NCBI GenBank assembly: GCA_017471765.1
Contig: JAFURT010000002.1
Coordinates: forward strand, 1-61,238
Direction of reading: 5' to 3'
DNA from: Clostridia bacterium
GTDB taxonomy: Bacteria; Bacillota; Clostridia; Oscillospirales; Acutalibacteraceae
DNA: 61,238 nucleotides
Of the stretch, positions 1 through 61,238 are shown piece by piece. The stretch's first letter is position 1. Each line of letters opens with the position of its first letter. The notes below the pieces were generated by a model. The model saw nothing but the letters and a program-made list of their open reading frames with translations. It was not told the DNA's origin and made no database searches. Both the position numbers and the translations under genes were made by a program.

Positions 1-438
1 AGTCACGATGCTTCTGAAGTTGGTCTGCATCATTAGAGCCTCATCCCGCCAGCAAACGTTACAATCGGAACAAGTCCAGTACTCCACATTACCGGTAGCC
101 TGGCAGGTAGCCTCCACAGCCTCTACGTGGGTGATGGTGTGAGCCGCATCGGGGTTGGTCAGCTCGCCGCAGTTCATGCAGTGGGTGTCACAAGCATAGA
201 AGTACTCGTGGTCAACGAAAGCAGTCACGTTCATGCGGTTGGTCTGCTGGGTCAGAGCCTCGTCCAGCCAGCAAACGTTACAATCGGAGCAAGTCCAGTA
301 CTCCACATTACCCATAGCCTCGCAGGTGGCCTCAACAGCCTCTACGTGGGCGATGGTGTGAGCCGCTTCGGGATTGGTCAGCTCGCCGCACAGCATGCAG
401 TGAGCATCGCAGGGATACATATACTCGTGGGGGCATTC
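1..438 (-). repeat. Two tandem 219-bp coding repeats
   Basis: The same segment recurs with a 219-bp (73-codon) period; for example, GCAAACGTTACAATCGGA occurs at 52 and again at 271. Each copy encodes a block with Cys pairs around GELTNP and YWTCSDCNVCW. The repeat continues towards the left edge, so more copies may lie outside. Confidence 0.8.
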
Positions 439-1803
439 CGGGCCGCCGAAGCCGGGCAGGTTTTCATCACCGGAAGCGGCAAGTGCCACGAAGGCGTCCA
501 TGTCCGCTACAAAGCCGAACTGGTCAACCACAAAGGAAATGTTGTTATAGTAGGGGATACGAATGTCAACGGAATCGTGGTTCTGCACGGTACCGGTGTA
601 GGGGCCGGAGCCTTCCAGTCTCCAGTGGCTGGAGTACTTCTTCTCGTTCAGCGGAATAATAACCCAGCCCTTGGTGCCCTGAGTGAAGCTCAGCTCCTTG
701 TGGCCGTAGGCGGTAACATCCAGAACTTGTCCGTCGACGACCATCTTGTAAGGATGGCCCTTACCGATGGTGGTCAGGCTGTCGTAGATGTCACGGGGAA
801 TCAGCTCCAGCTCGAACTGGCTGCCAACGCCGGTGGCGTCAAACCAGAACGCAATAGCCTCATGCTCCACACCGCCCACAGCGTCGAAAGCGATGTCATT
901 CAGCACAATCGGCTCGGTGTCCCGGTTGATTTTCAGCGCATTGCCGAAGGGACTGACGTCCGCAACAATTTCGTGGTTGTTGGCAGGGGAGACCGTAGAG
1001 CCTACCGGGTAAACGCTGTCTTCAAAGTCCTGTGCAACGGTGAACAGATTGTTCTCACAGCCGGCACAGACGTTGCCCTCCCAAGTGTGGGCGATGGTCA
1101 TGGAGGTCACCTTGGAAGCCGCATCGGCCGCAAAGGCCGCCGCATCGGAGGTGAAGCCCAGGTCGTCCAGGAAAATAACGTTGTTGTGGTGCCATGCATG
1201 GCTAAACCGCACACGGAACACGTCGCCGGCGGCGATGGTGTCGCCCTCGGCACCGCCCCAGACATGCTCAAAGGCGCTGAAGGGGACGATGTACCAGCCC
1301 TGGAAGCCCTTGCTCAACGGCAGAGCGTCCCGGCCATTGGCGGCAACGGTTGCCACATCGCCGGCAACCGACACGGTGGTGAAGCTGGTGCCGGGAGCGA
1401 TGCGGAAGCAACGCACATTACCGTTTTCGACACCGCTCTTATCATACAGCATCAAGGAAAAGTCCATGTTTGCCGCAATGTTGGTGGCATCCACCCAAAT
1501 GGTGAACGCCGTCTCGTCGGCAACACCGGTGTTGGTGAAGTCCATCTCAAAGTTGGAGTAATCACCGCTGGAGCCACGGTCCCATGCCAGCGCTTTACCG
1601 CCGGTGTGGGTAACACAGCCGACCAGCGTGCTGGAACCGGCACTGCTGGTGTGGGTGAGAGCGCCATACGGTTTGCTGTCAAAGTCAACAGCGATGGTGG
1701 CGCTGAAGGAATCTGCTGTTACCGGCACCAAGGCGACGGAAAACAGCGTCAGCAGAAGAACTGCCGATGTCAGAAGGGCTGCTAGTTTCTTTGCTCGGGT
1801 CAT
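1..1803 (-). CDS. Secreted surface protein with Cys-rich repeats (3' end beyond window)
   Basis: The frame is open from an ATG at 1803 down to base 1 (601 codons), so the C-terminus lies outside the window. The ATG follows GAGGAGAG. The N-terminus (MTRAKKLAALLTSA, then a hydrophobic stretch ending VTADS) is a Sec signal peptide. Two segments of about 200 residues follow. Each has a Phe-Asp opening and an aromatic-rich end (FLDDLGF; FVVDQFGF), which suggests two beta-sandwich, carbohydrate-binding-like domains; that is inference. After about residue 460 come at least two 73-residue repeats with paired Cys (for example CDAHCMLCGELTNP and WTCSDCNVCW). Such repeats are common in surface proteins of gut Clostridia. 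No catalytic motif is visible. It is likely an exported adhesin or ligand-binding protein. A 552-codon frame on the opposite strand is a shadow. Confidence 0.8.
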   Translation of the reverse strand, partial: MTRAKKLAALLTSAVLLLTLFSVALVPVTADSFSATIAVDFDSKPYGALTHTSSAGSSTLVGCVTHTGGKALAWDRGSSGDYSNFEMDFTNTGVADETAFTIWVDATNIAANMDFSLMLYDKSGVENGNVRCFRIAPGTSFTTVSVAGDVATVAANGRDALPLSKGFQGWYIVPFSAFEHVWGGAEGDTIAAGDVFRVRFSHAWHHNNVIFLDDLGFTSDAAAFAADAASKVTSMTIAHTWEGNVCAGCENNLFTVAQDFEDSVYPVGSTVSPANNHEIVADVSPFGNALKINRDTEPIVLNDIAFDAVGGVEHEAIAFWFDATGVGSQFELELIPRDIYDSLTTIGKGHPYKMVVDGQVLDVTAYGHKELSFTQGTKGWVIIPLNEKKYSSHWRLEGSGPYTGTVQNHDSVDIRIPYYNNISFVVDQFGFVADMDAFVALAASGDENLPGFGGPECPHEYMYPCDAHCMLCGELTNPEAAHTIAHVEAVEATCEAMGNVEYWTCSDCNVCWLDEALTQQTNRMNVTAFVDHEYFYACDTHCMNCGELTNPDAAHTITHVEAVEATCQATGNVEYWTCSDCNVCWRDEALMMQTNFRSIVT

Positions 1804-2120
1804 GTTTTTCTCTCCTCATCTCGTTCTAAATTTATATGACAGACGTCAAACGCCATCACACCAAAAGAGAGGTGCGTCCCCACACGGCCGGTACAGACAA
1901 TCCGTCGGGGAAAATGCACAGAAACGTATTAATGTATAGAATAAAAACTGCATAGCTTCACAATGATAGCACAAATTTTTCCGGGATGGCTTCACGGTAT
2001 TGACTATCGTTTGTGTTATTTTGACTATTCCATATACCGCTTAAGGAGAGCAGGGAAAGGGGAATGCTTTGTATATCCCCGACCGGCCGGGGATGCCTGT
2101 CGAATGGAGTCATATTTTGG
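1804..2120. other. Divergent intergenic region
   Basis: No gene is seen here. It lies between the minus-strand secreted protein and the plus-strand VWA operon. It holds a weak minus-strand promoter candidate (TTGTGA and TATACA, 19-bp spacer, around 1933-1963), the direct repeats listed separately, and a GC palindrome (CCCCG-N6-CGGGG, about 2078-2093). Confidence 0.5.
2000..2028. promoter_or_regulatory. Direct repeat TTGACTAT, possible regulator site
   Basis: TTGACTAT occurs at 2000-2007 and again at 2021-2028, 21 bp apart (two helical turns). On the other strand this reads ATAGTCAA twice. Paired direct repeats at 21-22 bp are typical of LytTR-type response-regulator sites. The assignment to that family is inference. 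Confidence 0.35.
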
Positions 2121-2150
2121 TTGACAAATTGTTCATAATTGTGTTACTAT
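2121..2150 (+). promoter_or_regulatory. Promoter of the VWA/tubulin-like operon
   Basis: TTGACA (2121-2126), an 18-bp spacer and TACTAT (2145-2150). Transcription would start near 2157, leaving a leader of about 60 nt before the ATG at 2218. Confidence 0.65.
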
Positions 2151-2217
2151 ATAAAGTACCTTATCGTGCGGGAGTGTACCTTCCGGACGGTAGCTTTAGA
2201 TTTGAGGGGGATCAAGT

Positions 2218-4866
2218 ATGGCGAATAGCGCAGTTCAGCACAGATGGCAACGGGTAGCGGCTTTTGCCCTTGCTGTTGTGCTGATGTTCACCGTGGCGGT
2301 GATTCCGCCTGCGGTAAAAGCGGACACAGACGAGGAAAGCACCGCTTCCCGGCTTATCCACGTGGTGTATGACGACTCCAACTCCATGATTATGGATAAA
2401 TCCACGGCCTGGTCGGAGGCGAAATACTCGTTGGAGATCCTGTCTGCCATGATGCAGGAAAAGGATATCATGAATGTGTATTTCATGAGTGACTTTAACG
2501 AGCAAAGCGGCTCCGGCAAAAACGGAGGCCCCCGGCTGAAAAACCTGTCGGGTGCCGCCAGCCAACGGCAGGCGAACATCCAAAAGATTCATAACACCGT
2601 CACCGCCACCAACGGCACCTTCTTCAGCAGTATCAAGAAGGCCTACAACGACCTGAAGGCAGACGGAAAGGGCTATGATGAACAGCACCTGGTGGTTATC
2701 ACCGATGGCGACTCGTTTTATAACTACGAGAACGCCAGCAACCTGAACTCTCTGTTCAAGGATGCACAAAAGGACGGCATCAAGGTGGTGTATCTGGCTA
2801 TCGGCCAAAACGCCATCAAGCCTACGGCCAACAATACCAGCGTGTTTGTGTATGAGGCCGCGCCCAACAGTCCCGGCAGTAAGGAGTCTATCCTACAGCG
2901 GGTCACCGAGATTGGCGAACGCATTTTCCAGCGTCCGGCCCATCCTCTCAGCGGCAATGCGCTGAACCTGAAAATTCCGGTCAGCGAGATTGTGGTGTTC
3001 GCCCAGGGGGCTAACGTGAGCGTCGGGGATATCCCCGGCACGAAAAAAAGCCTGTCCTCTGCCGGGCTGACCATGGCCGACCGGGACAAGGCGACCACCT
3101 GGCCAAACAATGATCTGATCAGAGGTATCGATAATATCGTGGTAGCCGACGGTCTGGCCGGTATGGTGGCCACCTTCACCCCCGCCTCCGGCGAGTACAT
3201 CGCCGAGGGCACGTACCAGCTGGATGTGTCTGCTACTGCTTATACCGTCTACTACAAGCCCTGTCTGGATGTGGTGCTGGAACTGACGGATGCAGACGGC
3301 ACCAGAATTGAGGACGGAGCCGAGGTGAACATCGGCAACTACACCGCTAATTATTTCCTCACCTACCCCAAGGGGCATCCCAACCATGGGCAGAAGGCTG
3401 ACCTGGCCGGCCTGGGCATCGACCCCAAGTACAGCCTGCTGGTGGACACCGGCGGCAAGATCAAGACCTATGAGGGGGGCGCCCCACAAACCGTGGAGCT
3501 GACCGAGGGCAAGACACGGGTGACCATCATTGCCCAATATCTCACCTACATATCCACCGATACCAGCATCAACCTGGCGGTGGCTGACCTGAAGATTTAT
3601 CCCCTTATCACCGAACTGACTCCCGAAAAGAAGGAGTACATCCTCTCTGAGATGGAGGATGACCGGGAGGGCTATACCCTCAAGGTGCGTATGGAGGACG
3701 GTAGCCCCGTCCCTGACACGCTGTGGGCCGCCTGCCAAGTGACTGTCAACTGTGAGGGGCTGGATTTTGAAGCCAAGAAGAACAGCGACGGCACCTTTAC
3801 CCTGCTGCCCCGCCGAAAGAACGGCAAGTACGAGGATACCGGCTCCGGGGAGCTCCCCTTCACCGCCGTGGCTACGGTCACCGAGGATGGCCGGGTGACC
3901 TACAAGGGCTCCGACGAGGGCGTGGCAGACATCTACAACGATGTGATTCCCGACAAGAACGGCTTTGCGGTGGAGATCGTCAAGATTAACCCCGGCGAAA
4001 TCAAGAGTACCAATTTTAACGGCGTCACGCCCACCGCACAGGTACAGGTCACCTGGAACGGGAACCCCCTGACCAAGGCCCAGTACGAGGCGCTGGAGCT
4101 GACTGCCGTCATGAAGAAGGAGTACCTGTGCACCGATGCCAGCGGCAACGAGGTACCGCTGTTGCGGGTCACCGGGGTGGAGTTGGATCCCTATGCAGAG
4201 GGGCAAGCCACCACCGCCACCGTCTCCTTTGAGGCGCAAGGCGACCCCGAAACCCAGCGGAAGAAGCTGGCCAGCCACGACACCTTCCAGGTAACAGCGG
4301 TCATCGACCGTGAGGGGGTGCGCAACGAGGCCACCGCCGAGGGCGAGTTGGGCGTCAAGCGGGTGCTGTCCTTGTGGGAGATTCTTGGCATCATTCTGGC
4401 CATTCTGTTGTTCCTGTTTATCCTCTTTGGCTATATCATCTGCAAAAAGTGGCTGCCCAAGAAGATTAAATACGCCAACGCCACTACCACCCGTACCTTC
4501 AAGCCGTATACCAAGCCTTCCTGCTGGCTGTCCATCCTTGTCCCCTTCCTGGGGGTGACCGTCCGTATGAAGGTGGACTATTTCGATGCAACCGGCATCA
4601 ATTCCAGCACCTCGCTGCGCATCCGGGCAACCGGCAAGAACACGTCGGCCATCCTGAATGCGGTGGAGCTGTATCGGGACGGGAACATCTATGTGGATTC
4701 CGATACACGGTTGGCCACCTACCTGGACGCTCTGCAAAACGGGCGTAACCGGCCGAGGAAGAAGCCGGTGGGCAAGCTGAACTACCGTTCTTCCCATCTG
4801 TATAAGGCCGGGGATGACTTGGTTACCTTCCTGGGCACGAAAGACCGGAAGAAGCGCAAAAAGTGA
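2218..4866 (+). CDS. Membrane-anchored von Willebrand factor A domain protein
   Basis: An 882-residue exported protein and the first gene of a four-gene operon. A signal peptide ends near Ala35. A VWA domain follows (about residues 44-240) with an intact MIDAS metal site: Asp52-x-Ser54-x-Ser56 (DDSNS), a Thr in the GTFF loop and Asp in ITDGD. The middle (about 250-715) looks like consecutive beta-sandwich domains of unknown family. A single TM helix (about 718-745, IILAILLFLFILFGYIIC) is followed by a cytoplasmic tail of about 135 basic residues. The VWA would therefore sit outside the cell with the tail facing the tubulin-like protein encoded next. VWA domains bind protein ligands through Mg/Mn. 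The ATG follows GAGGGGG with 7-nt spacing. The partner and ligand are unknown. Confidence 0.85.
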   Translation: MANSAVQHRWQRVAAFALAVVLMFTVAVIPPAVKADTDEESTASRLIHVVYDDSNSMIMDKSTAWSEAKYSLEILSAMMQEKDIMNVYFMSDFNEQSGSGKNGGPRLKNLSGAASQRQANIQKIHNTVTATNGTFFSSIKKAYNDLKADGKGYDEQHLVVITDGDSFYNYENASNLNSLFKDAQKDGIKVVYLAIGQNAIKPTANNTSVFVYEAAPNSPGSKESILQRVTEIGERIFQRPAHPLSGNALNLKIPVSEIVVFAQGANVSVGDIPGTKKSLSSAGLTMADRDKATTWPNNDLIRGIDNIVVADGLAGMVATFTPASGEYIAEGTYQLDVSATAYTVYYKPCLDVVLELTDADGTRIEDGAEVNIGNYTANYFLTYPKGHPNHGQKADLAGLGIDPKYSLLVDTGGKIKTYEGGAPQTVELTEGKTRVTIIAQYLTYISTDTSINLAVADLKIYPLITELTPEKKEYILSEMEDDREGYTLKVRMEDGSPVPDTLWAACQVTVNCEGLDFEAKKNSDGTFTLLPRRKNGKYEDTGSGELPFTAVATVTEDGRVTYKGSDEGVADIYNDVIPDKNGFAVEIVKINPGEIKSTNFNGVTPTAQVQVTWNGNPLTKAQYEALELTAVMKKEYLCTDASGNEVPLLRVTGVELDPYAEGQATTATVSFEAQGDPETQRKKLASHDTFQVTAVIDREGVRNEATAEGELGVKRVLSLWEILGIILAILLFLFILFGYIICKKWLPKKIKYANATTTRTFKPYTKPSCWLSILVPFLGVTVRMKVDYFDATGINSSTSLRIRATGKNTSAILNAVELYRDGNIYVDSDTRLATYLDALQNGRNRPRKKPVGKLNYRSSHLYKAGDDLVTFLGTKDRKKRKK

Positions 4867-4870
4867 TAAT

Positions 4871-4886
4871 TAGCGGTATGCCGCTA
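4871..4886 (+). other. Intercistronic hairpin
   Basis: TAGCGG-TATG-CCGCTA, a perfect 6-bp stem between the VWA and tubulin-like genes, with no T-tract. It may influence mRNA stability; function is not evident. Confidence 0.4.
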
Positions 4887-4937
4887 TCAAAGAGAACCGT
4901 ACAACGTGCAAATATATACTGTGAGGAGAGATTTGTT

Positions 4938-7900
4938 ATGTCCAAACAAGCAAAAGGTTCCAGCAAGACCGTTAAGGCGATGCCCCCTACGCTTCTGGTA
5001 GGTCTGGGCGGCACCGGCTGTGAGATTGTCGGTCGGGTGTACGACCTGGCCAGCAAGGAGCAGCAGAAATCCATCCAGTTTGCCTTCCTGGATACCGACG
5101 CCAACGAACTGCGCGAGAGAAAGCTGAAGGCCCCCCACGCCCATACGGTGCAGACTTCCCGCAAGATTACGGTGGGCCAGGCTCTGCGTGACGACCCCGA
5201 GGCGTACAACAACACCTTCCCCATCAACCCCCAGCTGATGAACAAGCCCCTGACCGAGGGCGCCGGCCAGATTCGTGCCGTGTCCAAGCTGGCCTTTGAT
5301 ATGTGCGTCCGTGAGGGGCGCCTGGGCGGCCTGCATGAGGCCATCAACAACCTGCAGAAGCTGAGCAGTGACGATATGGAGCAGTCCATCCGTGTGCTCA
5401 TCGTGTCCACCCTGGTGGGCGGCACCGGCTCCGGTATTCTGTTGCCGGTGGCCATGTATCTGCGGAACTATCTGGAGAACTATTGCAACAAGAAGCCCAT
5501 CATCCGTGCTTTCTGCGTGTTGCCGGAGGTGTTCTTCACCGACAAGAGCAAGACCGAGGTGGAAAAGAGCAACCTGCGCACCAATGCCTATGCCACCCTG
5601 CGTGAGCTGGATGCCTTCATGCTGCGTGCGGACAGCAAGCCCGGCTCGGACATCCGTTCCCGCTTCACCCTGAAGATGCCCCGTCCCGGCACGGTGGGCC
5701 AGTATGAGGAATACGAGCAGAATCCCCTGGATTACTGCTTCCTGTTTGACGCCCAGAACATCAACGGCGAGACCCTGGACAGCCTGCAGGCTTACAAGAT
5801 TCACGCCGCTGAGTGTATCTATGCGTCCTCCATCAGCCGTCTGCACAAGCGGCTGAACTCCTCCGAGGATAATACCATCCTGGAGCGTTGCGCCGAGAAT
5901 GGCCGCAACCGCTACTGCGGCGTGGGTGCGGCAAAGCTGTTCTACCCCGGCGAGGCGGTGCGTGACTATGTGGCGCTGAACTGGATGAGCCAGGCTATGA
6001 CCGAGGACTGGCTGCGGTATGACAACAAGGTGGAGGCGGAGAGAGCCCGCCGGCAGAACAGCCGCAAGCGCGGCGTGTCTCAGCCCCCTGTCAACGAGCG
6101 TGAGCTGTATTGCACCTATGTAGACCAGGATCTGGCCGGCGACAGCAAGAACTATTTTGGCCTGGCCATCAGCGAGGAAACCTACGAGGTGGACGAGGAA
6201 GGTATGCTCACCGAAACGCCCCGCTGGGAGACCTACCGCAAGAAGCTGGATGCCTTCATTGGCGAGAACTCCCGCAGTGACGTGAAGGATGCTGTCACCG
6301 GCAGCCTGATTGCCGCCGCCCGGCAGAAGATCGAGGAGAAGGAGCTGGATAGCTTCAAGTCCGACTTCGTCACCATCGCCCAGAAGCTGAAGGTGCTGTT
6401 CATCAAGACCCACAAGAAGGTGGAGACCAATGCCGCCGTTATCGCTGACAGCCTGTTCTCGGTGGATAACTTCAATGTGGAGGATGAGAACCGCATTGAG
6501 CACTACCTGCTGAAGAACGGCGTGCCGGTGCACCCCAACTCTGCCCGCTTCTTCCTGTATAACCTGGAGATTATGCTCAAGGAGGAGCTGACCCGTCTGA
6601 AGGCCCGCAAATCGGATTCCGACGATACGGCTTCTGCCGAGAACGGCCGTCGGCAGATGTCCTTCCCCGAGCTGGAGAAGAAGGTGCAGCAGTTCTTCAC
6701 CGCCGAGACGTATGTCCGTGACGACGACGAGAGCGGCACCAAGGTGAACATTGTCCGCTACGCCAACAGCCTGAAGCAGAAGACCTTCCGCAATACGGAC
6801 TTCATCGATTCCGCTTCCGATCTGCTGGATAAGTGCGACGGCTACATCGGCGACATCCAGAAGTACTATGGCATGTACGTCCGTGTGGCCATCATCGAGA
6901 AGGCACTGGCCTTTATCGACGACCTGTGCAACAACTACGAAATTTTCTATAAGATGCTGGGCGATGAGATCAAGGGCATTGCCCGCAACATCCAGCGCAT
7001 CGAGGAGAGCTACCAGAACGTGGTGGGCAACCCGGTCATCAACGTGTGCGCTTCTCCCACCTGCCTGCAGGCGGTGCTGGCGGCTTGCCCCAACACCATC
7101 GATTCGGTACAGCTGACCGACGACTTCAAGCAGAGCATCTTTGAGATTATTTACAAGAATTCCAGCGCCGACGCTATCTTCAAGACCAAGCAGCAGCGCC
7201 AGATTATCGAAAATCTGGTGTCCGGCGACATTCTGGACTTCTGGAGAGAGTCTGTGCTGACCCAGTATCCCCGCAAGGTGGATATGGACATCATCCAGGC
7301 TCTGCTGGCTGAGGCCGAGTACGAGGAGGGTTATACCTCCGTGGCAGATCTGGAGCACTATGTGGAGCAGAAGTACAATGCGGCCCTCACCCTGTCTGCG
7401 CCCTTCATCGACCGTCCGGTGGGTCAGCCCTACCAGATCATCGCTTGCGGCATGAGCAGCGATATCGAGGATGTGGACGATGCTGTTAAGTGCCGCATCA
7501 TGAAGCTGTTCGGCCACTACGAGAAGGATTCGCTGATGGATAAGAACCAGATTCTGGTCATGACAGCCCTGTACAACCTGAAGGCCAGCGATCTGAAGAA
7601 GTTTGCCTCTGCCGATCCGCACCCGGCCGACCCCCGTGCCGCCGGCTCCTACTTCAAGGACTACGTGGCCCGTATCGACAACATCCTGCCGGATTCCGAG
7701 AAGTCCAACATCATCACCCCTCACCTCGACAGAAGATGGCACTTTGCCGGCGTGTTGCCGGACTTCGAGGACAAGACCGAGGTAGCCCGCCAGACCGAGG
7801 CCCAGAAGGCGTTCCTGGTGGCGCTGGCCTATGGCTATGTCCGCTTCAACCGGGATCAGTACAAGTTCGTGGACGGCAACGGCGACTTCATCAGCGAGCA

Positions 7901-8501
7901 GATCATCGTGCAGGATGGCCTGTGCGACAAACTGCATGAGGTGTACGATGCCCTGAGCATCAGCCGCCCGCTGGTGCGTGACTTCCTCAACCGTTACCAG
8001 ACCTCCACCGACATCGAAAAGGATGTGGACAGCCTGGGCAACCTGGATTATACCCATTCCAAGCTGTACAAAGCGCTTAAGAACATGCACCTGCTCAAGT
8101 ATCCCTTCATCCCCACCGTTAGCTATCTGGAGATTCCTCTGTTGTATAAGACCTCGGTGGGTAACGGTTCCTTTGATGACGACGATGCGGTCACTATGCT
8201 GCATAACTTTATCAACATGACCGACGAGTACCTGTCCATCTTCTACGATGACAATATTCGTCGTACCGACTATCTGGTCCGGTGGCTGGATGAGCAGACG
8301 GCATTGATGCTGGACAATGTGGCCCAGTATTACAACCTGGAGGGCAAGGTGATCATCCAGGAGCCCTTCGCCGATCTGCTGTTGGCCCGTCTGGTCAACA
8401 ACATTCTGGGCAAGTTCCGGAACCTGTCTTCTGCCAATGAGGAAGCGGCCAAGTGCTGTGAGAAGTACACGGCCAAGTGGAGCGAGCTTACCAAGGCTTG
8501 A
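4938..8501 (+). CDS. Large tubulin/FtsZ-like GTPase family protein
   Basis: A cytoplasmic protein of 1187 residues. The start is the ATG at 4938 after GAGGAGAG with 8-nt spacing; an upstream GTG at 4863 lacks a good site. The N-terminal domain shows LLVGLGGTGCEIVGRVY (about residues 19-35) as the first nucleotide-binding loop, FLDTDANEL (about 54-62), and STLVGGTGSGILLPVAM (about 157-173), which is the tubulin/FtsZ signature G-box (GGTGSG). This matches the tubulin-like group collected as Pfam Tubulin_2, which is much larger than FtsZ. The remaining 800 or so residues are mostly helical and charged, with no recognised domain; they may mediate assembly or contact its membrane partners. Upstream is a VWA membrane protein and downstream are two membrane proteins, so it is probably recruited to the membrane. 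GTP hydrolysis and polymerisation are inferred from the motifs only. Confidence 0.85.
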   Translation: MSKQAKGSSKTVKAMPPTLLVGLGGTGCEIVGRVYDLASKEQQKSIQFAFLDTDANELRERKLKAPHAHTVQTSRKITVGQALRDDPEAYNNTFPINPQLMNKPLTEGAGQIRAVSKLAFDMCVREGRLGGLHEAINNLQKLSSDDMEQSIRVLIVSTLVGGTGSGILLPVAMYLRNYLENYCNKKPIIRAFCVLPEVFFTDKSKTEVEKSNLRTNAYATLRELDAFMLRADSKPGSDIRSRFTLKMPRPGTVGQYEEYEQNPLDYCFLFDAQNINGETLDSLQAYKIHAAECIYASSISRLHKRLNSSEDNTILERCAENGRNRYCGVGAAKLFYPGEAVRDYVALNWMSQAMTEDWLRYDNKVEAERARRQNSRKRGVSQPPVNERELYCTYVDQDLAGDSKNYFGLAISEETYEVDEEGMLTETPRWETYRKKLDAFIGENSRSDVKDAVTGSLIAAARQKIEEKELDSFKSDFVTIAQKLKVLFIKTHKKVETNAAVIADSLFSVDNFNVEDENRIEHYLLKNGVPVHPNSARFFLYNLEIMLKEELTRLKARKSDSDDTASAENGRRQMSFPELEKKVQQFFTAETYVRDDDESGTKVNIVRYANSLKQKTFRNTDFIDSASDLLDKCDGYIGDIQKYYGMYVRVAIIEKALAFIDDLCNNYEIFYKMLGDEIKGIARNIQRIEESYQNVVGNPVINVCASPTCLQAVLAACPNTIDSVQLTDDFKQSIFEIIYKNSSADAIFKTKQQRQIIENLVSGDILDFWRESVLTQYPRKVDMDIIQALLAEAEYEEGYTSVADLEHYVEQKYNAALTLSAPFIDRPVGQPYQIIACGMSSDIEDVDDAVKCRIMKLFGHYEKDSLMDKNQILVMTALYNLKASDLKKFASADPHPADPRAAGSYFKDYVARIDNILPDSEKSNIITPHLDRRWHFAGVLPDFEDKTEVARQTEAQKAFLVALAYGYVRFNRDQYKFVDGNGDFISEQIIVQDGLCDKLHEVYDALSISRPLVRDFLNRYQTSTDIEKDVDSLGNLDYTHSKLYKALKNMHLLKYPFIPTVSYLEIPLLYKTSVGNGSFDDDDAVTMLHNFINMTDEYLSIFYDDNIRRTDYLVRWLDEQTALMLDNVAQYYNLEGKVIIQEPFADLLLARLVNNILGKFRNLSSANEEAAKCCEKYTAKWSELTKA

Positions 8502-8509
8502 TCGTGTAT

Positions 8510-8554
8510 TGCCGCCCGGGCCGGTAACGGAAATTCCGTCCGGCGTGGGCGGCA
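8510..8554 (+). other. Long intercistronic hairpin
   Basis: The outer arms TGCCGCCCGGGCCGG and CCGGCGTGGGCGGCA pair almost fully, and the inner ACGGAA/TTCCGT continues the stem. There is no T-tract, so it is unlikely to be a terminator. It sits between the tubulin-like gene and the next gene and may act in mRNA processing or expression ratio. Confidence 0.55.
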
Positions 8555-8597
8555 GATCAGGCATTGACGCAAATTTGGCAAAAGGAGGTTCACGCTG

Positions 8598-10547
8598 TTG
8601 CTGTCCGTTTTGATCATAGACACCAAAGTGTTCGATCATTACAGTAAGTACGATTACTTTTTCGGACACTTTGAAACCAACGACGACGTGGCCGTCTGTG
8701 TGTGGAACAAGCAGAGCATCGAGGACGATGTTTCCTCCATGCTCCCCCAGCTGATGGACACCGTCAGAAACGTTCCTGAGTGGAACGCCTATATCATCTG
8801 TGAACCGCATGACCCCATGGCCTACCTGGAGGGCGACTTTGCGAACAAGACCCAGTATTCCGTCAACCCGTATGAGCGTGCCAACCGGCCGGATTACGAT
8901 CCGCAGGCTGACCGGCTGTTGAAGCTGGTGTACTATCTGGGTGGCCGTGGCGATGACCGGGTGGATTATATCCAGCAGTATCAGTTCCGTGCCGCCCGCC
9001 CCAGCAACATCTATCTCATCACCCCCCGCTTGATGAAGAACATTGAACAGCAGAAGCTGTTTCTGCTCAGTGCCTTGCAGCAGGGACACCAGGATGTGAT
9101 GGATGACCCGGCCAGAATTCTGGCCGGGGAGACGGATATCACCCGGAACTATGCGGAATTCTGGGAGCGGTATGAATATCCGGCCAGTTGCCGCTTCTTG
9201 GTGTATGACTTCCCGGAGGAGAAGCACCAGACCTATCAGGATAGCTGGTTCCCCTTCTGGACGGCGGTTATTTCCATGACCCAGAACCGGTTTACCAACG
9301 CCGTGCTGGCTCCGTATAAACTGCACCTGCTGGATGTGGCCATCAACGATGATAAGTTCGCCGAGTATATCAACCAGTTCTATACCATGCTGCTGGAAAA
9401 CAAGGACATCAACCAACGGGCCATCGAGCTGGAGGAGCACCTGGAGAAGGAAGAAGCCGCCAGCACCGATATCACCGTGGGTGATTCCATGACACCGGTG
9501 TATGTGAACTTTCCCCATTTCAGCGAGGGCGACCTGTTTGCCGACGATGAGAACATCGGCATTTTCAAGGATCGGCCGGTGCTGGACGAGGAGGACTGGA
9601 GCGAACAGATGACCCGCACCCATGAGGCCATCGGCAAGTTTTTCAAGGCCATTGGCCGGGGAAAGGGCGAGGCGGTGGATTTTGTCCACGACAGCTACGC
9701 CGAGGAGCTACCGGACCTGCAGGGAAAGCGCATCACCAAGTACGATGCCGAGGAGCTGACCGAGGCGCTCAACCAGGATGAACTGCGTATGGTGGATCTG
9801 GATCTGGGGTACACCGCCAGCCGGGCCAAGTTCGAGAAGGCCCAGCATAAGGCAGAAAAGATCGTGGAGACCTATATGCGCCGCCGTCTGCGTATGAAGA
9901 TCGCCATCGGGCTGTTAGCGGCCTGCATGGGCATCTATTTCATCGGGTTTATTCCGTATTTGATCAACTCCCTGGCCCATTCCGGCTTCAGCTTCCTTAT
10001 CGCCCTGCTTATTTCAGCCGTGGCGATGGTGGTGCCGGCGGCCTGTGGGCTGGCCATGCTGTTCGTGCTTAAGCGCAATATGAAAAAGCTCATCGGCCTG
10101 TATAATGATACGGTGGCCGCCTGTTTCGTCGAGGCGCAGAAGGGCTCCGAGCTGCAGGCCGAATACCTGACACTGCTGTTCGACTATATGAAGAAGTATC
10201 AGCTGTTGTCTACGGCCAAGGATAACAACACCCACTCTCTGCGCATCCAGCAGTTGCTCATCTCCAACGCTGTGTTTGATGACGCCATTGCGGCGTGTAC
10301 GGCGCTGGCGGCGTTGCGGAATGTGCCCCTGCGGCGCATCACCGACCGGTATGTGGAGAACACCATCGACACCACCCCGGAAGCACAGATCTATCTGTAC
10401 GAGGAGAATGTGGACGGCAAGATGGCGCTCAATTCCACCCCCGATGTGCTGGAGGCTCCGTTCCCCTTCACCGAGAGCTTTGCCCTGGTGCCTGAGGAAC
10501 TGTACGAGTGTGCCGGCTATACCCAAGGGAAGGAGGCCACAGCATGA
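8598..10547 (+). CDS. Two-TM protein of unknown family in the tubulin-like operon
   Basis: A protein of 649 residues with a TTG start preceded by AAAGGAGGT at 8-nt spacing, which decides the start. Residues 1-430 are soluble and rich in acidic and aromatic residues; I recognise no domain. Two hydrophobic helices follow (about 435-459 and 468-493), then a cytoplasmic C-terminal region of about 150 residues. A charged segment before the TM pair (KFEKAQHKAEKIVETYMRRR) could be a coiled coil. The stop overlaps the ATG of the next gene (ATGA), so the two are translationally coupled. Position and topology suggest a cytoplasmic adaptor that ties the tubulin-like protein to the membrane; this is inference. 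Confidence 0.75.
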   Translation: MLSVLIIDTKVFDHYSKYDYFFGHFETNDDVAVCVWNKQSIEDDVSSMLPQLMDTVRNVPEWNAYIICEPHDPMAYLEGDFANKTQYSVNPYERANRPDYDPQADRLLKLVYYLGGRGDDRVDYIQQYQFRAARPSNIYLITPRLMKNIEQQKLFLLSALQQGHQDVMDDPARILAGETDITRNYAEFWERYEYPASCRFLVYDFPEEKHQTYQDSWFPFWTAVISMTQNRFTNAVLAPYKLHLLDVAINDDKFAEYINQFYTMLLENKDINQRAIELEEHLEKEEAASTDITVGDSMTPVYVNFPHFSEGDLFADDENIGIFKDRPVLDEEDWSEQMTRTHEAIGKFFKAIGRGKGEAVDFVHDSYAEELPDLQGKRITKYDAEELTEALNQDELRMVDLDLGYTASRAKFEKAQHKAEKIVETYMRRRLRMKIAIGLLAACMGIYFIGFIPYLINSLAHSGFSFLIALLISAVAMVVPAACGLAMLFVLKRNMKKLIGLYNDTVAACFVEAQKGSELQAEYLTLLFDYMKKYQLLSTAKDNNTHSLRIQQLLISNAVFDDAIAACTALAALRNVPLRRITDRYVENTIDTTPEAQIYLYEENVDGKMALNSTPDVLEAPFPFTESFALVPEELYECAGYTQGKEATA

Positions 10548-13500
10548 AGGCAATATGGGCTTTTGTGAAATTTCTGATTCCTGTGCTGCCCATCGTGCTG
10601 GCGGCACTGCTCCCCATGGCAATCAACCTGAAGAAGCCGAAGCGGCATTTGCAACTGTTCCTTCCCGTGCTGGCCCTGGTGTACGGCATCGTATTTCTGC
10701 TGCTGGTGGACGACATCAGCCAGGTACTGCTGAACGGCATCTATTACGTGCTTGACCTGCTGGCCGACTTCATTGAGAAGTACGAGTTCCTCCACTTCAT
10801 CAACGACATTAACTGGGCTTACGGCATCCTGTATGTGGTCAACCTGGCGATGTTGCTCTTGTTTGTGGCGATAAAGTCGGTGCTGTTGCCGATTTTGTCG
10901 GCAGAGAAGCCGGAGAAAAAGCGTGTGCTGAAGTTCCTTACCGGCCTGTTCTACACCTACGATGAGGAGGACGGAAAGTGGTACATCCGCAACCGGCTGG
11001 CCCACGCCAAAAAGGTGATGCTGGCCATCCATATCGGTGTGCTGGCCTTTTCCTCCCTGTTGTTCGGCACCACCTGCTATTTCATCTCCAAAGACCTGCT
11101 GTCGGTACCCTTCTATCCGGTATTCGGCATCCTGGTGTTCGGCGAGTGCTATTTCTTCCTCTGCGGCCTGCCTAAGGGCGGCGAGGAGGTAGAGGCACCC
11201 GGCGCCGGCCCGGAGGAACAGCCGGAGGAAGTGGACTACAGCCTCTTTAAGGAGATATACGAAAAGCTGTTCGGCGACCGGCTGTCCGGCAGTGCGGAGC
11301 TGCCCCCCATCAGCGATAAGCGGTCGTCGGTGGAACAGCTTCTGCAGCGGTATTATACCGAGGCGGAGGAGACCGGCTCTCAGGAGGCCCGGCTGTTTTA
11401 CGAGTATTTCCGTAAACTGGCCGCCCGGGAGGACGCCGACCTGGATGACGGCCTGATTGCCGCCGCCCGGAATATCCTGGATGGGAAGAATGTGCTGTTC
11501 AACACCCCCTTCTACGGCGATACCACGGAATACATCTTCCTGCCGGTGACCCGCCATCTGATGCGTGGTAATAAACTGCTGGTCATCGTTGGCCGCACCG
11601 GGGCAGACGACTCTGTCATCCGCTGGTTGCGGGAGGGTCTGTTGGGTGTCAACAATTTTGAAAACCTATGGAAGATCGATTATCTGCAGGAGGCAGACGA
11701 AAAGACCAAGATTGCCATCCTGCCCATGAAGGACCTGTACAACCAGAAGCTGCTGACGACCCACGCCAATTTCCTGGAGGAGACCAGCCTGGTGATGGTG
11801 ATGGATCCCACCCGTCTGCTGGGCACCATGCAGGTGGGCCTGAGCAATGTGGTGGGCTACCTGCGCCGTGGCACAGCGCCGCAGTATATCGCCTACGACC
11901 GCAACTGCGACGGTCTGGTGGATAGCTTATCCCACGTGCTGGGCAGCAGTATCGAGGAAGTGGCGGCCACCGTGGTGGGTAGTGCCAAGACCACGGCGAT
12001 GATCTGGGAGGCGGATGGGCAGAATCTGCACAACCGTCTCGGTTTGGATACCGCCCGGTATCTGGGTATGGGCACCGAGCTTGGCGCCGTGGCGGTGGCC
12101 GGCAAGGTATCCACGGTCAACTGGTTTGCCTACGATAAGTTCCCGGCTACAGATATCCGCTGGGTGGTGTCCCAGTATTACGGCCCGCTGTGCAAGGTGA
12201 TGGATATTCCCACCTCTCAGGCGGAGCTGGAAAAGCGGCTGGCCATCAGCGCCGATATCTGGTCGTTGCCCAAGGCAAAGGACCGCTTTATCATCGCCGA
12301 GGACGAGTATAATAACCCCTACGAAATCATCCGGCAGTTCTCCTCCCGGGCGTCGGCCCAGGCGTTTGTGCATGTGCTCAGCCAGAACTACCTGTTGCGG
12401 GATTACATGTGCGAGAATGCGGAGATTTTCACCTACGACCCCAAGGCCATCCCCAGCTTTGTGCCGGATTACCAGCGGGTACGGAATAACACCGTCTACC
12501 GCATCACCATGCGGCTGATCAACGGTGAAATTTACGAGGAAGAGATCCGGGCCGCCCTGGAGCTGGTGGGCATTGAGAGCACCGATGTGTACGCCGATAT
12601 GGTGGCGCTCATCACCCAGTGCTTCATCCCCACCGACAGCGAGGGGGATAATGCCGACGGCATTATCCATGTGCGGCATGAGCTGGTGGTGGATCCCAAG
12701 ACCCATCGCCCCGAGCGTAAACGGGTGTATTCCATCATCAACAACGCCTTTATCGACAAGTTCCTGTCCCAGCTGCAGGTGGTGCACTATGTGGCGGAGG
12801 ATGAGCAGGATAAGAACCTGTACATGAACTCCATCCTCTACGGCCATATCTATCAGAAATACCTGCCCGGCACCTTTGCGGTGTTTGACGGCAAGTACTA
12901 TGAGGTGGTGTCCATCACCCGCCATTCCGGCATGGTGGTGCGCCGTGCGGCGGACCATGTGACCCGTCGCCGCTATCACCGCCAGTTGCGCACCTATCAG
13001 GTGTCCGGCTTCCGGTATGTGGATGAGGTGGCCTCCTCGGTCACCTTCGGCAACGTGTGTCTGGAGCACGGCGAGGCCGCTGTGACGGTGTCCACCGCCG
13101 GCTATCTGGAGCAGGCCGACTTCGGGGATATGAAGCACGCCACCCGGGTCACCCTCAACGGCGTACCCGACAGACGGTATCCCCACAAGAACATCCTTCG
13201 CTTTAAGCTGGAGGGGGCAGACGCTAAGGTGCGCTTCACCGTGGCCACCATGATGAATGAGCTGTTTGTCACCCTGTTCCCGGAGATGCACGAATACATC
13301 GTGGCTACCACCGCCGCTGACCTGACTCCCGAGACCGAGGGCTATATCCCCGGCCTGGTGGTGGATGAGGCGGACGAGTACATCTATGTCATCGAGGATA
13401 GCCTTATCGACATGGGTCTGCTCATCAATGTGGAGCGTTATTTCAAGCGCATCCTGGAGATTGTCACCGACCAGCTCAGCTGGCATGCCGAGCAGTTGCT

Positions 13501-14992
13501 GGCGGCAGAAGAGGGCGGCCTGGTGGACGAAGGCGATGGCCCGGATACCGGTGAAGAAGGCGCCGGCGACGGCGAGGACGAAGCCGGCGGCAAGAAGAAA
13601 GGCTCCTGGTGGCAACGCTTCAAGGCGTGGCTGCGGCGCCTGTTTGGCCGCAAGAAGAAAAAGGGCGAAGCTCCCGGTGACGAGGGCGGCGACATTGAAA
13701 CCCCCGGTGAAGATGGCGGCGGTATTGTCGAGGAGCCGGAAGGCCCCGGCGGCATCGCTGAGGAACCGGGAACAGAGGGAGGAGCCGATGCGCCCTCTGA
13801 CGAGCCTGCGGAAGAGCCCGAAAAGCCGAAGAAACCCGGCTTCTGGGGTCGCATCCGGGAACGCTTCGGCCGTAAGAAGAAAAAGGCTGATGAGTCGGCG
13901 GAGTCCCCGGCCGAGGAGCCTGGCGAGGAGCCGATTCCCGGTGCCGACGAGGGTGAACCGGTACCTGCCGGCGGCATCGCCGATGAAAGCGGTGCCGATA
14001 CCGTAGGGGCAACCAACGCCAACTACACCTCCTTCACCTTCACCAACAAGCAGTTCAGCGTGATCGACGATAACGGTGAGGGCATTACCGGTGAGGACGA
14101 GGAATCGGTGGACGTAAACACCGACGACCCGGGCCTTGGCACAGGTGCCAAGCCGGGCGAGCGACTGCCGTATCCCCAGCGTTTCTATATGCTGTACGGC
14201 TATGACGCTGTGCCGGCGGCGTTTGACCTGGAGGGCACGCTGGCTTATCTGCGTGAGTGCGGCTTTGCCGACAACTATCTGTGGCAGGCCCGTGACAATG
14301 CCAAGAACAGCAAGCTACGCTGGTACAACCACCGGTTTGAGCCGGGCGAGCATTACTGCGATTTCTGCGGCACCAAGCTGGAGGGCACCATTTCGGTGCT
14401 GAAGGATGGCCGTGAGCGCTGTGCCGAGTGCAAGCGTACCGCCATCACCAAGGTGCGGGATTTCCGCAAGCTGTATAAGCACGCCCACACCCGGATGGAG
14501 GATATCTTTGGCATTAAGATTCACTCCAAGATCAGCATCCGCATCACCAACGCCAAGGAGATCGCCGAGCAGGGTGGCTATGAGTTTACCCCCACGCCCC
14601 GGTTTGACGGGCGTGCTCTGGGCTTCGCCCAACGGTTGGGCAACGGCCATACCCGCATCGTGCTGGAGAATGGCGCCCCCCGCCTGGAGACGGAAAAGAC
14701 ACTGGTGCACGAGCTGACCCACGTCTGGCAGTACGAGAATATGGGCTGCCTGTGGGAGCCCAGCCGTGACCTGGTAGCCATCGAGGGCATGGCGGTGTGG
14801 ACGGAGGCGCAGTACTTGGTGTGCAACGGCGAAGAGGAACGTGCCATGGCGTATGTGACCGGCCGGACGATGGAGGATTCCGAGTATGGCCAGGGTATGC
14901 GGGAATATATCCGCAAATACCCGTTACATAAGGGCAAGACCGCCCGCCGGGGCACCCCCTTCAACCGTCCCGGACAGAATCCCCTTAACTAA
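10544..14992 (+). CDS. Multi-TM protein with helicase-like middle and C-terminal DA1-like zinc peptidase domain
   Basis: A protein of 1482 residues starting at an ATG that overlaps the previous stop. About five TM helices lie in residues 1-220. The middle (about 230-980) has blocks such as LLVIVGR, MVMDPTRLL and NYLLRDYM, faintly like a degenerate SF2 helicase/ATPase without a clear Walker A; this is a weak call. Residues about 985-1200 are a Gly/Pro/Glu linker with two cationic Trp-containing helices. The last 260 residues hold CDFCG (Cys1272/1275) and CAEC (Cys1293/1296), then VHELTHVWQ (HExxH at 1389-1393) and IEGMAVW (Glu1414). That order, zinc ribbon or half-LIM, 'DGRxxC', HExxHxW, then EG, matches the DA1 peptidase domain known from plants. 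It is likely the effector of the operon, with the catalytic domain predicted to be cytoplasmic. Confidence 0.8.
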   Translation: MKAIWAFVKFLIPVLPIVLAALLPMAINLKKPKRHLQLFLPVLALVYGIVFLLLVDDISQVLLNGIYYVLDLLADFIEKYEFLHFINDINWAYGILYVVNLAMLLLFVAIKSVLLPILSAEKPEKKRVLKFLTGLFYTYDEEDGKWYIRNRLAHAKKVMLAIHIGVLAFSSLLFGTTCYFISKDLLSVPFYPVFGILVFGECYFFLCGLPKGGEEVEAPGAGPEEQPEEVDYSLFKEIYEKLFGDRLSGSAELPPISDKRSSVEQLLQRYYTEAEETGSQEARLFYEYFRKLAAREDADLDDGLIAAARNILDGKNVLFNTPFYGDTTEYIFLPVTRHLMRGNKLLVIVGRTGADDSVIRWLREGLLGVNNFENLWKIDYLQEADEKTKIAILPMKDLYNQKLLTTHANFLEETSLVMVMDPTRLLGTMQVGLSNVVGYLRRGTAPQYIAYDRNCDGLVDSLSHVLGSSIEEVAATVVGSAKTTAMIWEADGQNLHNRLGLDTARYLGMGTELGAVAVAGKVSTVNWFAYDKFPATDIRWVVSQYYGPLCKVMDIPTSQAELEKRLAISADIWSLPKAKDRFIIAEDEYNNPYEIIRQFSSRASAQAFVHVLSQNYLLRDYMCENAEIFTYDPKAIPSFVPDYQRVRNNTVYRITMRLINGEIYEEEIRAALELVGIESTDVYADMVALITQCFIPTDSEGDNADGIIHVRHELVVDPKTHRPERKRVYSIINNAFIDKFLSQLQVVHYVAEDEQDKNLYMNSILYGHIYQKYLPGTFAVFDGKYYEVVSITRHSGMVVRRAADHVTRRRYHRQLRTYQVSGFRYVDEVASSVTFGNVCLEHGEAAVTVSTAGYLEQADFGDMKHATRVTLNGVPDRRYPHKNILRFKLEGADAKVRFTVATMMNELFVTLFPEMHEYIVATTAADLTPETEGYIPGLVVDEADEYIYVIEDSLIDMGLLINVERYFKRILEIVTDQLSWHAEQLLAAEEGGLVDEGDGPDTGEEGAGDGEDEAGGKKKGSWWQRFKAWLRRLFGRKKKKGEAPGDEGGDIETPGEDGGGIVEEPEGPGGIAEEPGTEGGADAPSDEPAEEPEKPKKPGFWGRIRERFGRKKKKADESAESPAEEPGEEPIPGADEGEPVPAGGIADESGADTVGATNANYTSFTFTNKQFSVIDDNGEGITGEDEESVDVNTDDPGLGTGAKPGERLPYPQRFYMLYGYDAVPAAFDLEGTLAYLRECGFADNYLWQARDNAKNSKLRWYNHRFEPGEHYCDFCGTKLEGTISVLKDGRERCAECKRTAITKVRDFRKLYKHAHTRMEDIFGIKIHSKISIRITNAKEIAEQGGYEFTPTPRFDGRALGFAQRLGNGHTRIVLENGAPRLETEKTLVHELTHVWQYENMGCLWEPSRDLVAIEGMAVWTEAQYLVCNGEEERAMAYVTGRTMEDSEYGQGMREYIRKYPLHKGKTARRGTPFNRPGQNPLN

Positions 14993-15004
14993 TCCAATAA
15001 GCAA

Positions 15005-15041
15005 AAAACGCCTCATGGAGTCACACTCCATGAGGCGTTTT
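15005..15041. terminator. Bidirectional terminator
   Basis: A 17-bp perfect stem (AAAACGCCTCATGGAGT, loop CAC, then its complement), A-rich on one side and T-rich on the other. It lies between the convergent operon end (14992) and the glycosyltransferase gene (15053) and can serve both. Confidence 0.85.
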
Positions 15042-15052
15042 GCTATGACAGA

Positions 15053-16660
15053 TTACCGCTGTTTTCGCCACTTCTTCGGCAGTTGTATCGGCAGGCGGAT
15101 AGCCTGGCCAAGGCAACCCAGACCATAGGCGGCGAAGAACACCAGCAGAATGAAATAGGTGAGGATGTACTGGCTTTTGCCTTCAAACAGCAGGTGATAC
15201 AGCCCACCCCCCAGCAGGACGGTCAGCAGGGTGGCGGTGGCCGGGTCGATGCGGCGGCGCAGGAGCCCCACCACACCGGCGCAGAACAGCACCAGCACCG
15301 CCCCTTGGTAGAGGTTAAACCAGTCGTGAAGCCCCCGGTTTAGGGCGCCGTTGTAGATGTTGTCCACCAGCGAGCCCTCCGGGATTTCCACATAATGCCC
15401 CTTTACCTGGCTGACCCACAGGCACTCGTAGGAGGGCTCGTTCCACTGGGACAGCAGTTTTTTGCGGAAGAAATCCACCGTGTACTCCGGGTCATCGGCC
15501 AGTTCCTCCAGCCGGAGAAGCAGGTCTTCCTTTGCCAGGGTGTTGGCGGCATCCGCATCCCCCTCGCAGTCCACGAACAGGGATTTGCCCAGGTCGTTGT
15601 ACCAGCCGGGGGCCATGTTGGATTCCGACAGGCCGTCACGGAGATAAATAAGCTGGCTGACACCGTCCCCCAGGTCGACGCCGCTGCGTTGCTCGTAGCT
15701 GAAGATGATGGCCTGCTGGGTCAGCAGGGGGAGGAGCAGTAACACCGGCAATAGCGGCAAGGCGTGCCAGCATCGGCGGCGCAGGGCATCCAGTAGCAGA
15801 CACAGCACAAGGGCCAGCGCCCAGATCATGTTGTTGTATTTGGCCACCACCGCCAGCACCAGTAGCCCGGCGGCGGGGAGTAGCCATAGCAGACGGCGGC
15901 GGTGCTCGCTTTGCATATACCGTACCACCATATACCCGGCCCATAGACCGGCGGCAAAGCCGGGCAGGTTGCCATAGGTGAAGGCGCAGAAGAATATCGG
16001 CTGAAAGCATCCCACCAGCAGGACAGCCAGCAGAGTGGTGCCCCAGCGTGCGTCAAATAGCCGCCGGGCCAGTTGCATCAGCCCGGCATAGAGGGCGGCC
16101 AGTGCCAGCACGTTGACCACCTGCATGGGGAGGGCGGTCTCCGTGCCGCATAACCGGTAGACCAGCTCGGACAGGAAGACATACCCTAACTGGAAGGGAT
16201 AAAACCGGTAATAGCTGATATTGCCGTAGAAATCGTTGTTGCTGGTGTGAAAGTCGGTAAAATCTCCGGCGATAACCCGACAGGCGGTGTCAAACACCGT
16301 GCCGGAGTCTGCTCCCGGTGCGCTCTGGGTGAGGAATATCCAGCTAAACCCACAGCCAAGCGCAAAGGCCACCACCACCCCGGTGAGAATGTGGTCATAC
16401 AGCGCCCGGCGAGGGGGTGTGAACCGGTACAGCACGACCGCCAGCAGAATATAGGCGGTGACCAGCAACAGGGTGGGTAGCGGGCCGTCCGTCAGGTACA
16501 GGATGACCTCACCGCCGAAGTTCTCCGGGTCGATGACGCTGGTCTGGGTAAGGGCGTACAGGGCCACATAGCCGAACAACAGCAGGCAGAGTAGCCCTAC
16601 GGCGGCTCCGCCGAAGCCGGCCAGCCGTTCCGGCAGTCGGCTGTTCCTCTTTTCTATCAT
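15053..16660 (-). CDS. GT-C-like polytopic membrane glycosyltransferase
   Basis: A protein of 535 residues with 10-12 hydrophobic helices. The start is the ATG at 16660 (MIEKRN), with AAGGGGG about 9 nt upstream. A large extracytoplasmic loop after the first helices carries FHTSNNDFYGNISYYRFYPFQLGY, and a loop of about 130 residues precedes the last helices. The layout, with an acidic residue early in the first loop and many TM helices, fits dolichyl/undecaprenyl-phosphate-sugar dependent GT-C enzymes such as the PMT/ArnT group. I see no decisive catalytic signature, so substrate and acceptor are unknown. It has its own promoter and shares a terminator with the convergent operon. It probably modifies cell-wall glycans or a surface protein. 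Confidence 0.65.
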   Translation of the reverse strand: MIEKRNSRLPERLAGFGGAAVGLLCLLLFGYVALYALTQTSVIDPENFGGEVILYLTDGPLPTLLLVTAYILLAVVLYRFTPPRRALYDHILTGVVVAFALGCGFSWIFLTQSAPGADSGTVFDTACRVIAGDFTDFHTSNNDFYGNISYYRFYPFQLGYVFLSELVYRLCGTETALPMQVVNVLALAALYAGLMQLARRLFDARWGTTLLAVLLVGCFQPIFFCAFTYGNLPGFAAGLWAGYMVVRYMQSEHRRRLLWLLPAAGLLVLAVVAKYNNMIWALALVLCLLLDALRRRCWHALPLLPVLLLLPLLTQQAIIFSYEQRSGVDLGDGVSQLIYLRDGLSESNMAPGWYNDLGKSLFVDCEGDADAANTLAKEDLLLRLEELADDPEYTVDFFRKKLLSQWNEPSYECLWVSQVKGHYVEIPEGSLVDNIYNGALNRGLHDWFNLYQGAVLVLFCAGVVGLLRRRIDPATATLLTVLLGGGLYHLLFEGKSQYILTYFILLVFFAAYGLGCLGQAIRLPIQLPKKWRKQR

Positions 16661-16696
16661 CCTGCTACGCCCCCTTATCTGTGTTCGTACCAAAAA

Positions 16697-16725
16697 ATTA
16701 TACCATACCCTATCCCCGTCGTCAA
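16697..16725 (-). promoter_or_regulatory. Promoter of the GT-C gene
   Basis: On the minus strand: TTGACG, a 17-bp spacer and TATAAT, 5/6 plus 6/6 matches to consensus. The -10 box lies about 37 bp from the ATG. Confidence 0.8.
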
Positions 16726-16743
16726 CCTTGCCTTTTTCGGGGA

Positions 16744-16772
16744 TTGCAAAACGGAGGGGGTTGTGTTACAAT
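16744..16772 (+). promoter_or_regulatory. Promoter of trkA-trkH
   Basis: TTGCAA (16744-16749), a 17-bp spacer and TACAAT (16767-16772), about 45 bp before the trkA ATG. It is back-to-back with the GT-C promoter. Confidence 0.75.
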
Positions 16773-16816
16773 ACAAAGATAGAAGAGTCCCGTAGAGCAT
16801 GTTGGGAGGAAAAGCT

Positions 16817-18175
16817 ATGCAGATTATCGTTGTGGGGTGCGGCAAGATCGGCACCACCATCATCGCCAGCCTGGTGGCAGAGGGGCACGATGTGACGGCT
16901 ATCGACAGCCGGAGCGAGGCCCTGGAGGAGGTCACCAACATCTATGATGTGATCGGGATACAGGGTAACGGCGGCGATTGTGAAACGCTGGCCTCTGCCG
17001 GCGTGGACAAGACAGAGCTGGTGGTGGCGGTGACCGGGTCGGACGAGCTGAATATGCTGAGCTGTTATATTGCCCGGCAGATGGGCGCCGCCCATACCAT
17101 CGCCCGTATCCGCAGCCCTGAATATAATGACAGCAGCCTGGAGCCCATGAAACAGCACCTGCGGCTGTCCACGTCCATCAATCCGGAACGGCTGGCCGCC
17201 GAAGAGCTGTACCATATTCTCCGCCTGCCCTCGGCGGTGAAGATCGAAACCTTCTCCCACCGGAAATTCGAGATGATCGAGCTGATCCTGCGGCCGGAAT
17301 CTCCGCTGGTGGGGGCGCCTTTGAGCCAGCTGCGTAGCCGGTATCAGGCCAAGTTTCTCATCTGCGTGGTGCAGAGAGGGGACGAGGTGTTTATCCCGGA
17401 CGGTAATTTCGTGCTCCAGGGCGGTGACAAGATCGGCATTACCGCCGCCTATACCGAGTTCCATAAGCTGATGCGGGAGGTGGGCATTGCCCAGAAGCAA
17501 GCCCGCCATGTGATGATTTTAGGCGGCAGTCGCACCGGCTATTACCTGGCCAAGCGCCTGCTGAATGCCGGCGTCAGCGTTAAGATTATCGAGCAGGACC
17601 GGGCACTGTGCGAGGAGCTGTGCGACCTGCTCCCCAAAGCGACGGTTATCAACGGCGACGGTGCCCAGCAGGAGCTGTTGCTGGAAGAGGGCCTGGAGGA
17701 TATGGACGCCTTCGTATCCCTCACCGGCATGGACGAGGAGAACATTCTGCTGTCCTTCTTCGCCGCCTCCCACAATGTCCCCAAGGTCATTTCCAAGGTC
17801 AGCCGGGACGAGCTGGGCACCCTGGCGCAGAAGCTGGGGCTGGAGTGTATTGTTTCTCCCCGGAAGATTATCGCCAATGTGCTGGTGCGGTACGCCCGGG
17901 CGCTGGAAAACTCTTTGGGCAGTAATGTGGAAAACCTGTATAAACTGATGGACGATGGGGCAGAGGCGCTGGAATTCAACGTCAAGGATAACCCCCGCTT
18001 GGTGCGGATTCCTCTGCGGACGCTCCAGCTCAAGCCCCAGGTGCTGATTGCCGGCATCCTGCGTGGCCGGGAGGCCATCATCCCCTCCGGTGAGGATATG
18101 ATTTTGCCCGGCGACCGGGTGGTGGTGATTGCCGCCGCCGGCCATTTCCGGGATCTGGCGGATATTATCAAGTGA
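16817..18175 (+). CDS. trkA: Trk potassium uptake regulatory subunit TrkA
   Basis: A protein of 452 residues, the usual TrkA length. It is the cytoplasmic NAD(H)- and nucleotide-binding gating ring of a Trk/Ktr K+ channel. Two tandem RCK units are visible. The first Rossmann fold starts at residue 1 (VVGCGKIGTTI) with an acidic ribose contact in AIDSR; the second starts near 233 (ILGGSRTGYYLAKRL). Each is followed by an RCK-C (TrkA_C) segment. The start is the ATG at 16817 after GGGAGGA with 6-nt spacing, rather than the ATG 18 nt upstream, which would overlap this site. trkH follows 22 bp downstream in the same transcript. Confidence 0.95.
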   Translation: MQIIVVGCGKIGTTIIASLVAEGHDVTAIDSRSEALEEVTNIYDVIGIQGNGGDCETLASAGVDKTELVVAVTGSDELNMLSCYIARQMGAAHTIARIRSPEYNDSSLEPMKQHLRLSTSINPERLAAEELYHILRLPSAVKIETFSHRKFEMIELILRPESPLVGAPLSQLRSRYQAKFLICVVQRGDEVFIPDGNFVLQGGDKIGITAAYTEFHKLMREVGIAQKQARHVMILGGSRTGYYLAKRLLNAGVSVKIIEQDRALCEELCDLLPKATVINGDGAQQELLLEEGLEDMDAFVSLTGMDEENILLSFFAASHNVPKVISKVSRDELGTLAQKLGLECIVSPRKIIANVLVRYARALENSLGSNVENLYKLMDDGAEALEFNVKDNPRLVRIPLRTLQLKPQVLIAGILRGREAIIPSGEDMILPGDRVVVIAAAGHFRDLADIIK

Positions 18176-18197
18176 TTTTTGAGAGAGTAGGCGACTT

Positions 18198-19640
18198 ATG
18201 AATCGTCGGATGGTGTTTTTTATGACCGGGCGCATTGTCCTGCTGGAGGCGGCACTGCTGCTGTTGCCTCTGCTGGTGTCGGTCATCTACAGGGAAAGCT
18301 GTGGCTGGGCTGTTTTGGCGGCCTCTGCTGTGGCGTTGGTGGTTGGCGGGGGACTGTCGCTGTTCAGCCGCCCGAAAACGCAGACTATCTATGCCAAAGA
18401 GGGCTTTGTCATTGTGGCGTTGTCCTGGTTGATCCTTTCAACTGTGGGTGCGCTCCCTTTTTTCCTCAGCCGGGAGATCCCTTCGTATATCGATGCGCTG
18501 TTTGAAACGATCAGTGGTTTTACTACCACGGGGGCATCCATTCTCACGGATGTAGAGAGTATGAGCCATGGCTTATTGTTTTGGCGGAGCTTTACCCATT
18601 GGATCGGCGGCATGGGTGTGTTGGTGCTGGTAATGGCATTGGTGCCAACCGGCTCAGGGCGATCGATCCATATGATGCGGGCAGAGGTGCCGGGCCCTAT
18701 TGTAGGTAAGCTGGTGCCCCGTGTTCGGGATACAGCCAAGATTCTGTATCTCATTTATTTGGTTTTGACATTTATTGAAATCGCTTTGCTGTTGCTGGCC
18801 GATATGCCGTTGTTTGATAGCGTTATTCACGCTTTTGGCACGGCAGGAACCGGTGGCTTTGGCATAAAAGCGGACAGCATAGCGGGGTATACCCCGGCTG
18901 CTCAGTGGATTATCACGGTGTTTATGTGGCTGTTTGGCATAAACTTCAACCTGTATTATTTGTTGCTGATTCGGGCCTTCCGAGGGGTGTTGTCCAATCG
19001 GGAACTATGGGTGTATTTTGGGGTGACTGTGGCGGCGGTTGTGCTTATCACCTGCAACACGCTGCCCTTATATGACGGCTTTGGCGAGGCGGTGCGTTAT
19101 GCGGCGTTTCAGACCGTTTCCATTGTAACGACGACCGGCTATGCAACAACCAACTTTGATTTGTGGCCGGAGCTTTCCAAGGCGGTGCTGTTTTTACTGA
19201 TGTTCATCGGCGGTTGCGCCGGTTCTACCGCCGGCGGCTTGAAGGTTTCCCGGCTGGTGCTGTTGATTAAGACAGTAGGGCGTGACCTGAAGCGGTTGGT
19301 GCACCCTCGGTCGGTGGGAGTCATCAAGCTGGAGGGTAAGCGGGTTGAGGACACGGTGGTGCGGAGCACCAGCGCCTATTTTGTTTTGTACTTTTTGCTG
19401 GTTGGAGGATGTTTCCTGTTGGTGAGCGGGGAGCCGTTTGGGCTGGAGAGTAACCTGTCTGCGGTGGTAGCCTGTATCAACAACGTGGGCCCCGGCTTTG
19501 GCGAGGTAGGTCCTGCCGGCAGCTTTGCCGCCTATTCCGGCTTCTCTAAAATCGTACTGTCCTTTGCGATGCTGTTTGGTCGGTTAGAGATTTATCCTCT
19601 GCTCATTACCCTTATGCCGCGCACCTGGATGAAAGATTAA
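18198..19640 (+). CDS. trkH: Trk potassium uptake membrane subunit TrkH
   Basis: A protein of 480 residues and the pore-forming partner of TrkA. The four pore-loop repeats of the TrkH/KtrB family are visible: SGFTTTGAS, FGTAGTGGFG, VTTTGYATT and NNVGPGFGEVGP, each with the selectivity glycine in the second half of the loop. TM helices separate them, and two more helices precede the first loop. The ribosome binding site is weak (GAGAGAG). It is co-transcribed with trkA and closed by a strong terminator just after the stop. Confidence 0.93.
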   Translation: MNRRMVFFMTGRIVLLEAALLLLPLLVSVIYRESCGWAVLAASAVALVVGGGLSLFSRPKTQTIYAKEGFVIVALSWLILSTVGALPFFLSREIPSYIDALFETISGFTTTGASILTDVESMSHGLLFWRSFTHWIGGMGVLVLVMALVPTGSGRSIHMMRAEVPGPIVGKLVPRVRDTAKILYLIYLVLTFIEIALLLLADMPLFDSVIHAFGTAGTGGFGIKADSIAGYTPAAQWIITVFMWLFGINFNLYYLLLIRAFRGVLSNRELWVYFGVTVAAVVLITCNTLPLYDGFGEAVRYAAFQTVSIVTTTGYATTNFDLWPELSKAVLFLLMFIGGCAGSTAGGLKVSRLVLLIKTVGRDLKRLVHPRSVGVIKLEGKRVEDTVVRSTSAYFVLYFLLVGGCFLLVSGEPFGLESNLSAVVACINNVGPGFGEVGPAGSFAAYSGFSKIVLSFAMLFGRLEIYPLLITLMPRTWMKD

Positions 19641-19642
19641 CC

Positions 19643-19682
19643 AAAAGCGTGCATCCGCTATCCGGCGGGTGCACGCTTTTTT
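19643..19682 (+). terminator. Terminator after trkH
   Basis: AAAAGCGTGCA pairs with TGCACGCTTTT (plus further G-C pairs near the loop), followed by TT. The stem begins three bases after the stop codon. Confidence 0.85.
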
Positions 19683-19744
19683 GCTGTCCATCCCACATTT
19701 TTGACCCATCGTTACACATTTTTGCCTTATGCCATGCAACAGTA

Positions 19745-19773
19745 TTGATTTTTTAATGGCGGTTTGCTACTAT
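19745..19773 (+). promoter_or_regulatory. Promoter of nagA
   Basis: TTGATT (19745-19750), 17 bp, TACTAT (19768-19773). The predicted start near 19780 gives a leader of about 33 nt. Confidence 0.6.
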
Positions 19774-19812
19774 AAAATCAGCCAACAGTTCTGTACAGAG
19801 GAGTGTGAATCA

Positions 19813-20955
19813 ATGAAAGCGATTATAAACGGCAAAATTATTCTCAAGGACCGCATCCTGGAAGGGTACGCCCTGCTGGTCAGCGATGTCATCGAGGGCA
19901 TTGTCCCGGCGGAGCACGTCCCGGCGGATGCCACGGTTATTGATGCGGAGGGCGGCTACATTGCCCCCGGTCTCATCGACCTGCACATTCACGGCTACCT
20001 GGGCTGTGACGTGTGCGACGGCGAGGAGGAGAGCATCCGCACCATCTCCAAGGGCCTGCTGAAAAACGGCGTTGTCGGCTATCTGCCCACCACCATGACA
20101 GTGGATATGGCGGTCATCCGCCAGGCGCTGGAGGTGTGCCGCAACCTGCAGGAGGAGAGCAAGACCTGGGAGGGTAGCACCATTCTCGGCGTCCACGCAG
20201 AAGGCCCCTTCATCAGCGAGTCTAAAAAGGGTGCCCAGGATGCCAAGTACATTCTCAAGCCGGATGCCGCTTTCGTGAAGGAATATGCGGATATTATCCG
20301 TATCATCACCCTGGCACCCGAGACCGACAGCGACGATTTCGCCGCCATCCGGGAGATGGTGCGGGATACCGATGTGGTGGTGTCTATGGGCCACACCTCT
20401 GCCGATTACGATACGGCGATGGCGTCCACTACCGCCGGCGTTGCCCACGCCACCCACCTGTTCAACGCCATGACCCCTCTGGCGCACCGTGCGCCCGGTG
20501 TGGTTACTGCTGTGATGAATACCGACGTCAGCTGTGAGCTGATTGTGGATACCTTCCACGTCAGCCCGGCGCTGTATGATATGCTGTGGAAGCTGAAGGG
20601 CCGCAAGCTGTGCTTCATCACCGACTGCCTGCCGGCCGGCGGCCTGCCCTACGGCGAGTATACCCTGGGCGGCACCAAGATTATCTACCGGGACATTGTC
20701 TGCCGTCTGGAGGATGGCACGGTGGCCGGTAGCGTCCTGCCGCTTAACAAGGGTGTGTGGAATGTATACACCAACTCGTCCATTCCGCTGTGGGAGTGTG
20801 TCAACGGCGCTTCGCTGAACCCGGCTACCACCCTGGGCCTGCAGAACAGCAAGGGCTCTATCGAGGTGGGCAAGGATGCGGACATTATCATCACCGACGC
20901 TAATTTCAATGTACAGAAAACCATTATAGGAGGAGAGATTCGTTATGAAGCTTAA
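19813..20955 (+). CDS. nagA: N-acetylglucosamine-6-phosphate deacetylase
   Basis: A protein of 380 residues. It removes acetate from GlcNAc-6-P to give glucosamine-6-P in amino-sugar and cell-wall recycling. It belongs to the amidohydrolase fold with HIHG (first metal-binding pair), HAEGPF (metal Glu), MGHTSADYDTA, HATHLFNAM and the catalytic Asp in FITDCLP. The start is the ATG at 19813 after AGAGGAG with 9-nt spacing; upstream in-frame codons lack a binding site and would reach back through the promoter. The end overlaps the next gene by 11 bp, so the pair is coupled. No glucosamine-6-P deaminase (nagB) lies nearby. Confidence 0.93.
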   Translation: MKAIINGKIILKDRILEGYALLVSDVIEGIVPAEHVPADATVIDAEGGYIAPGLIDLHIHGYLGCDVCDGEEESIRTISKGLLKNGVVGYLPTTMTVDMAVIRQALEVCRNLQEESKTWEGSTILGVHAEGPFISESKKGAQDAKYILKPDAAFVKEYADIIRIITLAPETDSDDFAAIREMVRDTDVVVSMGHTSADYDTAMASTTAGVAHATHLFNAMTPLAHRAPGVVTAVMNTDVSCELIVDTFHVSPALYDMLWKLKGRKLCFITDCLPAGGLPYGEYTLGGTKIIYRDIVCRLEDGTVAGSVLPLNKGVWNVYTNSSIPLWECVNGASLNPATTLGLQNSKGSIEVGKDADIIITDANFNVQKTIIGGEIRYEA

Positions 20956-22321
20956 AGTTAATGCTAAACTCGACCCCCAGTTTGCCCCCCTGTCCCTGAT
21001 TTGCCGGGATATGCGTGCCGCCACCGCCGAGGACGGTCAGGACATCGTGATTGCCGTACAGCGCAACAAGGGCTACACCAGCACCTACAAGGCCCGCATC
21101 TACAAGGACGGTACCGGCCACGATGAGGAGAATTTCCGCTTTGTGGAGCGTATGGCCAAGGCGCTGTTGTGGGTAGCCGGCGGCTATAAGATCGTTATTG
21201 CCGGCAGTGACGTGGTAGGCGCCAAGATTAAGGAAGCCTTCTCCTACGGCGGTAGCCGTGATTTCGACGTTCGCTTCATGGAGCGTGTGTACGAGACCGC
21301 CTTCGAGGTGGAGGTATGCGCCCTGGCGGACGCTCCCGAGGATAAGTCTGCCGCCGCCCCCATCGGCCGCCATCTGGACGGTTGCCGTATCGGTTTCGAT
21401 GCCGGCGGCTCCGACCGTAAGGTATCTGCGGTGATCAACGGCGAGAGCGTCTATTCCGAGGAGGTCGTGTGGTTCCCCAAGACCAATTCCGACCCGGATT
21501 ACCACTACCAGGGCATCCTGGAGGCTATGAAGACCGCCGCCTCCCATATGCCTCGCGTGGATGCCATCGGCGTGTCCAGCGCCGGTGTGTATGTGGACAA
21601 CCGCATCATGGTGGCCTCCCTGTTCCTCAAGGTCAGCGATGAGGATTTTGACAAGAAGGTCAAGAACATGTACATCGACGTGGCCCGTGAGATCGGCGAG
21701 AATATCCCGATCGAGGTGGCCAACGACGGTGACGTTACTGCTCTGGCCGGTGCGATGGATCTGAACGACAACGCCGTGCTGGGCGTGGCTATGGGCACCT
21801 CCGAGGCCGGTGGTTATGTTGACCCCCAGGGCAACATCACCGGCTGGCTGAATGAGTTGGCTTTTGTCCCGGTGGACTTCTGCGAGGACGCTATGGTGGA
21901 CGAGTGGTCCGGCGACTACGGTTGCGGCGTCAAGTATTTCTCTCAGGATGCGGTCATCAAGCTGGCGCCTGCCGCCGGCATCGAGCTGGAGGAGAGCCTG
22001 TCCCCCGCTGAGAAGCTGAAGGTGGTACAGGGCCTGATGGCCGAGGGTGACCAGCGTGCCGCCGCCATCTACGACACCATCGGTGCGTACTTTGGCTACG
22101 CCATCGCCTTCTACACCGAGTTCTACGACATCAAGCACGTGCTTATCATGGGCCGTGTCACCTCCGGCGAGGGTGGCGTCATCCTGCTGGAGCGTGCCCA
22201 GGAGGTGCTGGATAAGGAGTTCCCCGAGCTGGCTGAGAAGATTCAGCTGCACATCCCGGACGAGAGCTCCCGCCGTGTAGGCCAGTCTGTGGCCGCCGCC
22301 AGCCTGCCCGAGCTGAACTGA
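20945..22321 (+). CDS. ROK-family sugar kinase-like protein
   Basis: A protein of 458 residues whose ATG lies inside the end of nagA, after AGGAGGAGAG. An N-terminal segment of about 140 residues without a known domain precedes the ROK/actin-like ATPase core. The core shows GCRIGFDAGGSDRK (phosphate-1 loop, near 145), VEVANDGDVTALAG (near 260, the catalytic Asp block) and GVAMGTSEAGGYVD (phosphate-2 loop). The canonical ROK zinc motif (CxCGxxGCxE) is not recognisable; only WSGDYGCGVKYFS is found at that place. Coupling to nagA suggests a hexosamine kinase, making GlcNAc-6-P for NagA. A non-enzymatic sensor role is possible. Confidence 0.75.
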   Translation: MKLKVNAKLDPQFAPLSLICRDMRAATAEDGQDIVIAVQRNKGYTSTYKARIYKDGTGHDEENFRFVERMAKALLWVAGGYKIVIAGSDVVGAKIKEAFSYGGSRDFDVRFMERVYETAFEVEVCALADAPEDKSAAAPIGRHLDGCRIGFDAGGSDRKVSAVINGESVYSEEVVWFPKTNSDPDYHYQGILEAMKTAASHMPRVDAIGVSSAGVYVDNRIMVASLFLKVSDEDFDKKVKNMYIDVAREIGENIPIEVANDGDVTALAGAMDLNDNAVLGVAMGTSEAGGYVDPQGNITGWLNELAFVPVDFCEDAMVDEWSGDYGCGVKYFSQDAVIKLAPAAGIELEESLSPAEKLKVVQGLMAEGDQRAAAIYDTIGAYFGYAIAFYTEFYDIKHVLIMGRVTSGEGGVILLERAQEVLDKEFPELAEKIQLHIPDESSRRVGQSVAAASLPELN

Positions 22322-22333
22322 TCCGGAATAAAG

Positions 22334-22371
22334 ACCGCCCCGACCTGTTGGCAGGCCGGGGTGGTTTTTTG
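22334..22371 (+). terminator. Terminator after the nagA operon
   Basis: ACCGCCCCGACCTG and CAGGCCGGGGTGGT pair with one mismatch around loop TTGG, followed by a T-run. The next gene is convergent (ends at 22386). Confidence 0.8.
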
Positions 22372-22385
22372 GTTATTTTGTGTAT

Positions 22386-23837
22386 TTACCACGGTTTGGA
22401 CAGGGGGGCATTCTTGTCAAAGGTGGTTCCCCATTTCCGTTCAAACTGTCCCACACCGGCGATCAGAATTTCCTTTGTACATGCCCATTTTTCCATCTCC
22501 TGACGCACGGACAGATGGCGTTCGTGGAGGTACAGCGCACGATTGCAGGGATAGAAAAGGATCGAGGCTTCCACCAGCTTGTAGAAGGACAGCGGAACGT
22601 CCTCCACGCCGTGGTGCGAGATCTGGCAGATGTCGCTTTTTAAGGAACTGCCGTACAAATTCGCCATGAGGTCGGTGCCTTGTATACCCACGTCAGCCAG
22701 CATGAGGGCGGAATACTTGCCATCGGTCAGACGGGTGACGATGGAGGTGTTGTTGAAGTTGCCGACCGTATTGGTGGTTTTGTAGTAGGTCTCGGGGGCG
22801 TACAGAACTTCCATCGTCAGGTTGCAGAAGGTGAATTTCATTCCCGTGTGGGCAAAGATCATTTTGGTGCCTTTGAAATTGGCGGCATCCCGGTACACCT
22901 GTTCGCAGAGATACCGATCGTTATTGCCCAGCATCACGGCATCCGGGTTCAGCGGAGAGAGGATGACATTTTCCAGAACGAAGGGCATATCCTCCGTTGC
23001 GGCGGCCTCCGCCAGCGCTTTGAATGCGGGGTAGTGATCGTCGTGGGAATGGGTCAACACCCAAGCACGGATGATCGGCTTGCCCCCGCCCTTATGATTT
23101 TCCGCCAGATATTTCTTAATTTTCGGGACCTGGCTGGCGTAAGCGCCGTCGTAGACGATGTAGGAGCCGTCTTTGAGCTGGATGATATATCCCATACCGT
23201 TGACGTGCTCATTGTCTTCTATCTGTACGATCTTGCAGGTGTAGCTGCCGTCGGTCACCGCCGGCTTTGCGGGGGGGAGCGTTGAGCCTGCCGTCTCGGA
23301 AAGGACAATGTTCAGCTCTCTCCGGCTGGGATGGAAATAGACATGAGCCATTGCGCCGCCTTTGACGTAAGTCTTGGACAGGTTGCCCCCGACATCCATG
23401 GTGGAATAGCAGGTGTAGCCGGCGGATTCATAATAGGCGCACACATTCTCAAAATCTTTGACTGCCTTGAAATAGTAGGTGGAGAGCACCGAGCCGTCGT
23501 TGCATGCATAGGAAATGTTCGGTGAGCCTAACTTGTCGATTGCGTTCTGGGAGTCTTGCGTGTTTTTGGTTGCAGTGGGGTGGTTGGTCGTGGTGGCGGA
23601 AGATGAGGTGACTTTGGTGGGGGCGGGGGTGCCGTTCGTAGGGGTTTGGGAGGTTGTCTGCGTGTGATTGGTGGTGGTATCCTTCCCAGAGGCCGTTGTG
23701 GTGTTGCTGTCTGTGTCATCCTCACCGTTTTCTGTGGTGGACGGCATGCTGCTTTCGTCAGACTCTTCGTTCCTACAGCCGGAGATCATGGAAAAGCCAA
23801 GTGCTGCTACCAAAATCGTGCAGAGGATTCGTTTCAT
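22386..23837 (-). CDS. Lipoprotein with ComEC-like metallo-beta-lactamase domain
   Basis: A protein of 483 residues. A lipoprotein signal (MISGC, Cys21 as the lipid site) is followed by a Thr/Ser-rich linker (about 25-100), a domain of about 100 residues, and a metallo-beta-lactamase fold. The MBL motifs are THSHDDHYPAF (HxHxDH), LADVGIQG and ISHHGVED. The order 'DVG' then 'SHHG' is that of the ComEC/Rec2-type MBL group, here without the ComEC membrane channel. It is likely an extracytoplasmic hydrolase tethered to the membrane; the substrate (nucleic acid, phosphodiester or other) cannot be told. Its promoter lies at 23934-23962. The Thr-rich spacer style recurs in the lipoprotein at 49780. 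Confidence 0.8.
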   Translation of the reverse strand: MKRILCTILVAALGFSMISGCRNEESDESSMPSTTENGEDDTDSNTTTASGKDTTTNHTQTTSQTPTNGTPAPTKVTSSSATTTNHPTATKNTQDSQNAIDKLGSPNISYACNDGSVLSTYYFKAVKDFENVCAYYESAGYTCYSTMDVGGNLSKTYVKGGAMAHVYFHPSRRELNIVLSETAGSTLPPAKPAVTDGSYTCKIVQIEDNEHVNGMGYIIQLKDGSYIVYDGAYASQVPKIKKYLAENHKGGGKPIIRAWVLTHSHDDHYPAFKALAEAAATEDMPFVLENVILSPLNPDAVMLGNNDRYLCEQVYRDAANFKGTKMIFAHTGMKFTFCNLTMEVLYAPETYYKTTNTVGNFNNTSIVTRLTDGKYSALMLADVGIQGTDLMANLYGSSLKSDICQISHHGVEDVPLSFYKLVEASILFYPCNRALYLHERHLSVRQEMEKWACTKEILIAGVGQFERKWGTTFDKNAPLSKPW

Positions 23838-23933
23838 TCTGTTGATCAGTCCTTTCTCGATACGGTTGCCGTTCCGGGAAGCGCTTGCAGAGCCAGCCTC
23901 CGATTCCGAAAACGGTAAATATCATCAAGAAAC

Positions 23934-23962
23934 ATTGTACCATAGTTATTGGCCGAAGACAA
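23934..23962 (-). promoter_or_regulatory. Promoter of the MBL lipoprotein
   Basis: Minus strand: TTGTCT, 17-bp spacer, TACAAT. The -10 box is about 97 bp from the ATG. Confidence 0.6.
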
Positions 23963-24142
23963 GGGGGGTGAGAAATATCTTCGGACTTTTTCGGAATGCA
24001 TGCCAACCGCAAATGCGGTTGAACGTAGGGGCGGCTTATGAGTAGCCCGACCCTTACAGGGCCACTTGCGGATTTTGCACTTTGCACGATAATCCTGCGG
24101 ATTTATCCAGCTTTTTTTACACGACAAAAAGGGGTGAAGCCG
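23963..24142. other. Intergenic region upstream of the pyr operon
   Basis: No gene is seen. It contains a small palindrome (AACCGC-AAAT-GCGGTT, 24005-24020) and a degenerate copy of the GTAGGGG palindrome family. No T-box, PyrR-type attenuator or riboswitch was recognised. Confidence 0.5.
24025..24053 (+). repeat. GTAGGGG-type palindrome, degenerate copy
   Basis: Starts GTAGGGGCGG and ends TAGCCCGACC, as in the copies at 31905, 40185 and 47540, but the arms are less complementary. Confidence 0.45.
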
Positions 24143-24171
24143 TTGACAAAAAAACGCCTGCATGGTATAAT
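24143..24171 (+). promoter_or_regulatory. Perfect-consensus promoter of the pyrimidine operon
   Basis: TTGACA (24143-24148), a 17-bp spacer and TATAAT (24166-24171), all twelve bases on consensus. The leader to the pyrC ATG at 24211 is only about 32 nt, too short for an attenuator. Confidence 0.93.
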
Positions 24172-24210
24172 TTACGGAAATCAAGCAATCAGAACAGGAG
24201 GAGCACCACC

Positions 24211-25416
24211 ATGGGCGAAATGATGAAAAATCTGCACGGCGTACTGGTTGACTCCACTGTTATTTCCTCTGCTGCGGCAATGGTGACGGCGTTTCCTTGT
24301 CCGGCAGGGTCTTTTGCTGTTTTTCCCGGCTTTTGCGATGTGCATGTGCATTTTCGTGAGCCGGGATTTTCTTATAAAGAGACAATGGCCACCGGCAGCC
24401 GGGCAGCGGCACGGGGCGGCTATACCGCTGTCTGCACCATGCCGAATCTGAACCCGGTGCCGGACAGCGTCCCCCACCTGGAGGAGCAGCTCCGGCTGGC
24501 GAAAAACGGCTGTATCGCCATCTATCCTTACGGCTCCATCACGGTGGGCCAGCAGGGGGAGGCGCTGGCCGACCTGGCCGGCATGGCGCCGCTGGCCATC
24601 GCCTTTTCTGACGACGGTCGGGGGGTGCAGAGCGAGAGCCTGATGCGCCAGGCCATGCTGGAAGCCAAGCGGCTGGGCAAGATGATTGTCGCCCACTGTG
24701 AGGATAACAGCCTGCTTCACGGCGGCTACATCCACGCCGGCGACTATGCCGCCGCCCACGGCCACCGGGGCATCTGCTCCGAGAGCGAGTGGGGTCCCAT
24801 TGCTCGGGACATCAAGCTGGCGAAGGAGACCGGTTGCGCATATCATGTCTGTCACATCTCCTGCAAGGAGAGTGTAGAGCTGATCCGCAAGGCCAAGGCC
24901 GAGGGGGTGGACATCACCTGCGAGACGGCCCCTCACTACCTGACCATGGACGACAGCTACTTGCAGGAGGACGGCCGGTTCAAGATGAATCCCCCCCTGC
25001 GCTCTGCCGCCGACCGGGAGGCACTGGTAGAGGGTCTGCTGGATGGCACGGTGGATATGATTGCCACCGACCACGCCCCTCACTCTGCCGAAGAGAAGGC
25101 AAGAGGACTGGAAAAGAGCGCCTTCGGCGTGGTGGGGCTGGAGACCGCCTTCCCGGTGCTGTATACCCACCTGATAAGGCCGGGCATCCTGCCGCTGGAA
25201 AAGGCAATCCACGCATTGGCTGTTGCGCCCCGTGAGCGTTTTGGCATCCCCATGGGGGATAGCTACACGGTGTGGGAGCTGGATACCCCTTACACGGTGG
25301 ACCCGGAGGCTTTCGCTTCCATGGGGCGGGCGACACCCTTTGCGGGGGACACCCTCTTTGGGCGGTGCGTGCTGACCGTCTGCGGGGGCAAACTTGTTTA
25401 CAATGACTGCGTTTGA
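24211..25416 (+). CDS. pyrC: Dihydroorotase
   Basis: A protein of 401 residues. It closes carbamoyl-aspartate to dihydroorotate. Type I dihydroorotase features are seen: DVHVHFREPG (metal-binding HxH plus substrate Arg), MPNLNPVPDS, a metal His in CHIS, TAPHY, and DMIATDHAPHS with the catalytic Asp. The start is the ATG at 24211 with AGGAGGAG 7 nt upstream, just after the promoter. The frame is open further upstream, but that part would overlap the promoter. It is the first gene of the pyr operon, followed by carB after 21 bp. Confidence 0.95.
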   Translation: MGEMMKNLHGVLVDSTVISSAAAMVTAFPCPAGSFAVFPGFCDVHVHFREPGFSYKETMATGSRAAARGGYTAVCTMPNLNPVPDSVPHLEEQLRLAKNGCIAIYPYGSITVGQQGEALADLAGMAPLAIAFSDDGRGVQSESLMRQAMLEAKRLGKMIVAHCEDNSLLHGGYIHAGDYAAAHGHRGICSESEWGPIARDIKLAKETGCAYHVCHISCKESVELIRKAKAEGVDITCETAPHYLTMDDSYLQEDGRFKMNPPLRSAADREALVEGLLDGTVDMIATDHAPHSAEEKARGLEKSAFGVVGLETAFPVLYTHLIRPGILPLEKAIHALAVAPRERFGIPMGDSYTVWELDTPYTVDPEAFASMGRATPFAGDTLFGRCVLTVCGGKLVYNDCV

Positions 25417-25437
25417 GATATAGGGAGGCAAATTGAC

Positions 25438-28400
25438 ATGGCAAAAAGAACAGACCTGAAGAAAATTCTCATTATCGGCTCCGGCCCCATCGTCATCGGC
25501 CAGGCTGCCGAGTTTGACTATGCCGGCACCCAGGCGTGCCTGGCTCTGCGGGAGGAGGGGTATGAGGTTATCCTGTGCAACTCCAACCCCGCCACCATCA
25601 TGACCGACACCACGATTGCAGACAAGGTGTACATGGAGCCGCTGACGCTGGAATACGTGGCCAAAATCCTGCGCTATGAGCGCCCCGACGCCATCGTTCC
25701 TGGCATCGGCGGCCAGACAGGTCTTAATCTGGCTATGCAGCTGGAGAAGAAGGGCATCCTCAAGGAGTGCGGCGTGGAGCTGTTGGGTACCAGCAGTGAG
25801 TCCATCGAGCGTGCTGAGGACCGTGAGCTGTTCAAGGAGATGTGCGAGTCCATCGGCGAGCCGGTCATCCCCTCCGAGATCACCTACTCGCTGGAGGAAG
25901 CGCAGGCCGCCGCCGCCCGTATCGGCTATCCTGTGGTGTTGCGCCCCGCCTTTACGCTGGGCGGCACCGGTGGTGGCTTCGCCAACAACGAGGCGGAGCT
26001 ACTGGAGATCGGCGCCAACGCATTCAAGCTGTCTCCCGTGCATCAGGTGCTGATTGAAAAGAGCGTTAAGGGCTACAAGGAGATCGAGTTCGAGGTCATG
26101 CGGGATTCCGCCGACCACGCCATCACCATCTGCGGCATGGAGAACGTGGATCCTGTGGGCGTACACACCGGTGACTCTATCGTGGTGGCTCCCATCCTGT
26201 CCCTGAGCGAGCAGGATCACAAGATGCTCAACGACTCTGCCATCAAGATTATCCGTGAACTGAAGATCGAGGGCGGCTGTAACGTACAGTTTGCACTGGA
26301 CCCCAACTCCAGTCAGTATTACCTCATCGAGGTCAACCCCCGTGTGTCCCGTTCCTCCGCCCTGGCCTCCAAGGCCAGCGGCTATCCCATCGCCCGTGTC
26401 ACCGCCAAGATTGCGGTGGGCATGACGCTGGAAGAGATTCCGGTGGCGGGCGGTACGGCGGCTATCGAGCCCTGCCTGGACTACATCGTAGCCAAGTTCC
26501 CCCGCTTCCCCTTCGATAAGTTCACCTCTGCTCCCAACACCCTGGGCACCCAGATGAAGGCTACCGGCGAGGTGATGGGCATCGGCTCTACGCTGGACGA
26601 GTGCTTCCTCAAGTCGGTGCGGTCGCTGGAGACGGGTGTGGATCACTTCTACCACGCCAAGTTTGACGGCAAGACCAAAGAAGAGCTCCTTGCCTACATT
26701 GCGGAGAGCAAGGACGACAACATCTACGCCATCACCCAGCTGGTGCGGTTGGGGATGACGGTTGCCGAGCTGCACGAGGCTACCAAGATTACCGAATTGT
26801 TCCTGGAGAGCATCGTGCGCATCGTGGAGATGGAGAACCGCCTGAAGGCGCATCACGACGAGGATACCCTCCGGGCCGCCAAGAAGATGGGCTTTGCCGA
26901 TACGGTGATTGCCCGTCTGTGGGGCACCGACGAGATTGCCGTGTACAATATGCGCAAGGCGAGCGGCATCACCCCGGTGTTCCGTATGGTGGATACGATG
27001 CACACCGGCAAGTATATCGCTTACCTGTATTCCTCCTATTCGGGAGAGAACGATTCCCGCCTCACCGACAAGAAGAAGGTGGTGGTGCTGGGCGCCGGCC
27101 CCATCCGTATCGGACAGGGTGTGGAGTTCGACTATTCCACCGTTCATGCGGTGCAAACCATCAAAAATTCCGGCTACGAGGCCATTATTATCAACAACAA
27201 CCCCGAGACGGTGTCCACCGACTACACCACCGCGGACAAGCTGTACTTTGAGCCGCTGACCCCTGAGGATGTTATGGCTATCCTCGATTTCGAGCAGCCG
27301 GAGGGCGTTATCGCCTCCCTGGGCGGGCAAACCGCCATCAATCTGGCACAGCCGCTGTTTGACCGGGGTGTCAAGATCATCGGCACCGACTGCGCCGCCA
27401 TCGAGCGGGCAGAGAACCGGGACAGCTTCGAGAAGATTCTGCGGGAACTGAACATTCCCCAGCCCAAGGGCCGTGCGGTGACCAAGATTGAGGACGGCAT
27501 CAAGGCTGCTAACGAAATCGGCTATCCTGTGCTGGTGCGCCCCTCCTTCGTGCTGGGCGGCCGGGCGATGCAGATCGTGGCCAAGGACGAGGACCTGCGC
27601 CAGTACCTCAAGACCGCTGTGGAGATTGACGAGGACAAGCCGGTGCTGGTAGATAAGTACATCGTGGGTAAAGAGGTGGAGATTGACGCCATCTGTGACG
27701 GCCACGACGTGTTCGTGCCCGGCATTATGGAGCTGGTGGAGCGCACCGGCGTTCACTCCGGCGACTCCATCTCGGTCTATCCCACCTTCTCGGTGTCCGA
27801 CAAGGTGAAGGGTACCATCCTGCGGTATGCCAAGGCGCTGGGCGTGGGTATCGGCATTGTGGGTCTGTTCAACATCCAGTTCATCGTGGATAAGGACGAC
27901 AATGTGTTCATCATCGAGGTCAACCCCCGTTCCTCCCGCACCGTGCCCTTCCTGTCCAAGGCCACCGGCTTCTCCCTGGCCGATATCGCCACCAAGGTGA
28001 TTCTGGGCGAGAGCCTGAAGGAGCAGGGCATCTTCTGCCTGTATCCGGAAGAGAAGAGCCGCTACTATGTTAAGGTGCCGGTGTTCTCCTTCAATAAGAT
28101 TAAGGGTCTGGATGCCTACCTGTCCCCCGAGATGAAGTCTACCGGCGAAGCCATCGGCTACGACGACAAGCTGCATCGGGCGATGCAGAAGGCGCTGATT
28201 GCCGGTGGGGTCAACCTGCAGAATTACGGCACCGTCATCGTCACGCTGGCGGACGAGGATAAAGAAGAGGCGCTGCCGCTGGTACGCCGCTTCTACGACA
28301 TGGGCTTCAACATTGAGGCTACCGTGGGCACCGCCAACTTCCTCAAGGAGAACGGCATCCGCACCCGTGTACTGAAGAAGCTGCTGGAAGGCAGTGAGGA

Positions 28401-28611
28401 AATCTTCGATTCCATCCGTGCCGGCTATGTGAGTTATGTCATCAACACCCGTGCCATTATGTCCGGTGTCCACTACGAGGATGGCATACTCATTCGCCGC
28501 TGTGCGGTAGAGAATGGGGTCACCCTGTTCTCCTCGCTGGATACCGTCCGCATTGTGCTGGACGTGCTGGAGGAGATTACCAACAAGGTATCCACCATCG
28601 ATGCGAAGTAA
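25438..28611 (+). CDS. carB: Carbamoyl-phosphate synthase large subunit
   Basis: A protein of 1057 residues, typical for CarB. It makes carbamoyl phosphate from bicarbonate, ammonia (from the small subunit) and 2 ATP. It has two homologous ATP-grasp halves: GSGPIVIGQAAEFDYAG near residue 12 and GAGPIRIGQGVEFDYS near 552. IEVNPRVSRSSALASKA and IEVNPRSSRTVPFLSKA mark the metal-binding strands. The C-terminal MGS-like allosteric domain begins near 930. The ATG follows AGGGAGG at 8 nt. The small subunit gene carA is not in this operon, which is unusual; it must be elsewhere. Confidence 0.96.
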   Translation: MAKRTDLKKILIIGSGPIVIGQAAEFDYAGTQACLALREEGYEVILCNSNPATIMTDTTIADKVYMEPLTLEYVAKILRYERPDAIVPGIGGQTGLNLAMQLEKKGILKECGVELLGTSSESIERAEDRELFKEMCESIGEPVIPSEITYSLEEAQAAAARIGYPVVLRPAFTLGGTGGGFANNEAELLEIGANAFKLSPVHQVLIEKSVKGYKEIEFEVMRDSADHAITICGMENVDPVGVHTGDSIVVAPILSLSEQDHKMLNDSAIKIIRELKIEGGCNVQFALDPNSSQYYLIEVNPRVSRSSALASKASGYPIARVTAKIAVGMTLEEIPVAGGTAAIEPCLDYIVAKFPRFPFDKFTSAPNTLGTQMKATGEVMGIGSTLDECFLKSVRSLETGVDHFYHAKFDGKTKEELLAYIAESKDDNIYAITQLVRLGMTVAELHEATKITELFLESIVRIVEMENRLKAHHDEDTLRAAKKMGFADTVIARLWGTDEIAVYNMRKASGITPVFRMVDTMHTGKYIAYLYSSYSGENDSRLTDKKKVVVLGAGPIRIGQGVEFDYSTVHAVQTIKNSGYEAIIINNNPETVSTDYTTADKLYFEPLTPEDVMAILDFEQPEGVIASLGGQTAINLAQPLFDRGVKIIGTDCAAIERAENRDSFEKILRELNIPQPKGRAVTKIEDGIKAANEIGYPVLVRPSFVLGGRAMQIVAKDEDLRQYLKTAVEIDEDKPVLVDKYIVGKEVEIDAICDGHDVFVPGIMELVERTGVHSGDSISVYPTFSVSDKVKGTILRYAKALGVGIGIVGLFNIQFIVDKDDNVFIIEVNPRSSRTVPFLSKATGFSLADIATKVILGESLKEQGIFCLYPEEKSRYYVKVPVFSFNKIKGLDAYLSPEMKSTGEAIGYDDKLHRAMQKALIAGGVNLQNYGTVIVTLADEDKEEALPLVRRFYDMGFNIEATVGTANFLKENGIRTRVLKKLLEGSEEIFDSIRAGYVSYVINTRAIMSGVHYEDGILIRRCAVENGVTLFSSLDTVRIVLDVLEEITNKVSTIDAK

Positions 28612-28676
28612 AAGAATAGGCTGAAATTGGGCAAGGGTGCCTTTACTCGACCCCGCCCGTTTCACAAGGAGCGACT

Positions 28677-29408
28677 ATGAAACAAACCATCTTTACCATA
28701 ACGGAAAACACCTCCCTTACCGCCACCGTCTACCGGATGGTGCTGGTGGGGGATACCGCCGGCATTACCACCGGGCAGTTTGTCAACATTTTGCTGGAGG
28801 GCCAGTTCCTGCGTCGGCCTATTTCGGTGTGTGACTGTCAGGGGGATGCCCTCACCTTGGTGTACAAGGTGGTGGGCAAGGGCACCCGGCAGATGAGCGA
28901 GATGGTCCCCGGCCAGACGCTGGATGTGCTCACCGGTCTGGGTAACGGCTACGATTTGACCAAGGCAGGGGATGTCCCCCTGCTCCTTGGCGGCGGCGTG
29001 GGCGTGCCGCCCCTGTATATGCTGGCTCGCCTGCTACGCTCGCAGGGCAAGGCGGTGTCGGTGGTGCTGGGCTTCAACACCCAAGATGAGGTTTTTTATG
29101 AGGACGAATTTAAGGCGCTGGGATGCACCGTCACGGTGACCACCGCCGACGGTAGTTACGGGGTCAAGGGCTTCGTTACCGATGCTCTGCCGGAAGCATA
29201 CAGCTATTTCTACACCTGTGGCCCCGAGCCGATGCTTAAGGCGGTGTATAAAGCCACCGCCACCTCCGGGCAGTTCAGCTTTGAGGAGCGCATGGGCTGC
29301 GGCTTTGGCGCCTGTATGGGCTGTTCCTGCAAGGTGATTACCGGCTACAAGCGGATCTGCAAGGAAGGGCCGGTGCTGACGAAGGAGGAGATCTTATGGG
29401 ACGCTTGA
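28677..29408 (+). CDS. pyrK: Dihydroorotate dehydrogenase electron transfer subunit
   Basis: A protein of 243 residues. It carries electrons from dihydroorotate (via PyrD) to NAD+. It is a ferredoxin-reductase-like fold with the FAD site RRPISV, NAD-binding GGGVGVPP and CGPEPML, and a C-terminal [2Fe-2S] motif: Cys at MGCGFGACMGCSC and again in KRICKEGPV. The end overlaps pyrD by 13 bp, so the two subunits of the PyrDK heterotetramer are translationally coupled. Confidence 0.95.
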   Translation: MKQTIFTITENTSLTATVYRMVLVGDTAGITTGQFVNILLEGQFLRRPISVCDCQGDALTLVYKVVGKGTRQMSEMVPGQTLDVLTGLGNGYDLTKAGDVPLLLGGGVGVPPLYMLARLLRSQGKAVSVVLGFNTQDEVFYEDEFKALGCTVTVTTADGSYGVKGFVTDALPEAYSYFYTCGPEPMLKAVYKATATSGQFSFEERMGCGFGACMGCSCKVITGYKRICKEGPVLTKEEILWDA

Positions 29409-30307
29409 GTGTGAATTTGTGCGGCATCGAGTTGGATAACCCCATCATCCCCGCCAGCGGGACCTTCGGCTTCGGCTACGAGTTTGCCGAACTGTACGAC
29501 ATCAACGAGCTGGGCACCTTCTCCTTCAAGGGGACGACCAAAGGCCCCCGCTTCGGCAACCCCACCCCCCGCATTGCGGAGTGCACCGCCGGCATGATCA
29601 ATGCCGTCGGCCTGCAGAATCCCGGCGTGGACAAGGTGATTGCCGAGGAACTGCCCAAGCTGAAAAAATGCTTCCATAAGCCGGTGATGGCCAATGTCAG
29701 CGGTTTTGCCATCGAGGACTACGCCTACACCTGCGAAAGACTGGATAAAGAAGAGCAGGTGGGCTGGCTGGAGGTCAATGTGAGCTGTCCCAACGTGCAC
29801 GGCGGCGGTATGAGCTTCGGCACCAGCCCCGAGGCGGCGGCTCAGGTGACAGCGGCGGTCAAAAAGGTGACCACCAAGCCGGTTATTATCAAATTATCCC
29901 CCAACGTGACCGATATCGTGTCGATAGCCAAGGCCTGCGAGGATGCAGGCGCAGACGGCATCAGCCTGATCAACACCATGCTGGGTATGCGCATCGACCT
30001 GCGCACCAAAAAGCCGGTCATTGCCAACAAAATGGGCGGTTTCTCCGGCCCGGCCATCTTCCCCGTAGCGGTGCGGATGGTGTACCAGGTGGCCAACGCT
30101 GTGAACATCCCCGTCATCGGTATGGGCGGTGTGTCCACGGCCGAGGATGTGATGGAGCTGATGCTGGCCGGTGCTACCGCCGTGGAGGTGGGCGCCGCCA
30201 ACCTGGTCAATCCCTATGCCAGCCGGGATATCATCCGGGCTCTGCCCGAGGCGATGGATAAATACGGCATTGAGAATCTGTCCGACATCATCGGGCAGGC
30301 AAAATAA
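29396..30307 (+). CDS. pyrD: Dihydroorotate dehydrogenase class 1B catalytic subunit
   Basis: A protein of 303 residues and an FMN-dependent TIM barrel. It oxidises dihydroorotate to orotate and works with PyrK. The catalytic Cys typical of class 1 enzymes is in LEVNVSCPNVHGG. Other family blocks are NPIIPASGTFGFG, VGLQNPGVD, KLSPNVTDI and VIGMGGVSTAEDV. The ATG lies inside the end of pyrK behind AAGGAGGAG. Confidence 0.96.
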   Translation: MGRLSVNLCGIELDNPIIPASGTFGFGYEFAELYDINELGTFSFKGTTKGPRFGNPTPRIAECTAGMINAVGLQNPGVDKVIAEELPKLKKCFHKPVMANVSGFAIEDYAYTCERLDKEEQVGWLEVNVSCPNVHGGGMSFGTSPEAAAQVTAAVKKVTTKPVIIKLSPNVTDIVSIAKACEDAGADGISLINTMLGMRIDLRTKKPVIANKMGGFSGPAIFPVAVRMVYQVANAVNIPVIGMGGVSTAEDVMELMLAGATAVEVGAANLVNPYASRDIIRALPEAMDKYGIENLSDIIGQAK

Positions 30308-30319
30308 GGAGAACAGCTT

Positions 30320-31120
30320 ATGGAGTGCAAGAGAATCCCCCTTTCTGCAGAGGATAGCGAGATTTATCTGGACGTATACATGCCGGCTCGGCTGGGCGAC
30401 CATGCCCGCAAGGCGCTGGTGGTGATTCCCGGCGGCGGCTACGGTCAGGTGTGTGACAACCGGGAGGGCGAGCCGATTGCTTTGGCTTTTCTGCCTCACG
30501 ATTTCACCACCTTTGTGCTGCACTATTCGGTGGGGCGCAAGCGCCCCTTCCCCGCCCAGCTGATCGAGGTGGCAAAGGCGATTGCCCATGTCAAAGACCA
30601 TGCGGCAGAGTATTGCATTAACCCGGATTGGGTGTTTACGGTAGGCTTTTCTGCCGGCGGGCACCTGTCCGCCTGCGCCGGCACGCTGTGGAAGCATCCC
30701 GCCATCACCGAGGCGCTGGACATCCCCTACGGCTACAACAAGCCTTGCGGTATGATGCTCATCTATCCGGTGATCGAGCGGCAGCCGGACAGTTTCCGGA
30801 ATCTGCTGTGCAAGGACGACCCCACACCGGAGGAAATGGCGCCGGTGCTGGTGGCGCAGCACGTGGACGAGGACACCGTCCCCGCCTTCCTGATGCACAC
30901 CGCCAGCGACGAGCTGGTGCCGGTTACGGATTCGCTGGCCATGGCGCAGGCCATGTCCCGGGCGGGCCGTCCGTTCGAATTGCACATCTACCCTGACGCT
31001 CCCCATGGGGTGGCGTTAGGCACGGCGGTCACCTCTATGGGCAATCCCGGTTGGGAAAACGCCGCCATCGCTAAGTGGGTAGAACACGCCGCCGTATGGG
31101 CGGATAGCTTTTGTGAATAA
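30320..31120 (+). CDS. Alpha/beta hydrolase (esterase-like) within the pyr operon
   Basis: A protein of 266 residues. It has an oxyanion-loop motif (VVIPGGGYGQV, near 36), nucleophile elbow GFSAGGHLS (Ser near 111), an Asp in TASDELVP (near 195) and a catalytic His in DAPHGVALG (near 222). This fits the small acetyl-esterase/BD-FAE lipase-like group. There is no signal peptide, so it is cytoplasmic. It starts 12 bp after pyrD behind TAAGGAGA and sits between pyrD and pyrF, clearly co-transcribed. No step of pyrimidine synthesis needs it. It could clear a damaged or acylated metabolite, or be a passenger. Confidence 0.85.
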   Translation: MECKRIPLSAEDSEIYLDVYMPARLGDHARKALVVIPGGGYGQVCDNREGEPIALAFLPHDFTTFVLHYSVGRKRPFPAQLIEVAKAIAHVKDHAAEYCINPDWVFTVGFSAGGHLSACAGTLWKHPAITEALDIPYGYNKPCGMMLIYPVIERQPDSFRNLLCKDDPTPEEMAPVLVAQHVDEDTVPAFLMHTASDELVPVTDSLAMAQAMSRAGRPFELHIYPDAPHGVALGTAVTSMGNPGWENAAIAKWVEHAAVWADSFCE

Positions 31121-31139
31121 ATTTTAAGGAGAGATAGAT

Positions 31140-31844
31140 ATGGGTAAGGACGTTATTGTAGCCTGCGATTTTGCCAGTGCCGAGCAGGTGTTTGCTTTTT
31201 TGGATAAGTTTGAGGGGGCGGCGCGCAAGCCCTTCGTCAAGATCGGTATGGAGCTGTTTTATGCCGCCGGTCCCGACATCGTGCGGCAGATCAAGGCCCG
31301 TGGCCACAAGATTTTCCTCGACCTGAAGCTGCATGACATTCCCAACACGGTGAAGAAGGCCATGAGCGTTCTGTCCGGTTTGGATGTAGATATCACCAAC
31401 CTCCACGCCGGCGGCACCGTCCGCATGATGGAGGCGGCCATTGAGGGCCTGACCCGTCCCGACGGCACCCGCCCCCTGCTGATTGCGGTGACCCAGCTGA
31501 CCTCCACCGACCAGGAGGCTATGGAGAATGACCTGCTCATCAAGGAACCCATCGACCGGGTGGTTATGCATTACGCCGCCAACGCCAAAAAGGCGGGCCT
31601 GGACGGTGTGGTCTGCTCTCCGCTGGAGGCCGGCAAGGTGCACGACACCTGCGGTGCCGACTTCCTCACCATCACCCCCGGCGTCCGCTTTGCGGATGGG
31701 GATATCGGCGACCAGAAGCGGGTGATGACCCCGGCCGCCGCCAAGGAGATCGGCTCCGACTACATCGTGGTGGGTCGTCCCATCACCGCCGCCGAGGACC
31801 CGGTGGCCGCCTACGAGCGTTGCGTGGCGGAGTTCTGCGACTGA
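31140..31844 (+). CDS. pyrF: Orotidine 5'-phosphate decarboxylase
   Basis: A protein of 234 residues. It decarboxylates OMP to UMP, the last step of the pathway. The active-site block [12 protein letters not shown] carries the Lys/Asp network. The phosphate-binding end is seen in ITPGVRF and YIVVGRPIT. The ATG follows TTAAGGAGAGA, 19 bp after the hydrolase. Confidence 0.96.
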
Positions 31845-31850
31845 TTGAAC

Positions 31851-31876
31851 GGGTCGATGTGGGCATCGCCCCCTAC
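31851..31876 (-). repeat. GTAGGGG-type palindrome, minus orientation
   Basis: Read on the minus strand it begins GTAGGGGGCGATG and ends CATCGACCC. It lies between pyrF and pyrE, 28 bp from an oppositely oriented copy. Confidence 0.7.
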
Positions 31877-31904
31877 ATCCTTATACCAACTATAGATAAA
31901 ATCC

Positions 31905-31935
31905 GTAGGGGCGGATGCCTACATCCGCCCGCTAC
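31905..31935 (+). repeat. GTAGGGG-type palindrome
   Basis: GTAGGGGCGGATG-CCTA-CATCCGCCC: arms GGGCGGATG-like pair fully. Together with the copy at 31851 it forms a head-to-head pair between pyrF and pyrE. Confidence 0.75.
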
Positions 31936-31970
31936 ATACCAGTATTCATCAATCGAAGGAGGACAACACC

Positions 31971-32627
31971 ATGGAAGCCTACAAAAGAGAGTTTATTACC
32001 TTCCTGCAGGAGGCAGGGGTGCTGAAATTCGGCGATTTTACGGCCAAATCCGGCCGCAAGATCCCCTATTTCATCAACGCCGGCATGATTAAGACCGGTA
32101 ACGACATCGCCCGCCTGGGCGAGTTCTACGCCAAGGCGTATTTCGAGAAGCTGGGAGCAAAGCCCACTGTGCTGTACGGCCCGGCCTACAAGGGCATCTC
32201 TCTGTCGGTGTCTGCCGCTGTGGCGCTGTCTAAGAACGGCCTAAACGTGCCCTTCTTCTTCAACCGCAAAGAGGTGAAGGACCACGGTGAAGGCGGCGTG
32301 TTTGTAGGCTATGTACCCCAGGCCGGTGAAGAGATCGTCATCATCGAGGACGTGATTACCGCCGGCACCGCCATCCGGGAGTCGATGGAGATTCTCAGCC
32401 ACTTGGAGGGCACCAAGGTAGCCGCCACCTTTATTATGGTAGACCGTAAGGAAAAGGGACAGGGCGAAAAGGGCGCTATGCAGGAGATTGAGGAGCAGTT
32501 CGGCTTCCCTGTCTACTCCATCGTGGATGTGTATGACATCATTGAGTACCTGGAGGAGGACCCGGCCAACGAGGAAAATGTCACCCGGATTAAGAACTAT
32601 CTGGCTGTGAATGGAGCATCGGTATGA
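31971..32627 (+). CDS. pyrE: Orotate phosphoribosyltransferase
   Basis: A protein of 218 residues. It joins orotate and PRPP to OMP. The PRPP-binding motif is seen as [15 protein letters not shown] (near 122-136), with the flexible-loop basic residues in [11 protein letters not shown]. The ATG has AAGGAGG upstream. The stop overlaps the pyrB start (ATGA). Confidence 0.95.
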
Positions 32628-33544
32628 GAAGTCTGATTGATATTCTGGACTTTACCCCGGCGGAGATTGATGCACTCATCTCCACCGCCTGCGATATCAT
32701 TGCCCACCCGGCGGCCTACGCTGACCGTTGCCGGGGCAAAAAGCTGGCCACCCTGTTTTTCGAGCCCTCTACCCGTACCCGCCTGAGTTTTGAAGCGGCG
32801 ATGTACGAGCTGGGCGGCAATGTCATTGGCTTCTCGGAGGCCAAAAGCTCCTCCGCCGCCAAGGGGGAGAGCGTAGCGGATACCGCCAAGACCATCAGCT
32901 GTTATGCGGATATTATTGCCATGCGTCACCCCAAGGAGGGGGCGGCGCTGGTGGCGGCCAACAACGCCTCCATCCCGGTCATCAACGCCGGCGACGGCGG
33001 CCATTGCCACCCCACCCAGACACTGGCAGACCTACTGACCATCTACCGGGAGAAGGGACGCTTCACCGACCTGACGGTGGGCTTCTGCGGCGACCTGAAG
33101 TTCGGCCGCACCGTCCACTCGCTCATTAACGCCCTGTCCCGTTATACCGGCATCCGGCTGGTGCTCATCTCCCCGGAGGAGCTGAAGCTCCCCAGCTATG
33201 TAAAAAAGGATGTCCTGCAGAAAAACGGCATCCCCTATACCCAGACCACCAGTCTGGAGGAGGCTATGCCGGAGCTGGATATCCTGTACATGACCCGGGT
33301 ACAGCGGGAGCGCTTTTTCAACGAAGAGGACTATCTGCGGCTGAAGGACAGCTACATTTTGGACCTCAAAAAGCTGGAAACCGCCAAGCCTGACCTGTGT
33401 ATCATGCACCCCCTGCCCCGGGTGAACGAAATCGCTGTGGCGGTGGATGACGACCCCCGTGCCTGCTACTTTAAGCAGGTGCTCAACGGCAAGTATATGC
33501 GGATGGCACTCATCCTCAAACTGTTGGAGGAGGCGAGCGTATGA
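32624..33544 (+). CDS. pyrB: Aspartate carbamoyltransferase catalytic chain
   Basis: A protein of 306 residues. It condenses carbamoyl phosphate and aspartate. The carbamoyl-phosphate site STRTRLSFE (near 50), the mobile-loop [19 protein letters not shown] and the aspartate-domain [10 protein letters not shown] are all present. It is coupled to pyrE upstream and pyrI downstream by 4-bp overlaps. Confidence 0.96.
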
Positions 33545-33957
33545 ACATAGATTCTATCCAGAACGGCGTGGTTATCGACCACATCGCCGCCGGCCACGGT
33601 ATGCGGCTGTACGAGCTGTTGGGGCTGGACGAGGCGGATTGCTCGGTGGCACTCATCAAGAATGTGGCCAGCAAGAAGATGGGCCGCAAGGACATCATCA
33701 AGATTGACGCCGCGATCCCGGTCAACCTGGATGTCATCGGCTATGTGGACCCGGGCGCTACGGTAAACATCATTCGGGGCGGCCAACTGGTGGAAAAGAA
33801 GGCTATCGAGATGCCGGAAAGCCTCACCAATGTTATCAAGTGCAAGAACCCCCGGTGCATCACCTCCTGCGAGCAGGAGCTGGCCCATATTTTCAAGCTC
33901 ACCGACCGTGAGAACAAAGTATATCGCTGTATCTATTGTGAAACCAAAGCCAATTGA
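33541..33957 (+). CDS. pyrI: Aspartate carbamoyltransferase regulatory chain
   Basis: A protein of 138 residues, partner of PyrB. An N-terminal nucleotide-binding domain is followed by a C-terminal zinc domain with four Cys (CKNPRC, CEQE, YRCIYC) that contacts PyrB. Its presence implies allosteric feedback by nucleotides on the holoenzyme, as in the well-studied PyrBI enzymes. It overlaps pyrB by 4 bp. Confidence 0.95.
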
Positions 33958-33974
33958 GAGAAAGGATGAATGAC

Positions 33975-35480
33975 ATGGCTATTTTTATCAACGAACCCTC
34001 CCATACTTTTAATGAGTATCTGCTCATTCCCGGTTACTCCTCCAGTGAGTGCATCCCGGCGAATGTGTCCCTCAAGACCCCCCTGGTGAAGTACCGTAAG
34101 GGGGAGCAGTCTGCCATCACTATGAATATCCCCATGGTGTCTGCTATCATGCAGTCTGTGTCCGGCGACCGGCTGGCGGTGGCCCTGGCCACCGAAGGCG
34201 GTGTGTCCTTCATCTACGGCTCTCAGTCGGTAGAAGATGAGGCGGCCATGGTCGCCCGCGCCAAAAATTACAAGGCTGGTTTTGTTAAGAGCGATTCCAA
34301 CCTATCCCCCGAGGCCACCATGGCAGAAGTGGTGGCGCTGAAAGAGGCCACCGGTCACTCCACTGTGGCAATTACCGAGGACGGCACTGCCGAAGGTAAG
34401 CTGGTGGGCATCGTCACCGGCCGTGACTACCGTGTCACCCGTATGGACCCGGCCACCAAGGTTAAGGAGTTTATGACTCCCCTGGACAAGCTGGTCACCG
34501 CTCCCGAGGGGACCACCCTGAAGGAAGCCAACGATATTATCTGGGATCACAAGCTGAATTCCCTGCCCATCGTGGACAAGGACGGCCGTCTGTGCTACTT
34601 TGTGTTCCGCAAGGACTATGAGAAGCACAAGCAGAACCCCAACGAGCTGCTGGATGCCTCCAAGCGGTATGTGGTAGGTGCCGGCATCAACACCCGTGAC
34701 TATGCCGAGCGTGTGCCTGCGCTGGTGGAGGCGGGTGCCGATGTGCTGTGCATTGATTCCTCCGAGGGCTTCTCGGAGTGGCAGAAGCTGACCATCGACT
34801 GGATCCGTGCCCGGTACGGCGACACTGTCAAGGTAGGCGCCGGCAACGTGGTGGATGCGGCCGGCTTCCGTTTCCTGGCCGAGGCAGGCGCCGATTTCAT
34901 CAAGGTGGGTATCGGCGGCGGTTCCATCTGTATCACCCGTGAGACCAAGGGCATCGGCCGTGGCCAGGCTACTGCCCTCATCGAGGTGTGTGCCGAGCGT
35001 GACCGCTATTTCGAGGAGACCGGCGTGTATGTCCCTGTCTGCTCCGACGGCGGTATTGTGTACGACCACCACATCACCCTGGCGCTGGCTATGGGTGCGG
35101 ATTTTGTCATGCTGGGCCGGTATTTCGCCCGCTTTGATGAGTCCCCCACCAACAAGGTGAACATCGGCGGCACCTACTACAAGGAGTACTGGGGCGAGGG
35201 CTCCAGCCGTGCCCGCAACTGGATGCGGTATGACCTGGGCGGCGACAAGAAGCTGTCCTTTGAGGAGGGCGTGGACTCTTACGTTCCCTACGCCGGCTCA
35301 CTGAAGGACAATGTGGCTCTGTCCCTGTCCAAGGTGCGCTCCACCATGTGCAACTGCGGCGCCCTGACCATCCCCGAATTGCAGGAGAAAGCGACCCTCA
35401 CGCTGGTGTCTGCCACCAGCATCGTGGAGGGCGGCGCACACGATGTTATCCAAAAAGAAAAAGGCGTATCCATTAAGTAA
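33975..35480 (+). CDS. guaB: IMP dehydrogenase
   Basis: A protein of 501 residues. It oxidises IMP to XMP, committing to GMP. The TIM barrel is interrupted by two CBS domains (about 95-215). The catalytic Cys lies in [16 protein letters not shown], followed by the flap (about 400-440). The start chosen is the ATG at 33975 with AAAGGA 8 nt upstream; an earlier ATG (33966) and TTG overlap that site. It follows pyrI by 17 bp, so a purine gene rides at the end of the pyrimidine transcript. No strong terminator was found between it and the ZTP riboswitch. Confidence 0.95.
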
Positions 35481-35532
35481 TTGGTGAAAAGGTAAAAAAG
35501 CGCAAAAACCCGACAAAATGCGTGCTTGTGCC

Positions 35533-35562
35533 TTGACACTGTACCGCTGGATATGGTATAAT
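35533..35562 (+). promoter_or_regulatory. Promoter of the purine operon
   Basis: TTGACA (35533-35538), an 18-bp spacer and TATAAT (35557-35562). It lies just upstream of the ZTP riboswitch. Confidence 0.88.
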
Positions 35563-35586
35563 TCGGTTGTTAAATTTGAGACATTC

Positions 35587-35662
35587 TTTGCGACTGACGG
35601 AGTAATTGTGGAGCACCACAGAGGAACAAAGAACGTGGATTTCAGCCGACCGTCTGGGCACA
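35587..35662 (+). ncRNA. ZTP riboswitch (pfl motif)
   Basis: The leader before purE holds the 5' block GCGACTGACGG, a small GTGG/CCAC hairpin, a spacer, and the highly conserved 3' block GCCGACCGTCTGGGCA (35645-35660). These are the hallmarks of the ZTP/ZMP-sensing riboswitch class. ZTP/ZMP accumulates when 10-formyl-THF is short. Ligand binding should stabilise the aptamer and prevent the overlapping terminator, turning on this operon, which ends in fhs. The call rests on motif recall, not on a covariance search. Confidence 0.85.
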
Positions 35663-35697
35663 CTTAACTCCCTACGAGATAAGTGTGCCCTTTTATC
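35656..35697 (+). terminator. Riboswitch-controlled terminator
   Basis: GGGCACACTTA (35656-35666) pairs with TAAGTGTGCCC (35680-35690), followed by TTTTATCTTTTTT. The left arm contains the last conserved bases of the aptamer (CTGGGCA), so aptamer and terminator are mutually exclusive. Confidence 0.88.
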
Positions 35698-35701
35698 TTT
35701 T

Positions 35702-35766
35702 TTACCCCTGGTAGCCGCCCCTGTGCAAGGGGAGGGGGACCGCCGAACGGCGGTGGAGGGGTTGTC
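35702..35766 (+). repeat. Intergenic palindromic repeat of a second family
   Basis: Contains GGGGACCGCCG-AACGGCGGTGGAGGGG. Related G/C-rich, CTCCCTC-type sequences occur at 42212 and 51094. Such elements are common between genes in this bacterial group. Confidence 0.45.
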
Positions 35767-35783
35767 AGCAAGGAGGTAATACT

Positions 35784-36266
35784 ATGAAAAAAGTAGGCAT
35801 CATCATGGGCAGTGACAGTGATCTGCCCATCATCCAAAAGGCCACCGATACCTTGAAGGGGCTGGGTATCCCCTATGAGGTGCACATCTATTCTGCCCAC
35901 CGCACCCCCGAGCAGGCACGGGATTTCGCCGTGAACGCCCGGGAGGCCGGCTTTGGCGTGCTCATCGCCGCTGCCGGCATGGCGGCTCACCTGGCCGGCG
36001 CCATCGCCGCCAACACCACTCTGCCGGTCATCGGCATTCCTTGCAAATCCTCCGTGCTGGACGGCATGGACGCTCTGCTGTCCACCGTCATGATGCCTAC
36101 CGGTATCCCGGTGGCCACCGTGGCCATCAACGGGGGCGGCAACGCCGCTCTGCTGGCGGCGCAGATCCTGGCCGTTGAGGACGGGGAGCTGGCGAAGAAG
36201 CTGGACGCCAAGCGTGCTACCGACGCCGCCGCTGTGCTGGCAAAGGACGCCGCACTGGATATTTAA
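35784..36266 (+). CDS. purE: 5-(carboxyamino)imidazole ribonucleotide mutase
   Basis: A protein of 160 residues. It interconverts N5-CAIR and CAIR. The family signatures GSDSDLP (near 10), SAHRTPE (near 42), AAAGMAAHL and [10 protein letters not shown] are present. No purK is in the operon, so either purK is elsewhere or this enzyme uses CO2 and AIR directly; the sequence alone does not settle which. The ATG follows AAGGAGGT. It is the first gene behind the ZTP riboswitch. Confidence 0.93.
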
Positions 36267-36311
36267 CCTGTTTATCAAAATCATTTTTTATAACAAAAGG
36301 AGTCGATCATC

Positions 36312-36998
36312 ATGGAAAAGAAGTTAGTGTACACCGGCAAGACCAAGGACGTTTATGCGCTGAACAACGGCAACTATTTGCTGAAGTTTAAGGACGATTG
36401 CACCGGCAAGGACGGCGTGTTCGATCCCGGTGAGAACAGCGTGGGGCTGACCATCGACGGCGTGGGCGACGTGAACCTGCGTATGTCCATCTATTTCTTC
36501 GAGAAGATCAATGCCGCCGGTATCCGCACCCATTATGTGAGCGCTGACCTGGACAACACCACCATGGAGGTGCTGCCGGCCAAGGTGTTCGGCAAGGGTC
36601 TGGAGGTCATCTGCCGCTATAAGGCTGTCGGCTCCTTCTTCCGCCGCTATTCCGACTATTGCACCGAGGGTCAGGACCTGCCGGCCTACGTGGAGACCAC
36701 CTTCAAGAATGACGAGAAGGGCGATCCGCTGGTGACCAAGGACGGTCTGGTAGACCTGGGTGTGATGACTGCTCAGCAGTATGACGATCTGAAGGATATG
36801 ACCCAGAAGATCACCAAGATCGTTGCCGACGACCTGAAGGCGAAGGGTCTGGATATGTACGACATCAAGTTTGAGTTCGGCTACGACGCAGACGGCAATG
36901 TGATGCTGATTGATGAAATCGCTTCCGGCAATATGCGTGTGTACAAGGACGGTCAGTACATCGATCCCATGACCCTGAACGGCCTGTTCTTCGCATAA
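36312..36998 (+). CDS. purC: SAICAR synthetase
   Basis: A protein of 228 residues. It ligates aspartate to CAIR using [12 protein letters not shown] is the nucleotide-binding hairpin, and the following [10 protein letters not shown] and [14 protein letters not shown] blocks are family-typical. [19 protein letters not shown] is the C-terminal metal/ATP region. The ATG follows AAAAGGAG. Confidence 0.94.
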
Positions 36999-37070
36999 GC
37001 ATACTGCAATATGCGTGGGGGCGCATGGTGATGCGTCCCACACTTACCCTTACTTGAGAGGAGAAACCCC

Positions 37071-38492
37071 ATGGGCGGTTATTTTGGCATCGTATCCCGA
37101 GAGGACTGTATGGAGGATGTGTTTTTCGGCACAGACTACCACTCCCATCTGGGCACCCGGCGTGCGGGTATTGCTGTATATGACCCTACAATCGGGTTGC
37201 AGCGGGAGATCCACAGCATACAGACCACTCCCTTCCGTGCCCGGTTTAAGGATATTTTCGAGGAGATGGAGGGCTGCTCCGCCATCGGCTGTATCAGCGA
37301 CTACTATCCTCAGCCCCTGCTCATCCGGTCTAAGATGGGCACCTACGCCATCTGCGTCACCGGTGCGGTGAATAACGCGGAGGCACTGGTGGAGACCTAC
37401 CTGGCGGACGGCGGTCACTTTGACGCCATGACAGGCGGTGCGGTGAACGTCACCGAGCTGATAGCGGCGCTTATCAACCTGAAGAGCGACTTTGTCTCCG
37501 GCATTCAGTTTGTGCAGGAGCAGGTGGACGGCACCGCCAGCATCCTGATTTTAAAGGATGACGGCGCCATCATCGCCGCCCGTGACCGGCTAGGGCGTCT
37601 GCCCATCTGGATCGGTCGGCGTGAGGATGGGTACAGCGTGGCCTTCGAGCCCTTCGCCCATCAGAAGTTGGGGTTTGAGGACGAGAGGGAGCTGGGCCCC
37701 GGCGAGATTGTGGAACTGACCCCTGATGGGGTAACGGTACTGTCCCCAGCAGGAGATGAGATGCGGATGTGCGCCTTCCTGTGGAGCTACTATGGCTACT
37801 CTACCTCCTCCTACGAGGGGGTCAATGTGGAGCTGATGCGGTACCACAACGGCAAGCTGATGGCACAGATGGATAACGAAAACGGCACCTGCGAGGGGGT
37901 CGATTACGTGTGCGGTATGCCGGACAGCGGCACCCCCCACGCCATCGGCTATGCCAATGAGAGCCACTTGCCTTTTGCCCGGGCGTACATCAAGTACACC
38001 CCCACCTGGTCCCGTAGCTTCACCCCCAGCAAGCAGTCGGACCGCAACCGCATCGCCCGGATGAAGCAGATTGCGGTGCCCGCCCTGATTGAGGATAAGA
38101 GCCTGCTTTTGGTGGACGATTCCATCGTCCGTGGCACCCAGCTGAAGGAAACCGTGGATTTCCTCCATGACAGTGGGGCCAAAGAGGTGCATATGCGGTC
38201 GGCCTGTCCGCCCATTATGTTCAACTGCAAATATCTGAACTTCTCCCGCAGCAATAACGAGATGGACCTTATCGCCCGACGGACGATTATGGAGCTGGAG
38301 GGGGAAGAGGGCTTCAACCACCTGGAGGAGTACAGTGACGGCGCCACCGAGCGAGGCAAGCGGCTTCGTCAGCATATGGCGGATAAGCTACACCTAGGCT
38401 CGCTGGACTTCCAGTCCCTGGAGGGCGTGCTGCAAGCCATCGGTCTGCCCCCCTGCAAGCTGTGTACCTACTGCTGGACCGGTAAAGAATGA
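37071..38492 (+). CDS. purF: Amidophosphoribosyltransferase-like protein without the N-terminal nucleophile Cys
   Basis: A protein of 473 residues and a PurF homologue. The phosphoribosyltransferase half is intact: LLVDDSIVRGTQ is the PRPP loop (near 346) and GMPDSGTPHAIGYANES is the catalytic region. A Cys-rich end (CKLCTYC) and Cys in SACPP/FNCKY could bind an Fe-S cluster as in Bacillus-type PurF. The glutaminase half begins MGGYFGIVS, whereas active enzymes begin Met-Cys-Gly with Cys exposed as the Ntn nucleophile. Here Gly replaces it, and the ATG with AGAGGAG upstream leaves no alternative start. It may be ammonia-dependent, regulatory, or rely on another subunit. Its place between purC and purM supports a role in the first committed step. 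Confidence 0.88.
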   Translation: MGGYFGIVSREDCMEDVFFGTDYHSHLGTRRAGIAVYDPTIGLQREIHSIQTTPFRARFKDIFEEMEGCSAIGCISDYYPQPLLIRSKMGTYAICVTGAVNNAEALVETYLADGGHFDAMTGGAVNVTELIAALINLKSDFVSGIQFVQEQVDGTASILILKDDGAIIAARDRLGRLPIWIGRREDGYSVAFEPFAHQKLGFEDERELGPGEIVELTPDGVTVLSPAGDEMRMCAFLWSYYGYSTSSYEGVNVELMRYHNGKLMAQMDNENGTCEGVDYVCGMPDSGTPHAIGYANESHLPFARAYIKYTPTWSRSFTPSKQSDRNRIARMKQIAVPALIEDKSLLLVDDSIVRGTQLKETVDFLHDSGAKEVHMRSACPPIMFNCKYLNFSRSNNEMDLIARRTIMELEGEEGFNHLEEYSDGATERGKRLRQHMADKLHLGSLDFQSLEGVLQAIGLPPCKLCTYCWTGKE

Positions 38493-38510
38493 GAAAAAGG
38501 AGAAACAACC

Positions 38511-39560
38511 ATGGATCATAAAAATTCCCAGTCTGCCAGCTACGCCGCCGCCGGCGTGGACATTACCGCCGGGTATAAGGCGGTAGAACTGATGAAGGCC
38601 CATATCAACCGCACCAAGAACGAGGGCTGTCTGGACGATGTGGGCGGTTTCGGCGGTTGCTTCGGCCTGCCGATTGCCGGCATGGAGGAGCCGGTGCTGG
38701 TCTCCGGCACCGACGGGTGCGGCACCAAGGTGAAGCTGGCCATCCTCATGGATAAGCACGACACCATCGGCATCGACGCGGTGGCGATGTGTGTCAACGA
38801 CATTATCTGCTGTGGTGCGAAGCCCCTGTTTTTCCTGGACTATATCGCCTGCGGCAAGAACTACCCTGAAAAGATTGCCGCTATCGTAGGCGGTGTGGCA
38901 GAGGGCTGTGTTCAGTCCGGCGCCGCCCTCATCGGCGGTGAGACCGCCGAGCATCCCGGCCTGATGCCGCTGGAGGATTATGACCTGGCCGGCTTTGCGG
39001 TGGGTATCGTGGATAAGAAAAAGATGATCGACAACACCAAGATGGCCGCCGGCGATGTGGTGATCGCCCTGGCTTCCACCGGCATCCACTCCAACGGCTT
39101 CTCCCTGTGCCGCAAGGTGTTCGACATTGACAATAACAACCCCGAGCTGTACATAGCCCGTGAGGAGCTGGGTGGCAAGACCATCGCGGAGGCGTTGCTC
39201 ACCCCCACCAAGATTTATGTCAAGTCTGTCCTCGCACTCCTGGAGCAGGTGGATGTAAAGGGCATCTCCCACATCACCGGGGGCGGCTTCTATGAGAATA
39301 TCCCCCGTTCCGTCCCCGATGGTCTGGGCGCCAAGATCGACAAGTCTGCGGTGCGTGTACTGCCCATCTTCGATATGATCGCCAAGTGGGGCAACATCCC
39401 GGAGCGGGATATGTTCAACACCTACAACATGGGTGTGGGCATGAGCATCGTAGTGCCGGCCACCCAGGCGGACAAGGCGCTGGCGATCCTGCGTGAGCAG
39501 GGTGAGGATGCCTACATCATCGGCGAGATCGTTGCCTCTGACGAAAAGGTGATTCTGTAA
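38511..39560 (+). CDS. purM: Phosphoribosylformylglycinamidine cyclo-ligase
   Basis: A protein of 349 residues. It makes AIR from FGAM with ATP. VSGTDGCGTKVKLA is the conserved glycine-rich block (near 65). Further family blocks are AMCVNDI, GGETAEHPG and HITGGGFYENIPR. The ATG follows AAAAGGAGAAA. It overlaps purN by one base (TAATG). Confidence 0.96.
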   Translation: MDHKNSQSASYAAAGVDITAGYKAVELMKAHINRTKNEGCLDDVGGFGGCFGLPIAGMEEPVLVSGTDGCGTKVKLAILMDKHDTIGIDAVAMCVNDIICCGAKPLFFLDYIACGKNYPEKIAAIVGGVAEGCVQSGAALIGGETAEHPGLMPLEDYDLAGFAVGIVDKKKMIDNTKMAAGDVVIALASTGIHSNGFSLCRKVFDIDNNNPELYIAREELGGKTIAEALLTPTKIYVKSVLALLEQVDVKGISHITGGGFYENIPRSVPDGLGAKIDKSAVRVLPIFDMIAKWGNIPERDMFNTYNMGVGMSIVVPATQADKALAILREQGEDAYIIGEIVASDEKVIL

Positions 39561-40174
39561 TGGGCGGCGGCAAGGCAAGGATTGCCGTGCTGGTTTCCGG
39601 CGGCGGCACGAATTTGCAAGCGCTGATTGACGCTCAGAGCAGGGGAGAGATTCCCCACGGCGAGATCGTGCTGGTGATTGCCAACAAGGCGGACGCCTAC
39701 GCCCTCACCCGGGCGGAGACAGCCGGCATCCCCGGCGTGGTCATCACCAAGAAGGCTTGCGGCGGCGACCAGGAGGCCTTTGAGGACGCCATCATCGCCC
39801 AGCTTGAGGCCTGCGAGATCGACCTCGTTGTATTGGCTGGCTTTATGGCCATTCTGAGCAAACGGTTTACCGACACCTACCCCAAACGCATTCTCAATGT
39901 GCATCCGTCTCTCATTCCCTCTTTCTGCGGGGAGGGCTTCTACGGCCTGCGTGTGCACGAGGCGGCCTTGGCCAAGGGGGTCAAGGTCACCGGCGCCACG
40001 GTGCACTATGTCAACGAGATTCCCGACGGCGGCGAGATCATCCTGCAGAAGGCGGTGAATATCCGCCCCGACGATACCCCCGAAAGCCTGCAGAAGCGGG
40101 TGATGCGGTTGGCAGAGTGGAAGATTCTGCCCCGTGCCGTGGAGCTGGTGTCAGCAGAGCTGGTGAACCGCTAA
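39560..40174 (+). CDS. purN: Phosphoribosylglycinamide formyltransferase
   Basis: A protein of 204 residues. It transfers the formyl group of 10-formyl-THF to GAR. The N-terminus IAVLVSGGGTNLQAL binds GAR phosphate. LVVLAGFMAILS and the active-site NVHPSLIPSFCGEG (Asn-His) follow, then HYVNEIPDGGEII with the catalytic Asp. It is coupled to purM. Confidence 0.95.
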   Translation: MGGGKARIAVLVSGGGTNLQALIDAQSRGEIPHGEIVLVIANKADAYALTRAETAGIPGVVITKKACGGDQEAFEDAIIAQLEACEIDLVVLAGFMAILSKRFTDTYPKRILNVHPSLIPSFCGEGFYGLRVHEAALAKGVKVTGATVHYVNEIPDGGEIILQKAVNIRPDDTPESLQKRVMRLAEWKILPRAVELVSAELVNR

Positions 40175-40184
40175 AATGGAGTTT

Positions 40185-40213
40185 GTAGGGGACGATGCCG
40201 ACATCGTCCCGAC
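40185..40213 (+). repeat. GTAGGGG-type palindrome
   Basis: GTAGGGGACGATG-CCGA-CATCGTCCC-GAC: GGGACGATG pairs with CATCGTCCC. It lies between purN and purO. Confidence 0.75.
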
Positions 40214-40243
40214 AATCCCCATCCAACCCGATAGAATCCGCAA

Positions 40244-40262
40244 GGGCGGCCATTTGCCGCCC
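40244..40262 (+). repeat. Small palindrome after purN
   Basis: GGGCGGC-CATTT-GCCGCCC, a perfect 7-bp stem, 31 bp downstream of the GTAGGGG element. Confidence 0.6.
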
Positions 40263-40292
40263 GTCAAAACATAAAAAAGTGAGGAAAACGCA

Positions 40293-41009
40293 ATGAAAAT
40301 TTCCACCATCGAGAACGAACTGAATTCCTTGGCCTATCACGGCCGTGGCATCATCATCGGCAAGTCTGCCGACGGCAAGAAGGCGATTACCGCCTACTTC
40401 ATCATGGGACGCAGTGTCAACAGCCGCAACCGGGTGTTTGTGGCAGAGGGTGACGCTATGCGCACCAAAGCCTTTGACGAGTCCAAGATGGTGGATCCCC
40501 ACCTCATCATCTACTATCCCGTCCGTGTGCTGGGCAATAAGACCATCGTCACCAACGGCGACCAGACCGACACCATCTACGACCTGATGGACAAGCAGAT
40601 GACCTTTGAGCAGGCACTGCGTACCCGGGAATTTGAGGATGACAAGCCCAACTTCACCCCTCGTATCAGCGGTATCATCCACCGGGAGAATGGGGATATG
40701 AATTTCGCCATGTCCATCCTCAAGAGCGCGGAGGGAGACGATTCCTCCTGCCAGCGCTTCACCTACGCCTATTCGAGCCCTATCGCCGGCCGGGCCAAGT
40801 TCATCCACACCTACAACGGTGACGGCGATCCGCTGCCCTCCTTCGAGGGCGAGCCCAAGACGCTGGAGCTGCCGGATGTGGATATCGACGCCCTGACCGA
40901 CCTCATCTGGAATAACCTGAACGAGGACAACAAGGTGTCCCTGTTCGTCCGCTATATCGACATCGCCACCGGCGAGGCGGACACCCGCATCGTCAACAAG
41001 AACGTATAA
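40293..41009 (+). CDS. purO: IMP cyclohydrolase, PurO type
   Basis: A protein of 238 residues. It resembles the IMP_cyclohyd family first known from archaea (PurO), which closes FAICAR to IMP. The blocks YHGRGIIIGKSADGK, AYFIMGRSVNSRNR and YYPVRVLGN are recognisable family features. It lies directly before a stand-alone AICAR transformylase, which fits: together they replace the bifunctional PurH. The ATG follows GTGAGGAAAA. Confidence 0.9.
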   Translation: MKISTIENELNSLAYHGRGIIIGKSADGKKAITAYFIMGRSVNSRNRVFVAEGDAMRTKAFDESKMVDPHLIIYYPVRVLGNKTIVTNGDQTDTIYDLMDKQMTFEQALRTREFEDDKPNFTPRISGIIHRENGDMNFAMSILKSAEGDDSSCQRFTYAYSSPIAGRAKFIHTYNGDGDPLPSFEGEPKTLELPDVDIDALTDLIWNNLNEDNKVSLFVRYIDIATGEADTRIVNKNV

Positions 41010-41021
41010 GGAGTGACCGAC

Positions 41022-42206
41022 ATGAACGAGTTCGAACTGAAATACGGCTGTAACCCCAACCAGAAGCCCTCCCGCATCTTTATGAAGGATGGCAGTGACC
41101 TGCCCATCACCGTGCTGAACGGTCGCCCCGGCTACATCAACTTCCTGGATGCCTTCAACGCCTGGCAGTTGGTGAAGGAGCTGAAAGCGGCGCTGGGCCT
41201 GCCCGCCGCCACCTCCTTTAAGCACGTCAGCCCCACCTCCGCCGCTGTGGGTCTGCTGTTGCCGGAGCCGCTGAAAAAGGCCTGCTTCGTGGAGGACATC
41301 GAGGGCCTGGATGCTTCTCCGCTGGCCTGCGCCTATGTGCGTGCCCGTGGTACCGATCGCCTGTGCTCCTTTGGTGACTGGGTGGCGCTGTCCGATGTGT
41401 GCGACGTGACCACGGCCAAGCTCATCGCCCGGGAGGTATCCGACGGCATCATCGCCCCCGGCTATGAGCCGGAAGCGCTGGAGATCCTCAAGGGCAAGCG
41501 CAAGGGCAATTATAACATCGTAGAGATCGACCCCGACTACATTCCTGCGCCCATCGAGACGAAGGATGTGTTCGGTATCACCTTCGAGCAGGGCCGCAAC
41601 GAGTTCAAGATCGGTGAGCATCTGCTGGAGAATATCGTCACCGCCAACAAGAACCTGCCCGATTCTGCCAAGCGTGACCTCATCGTGGCGCTCATCACCT
41701 TGAAGTACACCCAGTCCAACTCGGTGTGCTATGCGGTGGACGGCCAGGCCATCGGCGTGGGCGCCGGCCAGCAGAGCCGCATCCACTGCACCCGTCTGGC
41801 CGGTACCAAGGCAGATACCTGGCTGATGCGCCAGCATCCCAAGGCCCTCTCCCTGCCCTTCCTGCCCACCATGGGTCGCCCCGAGCGTGACAACGTCATC
41901 GACGGCTACATCAACGGCAACGAGGAGGACGTGTGCGCCGACGGCATCTGGCAGAACTACTTCACCGAGCAGCCCGCTCCCATCACGGCGGAGGAGCGTG
42001 CCCAGTGGCTGGCCAGCTTCAAGGGAATCGCCCTGGCGAGCGACGCCTTCTTCCCCTTTGCGGACAACATCAAGCGTGCCTACGCTTCCGGCGTCACCTA
42101 CATCGCCGAGCCGGGCGGCTCCATCCGTGACGACCTGGTCATCGCCGAGTGCGATAAGAACGATATAGTCATGGCTTTCACCGGTATGCGCCTGTTCCAC
42201 CACTAA
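41022..42206 (+). CDS. purH: AICAR formyltransferase (stand-alone PurH transformylase domain)
   Basis: A protein of 394 residues, corresponding to the C-terminal two thirds of PurH. It formylates AICAR with 10-formyl-THF. The family hallmarks are LKYGCNPNQKPS, FKHVSPTSAAVG (Lys-His catalytic pair), KYTQSNSVCYA, GAGQQSRIHCTRLAG, DAFFPFADNI and AEPGGSIRDD. The N-terminal MGS-like cyclohydrolase domain of ordinary PurH is absent. The ATG at 41022 has AAGGAG 8 nt upstream and is preferred over a GTG 9 nt earlier. Confidence 0.94.
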   Translation: MNEFELKYGCNPNQKPSRIFMKDGSDLPITVLNGRPGYINFLDAFNAWQLVKELKAALGLPAATSFKHVSPTSAAVGLLLPEPLKKACFVEDIEGLDASPLACAYVRARGTDRLCSFGDWVALSDVCDVTTAKLIAREVSDGIIAPGYEPEALEILKGKRKGNYNIVEIDPDYIPAPIETKDVFGITFEQGRNEFKIGEHLLENIVTANKNLPDSAKRDLIVALITLKYTQSNSVCYAVDGQAIGVGAGQQSRIHCTRLAGTKADTWLMRQHPKALSLPFLPTMGRPERDNVIDGYINGNEEDVCADGIWQNYFTEQPAPITAEERAQWLASFKGIALASDAFFPFADNIKRAYASGVTYIAEPGGSIRDDLVIAECDKNDIVMAFTGMRLFHH

Positions 42207-42211
42207 GAGTT

Positions 42212-42262
42212 AGGAAAGGCCCCCTCACCGAGGCTGGGGGAGTAACTCCCTCCACCGTTTGC
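42212..42262 (+). repeat. Intergenic CTCCCTC-type repeat
   Basis: GGCCCCCTCACCGAGG-CTGGGGG and ACTCCCTCCACCG resemble the element at 35702. It lies between purH and the small membrane gene. Confidence 0.4.
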
Positions 42263-42295
42263 GAAGCAAAGCAAAGGCAAAAGGAGAGAAAGAGG

Positions 42296-42517
42296 ATGAC
42301 CTTTACCGACACGCTTAGTTTGTGTATTGTCTCCGGAGTGCTCGCCTTGTTTTTCTGGAGGTTGCGTCGAAGAGCCATTTCGAAAGGGAAATTTTTATTC
42401 ACTCCCACATATATAAACAAGTATAATTGGCCTTTAGCAACTACTTTTTGGGATATTCCAATGAGTTTTTGCGGCATCTTCTGTGTTAGTTTGTTCTTTG
42501 TTCTGTTTGAAACATGA
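42296..42517 (+). CDS. Small two-TM membrane protein inside the pur operon
   Basis: A protein of 73 residues. Two hydrophobic helices (about 9-24 and 52-70) are separated by a basic segment (RLRRRAISKGK). The ATG has AAGGAGAG at good spacing. Its base composition is clearly more A+T-rich than its neighbours, suggesting later insertion. It sits between purH and purD, next to a repeat element. I do not recognise a family. Confidence 0.6.
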   Translation: MTFTDTLSLCIVSGVLALFFWRLRRRAISKGKFLFTPTYINKYNWPLATTFWDIPMSFCGIFCVSLFFVLFET

Positions 42518-42562
42518 TGGTTGCACGTCAAAAAAATTCACTAGTTATGAGGTACGCACATA

Positions 42563-43831
<1,269 letters not shown>

Positions 43832-43836
43832 CAACT

Positions 43837-46800
43837 ATGGTATATCGTGTATACGTTGATAAAAAAGCCGGGCTGGACAACGAGGCCCGTGCTCTGCTGA
43901 ACGACGCCCGCAACCTGCTGGGCATCGATAGCCTGGAACAGGTACGGCTGTTCAACCGTTACGATGCGGAAAATATCACCGCCGAGCTGTTCGAGTATGC
44001 CAAGGGGACGGTGTTTTCCGAGCCCCAACTGGACAACACCTCGGATGAGGTGGAGCTGTCCGATGCCACCGTGTTTGCGGTGGAGTTCCTGCCCGGTCAG
44101 TTTGACCAGCGGGCGGATTCCGCCGCCCAGTGCATCCAGATTATCTCCCAGGGGGATCGCCCCACCGTCCGCACTGCCAAGGTGTACGCCCTGTACGGCA
44201 ACCTGACCGAGGCTCAGCTGGCGGAAATCAAAAAGTATGTCATCAACCCTGTGGAGGCTCGCGAGGCTTCCTTGGAGAAGCCGGAGACCCTGCAGACCCA
44301 GTACGACATTCCCACCGAGGTAGCCACCCTCACCGGCTTCATCGGGATGGATCGTGCCCAGCTGGAGCAGTTTGTGAAGGATTACGGTCTGGCGATGGAT
44401 GCGGACGATATTGCCTTCTGTCAGCAGTATTTCATCACCGAACAGCGTGACCCCACCATCACCGAGATTCGCATGATCGACACCTACTGGTCGGATCACT
44501 GCCGCCACACCACCTTCACCACCGTTATCGACGGGGTCACCTTCGAGGACGCTCTGCTGCAGGAGACCTACGAGCAGTACCTGGCCACCCGCCGTGCACT
44601 GGGCCGTGAGGCGAAGCCCATCTGTCTGATGGATCTGGCCACCGTGGCGGTGAAGCACCTGCGTGCCAATGGTAAGCTGGACAAGCTGGACGAATCGGAG
44701 GAAATCAACGCCTGCACCGTGAAGATTACGGTGGAGGTGGACGGCGAGGCACAGCCCTGGCTCCTGCTGTTCAAGAACGAGACCCACAACCACCCCACCG
44801 AGATCGAGCCCTTCGGCGGTGCGGCCACCTGTATCGGCGGTGCCATCCGTGACCCGCTGTCCGGCCGTAGCTATGTGTACGGTGCTATGCGTGTTACCGG
44901 TGCGGCTGACCCCTTAAAGCCGGTCAGCGAGACGATGCCCGGTAAACTGCCCCAGCGTAAGCTGGTGACCACCGCCGCCGCCGGCTATTCCTCTTACGGT
45001 AACCAGATCGGTCTGGCTACCGGTATTGTTGACGAGATTTATCACCCCGGTTACGCCGCCAAGCGTATGGAGATTGGCGCCGTTATCGCCGCCACCCCGG
45101 CGGAGAATGTGCGCCGTGAGGTGCCTGCCCCCGGTGACGTGGTCATCCTGCTGGGTGGCTCTACCGGTCGTGACGGCATCGGCGGTGCTACCGGTTCCTC
45201 CAAGGCGCACACTGCCCAGTCGGTGGAGACCTGTGGCGCTGAGGTGCAGAAGGGTAACGCCCCCGAGGAGCGCAAGCTGCAGCGTCTGTTCCGCAATGGC
45301 GAGGCCTGCCGTATGATCAAGCGGTGCAATGACTTCGGTGCCGGCGGTGTATCCGTTGCCATCGGCGAGCTGGCGGACGGCCTGGAGATCAACCTCAACG
45401 CCGTGCCCAAGAAGTACGAGGGCCTGGACGGCACCGAGCTGGCTATCTCCGAGTCGCAGGAGCGTATGGCGGTGGTCATCGAGCCGGAGAACATCGACCG
45501 TTTCCTGGAGCTGGCGGACAGCGAGAACCTGCAGGCTTGCCCTGTGGCCACCGTCACCGCCGAGCCTCGTCTGGTGATGTTCTGGAACGATAAGAAGATT
45601 GTAGATATCAGCCGGGAGTTCCTCAATTCCAACGGTGCGGACAAGCACATCACCGTTACGGCGGCGGCTCCCCAGGAGTACGACGTCCCCGTATGCGGCA
45701 CCTTCAAGGATAATTACATGGCCCTGGCCGCCGACCTGAACATCTGCTCCAAGCGGGGCCTTTCTGAGCGATTTGATTCCACCATCGGCGCCGGCACGGT
45801 GCTGATGCCCTTCGGCGGTGTCCATCAGCAGACCCCCATCCAGGCGATGGTGCAGAAGATTTCGGTGGAGAAACAGCACACCGATGATTGCTCCTTCATG
45901 GCCTGGGGCTACAACCCCTTCATCATGGAAAAGAGCCCCTACCACGGCGCCTATCTGGCGGTGGTGGAGTCGGTGGCCAAGCTGATTGCCACCGGCGCTT
46001 CCTTCCAGGATGTGTACCTGACCTTCCAGGAGTATTTCGAGAAGCTGGGTAAGGATGCCCGCCGCTGGGGCAAGCCCCTGGCCGCCCTGCTGGGCGCCTT
46101 CAAGGCGCAGATGGAGCTGGGCATCGGCTCTATCGGTGGCAAGGACTCTATGTCCGGCTCCTTCGAGGACTTGGACGTGCCCCCCACGCTGGTCTCCTTT
46201 GCGGTGACCACCGGCAAGGTGTCTGATGTGGTGTCCCCCGAGTTTAAGGCAGCGGGCAACAAGTTGGTGTGCCTCACCCCTGTCTATGACGACAACGGTC
46301 TGCCGGTTACCGAATCGCTGCTTCGTGTGTTTAATACCGTTACCGAACTTTTACATTCCGGAAAAGCCGTGGCCTGTTATACTCCCGGTATAGGCGGTAT
46401 CGCCGAAGCGGTGCTGAAAATGGCCATCGGTAACGGCCTGGGCTTTAAGTACGACGATATGCTGTCGGTGTCCGCCCTGTTCGGCTACCGCTACGGCTCC
46501 TTCCTGCTGGAGGTCACCGAGGATGTGGCGGACGCCATCGCCATCGGTACCGTCACCGACGACGGATGCATCTCGCTGGGTAGCGACTGTCTGAAGCTTG
46601 CCGACCTGCAGAAGGTGTACGAGGACAAGCTGGAGAGCGTGTATTCCTGCAACATCCCCACCCGTGAGCAGGCGATGGAGACCTTCTCCTACACCGCCGG
46701 TGAGCGTGTGGCGCCGGCCATTAAGGTGGCTAAGCCGAAGGTGCTCATCCCGGCCTTCCCCGGCACCAACTGCGAGTTCGACTCTGCCAAGGCGGTGCGT

Positions 46801-47529
46801 GACGCCGGTGCCGAGCCGGTAATTATGGTCATTAAGAACCGCACCTCTGCCGGTATTCAGCAGAGCGTGGAGGCCTTCGCCAACGAGCTGAAGACCGCCC
46901 AGATGGTGTTCATTCCCGGCGGCTTCTCCGGCGGCGACGAGCCGGACGGCTCCGGTAAGTTCATCACCGCCTTCTTCCGCAACGCCGCCGTCAAGGAGGG
47001 CGTCACCGAGCTGCTGGAGCAGCGTGACGGTCTGATGTGCGGTATCTGCAACGGCTTCCAGGCACTCATCAAGCTGGGTCTGGTGCCCTACGGCAAGATC
47101 ATCGACACCGATGAGAACTACCCCACCCTGACCTACAATACCATTGCCCGCCACCAGTCCCGCATCGTGCGTACCCGCATCGCCTCCAACAAGTCGCCCT
47201 GGCTGGCACTGACCCGGGTGGGCGAGGTGTACAATGTGCCCATCTCTCACGGCGAGGGTCGCTTCCTCGCCAGCGAGGAGCTGATCCGTCAGCTGGCGGC
47301 CAACGGACAGATTGCCACCCAGTACGTGGATATGGCCGGCAACGCCACCAGCGACGTCCACTTTAACCCCAACGACTCCCTGTTTGCCATCGAGGGTATC
47401 ACCTCCCCCGACGGCCGTGTGTTCGGTAAGATGGGACACAGCGAGCGGATCGGCGACGGCCTGTACAAGAACGTCCCCGGCAACTACGATATCCAGATGT
47501 TCAAGGCTGCTGTGAAGTATTTTAAGTAA
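43837..47529 (+). CDS. purL: Phosphoribosylformylglycinamidine synthase, single-chain
   Basis: A protein of 1230 residues, the large one-chain form that fuses synthetase and glutaminase. It converts FGAR to FGAM with ATP and glutamine. The N-terminal PurS-like part is followed by the two PurM-like halves, with DTYWSDHCRHTTF, KNETHNHPTEIEPFGGAAT and a second ATP-like domain. The class I glutaminase occupies about 960-1230. Its nucleophile Cys is in MCGICNGFQAL, and a His appears in SHGEGRF. Unlike PurF here, its amidotransferase looks intact. AAGGAGG overlaps the purD end. Confidence 0.96.
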   Translation: MVYRVYVDKKAGLDNEARALLNDARNLLGIDSLEQVRLFNRYDAENITAELFEYAKGTVFSEPQLDNTSDEVELSDATVFAVEFLPGQFDQRADSAAQCIQIISQGDRPTVRTAKVYALYGNLTEAQLAEIKKYVINPVEAREASLEKPETLQTQYDIPTEVATLTGFIGMDRAQLEQFVKDYGLAMDADDIAFCQQYFITEQRDPTITEIRMIDTYWSDHCRHTTFTTVIDGVTFEDALLQETYEQYLATRRALGREAKPICLMDLATVAVKHLRANGKLDKLDESEEINACTVKITVEVDGEAQPWLLLFKNETHNHPTEIEPFGGAATCIGGAIRDPLSGRSYVYGAMRVTGAADPLKPVSETMPGKLPQRKLVTTAAAGYSSYGNQIGLATGIVDEIYHPGYAAKRMEIGAVIAATPAENVRREVPAPGDVVILLGGSTGRDGIGGATGSSKAHTAQSVETCGAEVQKGNAPEERKLQRLFRNGEACRMIKRCNDFGAGGVSVAIGELADGLEINLNAVPKKYEGLDGTELAISESQERMAVVIEPENIDRFLELADSENLQACPVATVTAEPRLVMFWNDKKIVDISREFLNSNGADKHITVTAAAPQEYDVPVCGTFKDNYMALAADLNICSKRGLSERFDSTIGAGTVLMPFGGVHQQTPIQAMVQKISVEKQHTDDCSFMAWGYNPFIMEKSPYHGAYLAVVESVAKLIATGASFQDVYLTFQEYFEKLGKDARRWGKPLAALLGAFKAQMELGIGSIGGKDSMSGSFEDLDVPPTLVSFAVTTGKVSDVVSPEFKAAGNKLVCLTPVYDDNGLPVTESLLRVFNTVTELLHSGKAVACYTPGIGGIAEAVLKMAIGNGLGFKYDDMLSVSALFGYRYGSFLLEVTEDVADAIAIGTVTDDGCISLGSDCLKLADLQKVYEDKLESVYSCNIPTREQAMETFSYTAGERVAPAIKVAKPKVLIPAFPGTNCEFDSAKAVRDAGAEPVIMVIKNRTSAGIQQSVEAFANELKTAQMVFIPGGFSGGDEPDGSGKFITAFFRNAAVKEGVTELLEQRDGLMCGICNGFQALIKLGLVPYGKIIDTDENYPTLTYNTIARHQSRIVRTRIASNKSPWLALTRVGEVYNVPISHGEGRFLASEELIRQLAANGQIATQYVDMAGNATSDVHFNPNDSLFAIEGITSPDGRVFGKMGHSERIGDGLYKNVPGNYDIQMFKAAVKYFK

Positions 47530-47539
47530 ATTTCACCTC

Positions 47540-47569
47540 GTAGGGGTCGATGCCCACATCGACCCGACC
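47540..47569 (+). repeat. GTAGGGG-type palindrome
   Basis: GTAGGGGTCGATG-CCCA-CATCGACCC-GACC: arms GGGTCGATG/CATCGACCC are perfect. It lies between purL and fhs. Confidence 0.75.
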
Positions 47570-47605
47570 GTGTAAACACAACATCAAATAAGGAGGCGTT
47601 TCCCA

Positions 47606-49282
47606 ATGGCTTACAAATCCGATATTGAGATCGCCCAGGAGTGCCAGATGAAGCACATCCGGGAGATTGCCGCTACGGCCCATGTGGACGAGAAATACGT
47701 GGAGCAGTACGGCAACTATAAGGCGAAGATCGACCTTAACCTGCTGGAGGAATCCGACCGCCCCGACGGCAAGCTGATTTTGGTGACTGCCATCACCCCC
47801 ACCCCGGCGGGTGAGGGCAAGACCACCACCACCATCGGTCTGGCGGACGGCTTGCGTAAGCTGGGCAAGGACGTCACCGTGGCTCTGCGTGAGCCCTCCC
47901 TCGGCCCGGTGTTCGGTGTCAAGGGCGGCGCCGCCGGCGGCGGCTACGCCCAGGTGGTGCCCATGGAGGACATCAACCTGCACTTCACCGGTGACTTTCA
48001 CGCCATCGGTGCCGCCAACAACCTGTTGGCGGCGATGCTGGATAACCACATCCAGCAGGGCAACGCCCTGGGCATCGATGTGCGCCGCATCACCTGGAAG
48101 CGGTGTGTGGATATGAACGACCGCCAGCTCCGTTTCATCGTGGACGGCATGGGCGGCAAGCCCAACGGCGTGCCCCGTGAGGATGGCTTCGACATCACCG
48201 TAGCCAGCGAGATTATGGCGGTGTTCTGTCTGGCCTCCTCCATCACCGACCTGAAAGAGCGGCTGTCCCGCATCATCGTGGGTTACACCTACGACGATAA
48301 GCCGGTCACCGCCGGCGACCTGAAGGCGGTGGGCGCCATGACCGCCCTGCTGAAGGACGCCATCAAGCCCAATCTGGTGCAGACCCTGGAGGGGACTCCC
48401 GCCTTTGTGCACGGCGGCCCCTTTGCCAACATCGCCCATGGCTGTAACTCTGTTATGGCTACCCGGCTGGCCCTCAAGATGGGCGACTACACCGTCACCG
48501 AGGCCGGCTTCGGTGCCGACCTGGGCGCCGAGAAGTTCCTGGACATCAAGTGCCGCATGGCCGGCCTCACCCCCGATGCGGTGGTGGTGGTCGCTACGGT
48601 GCGTGCCCTCAAGATGCACGGCGGCCTGGCGAAAACCGAGCTGAACACCGAGGACTTGGGTGCGCTGGAGCATGGTATTCCCAACCTGTTGCGCCATGTG
48701 TCCAACATCAAGAATGTGTATAAGCTGCCCTGCGTGGTGGCGGTCAACCGCTTCCCCACCGATACGGACGGGGAGATTGATTTCATCATCGCCAAGTGCC
48801 GCGAGCTGGGTGTCAACACCGTGCTGTCCACCGTGTGGGCGGACGGCGGCAACGGCGGTATTGAGATGGCGAAAGAGGTCATCCGTCTGTGCGAGGAGGA
48901 GCAGGGTGACTTCACCTTCTCCTACGAGCTGGAGGGTTCTATCGAGGATAAGATCGAGGCGATTGTGAAGAAGGTGTACGGCGGCGACGGCATCGCCATC
49001 CTGCCGGCGGCGAAGAAGCAGATCGCTCAGCTTACCGCCCTGGGCTTCGATAAGTGCCCCGTCTGCATCGCCAAGACCCAGTACAGCTTCTCCGATGACC
49101 CCACCAAGCTGGGCGCTCCTGAGGGCTTCACCGTCACGGTGAAGAACGTGAAGGTGTCTGCCGGTGCCGGCTTCATCGTGGTGCTGACCGGGGATATTCT
49201 CACCATGCCCGGCCTGCCCAAGTCCCCCGCCGCCGAGCGCATCGACGTGGATGCCAGCGGCAAGATTACGGGATTGTTCTGA
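47606..49282 (+). CDS. fhs: Formate-tetrahydrofolate ligase
   Basis: A protein of 558 residues. It makes 10-formyl-THF from formate, THF and ATP. The P-loop is [16 protein letters not shown] (near 68). Further family blocks are [38 protein letters not shown] and FAQIAHG-like [10 protein letters not shown]. It closes the purine operon and feeds purN and purH, matching ZTP control. Its last 17 codons and terminator region lie at the junction with an inserted module: the same 3' end reappears at 50896-50950. Confidence 0.96.
49228..49269 (+). repeat. 42-bp direct repeat, copy 1 (inside fhs)
   Basis: Identical over 42 bp to 50896-50937. The similarity runs on to the stop codon with three substitutions, all synonymous. 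Both copies encode [17 protein letters not shown] and a TGA stop. Confidence 0.92.
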
Positions 49283-49294
49283 TAAATCAAACGC

Positions 49295-49332
49295 AAGCAG
49301 AGCGTTGCCGACCGGCAACGCTCTGCTTTTAT
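49295..49332 (+). terminator. Terminator after fhs (module copy)
   Basis: AAGCAGAGCGTTGCCG and its complement form a 15-16 bp stem, followed by TTTT. It also lies at the end of the convergent XRE gene. Confidence 0.85.
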
Positions 49333-49340
49333 GCTTTCAT

Positions 49341-49652
49341 TTACTTTTTCTGATGGAGGGTGTCCACAACCATACGCACACACGCCTTTTCGCTATCCCT
49401 CAGCTGACGATATTTGACCAACAGTTCCTCGTCCGACAACAGGTGGTTGTTACCGGCCTCGTCCGTTCGGCCAACAAGGTAATCAATGGTGACACCCAGA
49501 TAGTCGGCAAGGGCGATAAGGGTGGCAATATCCGGCTCCACCGCATGATTTTCATATTTGTTGATGGACTGCTGGCTGACTCCTACCGCTGTGGCCAACG
49601 CCTGCTGGCTGATACTGGCTTGTATACGCAGTTTCTTGAGATTTTTCACCAT
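49341..49652 (-). CDS. XRE-family helix-turn-helix regulator
   Basis: A protein of 103 residues. The Cro/CI-type HTH occupies about 6-62: ISQQALATAVGVSQQSINKYENHAVEPDIATLIALADYLG contains the turn and recognition helix, then VTIDYLVGR. The C-terminal 35 residues may dimerise. The start is the ATG at 49652 with GAGGTGG close upstream; a GTG 9 nt earlier would overlap that site. It is divergent from a lipoprotein gene. Matching inverted repeats in both promoters point to autoregulation and control of the neighbour. Confidence 0.88.
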   Translation of the reverse strand: MVKNLKKLRIQASISQQALATAVGVSQQSINKYENHAVEPDIATLIALADYLGVTIDYLVGRTDEAGNNHLLSDEELLVKYRQLRDSEKACVRMVVDTLHQKK

Positions 49653-49670
49653 TTCTACCACCTCTTGTTT

Positions 49671-49699
49671 ATTGTAACAACAACACAGAGTTGTGTAAA
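49671..49699 (-). promoter_or_regulatory. Promoter of the XRE regulator
   Basis: Minus strand: TTTACA, 17-bp spacer, TACAAT. The spacer holds the operator at 49680-49694. Confidence 0.7.
49680..49694. promoter_or_regulatory. Operator 1, inverted repeat
   Basis: ACAAC-ACAGA-GTTGT, within the spacer of the regulator's own promoter. It has the same arms and spacing as operator 2, and the centres are 43 bp apart (about four helical turns). Confidence 0.65.
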
Positions 49700-49716
49700 A
49701 CTCTCATAGATAGTTA

Positions 49717-49745
49717 TTGACAACAACAAAAGGTTGTGATACAAT
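49717..49745 (+). promoter_or_regulatory. Promoter of the lipoprotein gene
   Basis: TTGACA (49717-49722), 17-bp spacer, TACAAT (49740-49745). It gives a leader of about 28 nt to the ATG at 49780. Confidence 0.85.
49723..49737. promoter_or_regulatory. Operator 2, inverted repeat
   Basis: ACAAC-AAAAG-GTTGT, filling the spacer between -35 and -10 of the lipoprotein promoter. Repressor bound here would exclude RNA polymerase. Confidence 0.65.
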
Positions 49746-49779
49746 GCAAGCAGAAAATCGCAGGATTGGGAGGATAAAC

Positions 49780-50880
49780 ATGAAAAAATATATCGCATTT
49801 GGAATGACTGTTGTATTGCTTCTTTGCCTGTGCGCTTGCAATAGCGGCGGGGAAACAAGTAGCACTGTACCGGGCGCAAACATAAGCACGGTTAGCAACA
49901 GCTCCGAAAGCAGCACGACCACCGCCACGGTTTTCGCCGATGTGGAGAGTAGCACGGATACAACGACACAGACCACGACAATAAATAGAACTACCAGGGA
50001 AAGCCAGACGACAGGAACGGACAGTATTTATACAAAGACGACAGGAACGGCATGGACGACAGGGGCAACAAGGACGACTACGAAGCCAACTCGTGTGGTC
50101 TATTTTGATCCGTTAAAGCCCGAAATCCGTTTCTTCCAGGATAGTTTTTCAGTATCCGAACTTGGTAGAATCGTAGATCTGGTAGAAAGTGGTTCGGGTT
50201 GGTTTTGTATTACCGAAGATGGCTCGTTATATGAACTATCTGAAGGGCTGTTTTCTACAACAAAAAAACACTATCGGAAAATAGAAACTTCGTGTAGGCT
50301 GAAGTTTTTCTTAGGTATGGTGACAATGTCTGGAGGGATGGGCTTTGTAATACTTACACAGGATGGAAACTACTCTATAATTGACATGGAGGGCGACCCC
50401 CTTTCTCGAGGACCGGATGATACAGAAAAATTTGTATGCAAACTTTTAAGGGAACATATTGTTGGGAACAAAAACCAACTAGTCAAGGTTTCCTACACAG
50501 GCCAACCGCCTGAGTTTATAAAAACAGAAATAGTACATACCTTTCCTCCTGATGAAACAATCAAATATATTTCTTGCGGTTATATTGGTTATATTGATGC
50601 TTACAGTACGAATGACGGAAAAATCATTAATGCCCGACATGTGTGTACAAACAAGGGGTGGTATTATTTCTATCAAAAGGAAACAATCAGGGAAAGCGGT
50701 TATGTAGATGTCCCACCAACACGGATTGTTAGTAGTTCTCATGCTGAGACGGTACAGTTGGAACCAACCGTCTTATTTTACAGTGGTTATACCTCCGCCT
50801 GTACCAGGGGATTTTTTTTAGTAACGGAAGATGGGACGCTGTATTACAATCCAAGATCCTATATCAAAGAAAACTGCTGA
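49780..50880 (+). CDS. Thr-rich lipoprotein of unknown function
   Basis: A protein of 366 residues. The start is the ATG at 49780 (MKKYIAFGM) behind GGGAGGA; earlier in-frame codons lie in the promoter. The lipobox LCAC places the lipid on Cys20. A Ser/Thr-rich linker (about 25-110, many TTT runs) is followed by a domain of about 250 residues with repeated 'ITEDGSLYEL', 'LTQDGNYSI' and 'VTEDGTLYYN' elements. These look like short beta repeats, perhaps propeller-like. No catalytic motif is seen. Composition is A+T-rich compared with fhs. It is controlled with the divergent XRE regulator. I do not recognise the family. Confidence 0.8.
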   Translation: MKKYIAFGMTVVLLLCLCACNSGGETSSTVPGANISTVSNSSESSTTTATVFADVESSTDTTTQTTTINRTTRESQTTGTDSIYTKTTGTAWTTGATRTTTKPTRVVYFDPLKPEIRFFQDSFSVSELGRIVDLVESGSGWFCITEDGSLYELSEGLFSTTKKHYRKIETSCRLKFFLGMVTMSGGMGFVILTQDGNYSIIDMEGDPLSRGPDDTEKFVCKLLREHIVGNKNQLVKVSYTGQPPEFIKTEIVHTFPPDETIKYISCGYIGYIDAYSTNDGKIINARHVCTNKGWYYFYQKETIRESGYVDVPPTRIVSSSHAETVQLEPTVLFYSGYTSACTRGFFLVTEDGTLYYNPRSYIKENC

Positions 50881-50895
50881 TTTTAAAAATTTTCT

Positions 50896-50937
50896 CGCCG
50901 CCGAGCGCATCGACGTGGATGCCAGCGGCAAGATTAC
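50896..50937 (+). repeat. 42-bp direct repeat, copy 2 (fhs 3'-end duplicate)
   Basis: A duplicate of 49228-49269. It continues to a TGA at 50948-50950 and is followed by its own terminator. Its codons (ACC GGC CTG) suit the local usage better than copy 1 (ACG GGA TTG), suggesting it is the original end of fhs. Confidence 0.9.
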
Positions 50938-50960
50938 CGGCCTGTTCTGATACAAGTAAA

Positions 50961-50999
50961 AAAGCAACGCATTGTCACCGACAATGCGTTGCTTTTTTT
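50961..50999 (+). terminator. Terminator, probably the original one of fhs
   Basis: AAAGCAACGCATTGTC, loop ACC, then its perfect complement and a T-run. Confidence 0.85.
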
Positions 51000-51046
51000 G
51001 TTAGGGATTAGGAATGTAGCATTTGCGGTTCGTGCAACCATCTGCC

Positions 51047-51078
51047 GTAGGGAACGGATTTATCCGTTCCGTCCCCCC
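51047..51078 (+). repeat. GTAGGG-type palindrome
   Basis: GTAG then GGAACGGAT-TT-ATCCGTTCC (9-bp perfect stem) then GTCCCC. Confidence 0.7.
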
Positions 51079-51093
51079 CTCGCACCTGCAAGG

Positions 51094-51110
51094 CTCCCTC
51101 ACAGAGGGAG
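51094..51110 (+). repeat. CTCCCTC palindrome
   Basis: CTCCCTC-ACA-GAGGGAG, a perfect 7-bp stem of the second repeat family. Confidence 0.55.
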
Positions 51111-51145
51111 GCAAGGGTATGTGTAATCTGCAAACAATGGCAGCT

Positions 51146-51163
51146 GTGGGCATCCACCCCTAC
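51146..51163 (-). repeat. GTAGGGG-type half element
   Basis: Minus strand reads GTAGGGGTGGATGCCCAC, the left half of the element without a matching right arm. Confidence 0.5.
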
Positions 51164-51190
51164 GGAATCATCGGGAGTTGGTGCGTATTT

Positions 51191-51216
51191 GGCGGACGAA
51201 CACAGTTCGCCCCTAC
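51191..51216 (-). repeat. GTAGGGG-type palindrome, minus orientation
   Basis: Minus strand begins GTAGGGGCGAACTG and ends TGTTCGTCCGCC. Confidence 0.65.
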
Positions 51217-51238
51217 GGATAAAACCAGAAGTCTGTGC

Positions 51239-51266
51239 GTAGGGGCGGGCGTCCCGACCGCCCGAA
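51239..51266 (+). repeat. GTAGGGG-type palindrome
   Basis: GTAGGGGCGGGCG-TCCCGACCGCCCG, arms GGGCGG and CCGCCC. Confidence 0.65.
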
Positions 51267-51365
51267 CGGGGTGGTGCATACCCTCCCCACGCCTAGCTCC
51301 CCCCAACATATTTCCCTCTATTTTACGCATACTACAAAAAATCCCCACAACCTCCCGGCAGATAG

Positions 51366-51394
51366 TTGAAAAATCGGGAAAAATGTGGTAAACT
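51366..51394 (+). promoter_or_regulatory. Promoter of the asparagine synthetase-like gene
   Basis: TTGAAA (51366-51371), 17-bp spacer, TAAACT (51389-51394). Confidence 0.5.
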
Positions 51395-51427
51395 GGGGAG
51401 GAAATCGGGACGATGGGAAGGGATAGT

Positions 51428-52966
51428 ATGATCGAAATCAAGGAATACAGCGGCCACATCCGCAACTGGGCCGCCTTGTGCGGCGAGCTGGGGGTGGATG
51501 CCACCCTGCCCCGGCAGGCCCGGGAGGAGGCCATCCTGGTGGCCGCTTATGAGAAATGGGGGGGCGAGATGGGCCTGCACCTCCACGGCATGTTTGCCTG
51601 CGCCCTGTACGATACCGAGGCGGACAAGCTGTTCTGTCTGCGTGACCCCTTCGGCACGAAACCCTTCTACTATTACGAGACCGCCGACGGCCGCTTGCTG
51701 TACGGCACCACCATCCGGCAGATTATGGAGCAGGAGGGCTTTGTCAAACAGCTCAACGAAAAGCTGTTGCAGATTTACCTCACCATGACCTACACCACCG
51801 GGGAGGAGACCTTCTTTGTGGGAGTGAAAAAACTGCTCCCCGGCCGCTATCTGGTGTGGGAGGGGGGCAAGGCTACCGTCACCCGGTACTGGAAGCCCAC
51901 CTTCGCCCCCGACGAGAGCAAGTCACTGGAGGACTGGGCAGAGGAGATTCACACCACCCTGCAGACGGTGATGGGGGAGGTCAAGGCAGAGGACGAATAC
52001 ACCGAGAGCTTCCTGTCCGGCGGCGTGGACTCTTCCTATGTGCTGGCGGTGTCGGATGCCCCCCGGGCCAACTCCTGCGGCTACGAGGACAGCCGCCTGG
52101 ACGAGTCGGGGCTGGCCCGGCAGACCGCTGACCTGCTGGGACGGGAGTTCAACCGCTGTCTCATCACGCCGGAGGCCTATTTTGGCGTAGTGCCCTATGT
52201 CATGTACAATATGGAACAGCCCCTGGGCGACGCTTCGGCGGTGGCCTTTGCGCTGGGCTGTATTGCCACGGCGAAGAATACCGACATCTGCTATTCCGGC
52301 GAGGGGGCGGACGAGTTCTTCGGCGGTTACAATATGTACCGCAACGCCGAACGGTACGGCGACAACCTAAAAACCTTCTATGTGGGTAACACCAACATCA
52401 TGAAGGAGGAGGAAAAGGCCGCCATCCTCAAGCGGTATGACCCGGATTTCCTGCCCATCCATCTGGTACAGGACATCTATACAGAGAATGAGGGCCTCGA
52501 CCCCCTGTCCAAGATGACCGATGTGGATATTCAGGTGTGGCTGGAGGGGGATATCTACCTCAACGTGGATAAGATGAGCCGTGCCGCCGGGTTGGAGGTG
52601 CGGATGCCGCTGACCGACCGCCGCGTTTTCGACATCGCCTCCCGGATTCCCTCCCGGTATAAGGTGAACGAGGAGCAGAACAAGGTGGCTCTGCGGACGG
52701 CGGCGGCCAAGGTGTTGCCGGAGGAGATTGCCTTCCGCAAGAAGCTGGGCTTTGTGGTGCCCATCCGGATGTGGCTGGCGGACGAACGGTACAACGGGGA
52801 TGTGCGCCGGCTGTTTGCCAGCGATATAGCGGCGCAGTTCTTCCACCCGGACGCCATCCGGGCGATTTTCGACGAGTACATCGGCGGTAATTCCGATAAC
52901 TGGCGCAAGGTGTGGACGATTTACGCCTTCCTGGTGTGGTACGAGGAATATTTTGTCAAACGGTAA
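51428..52966 (+). CDS. asnB: Asparagine synthetase-like protein with truncated glutaminase domain
   Basis: A protein of 512 residues (AsnB is usually about 550-620). The synthetase domain is intact: SFLSGGVDSSYV is the PP-loop for ATP (near 195), GEGADEFFGGY follows (near 290), and VDKMSRAAGLEVRMP is the aspartate site. The N-terminal Ntn-glutaminase part begins only at MIEIKEYSG, lacking the first 70-80 residues and the Cys nucleophile. GMFACALYD and DPFGTKPFYY remain. An in-frame TAA at 51389 rules out a longer N-terminus, so this is real and not a start error. The ATG at 51428 is preceded by AAGGGA; an ATG at 51413 is possible. It may use free ammonia or act as an amide ligase on another substrate. 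Confidence 0.85.
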   Translation: MIEIKEYSGHIRNWAALCGELGVDATLPRQAREEAILVAAYEKWGGEMGLHLHGMFACALYDTEADKLFCLRDPFGTKPFYYYETADGRLLYGTTIRQIMEQEGFVKQLNEKLLQIYLTMTYTTGEETFFVGVKKLLPGRYLVWEGGKATVTRYWKPTFAPDESKSLEDWAEEIHTTLQTVMGEVKAEDEYTESFLSGGVDSSYVLAVSDAPRANSCGYEDSRLDESGLARQTADLLGREFNRCLITPEAYFGVVPYVMYNMEQPLGDASAVAFALGCIATAKNTDICYSGEGADEFFGGYNMYRNAERYGDNLKTFYVGNTNIMKEEEKAAILKRYDPDFLPIHLVQDIYTENEGLDPLSKMTDVDIQVWLEGDIYLNVDKMSRAAGLEVRMPLTDRRVFDIASRIPSRYKVNEEQNKVALRTAAAKVLPEEIAFRKKLGFVVPIRMWLADERYNGDVRRLFASDIAAQFFHPDAIRAIFDEYIGGNSDNWRKVWTIYAFLVWYEEYFVKR

Positions 52967-52971
52967 GAAAA

Positions 52972-53003
52972 ACGGAGCCGGATGCATCTGCATCCGGCTC
53001 TGT
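52972..53003. terminator. Hairpin between convergent genes
   Basis: ACGGAGCCGGATGCA pairs with TGCATCCGGCTCTGT apart from one G-T wobble. The T-tract is weak on the plus side. It lies between the asnB-like stop and the end of the Nudix-like gene. Confidence 0.6.
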
Positions 53004-53018
53004 TACTGTGGTTGGGGG

Positions 53019-54131
53019 TTACATTTCCGCTAAATAGCTTTTCAGGGCGAAAACCGTTTGGCTTCGCATATCCTGCCGGTTTTCCCGGATAAACTTCTTG
53101 ATGGCCGCCGGGGTGTTGTCAATGAAGAACATATCCGCCACCTCCAGCCGCTTGTCCTTGGCACGCAGGGACAGTACCTTTTCGGGGAGCACATCGTCGT
53201 CCAGCTCCACCGAGGCCACCACACCATCCTGATGGAATTTCGTTTCAAAGAAGCAGTCGTAGAATTTGATATGGCTTCGGGAATACAGCGAGCTATCGAT
53301 GCCCAGCTCTTCCTCCAGCCCACGTTCTACGCACAGCACCAGGTCAGGCCGGCCTTGGTACTCGTCCATATCCGACCCGGACATGGGCTCGGTGGCGGAT
53401 ACATAGATCCAGCTCTTCCCCTCGGAGAAGGAGGCTTTGGTCGACCGGTGGGTCAGGATGATTTGGTTAACGCTTTTCAGCACCACGATAATGCTCACCC
53501 CGAAGGAGGTACGCACCCATTTCAGGTCACCGTTGAGGCTGTCCTCGTCGAACAGCGCCACCGGCGGCGCCAGGCGCTCCAGCGCCCGGCCGATGACCCG
53601 GTGGGTGAAGTGGTCAGTCTGGTAGACCTGGAGTGAGAGCAGAGGTGTCTCCCGCACATCCGCCGTCCGTCCCAGGGTGTCCAGATGGTACACGCCGTAT
53701 TTGTCACTGTTGTAGTAAAGGCCGTCCTCCTGCCGGATGAATTGCTGGGCCACCTCCAGCCGGGCGGCTTCGATAGCCTCCCGGACGGCGCTCTCTTCAT
53801 AGCCGGGGAGGGTGAAGGAGCAAAAAGCCACGTCTGCGGTCTGGAAGGTGGCCTGCTTTTCCACCTCTAACCGGTCTCGCAGGGCCTCCGGGAAGGCAAG
53901 ATACAGGTAGCAGTCTTGCCGGAGGGCCGTGCGGACATATTGGGGGGCGATGGAGGGATAGATGTCCCCGGTGTACACAATATCCAGTGCCTCTTCCGCC
54001 AGAATTTGCTGGTGATTTTTCCGGTTTTTCCGTATCCGGTGCCTTTCGGCCAGCCGTTCTCCCAGCTTGTCAAACAGCTTTTCCGCAAAATAGCCCAGCA
54101 GAAAAGAAGCAACCGCAATCACGAGTTCCAT
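53019..54131 (-). CDS. Membrane-anchored Nudix-like protein
   Basis: A protein of 370 residues. An N-terminal TM helix (LVIAVASFLLGYFAEKLF) and a basic segment (RHRIRKNRKNH) anchor a cytoplasmic protein. Near residue 260 the block RGLEEELGI, preceded by SATEPMSGSD and CVE, resembles the Nudix box (REUxEExGU), with Gly in place of the first Glu. This is therefore a Nudix-fold domain that may have altered or lost hydrolysis. The first 180 residues have no clear match. The promoter is at 54170-54198. Standing alone next to accessory genes, its substrate is unknown. Confidence 0.6.
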   Translation of the reverse strand: MELVIAVASFLLGYFAEKLFDKLGERLAERHRIRKNRKNHQQILAEEALDIVYTGDIYPSIAPQYVRTALRQDCYLYLAFPEALRDRLEVEKQATFQTADVAFCSFTLPGYEESAVREAIEAARLEVAQQFIRQEDGLYYNSDKYGVYHLDTLGRTADVRETPLLSLQVYQTDHFTHRVIGRALERLAPPVALFDEDSLNGDLKWVRTSFGVSIIVVLKSVNQIILTHRSTKASFSEGKSWIYVSATEPMSGSDMDEYQGRPDLVLCVERGLEEELGIDSSLYSRSHIKFYDCFFETKFHQDGVVASVELDDDVLPEKVLSLRAKDKRLEVADMFFIDNTPAAIKKFIRENRQDMRSQTVFALKSYLAEM

Positions 54132-54169
54132 GGTATCCCGTCCTTTTTTGAAAATCCATATTTTCCCTT

Positions 54170-54198
54170 ATTATACCACACGAAAAAAGAATAGTAAA
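54170..54198 (-). promoter_or_regulatory. Promoter of the Nudix-like gene
   Basis: Minus strand: TTTACT, 17 bp, TATAAT. Confidence 0.65.
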
Positions 54199-54244
54199 TA
54201 GGGGAGCGAGGGAAGAAAATACATATCCTCTGGCAAATAATGCA

Positions 54245-54273
54245 TTGACAGATGGACGCCGTGCCGTTATACT
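54245..54273 (+). promoter_or_regulatory. Promoter of the Gfo/Idh/MocA gene
   Basis: TTGACA (54245-54250), 17 bp, TATACT (54268-54273). It gives a leader of about 35 nt. Confidence 0.85.
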
Positions 54274-54315
54274 GACAGTAACGCAGGAAAAACCGGTCAA
54301 AAAGGAGGAATACCT

Positions 54316-55338
54316 ATGCTGCGAGTAGGAATTGTAGGTTGTGGCAATATTTTCACCATGCACGCCACCAGCGTTGCCCATCTGGATAACGCCACCCTGG
54401 TGGGTGTGTGCGATATTAAAAAGGACAGAGCTGATGCGGCGGCGGCCAAATACGGCGTGCCGGCGTATTACGACTATACCCAGCTGATTACCCCGGAGAA
54501 AATCGATGTGGTGCATGTCTGTGTGCCCCACTATATGCATCCGGTCATCTCTCGCTATGCCCTGGAGCACGGGGTGCACGTGCTGTGCGAAAAACCCATG
54601 AGCATCGACTATGCCGACGGCGAGGCCAACGTAAAGCTGGCGGCGGAGAAGGGCCTGCAGTATGGCATCATCTTCCAGTGCCGGTATAACGATACCTCCC
54701 GGCTGATCCGGGAAAATCTGGACAACGGCCGCCTGGGCAAGATCATCAGCGTCCGCAGCACCCTGACCTGGTACCGTCCGGACGATTACTATGCCCTGTC
54801 GGATTGGAAGGGCACCTGGGATAAGGAAGGCGGCGGCGTAATCATCGACCAGGCCATCCACTCTCTCGACCTGGCGAACTGGTTTATCGGCTCCCGGCCG
54901 GTGGAGGTGCAGGCCAGCATCGCCAACCGGGCCCACTCTATTATGAAGGTGGAGGACACCGCCGAGGGCTTTATCCGCTATGCCAATGGTGCTACCCTGT
55001 CCTTTTGGGCGATGAACAACTACGGCTGTGATGAGCCCATCGAGATTCGTCTGCTGTGCGAGAACGGCAAGGCGGTGATGAGCTATGACGACGCCTGCAT
55101 CACCTTTAACGACGGCACCCAGCTGACGGTCAGCCAGGAGCCGGACGGCATCCACTACGATGGGGGCAAGGATTACTGGGGCTTCCGGCACATCCGGCAG
55201 ATCGAGGCCTTCTACCAGGCGGTGGAGCAGGGGGTAGAGCCGGCTATCAGCGGCCGGGAGGCGCTCAAAATCCAGAAGCTCATCTGCGCCATCTATGAAA
55301 GCGGCAAGACCGGCCAGCCGGTGAAATTGGGCGAATAA
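54316..55338 (+). CDS. Gfo/Idh/MocA family oxidoreductase
   Basis: A protein of 340 residues. An N-terminal Rossmann fold (VGIVGCGNIFTMH) binds NAD(P). The family Lys is in VLCEKPMS (near 95). The C-terminal domain shows GGGVIIDQAIHSLDLANWFIG (near 173-193), where the conserved Asp and His form the active site. It likely oxidises or reduces a sugar, inositol or sugar-nucleotide carbon; the substrate cannot be told without neighbours of the same pathway. It has its own promoter and terminator. The ATG follows AAAAGGAGGAA. Confidence 0.93.
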   Translation: MLRVGIVGCGNIFTMHATSVAHLDNATLVGVCDIKKDRADAAAAKYGVPAYYDYTQLITPEKIDVVHVCVPHYMHPVISRYALEHGVHVLCEKPMSIDYADGEANVKLAAEKGLQYGIIFQCRYNDTSRLIRENLDNGRLGKIISVRSTLTWYRPDDYYALSDWKGTWDKEGGGVIIDQAIHSLDLANWFIGSRPVEVQASIANRAHSIMKVEDTAEGFIRYANGATLSFWAMNNYGCDEPIEIRLLCENGKAVMSYDDACITFNDGTQLTVSQEPDGIHYDGGKDYWGFRHIRQIEAFYQAVEQGVEPAISGREALKIQKLICAIYESGKTGQPVKLGE

Positions 55339-55370
55339 GGAAAAAGGAACACTCCGTGTGAGCGATGTAA

Positions 55371-55413
55371 AAAAGCGATGGTAGACACAAGCGTGTCTGC
55401 CATCGCTTTTTTT
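55371..55413. terminator. Terminator between convergent genes
   Basis: AAAAGCGATGGTAGACAC, loop AAGC, then GTGTCTGCCATCGCTTTT and more T. One mismatch. It serves the oxidoreductase and probably the convergent TetR gene. Confidence 0.85.
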
Positions 55414-55447
55414 GTTTGGGAAACAGGTGGTTTTTGCTCTTGCCCCT

Positions 55448-55966
55448 TTATCGACCCCGATATTCCTGCTTTAAGACCTCCGCCATGTCTTCAGGAGATT
55501 CCTGGCAACCGCCGGCGAGCCACAACTTTATGATGGCATTAAGCCCATTTCTGAAAAATTCAATATGGTACTTAATGTGGTTGTCTATATGTTCCTGCTC
55601 GGCCCGCTTGGCATCGTAGATAGAGATAAGATGCTTGTCGTCATAGCACAGTTTGAAGTAGGTTCTATAAAAAAGTTGGTTTTCTTTGATATGGGTAAAC
55701 ATTTTTAGCGCACCGGAGCGCTCGTGAAAATAATCGTAATCGGCAAACAGGTTGCTGAATTCGGTTTCAAGCTTTTCTCTTGTTTTATCCGCCAGGTCAA
55801 AGATATCCAGATAGTTTGCATAGAAGGTGCTTCGGTTTAATTCTGTTATTTTGATAATTTCTGAAACCGTAATTTCCTTAATTTCACGGGTTTGCAGTAG
55901 TTCGATAAACGCCTTTTCGATTTTGTCTTGCGACTCTCGGCGCCGTTTGTTATTTTTCACATTCAT
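55448..55966 (-). CDS. TetR/AcrR-family regulator
   Basis: A protein of 172 residues from the ATG at 55966 (MNVKNNKRRRES), with GGAGAG 6 nt upstream. The longer open frame upstream lacks a site. The N-terminal HTH is typical: IEKAFIELLQTREIKEITVSEIIKITELNRSTFYANYLD (about 15-53), with the FYxxY turn. The C-terminal part resembles small TetR proteins with a C-terminal ligand or dimer domain. It is divergent from two membrane-protein genes, the usual arrangement for local repression. Confidence 0.88.
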   Translation of the reverse strand: MNVKNNKRRRESQDKIEKAFIELLQTREIKEITVSEIIKITELNRSTFYANYLDIFDLADKTREKLETEFSNLFADYDYFHERSGALKMFTHIKENQLFYRTYFKLCYDDKHLISIYDAKRAEQEHIDNHIKYHIEFFRNGLNAIIKLWLAGGCQESPEDMAEVLKQEYRGR

Positions 55967-56027
55967 ACGTTTCTCTCCATTAAACCAACACTTGATACCC
56001 CATGGATGGCTGTTGTCCTCTTTATTC

Positions 56028-56039
56028 CAACAGCTGTTG
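56028..56039. promoter_or_regulatory. Perfect 12-bp palindrome, possible TetR operator
   Basis: CAACAGCTGTTG in the divergent region between tetR and the membrane genes. A second palindrome (TAGTATACTA, 56072-56081) overlaps the -10 box, and ACAAGTG is repeated at 56081 and 56098. Which one the regulator uses is not decided by sequence. Confidence 0.4.
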
Positions 56040-56051
56040 AAGATTTGGTGA

Positions 56052-56080
56052 TTGTTTTGTTTGTGCAAATATAGTATACT
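56052..56080 (+). promoter_or_regulatory. Promoter of the membrane-protein pair
   Basis: TTGTTT (56052-56057), 17 bp, TATACT (56075-56080). Confidence 0.6.
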
Positions 56081-56129
56081 ACAAGTGAAATAAAAACACA
56101 AGTGTCGGATTAATGAAAGGAGTATTTAC

Positions 56130-56498
56130 ATGAAGAAAAGTAGTTTTGTTGCGCTGGTCATGGGGACAGTGAGTGGGGTGCTTTTCGCCCTTGGGATGTG
56201 TATGGCGCTTTTGCCGGAATGGGACGCATTTATGGAAGGGGTCATCTTCGGCGGCGTTGGGTTGATTCTTGGCGTTGCCACCCTTCTTGTCTGGTGTAAG
56301 ATGGAGAACAAAAAGCTACCTAAAATGAATGGCAAAAATGTATGGCGCATACTATACGGTGTTCTTGCCGTTTTGATTCTCGGTGTAGGCATGTGTCTGT
56401 GCCTTGTCTGGGAACAGATTGTATGGGGCACGCTTGTGGGATTGCTGGGCATGATCCTGCTGATCGCCTTGATCCCGATGATCAAAGGCATAAAATGA
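56130..56498 (+). CDS. Small four-TM membrane protein next to TetR
   Basis: A protein of 122 residues with four hydrophobic helices (about 5-28, 34-56, 72-92 and 96-118) and short loops. The ATG follows GAAAGGAG. The stop overlaps the next ATG (ATGA), so the two are coupled. No family is recognised. A TetR repressor divergent from it suggests induction by a small molecule or membrane stress. Confidence 0.75.
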   Translation: MKKSSFVALVMGTVSGVLFALGMCMALLPEWDAFMEGVIFGGVGLILGVATLLVWCKMENKKLPKMNGKNVWRILYGVLAVLILGVGMCLCLVWEQIVWGTLVGLLGMILLIALIPMIKGIK

Positions 56499-57313
56499 AG
56501 CTGGTCAACATAGCGAAAAGCCCGTATATCAGTCTGCTTTTTAATTTTGCGTATGCGGTGGGGAACGGTGCGATAGGCTTCATCACCCACTCGTGGTGGT
56601 TTATCACCGTGGGTGCCTATTATGCGGTGCTTACCACCACACGCTTTTCCGTGCTGAAAGTGATGCGCCAGGCTAATCAAAAAGCGGATACGGAGGTTTT
56701 CGTAAAACGAACGACAGGCATTTTGTTGCTTGTGCTGTCCTTCTGTTTGGTGGGAGTCAATGTTCTGTCCGCCGTACAGAAACGTGGCACGAAATTTCAC
56801 GAAATCGTTATGATTACCGTGGCGGCATACACCTTTACCAAGATCACCGCTGCCATGATCGGCGTGGTGAAATGTGGGCGACAAGCGATGCCGATAACCG
56901 CCACTTTACGGAACATATCCTTTGCCGATGCGGTTGTTTCACTCTACACACTGCAACGGTCAATGCTTGTATCCTTTCCCGGCATGGCGCCGGCGGATAT
57001 TCTGGTTTTTAATATTTTAACGGGAACAGCCGTCTGGATTGTCGTGCTGTTTCTGGGAATCAATCTTTTTGGAGGGAAATACGTCGATATGGCAAAATCA
57101 AAAATTGTACAGGCAAATAAAAAGATTGCTGAGGCCGTCACTGACGGCTATAAGAAAATCGAACAGGGCGTCGTGGAAGGGTACAAAAAAATCGAACAAG
57201 GCGTTACCGACGGGTATACCAAAATTGAAGATAAGTTTGTGGATGCTTACCTCACCAAAGAGGGCGAAACCGTGGAAGAGGCTAAGGCGAGACTAAAAGG
57301 GAACAAAAAATAA
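56495..57313 (+). CDS. Polytopic membrane protein with amphipathic 11-residue repeats
   Basis: A protein of 272 residues starting at the ATG that overlaps the previous stop. Five to six TM helices occupy about 1-205. The cytoplasmic tail holds three tandem 11-mers: AVTDGYKKIEQ, GVVEGYKKIEQ and GVTDGYTKIED, then DKFVDAYLTKEGE. Such 11-residue periodicity makes amphipathic helices that lie on membranes, as in apolipoproteins and synuclein. The function is unknown; coupling with the four-TM protein and TetR suggests a membrane-stress or export role. A strong terminator follows. Confidence 0.75.
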   Translation: MKLVNIAKSPYISLLFNFAYAVGNGAIGFITHSWWFITVGAYYAVLTTTRFSVLKVMRQANQKADTEVFVKRTTGILLLVLSFCLVGVNVLSAVQKRGTKFHEIVMITVAAYTFTKITAAMIGVVKCGRQAMPITATLRNISFADAVVSLYTLQRSMLVSFPGMAPADILVFNILTGTAVWIVVLFLGINLFGGKYVDMAKSKIVQANKKIAEAVTDGYKKIEQGVVEGYKKIEQGVTDGYTKIEDKFVDAYLTKEGETVEEAKARLKGNKK

Positions 57314-57314
57314 A

Positions 57315-57363
57315 AGCAGGCAGATTTGGCGAAGCGCAGTCGCTAAATCTGCCTGCTGTTTTT
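57315..57363. terminator. Bidirectional terminator
   Basis: AGCAGGCAGATTTGGCGA pairs with TCGCTAAATCTGCCTGCT (one G-T wobble). A-rich and T-rich flanks suit both the plus-strand operon and the convergent YgjV-like gene. Confidence 0.85.
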
Positions 57364-57393
57364 GTAATTGCCCCCCGGCTGTGCCGGGTGGAT

Positions 57394-57942
57394 TTAGGAT
57401 TGTTTATGCCCTCTGTCGTGCCGGAGCATGCCGATGACGATGGAACAGAGGCTCAGCACCTCGCAGATGATGGCGCTGATGGCCAGGTTGGTGATGTTGT
57501 ACACCAGCCAGCAGGGGGAGCTGACAAGCCCGAAGCGCCGGATGATGGCGGCATCCTCCATTCGGAAGCTGACGGTGGTGGCCACCATGGCGATGACCGG
57601 CAGCAACTCGATAACGGCGGTCAGCAGGGTGAAGTCCTTGCCAAAGACGGTGAAGGTGAGGGGATAGGACAGGACATACAGGCCGATGAACAGCCACAGC
57701 CAGGCGGGATGCTTCGCCCGGAACCGCTGGTGATTGGCAAATACTACCGCCCGTCCAGCGGCGATAAGGTTCGTGATGCCGCCTGCAATGGCCCCCAGCA
57801 GAAAGAAGTTCACCGCAAACAGGGAGGAGCCGAACAACTGATAGAGGATGACCCTTTTCGGTGACTTTTGCTGATAGGACAGGATGTTAAAGGCCATCGC
57901 CACCAGCCCGACAGCTTGGGCGAGAATTTCATAGGGCGTCAT
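57394..57942 (-). CDS. YgjV-family inner membrane protein
   Basis: A protein of 182 residues. The start is the ATG at 57942 (MTPYEILAQAVGL) behind AAAGGAGGT at 8 nt. Six hydrophobic helices are visible. The opening AQAVGLVAMAFNILSYQQKSPKRVILYQLFGSSLFAVNFFLLGA is typical of the Imp-YgjV family of small membrane proteins of unknown function. It lies 83 bp after the SGNH hydrolase and may be in the same minus-strand transcript. Confidence 0.8.
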   Translation of the reverse strand: MTPYEILAQAVGLVAMAFNILSYQQKSPKRVILYQLFGSSLFAVNFFLLGAIAGGITNLIAAGRAVVFANHQRFRAKHPAWLWLFIGLYVLSYPLTFTVFGKDFTLLTAVIELLPVIAMVATTVSFRMEDAAIIRRFGLVSSPCWLVYNITNLAISAIICEVLSLCSIVIGMLRHDRGHKQS

Positions 57943-58024
57943 ACAGTCGCTACCTCCTTTTTGGCATAGTGCCACAAATAACGCCGGGAAACCAGCCACA
58001 AATCCAGGCTGGCATCGGATGGAT

Positions 58025-58708
58025 TTATACCTCGTTCATAATCATGGCATACAGAGCGTCGGCAAACAGTTGGTGCATAGCCGGCGTGGGATGGTTAACC
58101 CGGTTGGCCAACAGCATGGTAGTGTCTTTGGTTTTCGCCAGCTCTTTCCATTGAGCATAGCAGTCACAAACCGGCACGCCTTTGCTTTTGGCCAGTTCCA
58201 CCGCCGCCTGCATATAACGGTCCATCCGGCCGCCGGTTTGGATTTCTGCCGTCATAGCGGCATAGTCCCGATGGCAAGCCAGCGTATCGTCGGCGACGTA
58301 GCTGTTCAGCATGTTGGGGGTCATGAAAATGGTGTGGCACTGTGCCTGCAGGCAGGTATCGAATAGTGCGGCCAGCGGCTGGATATACTCCTCCAGCGGC
58401 CTGGTCACGTCATTGAGCCCAAAGCAGATAATGACCAGATCCGGGTGGTGGCTGAGCACCTGAGACTCTATGCGGGGCAGAGCCTCCTTGGCGGTGGTGC
58501 CGCTGACGGCGGCATTGATGACATTGATGGGCACGTAATCCCGGAATTGGTGCAGTTTGCGCTTTAGAACATTCCAGTATACGTTTTCGTAATCGTAATA
58601 GCCGCTTACTTCCCCATGGGAGACACTGTCTCCCAGCACGGCAATGTTGATGGGACCGTGTTTCAGCAGAGCAGGCCCATCCATCAAAAGCTTTTCCCGG
58701 ACGTTCAT
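58025..58708 (-). CDS. SGNH/GDSL-family hydrolase
   Basis: A protein of 227 residues without a signal peptide. Block I is VLGDSVSHG (catalytic Ser near 28), block II has the Gly in AVSGTTA, block III is CFGLNDV (oxyanion Asn), and block V is NHPTPA (catalytic His, here with N before H rather than D). It is a lipase/acyl-esterase-like enzyme, often acting on acetylated sugars. The ATG follows AAAAAAGGAG. It is encoded 30 bp after the CocE-like gene on the same strand. Confidence 0.88.
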   Translation of the reverse strand: MNVREKLLMDGPALLKHGPINIAVLGDSVSHGEVSGYYDYENVYWNVLKRKLHQFRDYVPINVINAAVSGTTAKEALPRIESQVLSHHPDLVIICFGLNDVTRPLEEYIQPLAALFDTCLQAQCHTIFMTPNMLNSYVADDTLACHRDYAAMTAEIQTGGRMDRYMQAAVELAKSKGVPVCDCYAQWKELAKTKDTTMLLANRVNHPTPAMHQLFADALYAMIMNEV

Positions 58709-58738
58709 AAAATTTACTCCTTTTTTCCCAACTTGCTT

Positions 58739-60283
58739 TTAGGATTCTACCGGCAGTACCAGCCGGGATTGCGCCAGCAGCACCCGGTTTTCGGCCGGCA
58801 CCGCATCGGTCTGTAAGGAATACGGCCCGGCGTGGTTGGTGTGGTTTACATAAGTGCCGTCGTCGGCGGAGGCGATATCGATGCGCAGGCGCTCCCCCTT
58901 TTTTAGCAAAAAGGCGGTTTCGTCAAAGGTGAACGCCAGCGAAACAACGGTGTTTTCGGTGTAATCCCCCACCTGATAGCCCAGGGAGGTGATGTCATGG
59001 CGGAGCCGGTAATCCCCCTGGGGCTTTTCGATGCTGATGCTTATGTAAAAAGCCGTATCCGGTCGGTTGGAGCTGACCGTCAGCGTCGCCTGCATCTTCC
59101 CCTTGATGAACAGGGCGGTGTCAAAGGGCGCTGTATACAGGGTCACCACATCCTCCCGGCCCGCAAAGGCGGGCTGGAACATCCCCTCCGGAGAGAATCG
59201 GGGCGGCTGTGCCGGGGTGTACCGGAAGGAGATGGTGTCATCCCCCAGCGGGACCCACTTTTCAGCCGTGGGAACACGGTGAAAATCGCTCTGCCAGGTG
59301 TTTTCAAACAGCCGGTAATAGGTGATGACCCCGGTTTCATAGGGGAGCGCCGTGCCCTTGCGGATGTGGTCCATCCAGTCGATGGGGTAGTGCGGCCCAA
59401 AGTGGGCAGCCCGTTGCCCATCGGGGAAGGCCAGCCCCAGCTCCGGGTGGTAGCCATCCCCATGGTCGTAGGGGGAAACCAGCATGGCGCAGGCGGCTTT
59501 GGCCCGGGGGCTCATCCGGTTCCACATGGCGAACATACCGCCTACGTAGAAATCGTTGTAGCCGGTGGTGAACAGCACCGGGAAGGGAATATCGTCGGTG
59601 ACACCATGGGCCTCGCCGCCGCCATTCCGAGTGTTCCAGAAGGGGTCGTCCGGCCGTTCTGCCGTCAGCATCTGTTCAAAATCTTCCGCATATTCCCCCA
59701 GGACACGCTGAGAAAGTCCCTGTAGGGGGAGCTGGGAGAAGCTGGCCATGGTGTGCGTTTTTGTCAGGCCGCATTTTGGCTTGTACAGGTCAAAGTGCCA
59801 GTTGGCGTGCCCCTTACGCATCTGCCCATTGCGGTACCACAGGCGGTAGCGTTCCGCATCCTGCACCTCCAGCACCGCGCCGCGGATATCCTCCTCAAAA
59901 GGGGCGGTGGTGTAATGCAGCGAGGCGGTGTAGCTGCCGCCAAACAGGAACAGCTCCCCATTATAGAAGGGCTGCTGGCGAATCCACGCCCGGAGCAGGC
60001 GACCGTCCTCGTGCTCGTGGATATAGGGCACAAAGGCGCCGGTGCTTTTGCCCTGGCCCCGGCAGTGCTGAAAGACCACCGCATAGCCACGGTCGAGCCA
60101 CGCCCCATACCCCCGGAGATAGTTCTGTACAATCTCCTCTTCGGGGCTGTCCTTCATATCATTCACATAGGGCGAACGGAGGATGACCGTGGGGAATTGC
60201 CGGTCAGCACAGGGGAGCAGGACGACTGTAAAGAAGGTCGCCCCGGCATAGGATATGGTTTCATAATAGGCAACAGGAGCCAT
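58739..60283 (-). CDS. CocE/NonD-family hydrolase (X-Pro dipeptidyl-peptidase-like)
   Basis: A protein of 514 residues from the ATG at 60283 (MAPVAYYET) behind AAGGCGGT. The alpha/beta-hydrolase domain shows the nucleophile in FGGSYTASLHY (Ser near 119), the Asp in TTGYNDFYVG and the His in PYDHGDGY. The C-terminal jelly-roll (about 340-510, GKMQATLTVSSNRPDTAFY) is the usual partner domain of this family. It cleaves ester or amide acyl bonds; the substrate is unknown. It heads a minus-strand group with the SGNH hydrolase. Confidence 0.88.
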   Translation of the reverse strand: MAPVAYYETISYAGATFFTVVLLPCADRQFPTVILRSPYVNDMKDSPEEEIVQNYLRGYGAWLDRGYAVVFQHCRGQGKSTGAFVPYIHEHEDGRLLRAWIRQQPFYNGELFLFGGSYTASLHYTTAPFEEDIRGAVLEVQDAERYRLWYRNGQMRKGHANWHFDLYKPKCGLTKTHTMASFSQLPLQGLSQRVLGEYAEDFEQMLTAERPDDPFWNTRNGGGEAHGVTDDIPFPVLFTTGYNDFYVGGMFAMWNRMSPRAKAACAMLVSPYDHGDGYHPELGLAFPDGQRAAHFGPHYPIDWMDHIRKGTALPYETGVITYYRLFENTWQSDFHRVPTAEKWVPLGDDTISFRYTPAQPPRFSPEGMFQPAFAGREDVVTLYTAPFDTALFIKGKMQATLTVSSNRPDTAFYISISIEKPQGDYRLRHDITSLGYQVGDYTENTVVSLAFTFDETAFLLKKGERLRIDIASADDGTYVNHTNHAGPYSLQTDAVPAENRVLLAQSRLVLPVES

Positions 60284-60304
60284 AAAATCACCGCCTTTTG
60301 GGAT

Positions 60305-60333
60305 ATTGTAGCACAACGCAGCCCGGCACGCAA
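60305..60333 (-). promoter_or_regulatory. Promoter of the CocE-like gene
   Basis: Minus strand: TTGCGT, 17 bp, TACAAT, about 22 bp before the ATG. Confidence 0.65.
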
Positions 60334-60350
60334 GGAATTTTACTCAAGCA

Positions 60351-60378
60351 AACGCCCCGTGCGTAGGCACGAGGCGTT
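60351..60378 (-). terminator. Hairpin after the gene remnant
   Basis: AACGCCCCGTGC-GTAG-GCACGAGGCGTT, a 12-bp stem with one mismatch. The T-tract on the minus side is short. Confidence 0.5.
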
Positions 60379-60385
60379 CCCAATA

Positions 60386-60595
60386 CTATTCAGAGGCATA
60401 GGCAAAGACAGAAATCAACTCGTCTGTTTTCTTATTGTACAATTTGCCGTCTTTAGAATAAAACCGGGCGTTTTCTTCTGAACAGTTGATATGCACGACC
60501 GGGTGATAAAAGGTGACACTTCCATCTTCGTTGACATGTGGATAATTTGTATCCATGATTACATAATCGATACTTTTGATATTTTTACCGATTAG
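60386..60595 (-). pseudogene. Remnant of a gene, resembling BspA-like leucine-rich repeat protein
   Basis: An open stretch of 69 codons bounded by stops, with an internal ATG at 60556 but no ribosome binding site. The residues SKDGKLYNKKTDELI resemble the 'SKDGVLYNKDxTxLI' segment of BspA-like leucine-rich repeats, common in surface proteins of gut Clostridia. It would be the C-terminal piece of a lost gene. Composition is A+T-rich. The assignment is tentative. Confidence 0.3.
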
Positions 60596-60618
60596 CTAGA
60601 TAGTGGTGAGTAATTCAA

Positions 60619-60813
60619 CTACTTGCTTTTCCGATGCTTGATTATACGGATGACAACAACGATTAAAAGGACGAACGCAGCGACCATGAATATCCCCGTT
60701 AATACATTGAGCCATTCTGGGATATTCCGATAATTCCTTATTATGTTTATAGTGGTGCAAAAGACTAAGATGCAGGCAAAAACTAAATGAATGATTTGTG
60801 TCTTTTTATCCAT
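60619..60813 (-). CDS. Small two-TM membrane protein
   Basis: A protein of 64 residues. Two hydrophobic helices (about 8-24 and 34-57) are separated by a polar loop (NYRNIPEW), and a basic tail ends it (HRKSK). AGAAGGTG lies about 7 nt before the ATG, and a good promoter lies at 60834-60862. No family is recognised. Confidence 0.65.
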   Translation of the reverse strand: MDKKTQIIHLVFACILVFCTTINIIRNYRNIPEWLNVLTGIFMVAAFVLLIVVVIRIIKHRKSK

Positions 60814-60833
60814 AACAACACCTTCTTTCTTTA

Positions 60834-60862
60834 ATTATAGCATAAGGCGTAAAGTTAAACAA
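60834..60862 (-). promoter_or_regulatory. Promoter of the small membrane protein
   Basis: Minus strand: TTGTTT, 17 bp, TATAAT. Confidence 0.65.
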
Positions 60863-60883
60863 GAGGAGATGTTGTTTCGGTGG

Positions 60884-61090
60884 TTTAAATCCACATTAAC
60901 GGAGGTTATAGTGAAATCGTTTGCTTACGCTCACGGTGAAATCAAAGGCTTACGCCTTTGGTGAAATATTTTGCCTATCGGCAAAATGTGAAATTAAATC
61001 CACCCACCGCCGCAGCGATTTCACACGCCGCAGGCGTATTTCACATTGCGAAGCGATATTTCACCCACCCGTAAGGGTGGATTTAGTTGA
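60884..61090. repeat. Multi-hairpin element with GTGAAAT direct and inverted repeats
   Basis: GTGAAAT occurs at 60911, 60936, 60961 and 60988 (period 25-27 bp), and its complement ATTTCAC at 61018, 61038 and 61058. Short hairpins fill the gaps: CAAAGGC-TTAC-GCCTTTG, ATTTTGCC-TATC-GGCAAAAT, ACGCC-GCA-GGCGT and CCACCC-GTAA-GGGTGG. The ends carry AAATCCAC and GTGGATTT. The whole can fold as a branched structure in which left repeats pair with right repeats. It is non-coding and not a CRISPR array. Confidence 0.75.
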
Positions 61091-61147
61091 AAAAAGAGTA
61101 ACCAAACGGAGTAAAAACGAGGTAAAAGTAAGCAAAAGTACACCAGG

Positions 61148-61238
61148 TTAAAGATGTTTATATAGCAAGGAGATTGTCGACTTAAAATACTGTTCTTGGA
61201 AATGTGTTAATTCCGCAATCTCTTCCTGCGTAAAAGTC
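61148..61238 (-). CDS. C-terminal fragment of a gene cut by the window edge
   Basis: A frame of 29 codons enters from the right edge and ends with TAA at 61148-61150. It contains TFTQEEIAELTHFQEQYF, helical and with a regulator-like character. It is too short for family assignment and could be a chance frame. Confidence 0.35.
   Translation of the reverse strand, partial: TFTQEEIAELTHFQEQYFKSTISLLYKHL

What the first reader, a model, noticed from the sequence alone, without database searches (positions are those of the whole stretch)
2218..14992. Four-gene operon: VWA membrane protein, giant tubulin-like GTPase, two membrane proteins, one with a DA1-like peptidase
Seen in sequence: a single promoter, small gaps, an ATGA overlap and one terminator bind four genes. 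They encode an exported MIDAS-competent VWA protein, a 1187-residue protein with GLGGTG and GGTGSG, a two-TM adaptor-like protein, and a multi-TM protein ending in a zinc peptidase domain. Known: large tubulin-like families outside FtsZ have been described in bacteria and archaea and were proposed to act in membrane remodelling, with VWA-linked neighbourhoods, as far as I recall. Inference: this is a signalling or remodelling machine in which the VWA senses outside, the tubulin-like filament organises the membrane, and the peptidase cuts a target on assembly. The peptidase fusion and the exact four-gene set may be undescribed.
Basis: partly seen in the sequence, partly recalled or inferred. 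Interest (0 to 1): 0.88.

Follow-up and report, generated by a model that had tools for sequence, protein, structure and literature searches.

The report
Tubulin-like membrane operon with conflict partners
Four neighbouring genes in a gut-type bacterium appear to encode a membrane machine built around a distant relative of tubulin, and in related bacteria the same gene set often sits beside immune-type signalling enzymes, ion channels or toxin-export genes, which suggests a role in defence or combat rather than ordinary cell shape.

Summary
Four co-directional genes (2218-14992) encode an exported VWA protein (V), an FtsZl1/Tubulin_2 protein (T), a two-TM protein (M) and a multi-TM protein ending in a zinc-ribbon + HExxH...E peptidase (C-Z). 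The set is a conserved module: of 45 loci with enough flanking sequence, V is in 45, M in 41, C in 44, Z in 44, all four in 41. M and the C core gave no Pfam or PDB match above noise.
FtsZl1-VWA operons were described in 2010, so the kind is known. New here: the defined core and its partners. In one clade an EccC-like ATPase, WXG100-like proteins and polymorphic-toxin genes follow it. Elsewhere TIR proteins and two RCK-type channels, one with a RyR domain, lie beside it. The window's own genome encodes such a TIR/RyR-channel/RCK-channel trio as one gene run on another contig. High-scoring RyR channels occurred in 2 of 5 core-bearing and 0 of 386 core-less genomes of one sample (threshold set after seeing scores).
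Best reading: a surface-sensing conflict platform; its mechanism is inferred. "DA1-like" fails the family cut-off.

The parts
2121..2150 (+). promoter-like site TTGACA-18-TACTAT upstream of the operon
   Evidence: 10 of 12 matches, but such matches are as frequent as in shuffles
2218..4866 (+). V: exported VWA protein, 882 aa; N-terminal signal-type segment, VWA outside (inferred), one C-terminal TM, basic cytosolic tail
2371..2385 (+). MIDAS DxSxS (D52, S54, S56) of V; T134 near 2617 and D163 near 2704 complete it
   Evidence: invariant in 8 of 8. In the 40 rows DxSxS is invariant partly because rows were chosen by such a motif; T134 and D163 were not selected for and are invariant there too
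4938..8501 (+). T: FtsZl1 / Tubulin_2 protein, 1187 aa
   Evidence: PF13809 E 1.6e-51
5001..5018 (+). GLGGTG nucleotide loop of T
   Evidence: sequence; GxGGxG in 86 of 87 T rows
5418..5435 (+). GGTGSG tubulin signature loop of T
   Evidence: sequence; G[GA][TS]G[ST]G in 84 of 87 T rows
8598..10547 (+). M: two-TM protein, 649 aa, cytosolic N- and C-parts by charge (inferred), no known family found
10544..14992 (+). [not shown]
11264..13562 (+). conserved core of C (735 profile positions), no Pfam or PDB match above noise
14126..14986 (+). Z domain: zinc ribbon plus gluzincin-type peptidase
   Evidence: 67 Z hits (65 distinct proteins), 61 with HExxH
14357..14431 (+). zinc ribbon C-x2-C ... DGRxRC-x2-C
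   Evidence: 65 of 67 Z hits carry a CxxC...CxxC pair
14708..14722 (+). HELTH metal-binding motif; third ligand E of EGMA at 14783
15005..15041 (.). hairpin between convergent genes, terminator-like on the - strand, possibly bidirectional

Best explanation
The operon encodes the core of a membrane-spanning conflict (defence or contact-antagonism) platform. Shown: gene content, motifs, conservation of the four-gene set, and genomic association with TIR proteins, RCK/RyR channels and, in one clade, an EccC-like ATPase with WXG100-like and polymorphic-toxin genes. Inferred: V senses a ligand or contact outside through its MIDAS site and signals through its cytosolic tail. On the inner face, M and the C core hold the FtsZl1 protein T at the membrane. 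GTP-dependent assembly or disassembly of T sets a threshold. The tethered zinc peptidase Z cuts a partner (perhaps V, M or an output protein) to make the switch irreversible. Outputs are swappable. In this genome the likely output is the TIR / RyR-RCK channel / Castor-like RCK channel trio on contig C41: the TIR would make an ADP-ribose signal that the RyR domain binds, opening a channel and collapsing the membrane potential. In the Lachnospiraceae-rich clade the same core would instead, or also, serve toxin export by the ATPase.
For: Core conservation: 41 of 45 loci with room carry V, M, C and Z with T, 40 of 45 with V-T-M-C strictly adjacent; the loci were found by T alone, so the other genes are independent evidence. 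Coupling: M-C gap median -8 bp in 69 pairs. Peptidase motifs: HExxH in 61 of 67, ribbon in 65 of 67, both plus EGMA-type glutamate in 58 of 67. Outputs: among 80 loci (79 plus window, limited view) RyR-RCK 12, Castor-like RCK 13, TIR 7, any of them 23; TIR and RyR frames overlap in L087, L100, L109, L116 and L117. Own genome: RyR-RCK, Castor-like RCK and TIR-LRR genes in one run on C41 (L144), 44-48% (RyR, best three) and up to 65% (Castor-like) identical to core-linked copies. RyR test: class sample, at least 390 bits, 2 of 5 core genomes against 0 of 386 others; at E<=1e-30, 2 of 5 against 12 of 386. Of 50 core genomes searched, 12 of the 42 without a seed sequence reach 390 bits (Fisher). 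The channel profile matches solved RyR domains, E 4.4e-11. A 2026 preprint (PMC13232231, outline with abstract, passages) shows RyR-domain phage proteins bind or cleave TIR-made 2'/3'cADPR.
Against: In 57 of 80 loci none of the three output families is in view, and in 28 of the 50 core genomes searched no RyR channel was found at E<=1e-30. In the window the trio is in trans; no such frame was found in the 61 kb. At E<=1e-30, RyR-RCK proteins also occur in 12 of 386 core-less genomes. The 390-bit threshold was chosen after seeing the scores, profile seeds came from core-linked copies, and the genomes are related, so the Fisher values overstate the case. Of the 5 'core' genomes in the sample, G287 holds a divergent core (in L125 no V or Z label) and G292 only a fragment. 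No PADLOC model matched the four proteins better than E 0.037. No substrate, ligand, GTPase activity or filament is shown. Background rates of the Castor-like and TIR genes were not measured.
Confidence: 0.4

Rival explanations
1. Membrane-remodelling machine, as proposed for FtsZl1-VWA operons in 2010: T forms filaments at the membrane and shapes or vesiculates it; V, M and C anchor and regulate them.
For: T is FtsZl1; the 2010 paper proposes this from VWA and membrane-protein neighbours (PMC2875224). V, M and C have membrane segments.
Against: No remodelling-type partner was recognised among the neighbours that I scanned, which were a selection; those that recur are TIR, channels, a secretion-type ATPase, transglutaminase-like and lipoprotein genes, and toxins. 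The 2010 text itself leaves open whether FtsZl1 forms filaments.
Confidence: 0.2
2. The core is the membrane apparatus of a type-VII-like secretion system: M and C form the channel, T or the ATPase powers it, Z matures or gates cargo, V contacts the target cell.
For: In one 22-row clade of the T tree 15 rows (two of them the same genome, several with only a remnant) have an EccC/EssC-like ATPase gene next (NCBIfam EccC_a E 2.4e-21, though 76 bits against a cut-off of 509; PDB hits to an FtsK/SpoIIIE protein, YukB and EccC). In 8 of 8 extended loci with the ATPase two families of about 95-aa helical proteins follow, and in 5 of 8 toxin domains over Pfam cut-offs. In G256, a core genome without the dedicated ATPase, a gene set like a canonical T7SS lies about 4-15 kb upstream of V, with a WXG100 match over cut-off.
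Against: The own genome has no such ATPase (only one ATPase-domain match, E 1.8e-7) and no WXG100 over cut-off, though it is 78.6% complete. G256, listed as 100% complete, has no match to the dedicated ATPase at E<=1e-30. A relative of the ATPase sits with a kinase and other genes instead of the core in L122. The small proteins match a WXG100 profile only weakly (hhalign probability 39 and 26).
Confidence: 0.22
3. A member of the GAP1-N2 / DO-GTPase conflict systems described by Kaur et al. 2020, which include Firmicutes tubulin and vWA genes.
For: Same broad ingredients: tubulin with long C-terminal part, extracellular vWA with TM (PMC7159879 section 29).
Against: No GAP1 or DO-GTPase match in V, T, M or C-Z at E<=1. 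A locus that does fit, L025 (two tubulins, DO-GTPase2 E 1.3e-9), shows no M, C or Z and its tubulins sit on a separate branch.
Confidence: 0.04
4. Housekeeping envelope or potassium-homeostasis operon, linked to the trkA-trkH genes just downstream.
For: trkA and trkH lie at 16799-19640; RCK-type genes recur near the core elsewhere.
Against: A convergent PMT_2-type gene separates them; the core is rare (5 of 391 genomes of the class), unlike housekeeping genes.
Confidence: 0.06

Closest known systems
FtsZl1 (Tubulin_2, PF13809) operons with vWA proteins, Makarova & Koonin 2010
   Same: FtsZl1 protein with long C-terminal part, next to a vWA membrane protein with intact MIDAS; other lineage-specific membrane genes
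   Different: Here a fixed four-gene set with M, the C core and the Z peptidase; the parts of the text that I read (1-3 of 5) name no such peptidase, TIR, RyR or T7-type partner. Its additional files could not be opened, and a review in it mentions an FtsZl1 locus in Bacteroides capillosus (recalled to be today's Pseudoflavonifractor), so parts of the neighbourhood may be tabulated there
GAP1-N2 DO-GTPase conflict systems with tubulin, Kaur et al. 2020
   Same: Tubulin-domain and extracellular vWA proteins, membrane setting, conflict interpretation
   Different: No GAP1 or DO-GTPase found, one tubulin instead of two, own M and C-Z families
Type VII secretion systems, including T7SSc-j of Garrett et al. 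2024
   Same: In one clade only: EccC-like ATPase domain, about 95-aa helical proteins, polymorphic toxins
   Different: ATPase of about 1150 aa without TM and, by sequence profiles, one FtsK-type match; no WXG motif in the small proteins aligned; the word tubulin does not occur in that paper's text
Thoeris-type TIR signalling
   Same: TIR protein beside a putative ligand-gated effector
   Different: Effector candidates are RCK-type channels, one with a RyR domain; the tubulin/VWA core is extra. No signal molecule tested; the trio was not scanned against a defence library
DA1 / DUF6782-type zinc peptidases
   Same: Zinc ribbon followed by HExxH...E peptidase
   Different: The window domain is below every Pfam cut-off listed

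Membership tests
FtsZl1 / Tubulin_2 | PF13809 over curated cut-off | tested here: met
   176 bits against 27
FtsZl1 / Tubulin_2 | GTP-binding glycine loops | tested here: met
   GLGGTG and GGTGSG; 86 and 84 of 87 rows
FtsZl1 / Tubulin_2 | operon with a vWA protein | tested here: met
   V in 45 of 45 loci with room
FtsZl1 / Tubulin_2 | tubulin fold, GTP hydrolysis, polymerisation | not testable with these tools
VWA domain | MIDAS residues and VWA fold | tested here: met
   MIDAS invariant in 8 of 8; profile match to BatB VWA structure E 0.0011; P0001 alone has no Pfam VWA hit
GAP1-N2 DO-GTPase system | GAP1 protein and DO-GTPase in the operon | tested here: not met
   no such Pfam match in the four proteins at E<=1
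GAP1-N2 DO-GTPase system | two tubulin genes in Firmicutes versions | tested here: not met
   one Tubulin_2 match in the own genome, 78.6% complete
Type VII secretion system | EccC/EssC-type ATPase like that of the clade in the genome | tested here: not met
   own genome: one match to the ATPase domain alone, E 1.8e-7, in an 830-aa frame; genome 78.6% complete
Type VII secretion system | WXG100 protein over cut-off | tested here: not met
   own genome best E 0.027, below cut-off; in the ATPase clade EspC 22.8 of 23.5 and WXG100 21.3 of 27.3 bits for L111:5170-5469
Type VII secretion system | ATPase membrane-bound (as in T7SSa-j) | tested here: not met
   no hydrophobic segment in 8 of 8 clade ATPases examined
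Type VII secretion system | EsaB/YukD-type partner | not tested
   no profile search was made at the ATPase loci
DA1 (PF12315) | PF12315 over cut-off | tested here: not met
   window domain none at E<=1; 9 of 48 homologues weak, best 0.028; 0 of 150 family genomes over cut-off
Gluzincin-type zinc peptidase | HExxH plus downstream E ligand | tested here: met
   HELTH ... EGMA; HExxH in 61 of 67; catalysis not tested
RyR domain (own-genome channel on C41) | PF02026 over cut-off | tested here: inconclusive
   27.3 against 27.4 bits, E 4.3e-6; L023's copy has no Pfam hit at E<=0.05; family profile matches solved RyR domains E 4.4e-11
TIR domain (own-genome gene on C41) | PF13676 over cut-off | tested here: met
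   72.9 against 28 bits; catalytic residues not checked
Castor/Pollux or RCK channel (own-genome gene on C41) | channel or RCK family over cut-off | tested here: not met
   only Slo-like_RCK E 0.036, 14.1 of 24 bits; the name rests on weak matches (L087 copy: Castor_Poll_mid E 0.003, below cut-off) and architecture
Known anti-phage systems (PADLOC-DB 2.0.0) | model match for the four proteins | tested here: not met
   only one match, E 0.037, to C-Z; the C41 trio was not scanned

The most novel reading that the evidence does not exclude
A previously unrecognised bacterial immune or antagonism machine in which a tubulin-superfamily GTPase, tethered by two orphan membrane proteins and wired to an extracellular integrin-like VWA sensor and an intracellular zinc peptidase, triggers swappable outputs: a TIR enzyme that makes an ADP-ribose signal for a RyR-domain RCK channel (a bacterial counterpart of ryanodine-receptor gating), and in one clade a type-VII-like toxin export module with a soluble ATPase.
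Probability: 0.33. Interest if true: 0.92.

Novelty: new variant of a known kind. Interest (0 to 1): 0.73.

Why it matters
FtsZl1 proteins were described in 2010 without a tested function, and I found no later test in the papers searched. A defined core with named partners makes the question testable: does a tubulin-family GTPase control a TIR/ion-channel response or toxin export? The RyR-domain channel beside TIR genes would also give a bacterial setting for the old question of how cyclic ADP-ribose acts on RyR domains.

Tried and rejected
DA1 membership: rejected at the family cut-off. GAP1-N2 membership: rejected. P-loop or helicase origin of the C core (my impression from the sequence): no Pfam or PDB support. 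Fold of M: only noise-level PDB hits; M relatives were not scanned against Pfam, only the window protein was. WXG100 identity of the small proteins: left inconclusive (PDB hits are mostly generic coiled coils). Trk genes downstream as part of the system: not supported. An AAA protein next to the trio in the own genome has relatives near the core in L024, L054, L057, L087 and L145 of the loci searched; not pursued; the ClpP search in the same script failed by a typing error. A single-sequence search for T in genome contigs found nothing; the profile search did. Rows dropped: 29 of 79 core genomes were left out of the RyR search because of the 50-locus limit, chosen by me for good view, not at random. 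42 of the fetched loci were left out of the 45-locus count for lack of room or because T was absent or cut (the rest's list). Several loci are near-copies: L019 with L075 and L020 with L053 have identical T.
Full report

Is the set real? A profile of seven T proteins found 189 relatives in genome contigs, of which 79 loci were kept. Profiles for the other proteins were then run on the neighbouring frames. Of 45 loci with room on both sides (43 of the 79, L023 and the window), V was found in 45, M in 41, C in 44, Z in 44, and all four in 41; V-T-M-C are strict neighbours in 40. In three of these 44 (L048, L084, L088) the Z match is partial and lacks HExxH. Of the four loci without M, three (L080, L081, L092) have C and Z, and frames on the other strand were called in the place of M; L085 lacks M, C and Z. 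M and C usually overlap (median gap -8 bp in 69 pairs). The peptidase is a separate gene after C in nine named loci (L056, L060, L063, L066, L067, L070, L080, L081, L082) and in L027, so fusion is not obligatory. HExxH is kept in 61 of 67 Z hits (65 distinct proteins). In the own family, 14 of 200 genomes have Tubulin_2 hits at E<=0.001, 12 over cut-off. Of 13 family and genus loci fetched, 8 show the V-T-M-C order; in L028 M carries no profile label and in L027 the peptidase is split off; L022, L025, L029, L030 and L031 do not show it, though some of these contigs are short. The C core is rare: 5 of 391 genomes of the class, one of them divergent and one a fragment.

Partners in one clade: a T7-like module. 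In a 22-row clade of the T tree 15 rows carry an ATPase gene, a cut copy or a remnant of it right after C-Z (L093 outside the clade has a remnant). It is about 1150 aa, has one recognised FtsK-type domain, Walker motifs and no membrane segment, and its nearest solved relatives are FtsK/SpoIIIE-type, YukB and EccC ATPases. In 15 genomes searched, long copies (over 800 residues aligned) were found in 10, all among the 11 chosen for having the gene or a remnant; the 4 chosen without it gave only short ATPase-domain matches. Nine regions downstream were fetched. In all 8 with the ATPase, two families of about 95-aa helical proteins follow (most are seeds of the two profiles); the ninth has only a 195-aa remnant and neither family. 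One of the two families is fused to a papain-fold toxin domain in L111 and to a WHH nuclease domain in L113. Toxin domains over Pfam cut-offs occur in 5 of 8 (L111-L115); of L116 and L117 only some genes were scanned, of L118 none. The small proteins resemble WXG100/EspC only below cut-off. An ATPase relative in L122 sits instead with a kinase, two WXG100-like genes (below cut-off) and a Gln_amidase protein, and with genes that look by eye like a phosphatase and a VWA protein.

Partners in several clades: TIR and channels. Three other families recur: a 4-TM protein with an RCK-type region and a C-terminal RyR domain, a 2-TM RCK-type protein with weak Castor/Pollux similarity, and TIR proteins, some with LRR or HD domains. 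Within the stretches in view they occur in 12, 13 and 7 of 80 loci, 23 loci in all. These counts use profiles seeded from the same loci and a view of at most about 10 kb, so they show recurrence, not enrichment. That the two are ion channels is inferred from architecture; neither reaches a channel family cut-off. The window's relatives L034 and L035 carry TIR and RyR-channel genes directly upstream of V. Transglutaminase-like and lipoprotein genes recur in 6 loci each.

The own genome. Searching for the RyR channel showed that the window's genome encodes one on contig C41. The stretch L144 holds, in one run, the RyR-RCK channel (10791-12653), the Castor-like protein (12676-14787) and a TIR-LRR protein (14768-16735). 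None served as a profile seed. They are 44-48% (RyR, best three), 51-65% (Castor-like, 11 full-length copies listed; L080 and L081 did not appear) and 32-39% (TIR, three full-length) identical to copies near the core. So the accessory set seen beside the core elsewhere is present here in trans.

Test of the RyR association. In 391 genomes of the class, 14 have a RyR-RCK match at E<=1e-30. At 390 bits or more there are two, G000 and G541, and both are among the 5 core genomes; 0 of 386 core-less genomes reach that score (the two searches drew the same number and, where listed, the same handles). In G541 the channel gene lies on the contig of the core. Of 50 core genomes searched (of 79 available, chosen by me), 22 match; leaving out 8 that bear seed sequences, 14 of 42 match and 12 of 42 reach 390 bits. 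Fisher's test gives 1.1e-2 (2 of 5 against 12 of 386 at E<=1e-30), 1.3e-4 (2 of 5 against 0 of 386 at 390 bits), 3.6e-9 (14 of 42 against 12 of 386) and 1.6e-13 (12 of 42 against 0 of 386). I set the 390-bit line after seeing the scores, related genomes are not independent, and the profile favours core-linked sequences, so I take this as strong but not conclusive. In 28 of 50 core genomes no such channel was found.

Mechanism. What is shown is composition and association. The step from TIR to RyR channel rests on named knowledge: TIR proteins of Thoeris make 2'/3'cADPR, and RyR-domain phage proteins bind or cleave these (preprint PMC13232231, outline with abstract and passages). That the core triggers the trio, that T assembles, and that Z cuts a partner are inferences. 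The alternative that the core is itself a secretion apparatus is nearly as good for the ATPase clade, but the own genome lacks the ATPase and WXG100 proteins as far as it is complete, and G256, listed as 100% complete, has the core without a match to the dedicated ATPase at E<=1e-30. G256 has a gene set like a canonical T7SS about 4-15 kb upstream of V; one case proves nothing.

Novelty. Makarova & Koonin 2010 (PMC2875224; parts 1-3 of 5 read) described FtsZl1-VWA operons; its additional files could not be read. Kaur et al. 2020 (PMC7159879; section 29 and passages) described tubulin/vWA GAP1-N2 systems, which differ. Garrett et al. 2024 (PMC11217815; outline, section 7, part 2 of section 6, passages) lists T7SSc-j and does not contain the word tubulin. 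PMC9871819 was seen in passages only. In the search listings I found no paper on the four-gene core with TIR, RyR or T7-like partners; the searches were made, each showing only its best-ranked papers, in an open-access library that lacks most subscription papers. I therefore call it a new variant of a known kind.

Noticed in passing
L144 (own genome, contig C41) 10791-16735: RyR-RCK channel, Castor-like RCK protein and TIR-LRR protein in one run, the same families that flank the core elsewhere
   Followed up: yes
L144 7459-10150; L145 11292-14078: Genes that look by eye like clpP next to an AAA protein (AAA + AAA_lid_6 by Pfam in L144) lie beside the trio in the own genome, and a similar pair lies just upstream of V in G541; AAA relatives also in L024, L054, L057, L087
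   Followed up: partly
window 16799-19640: trkA and trkH potassium-uptake genes downstream of the operon, beyond a convergent PMT_2-type gene
   Followed up: no
window 1-1803 (- strand): Divergent gene for a protein with a signal-type N-terminus and cysteine-containing repeats towards its C-terminus, cut by the contig end
   Followed up: no
L122 4212-13768: T7-like locus with an unusual soluble FtsK-type ATPase, kinase, VWA- and phosphatase-like genes (by eye), two WXG100-like genes and a Gln_amidase effector, related by profile to the ATPase of the core clade
   Followed up: partly
L143 (G256) 5830-17477: Gene set like a canonical T7SS (EssC-like 1547 aa, YukD-like by eye, WXG100-type effectors, kinase-like by eye) upstream of V on the same strand
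   Followed up: partly
L037 19850-20437, L065 19721-20347, L093 19622-20200: Only about the first 190-210 residues of the ATPase are present after C-Z in three loci; possibly a stand-alone adaptor or decay
   Followed up: no
L033 2126-9937: Three tandem VWA paralogues in front of T in a close relative of the window
   Followed up: no
L024 2-4960: C-Z protein whose peptidase lacks HExxH and is followed by a transglutaminase-like region (by eye)
   Followed up: no
L025 1807-13250: Two tubulin genes with a DO-GTPase2 gene, fitting the GAP1-N2 system, without M, C or Z labels
   Followed up: yes
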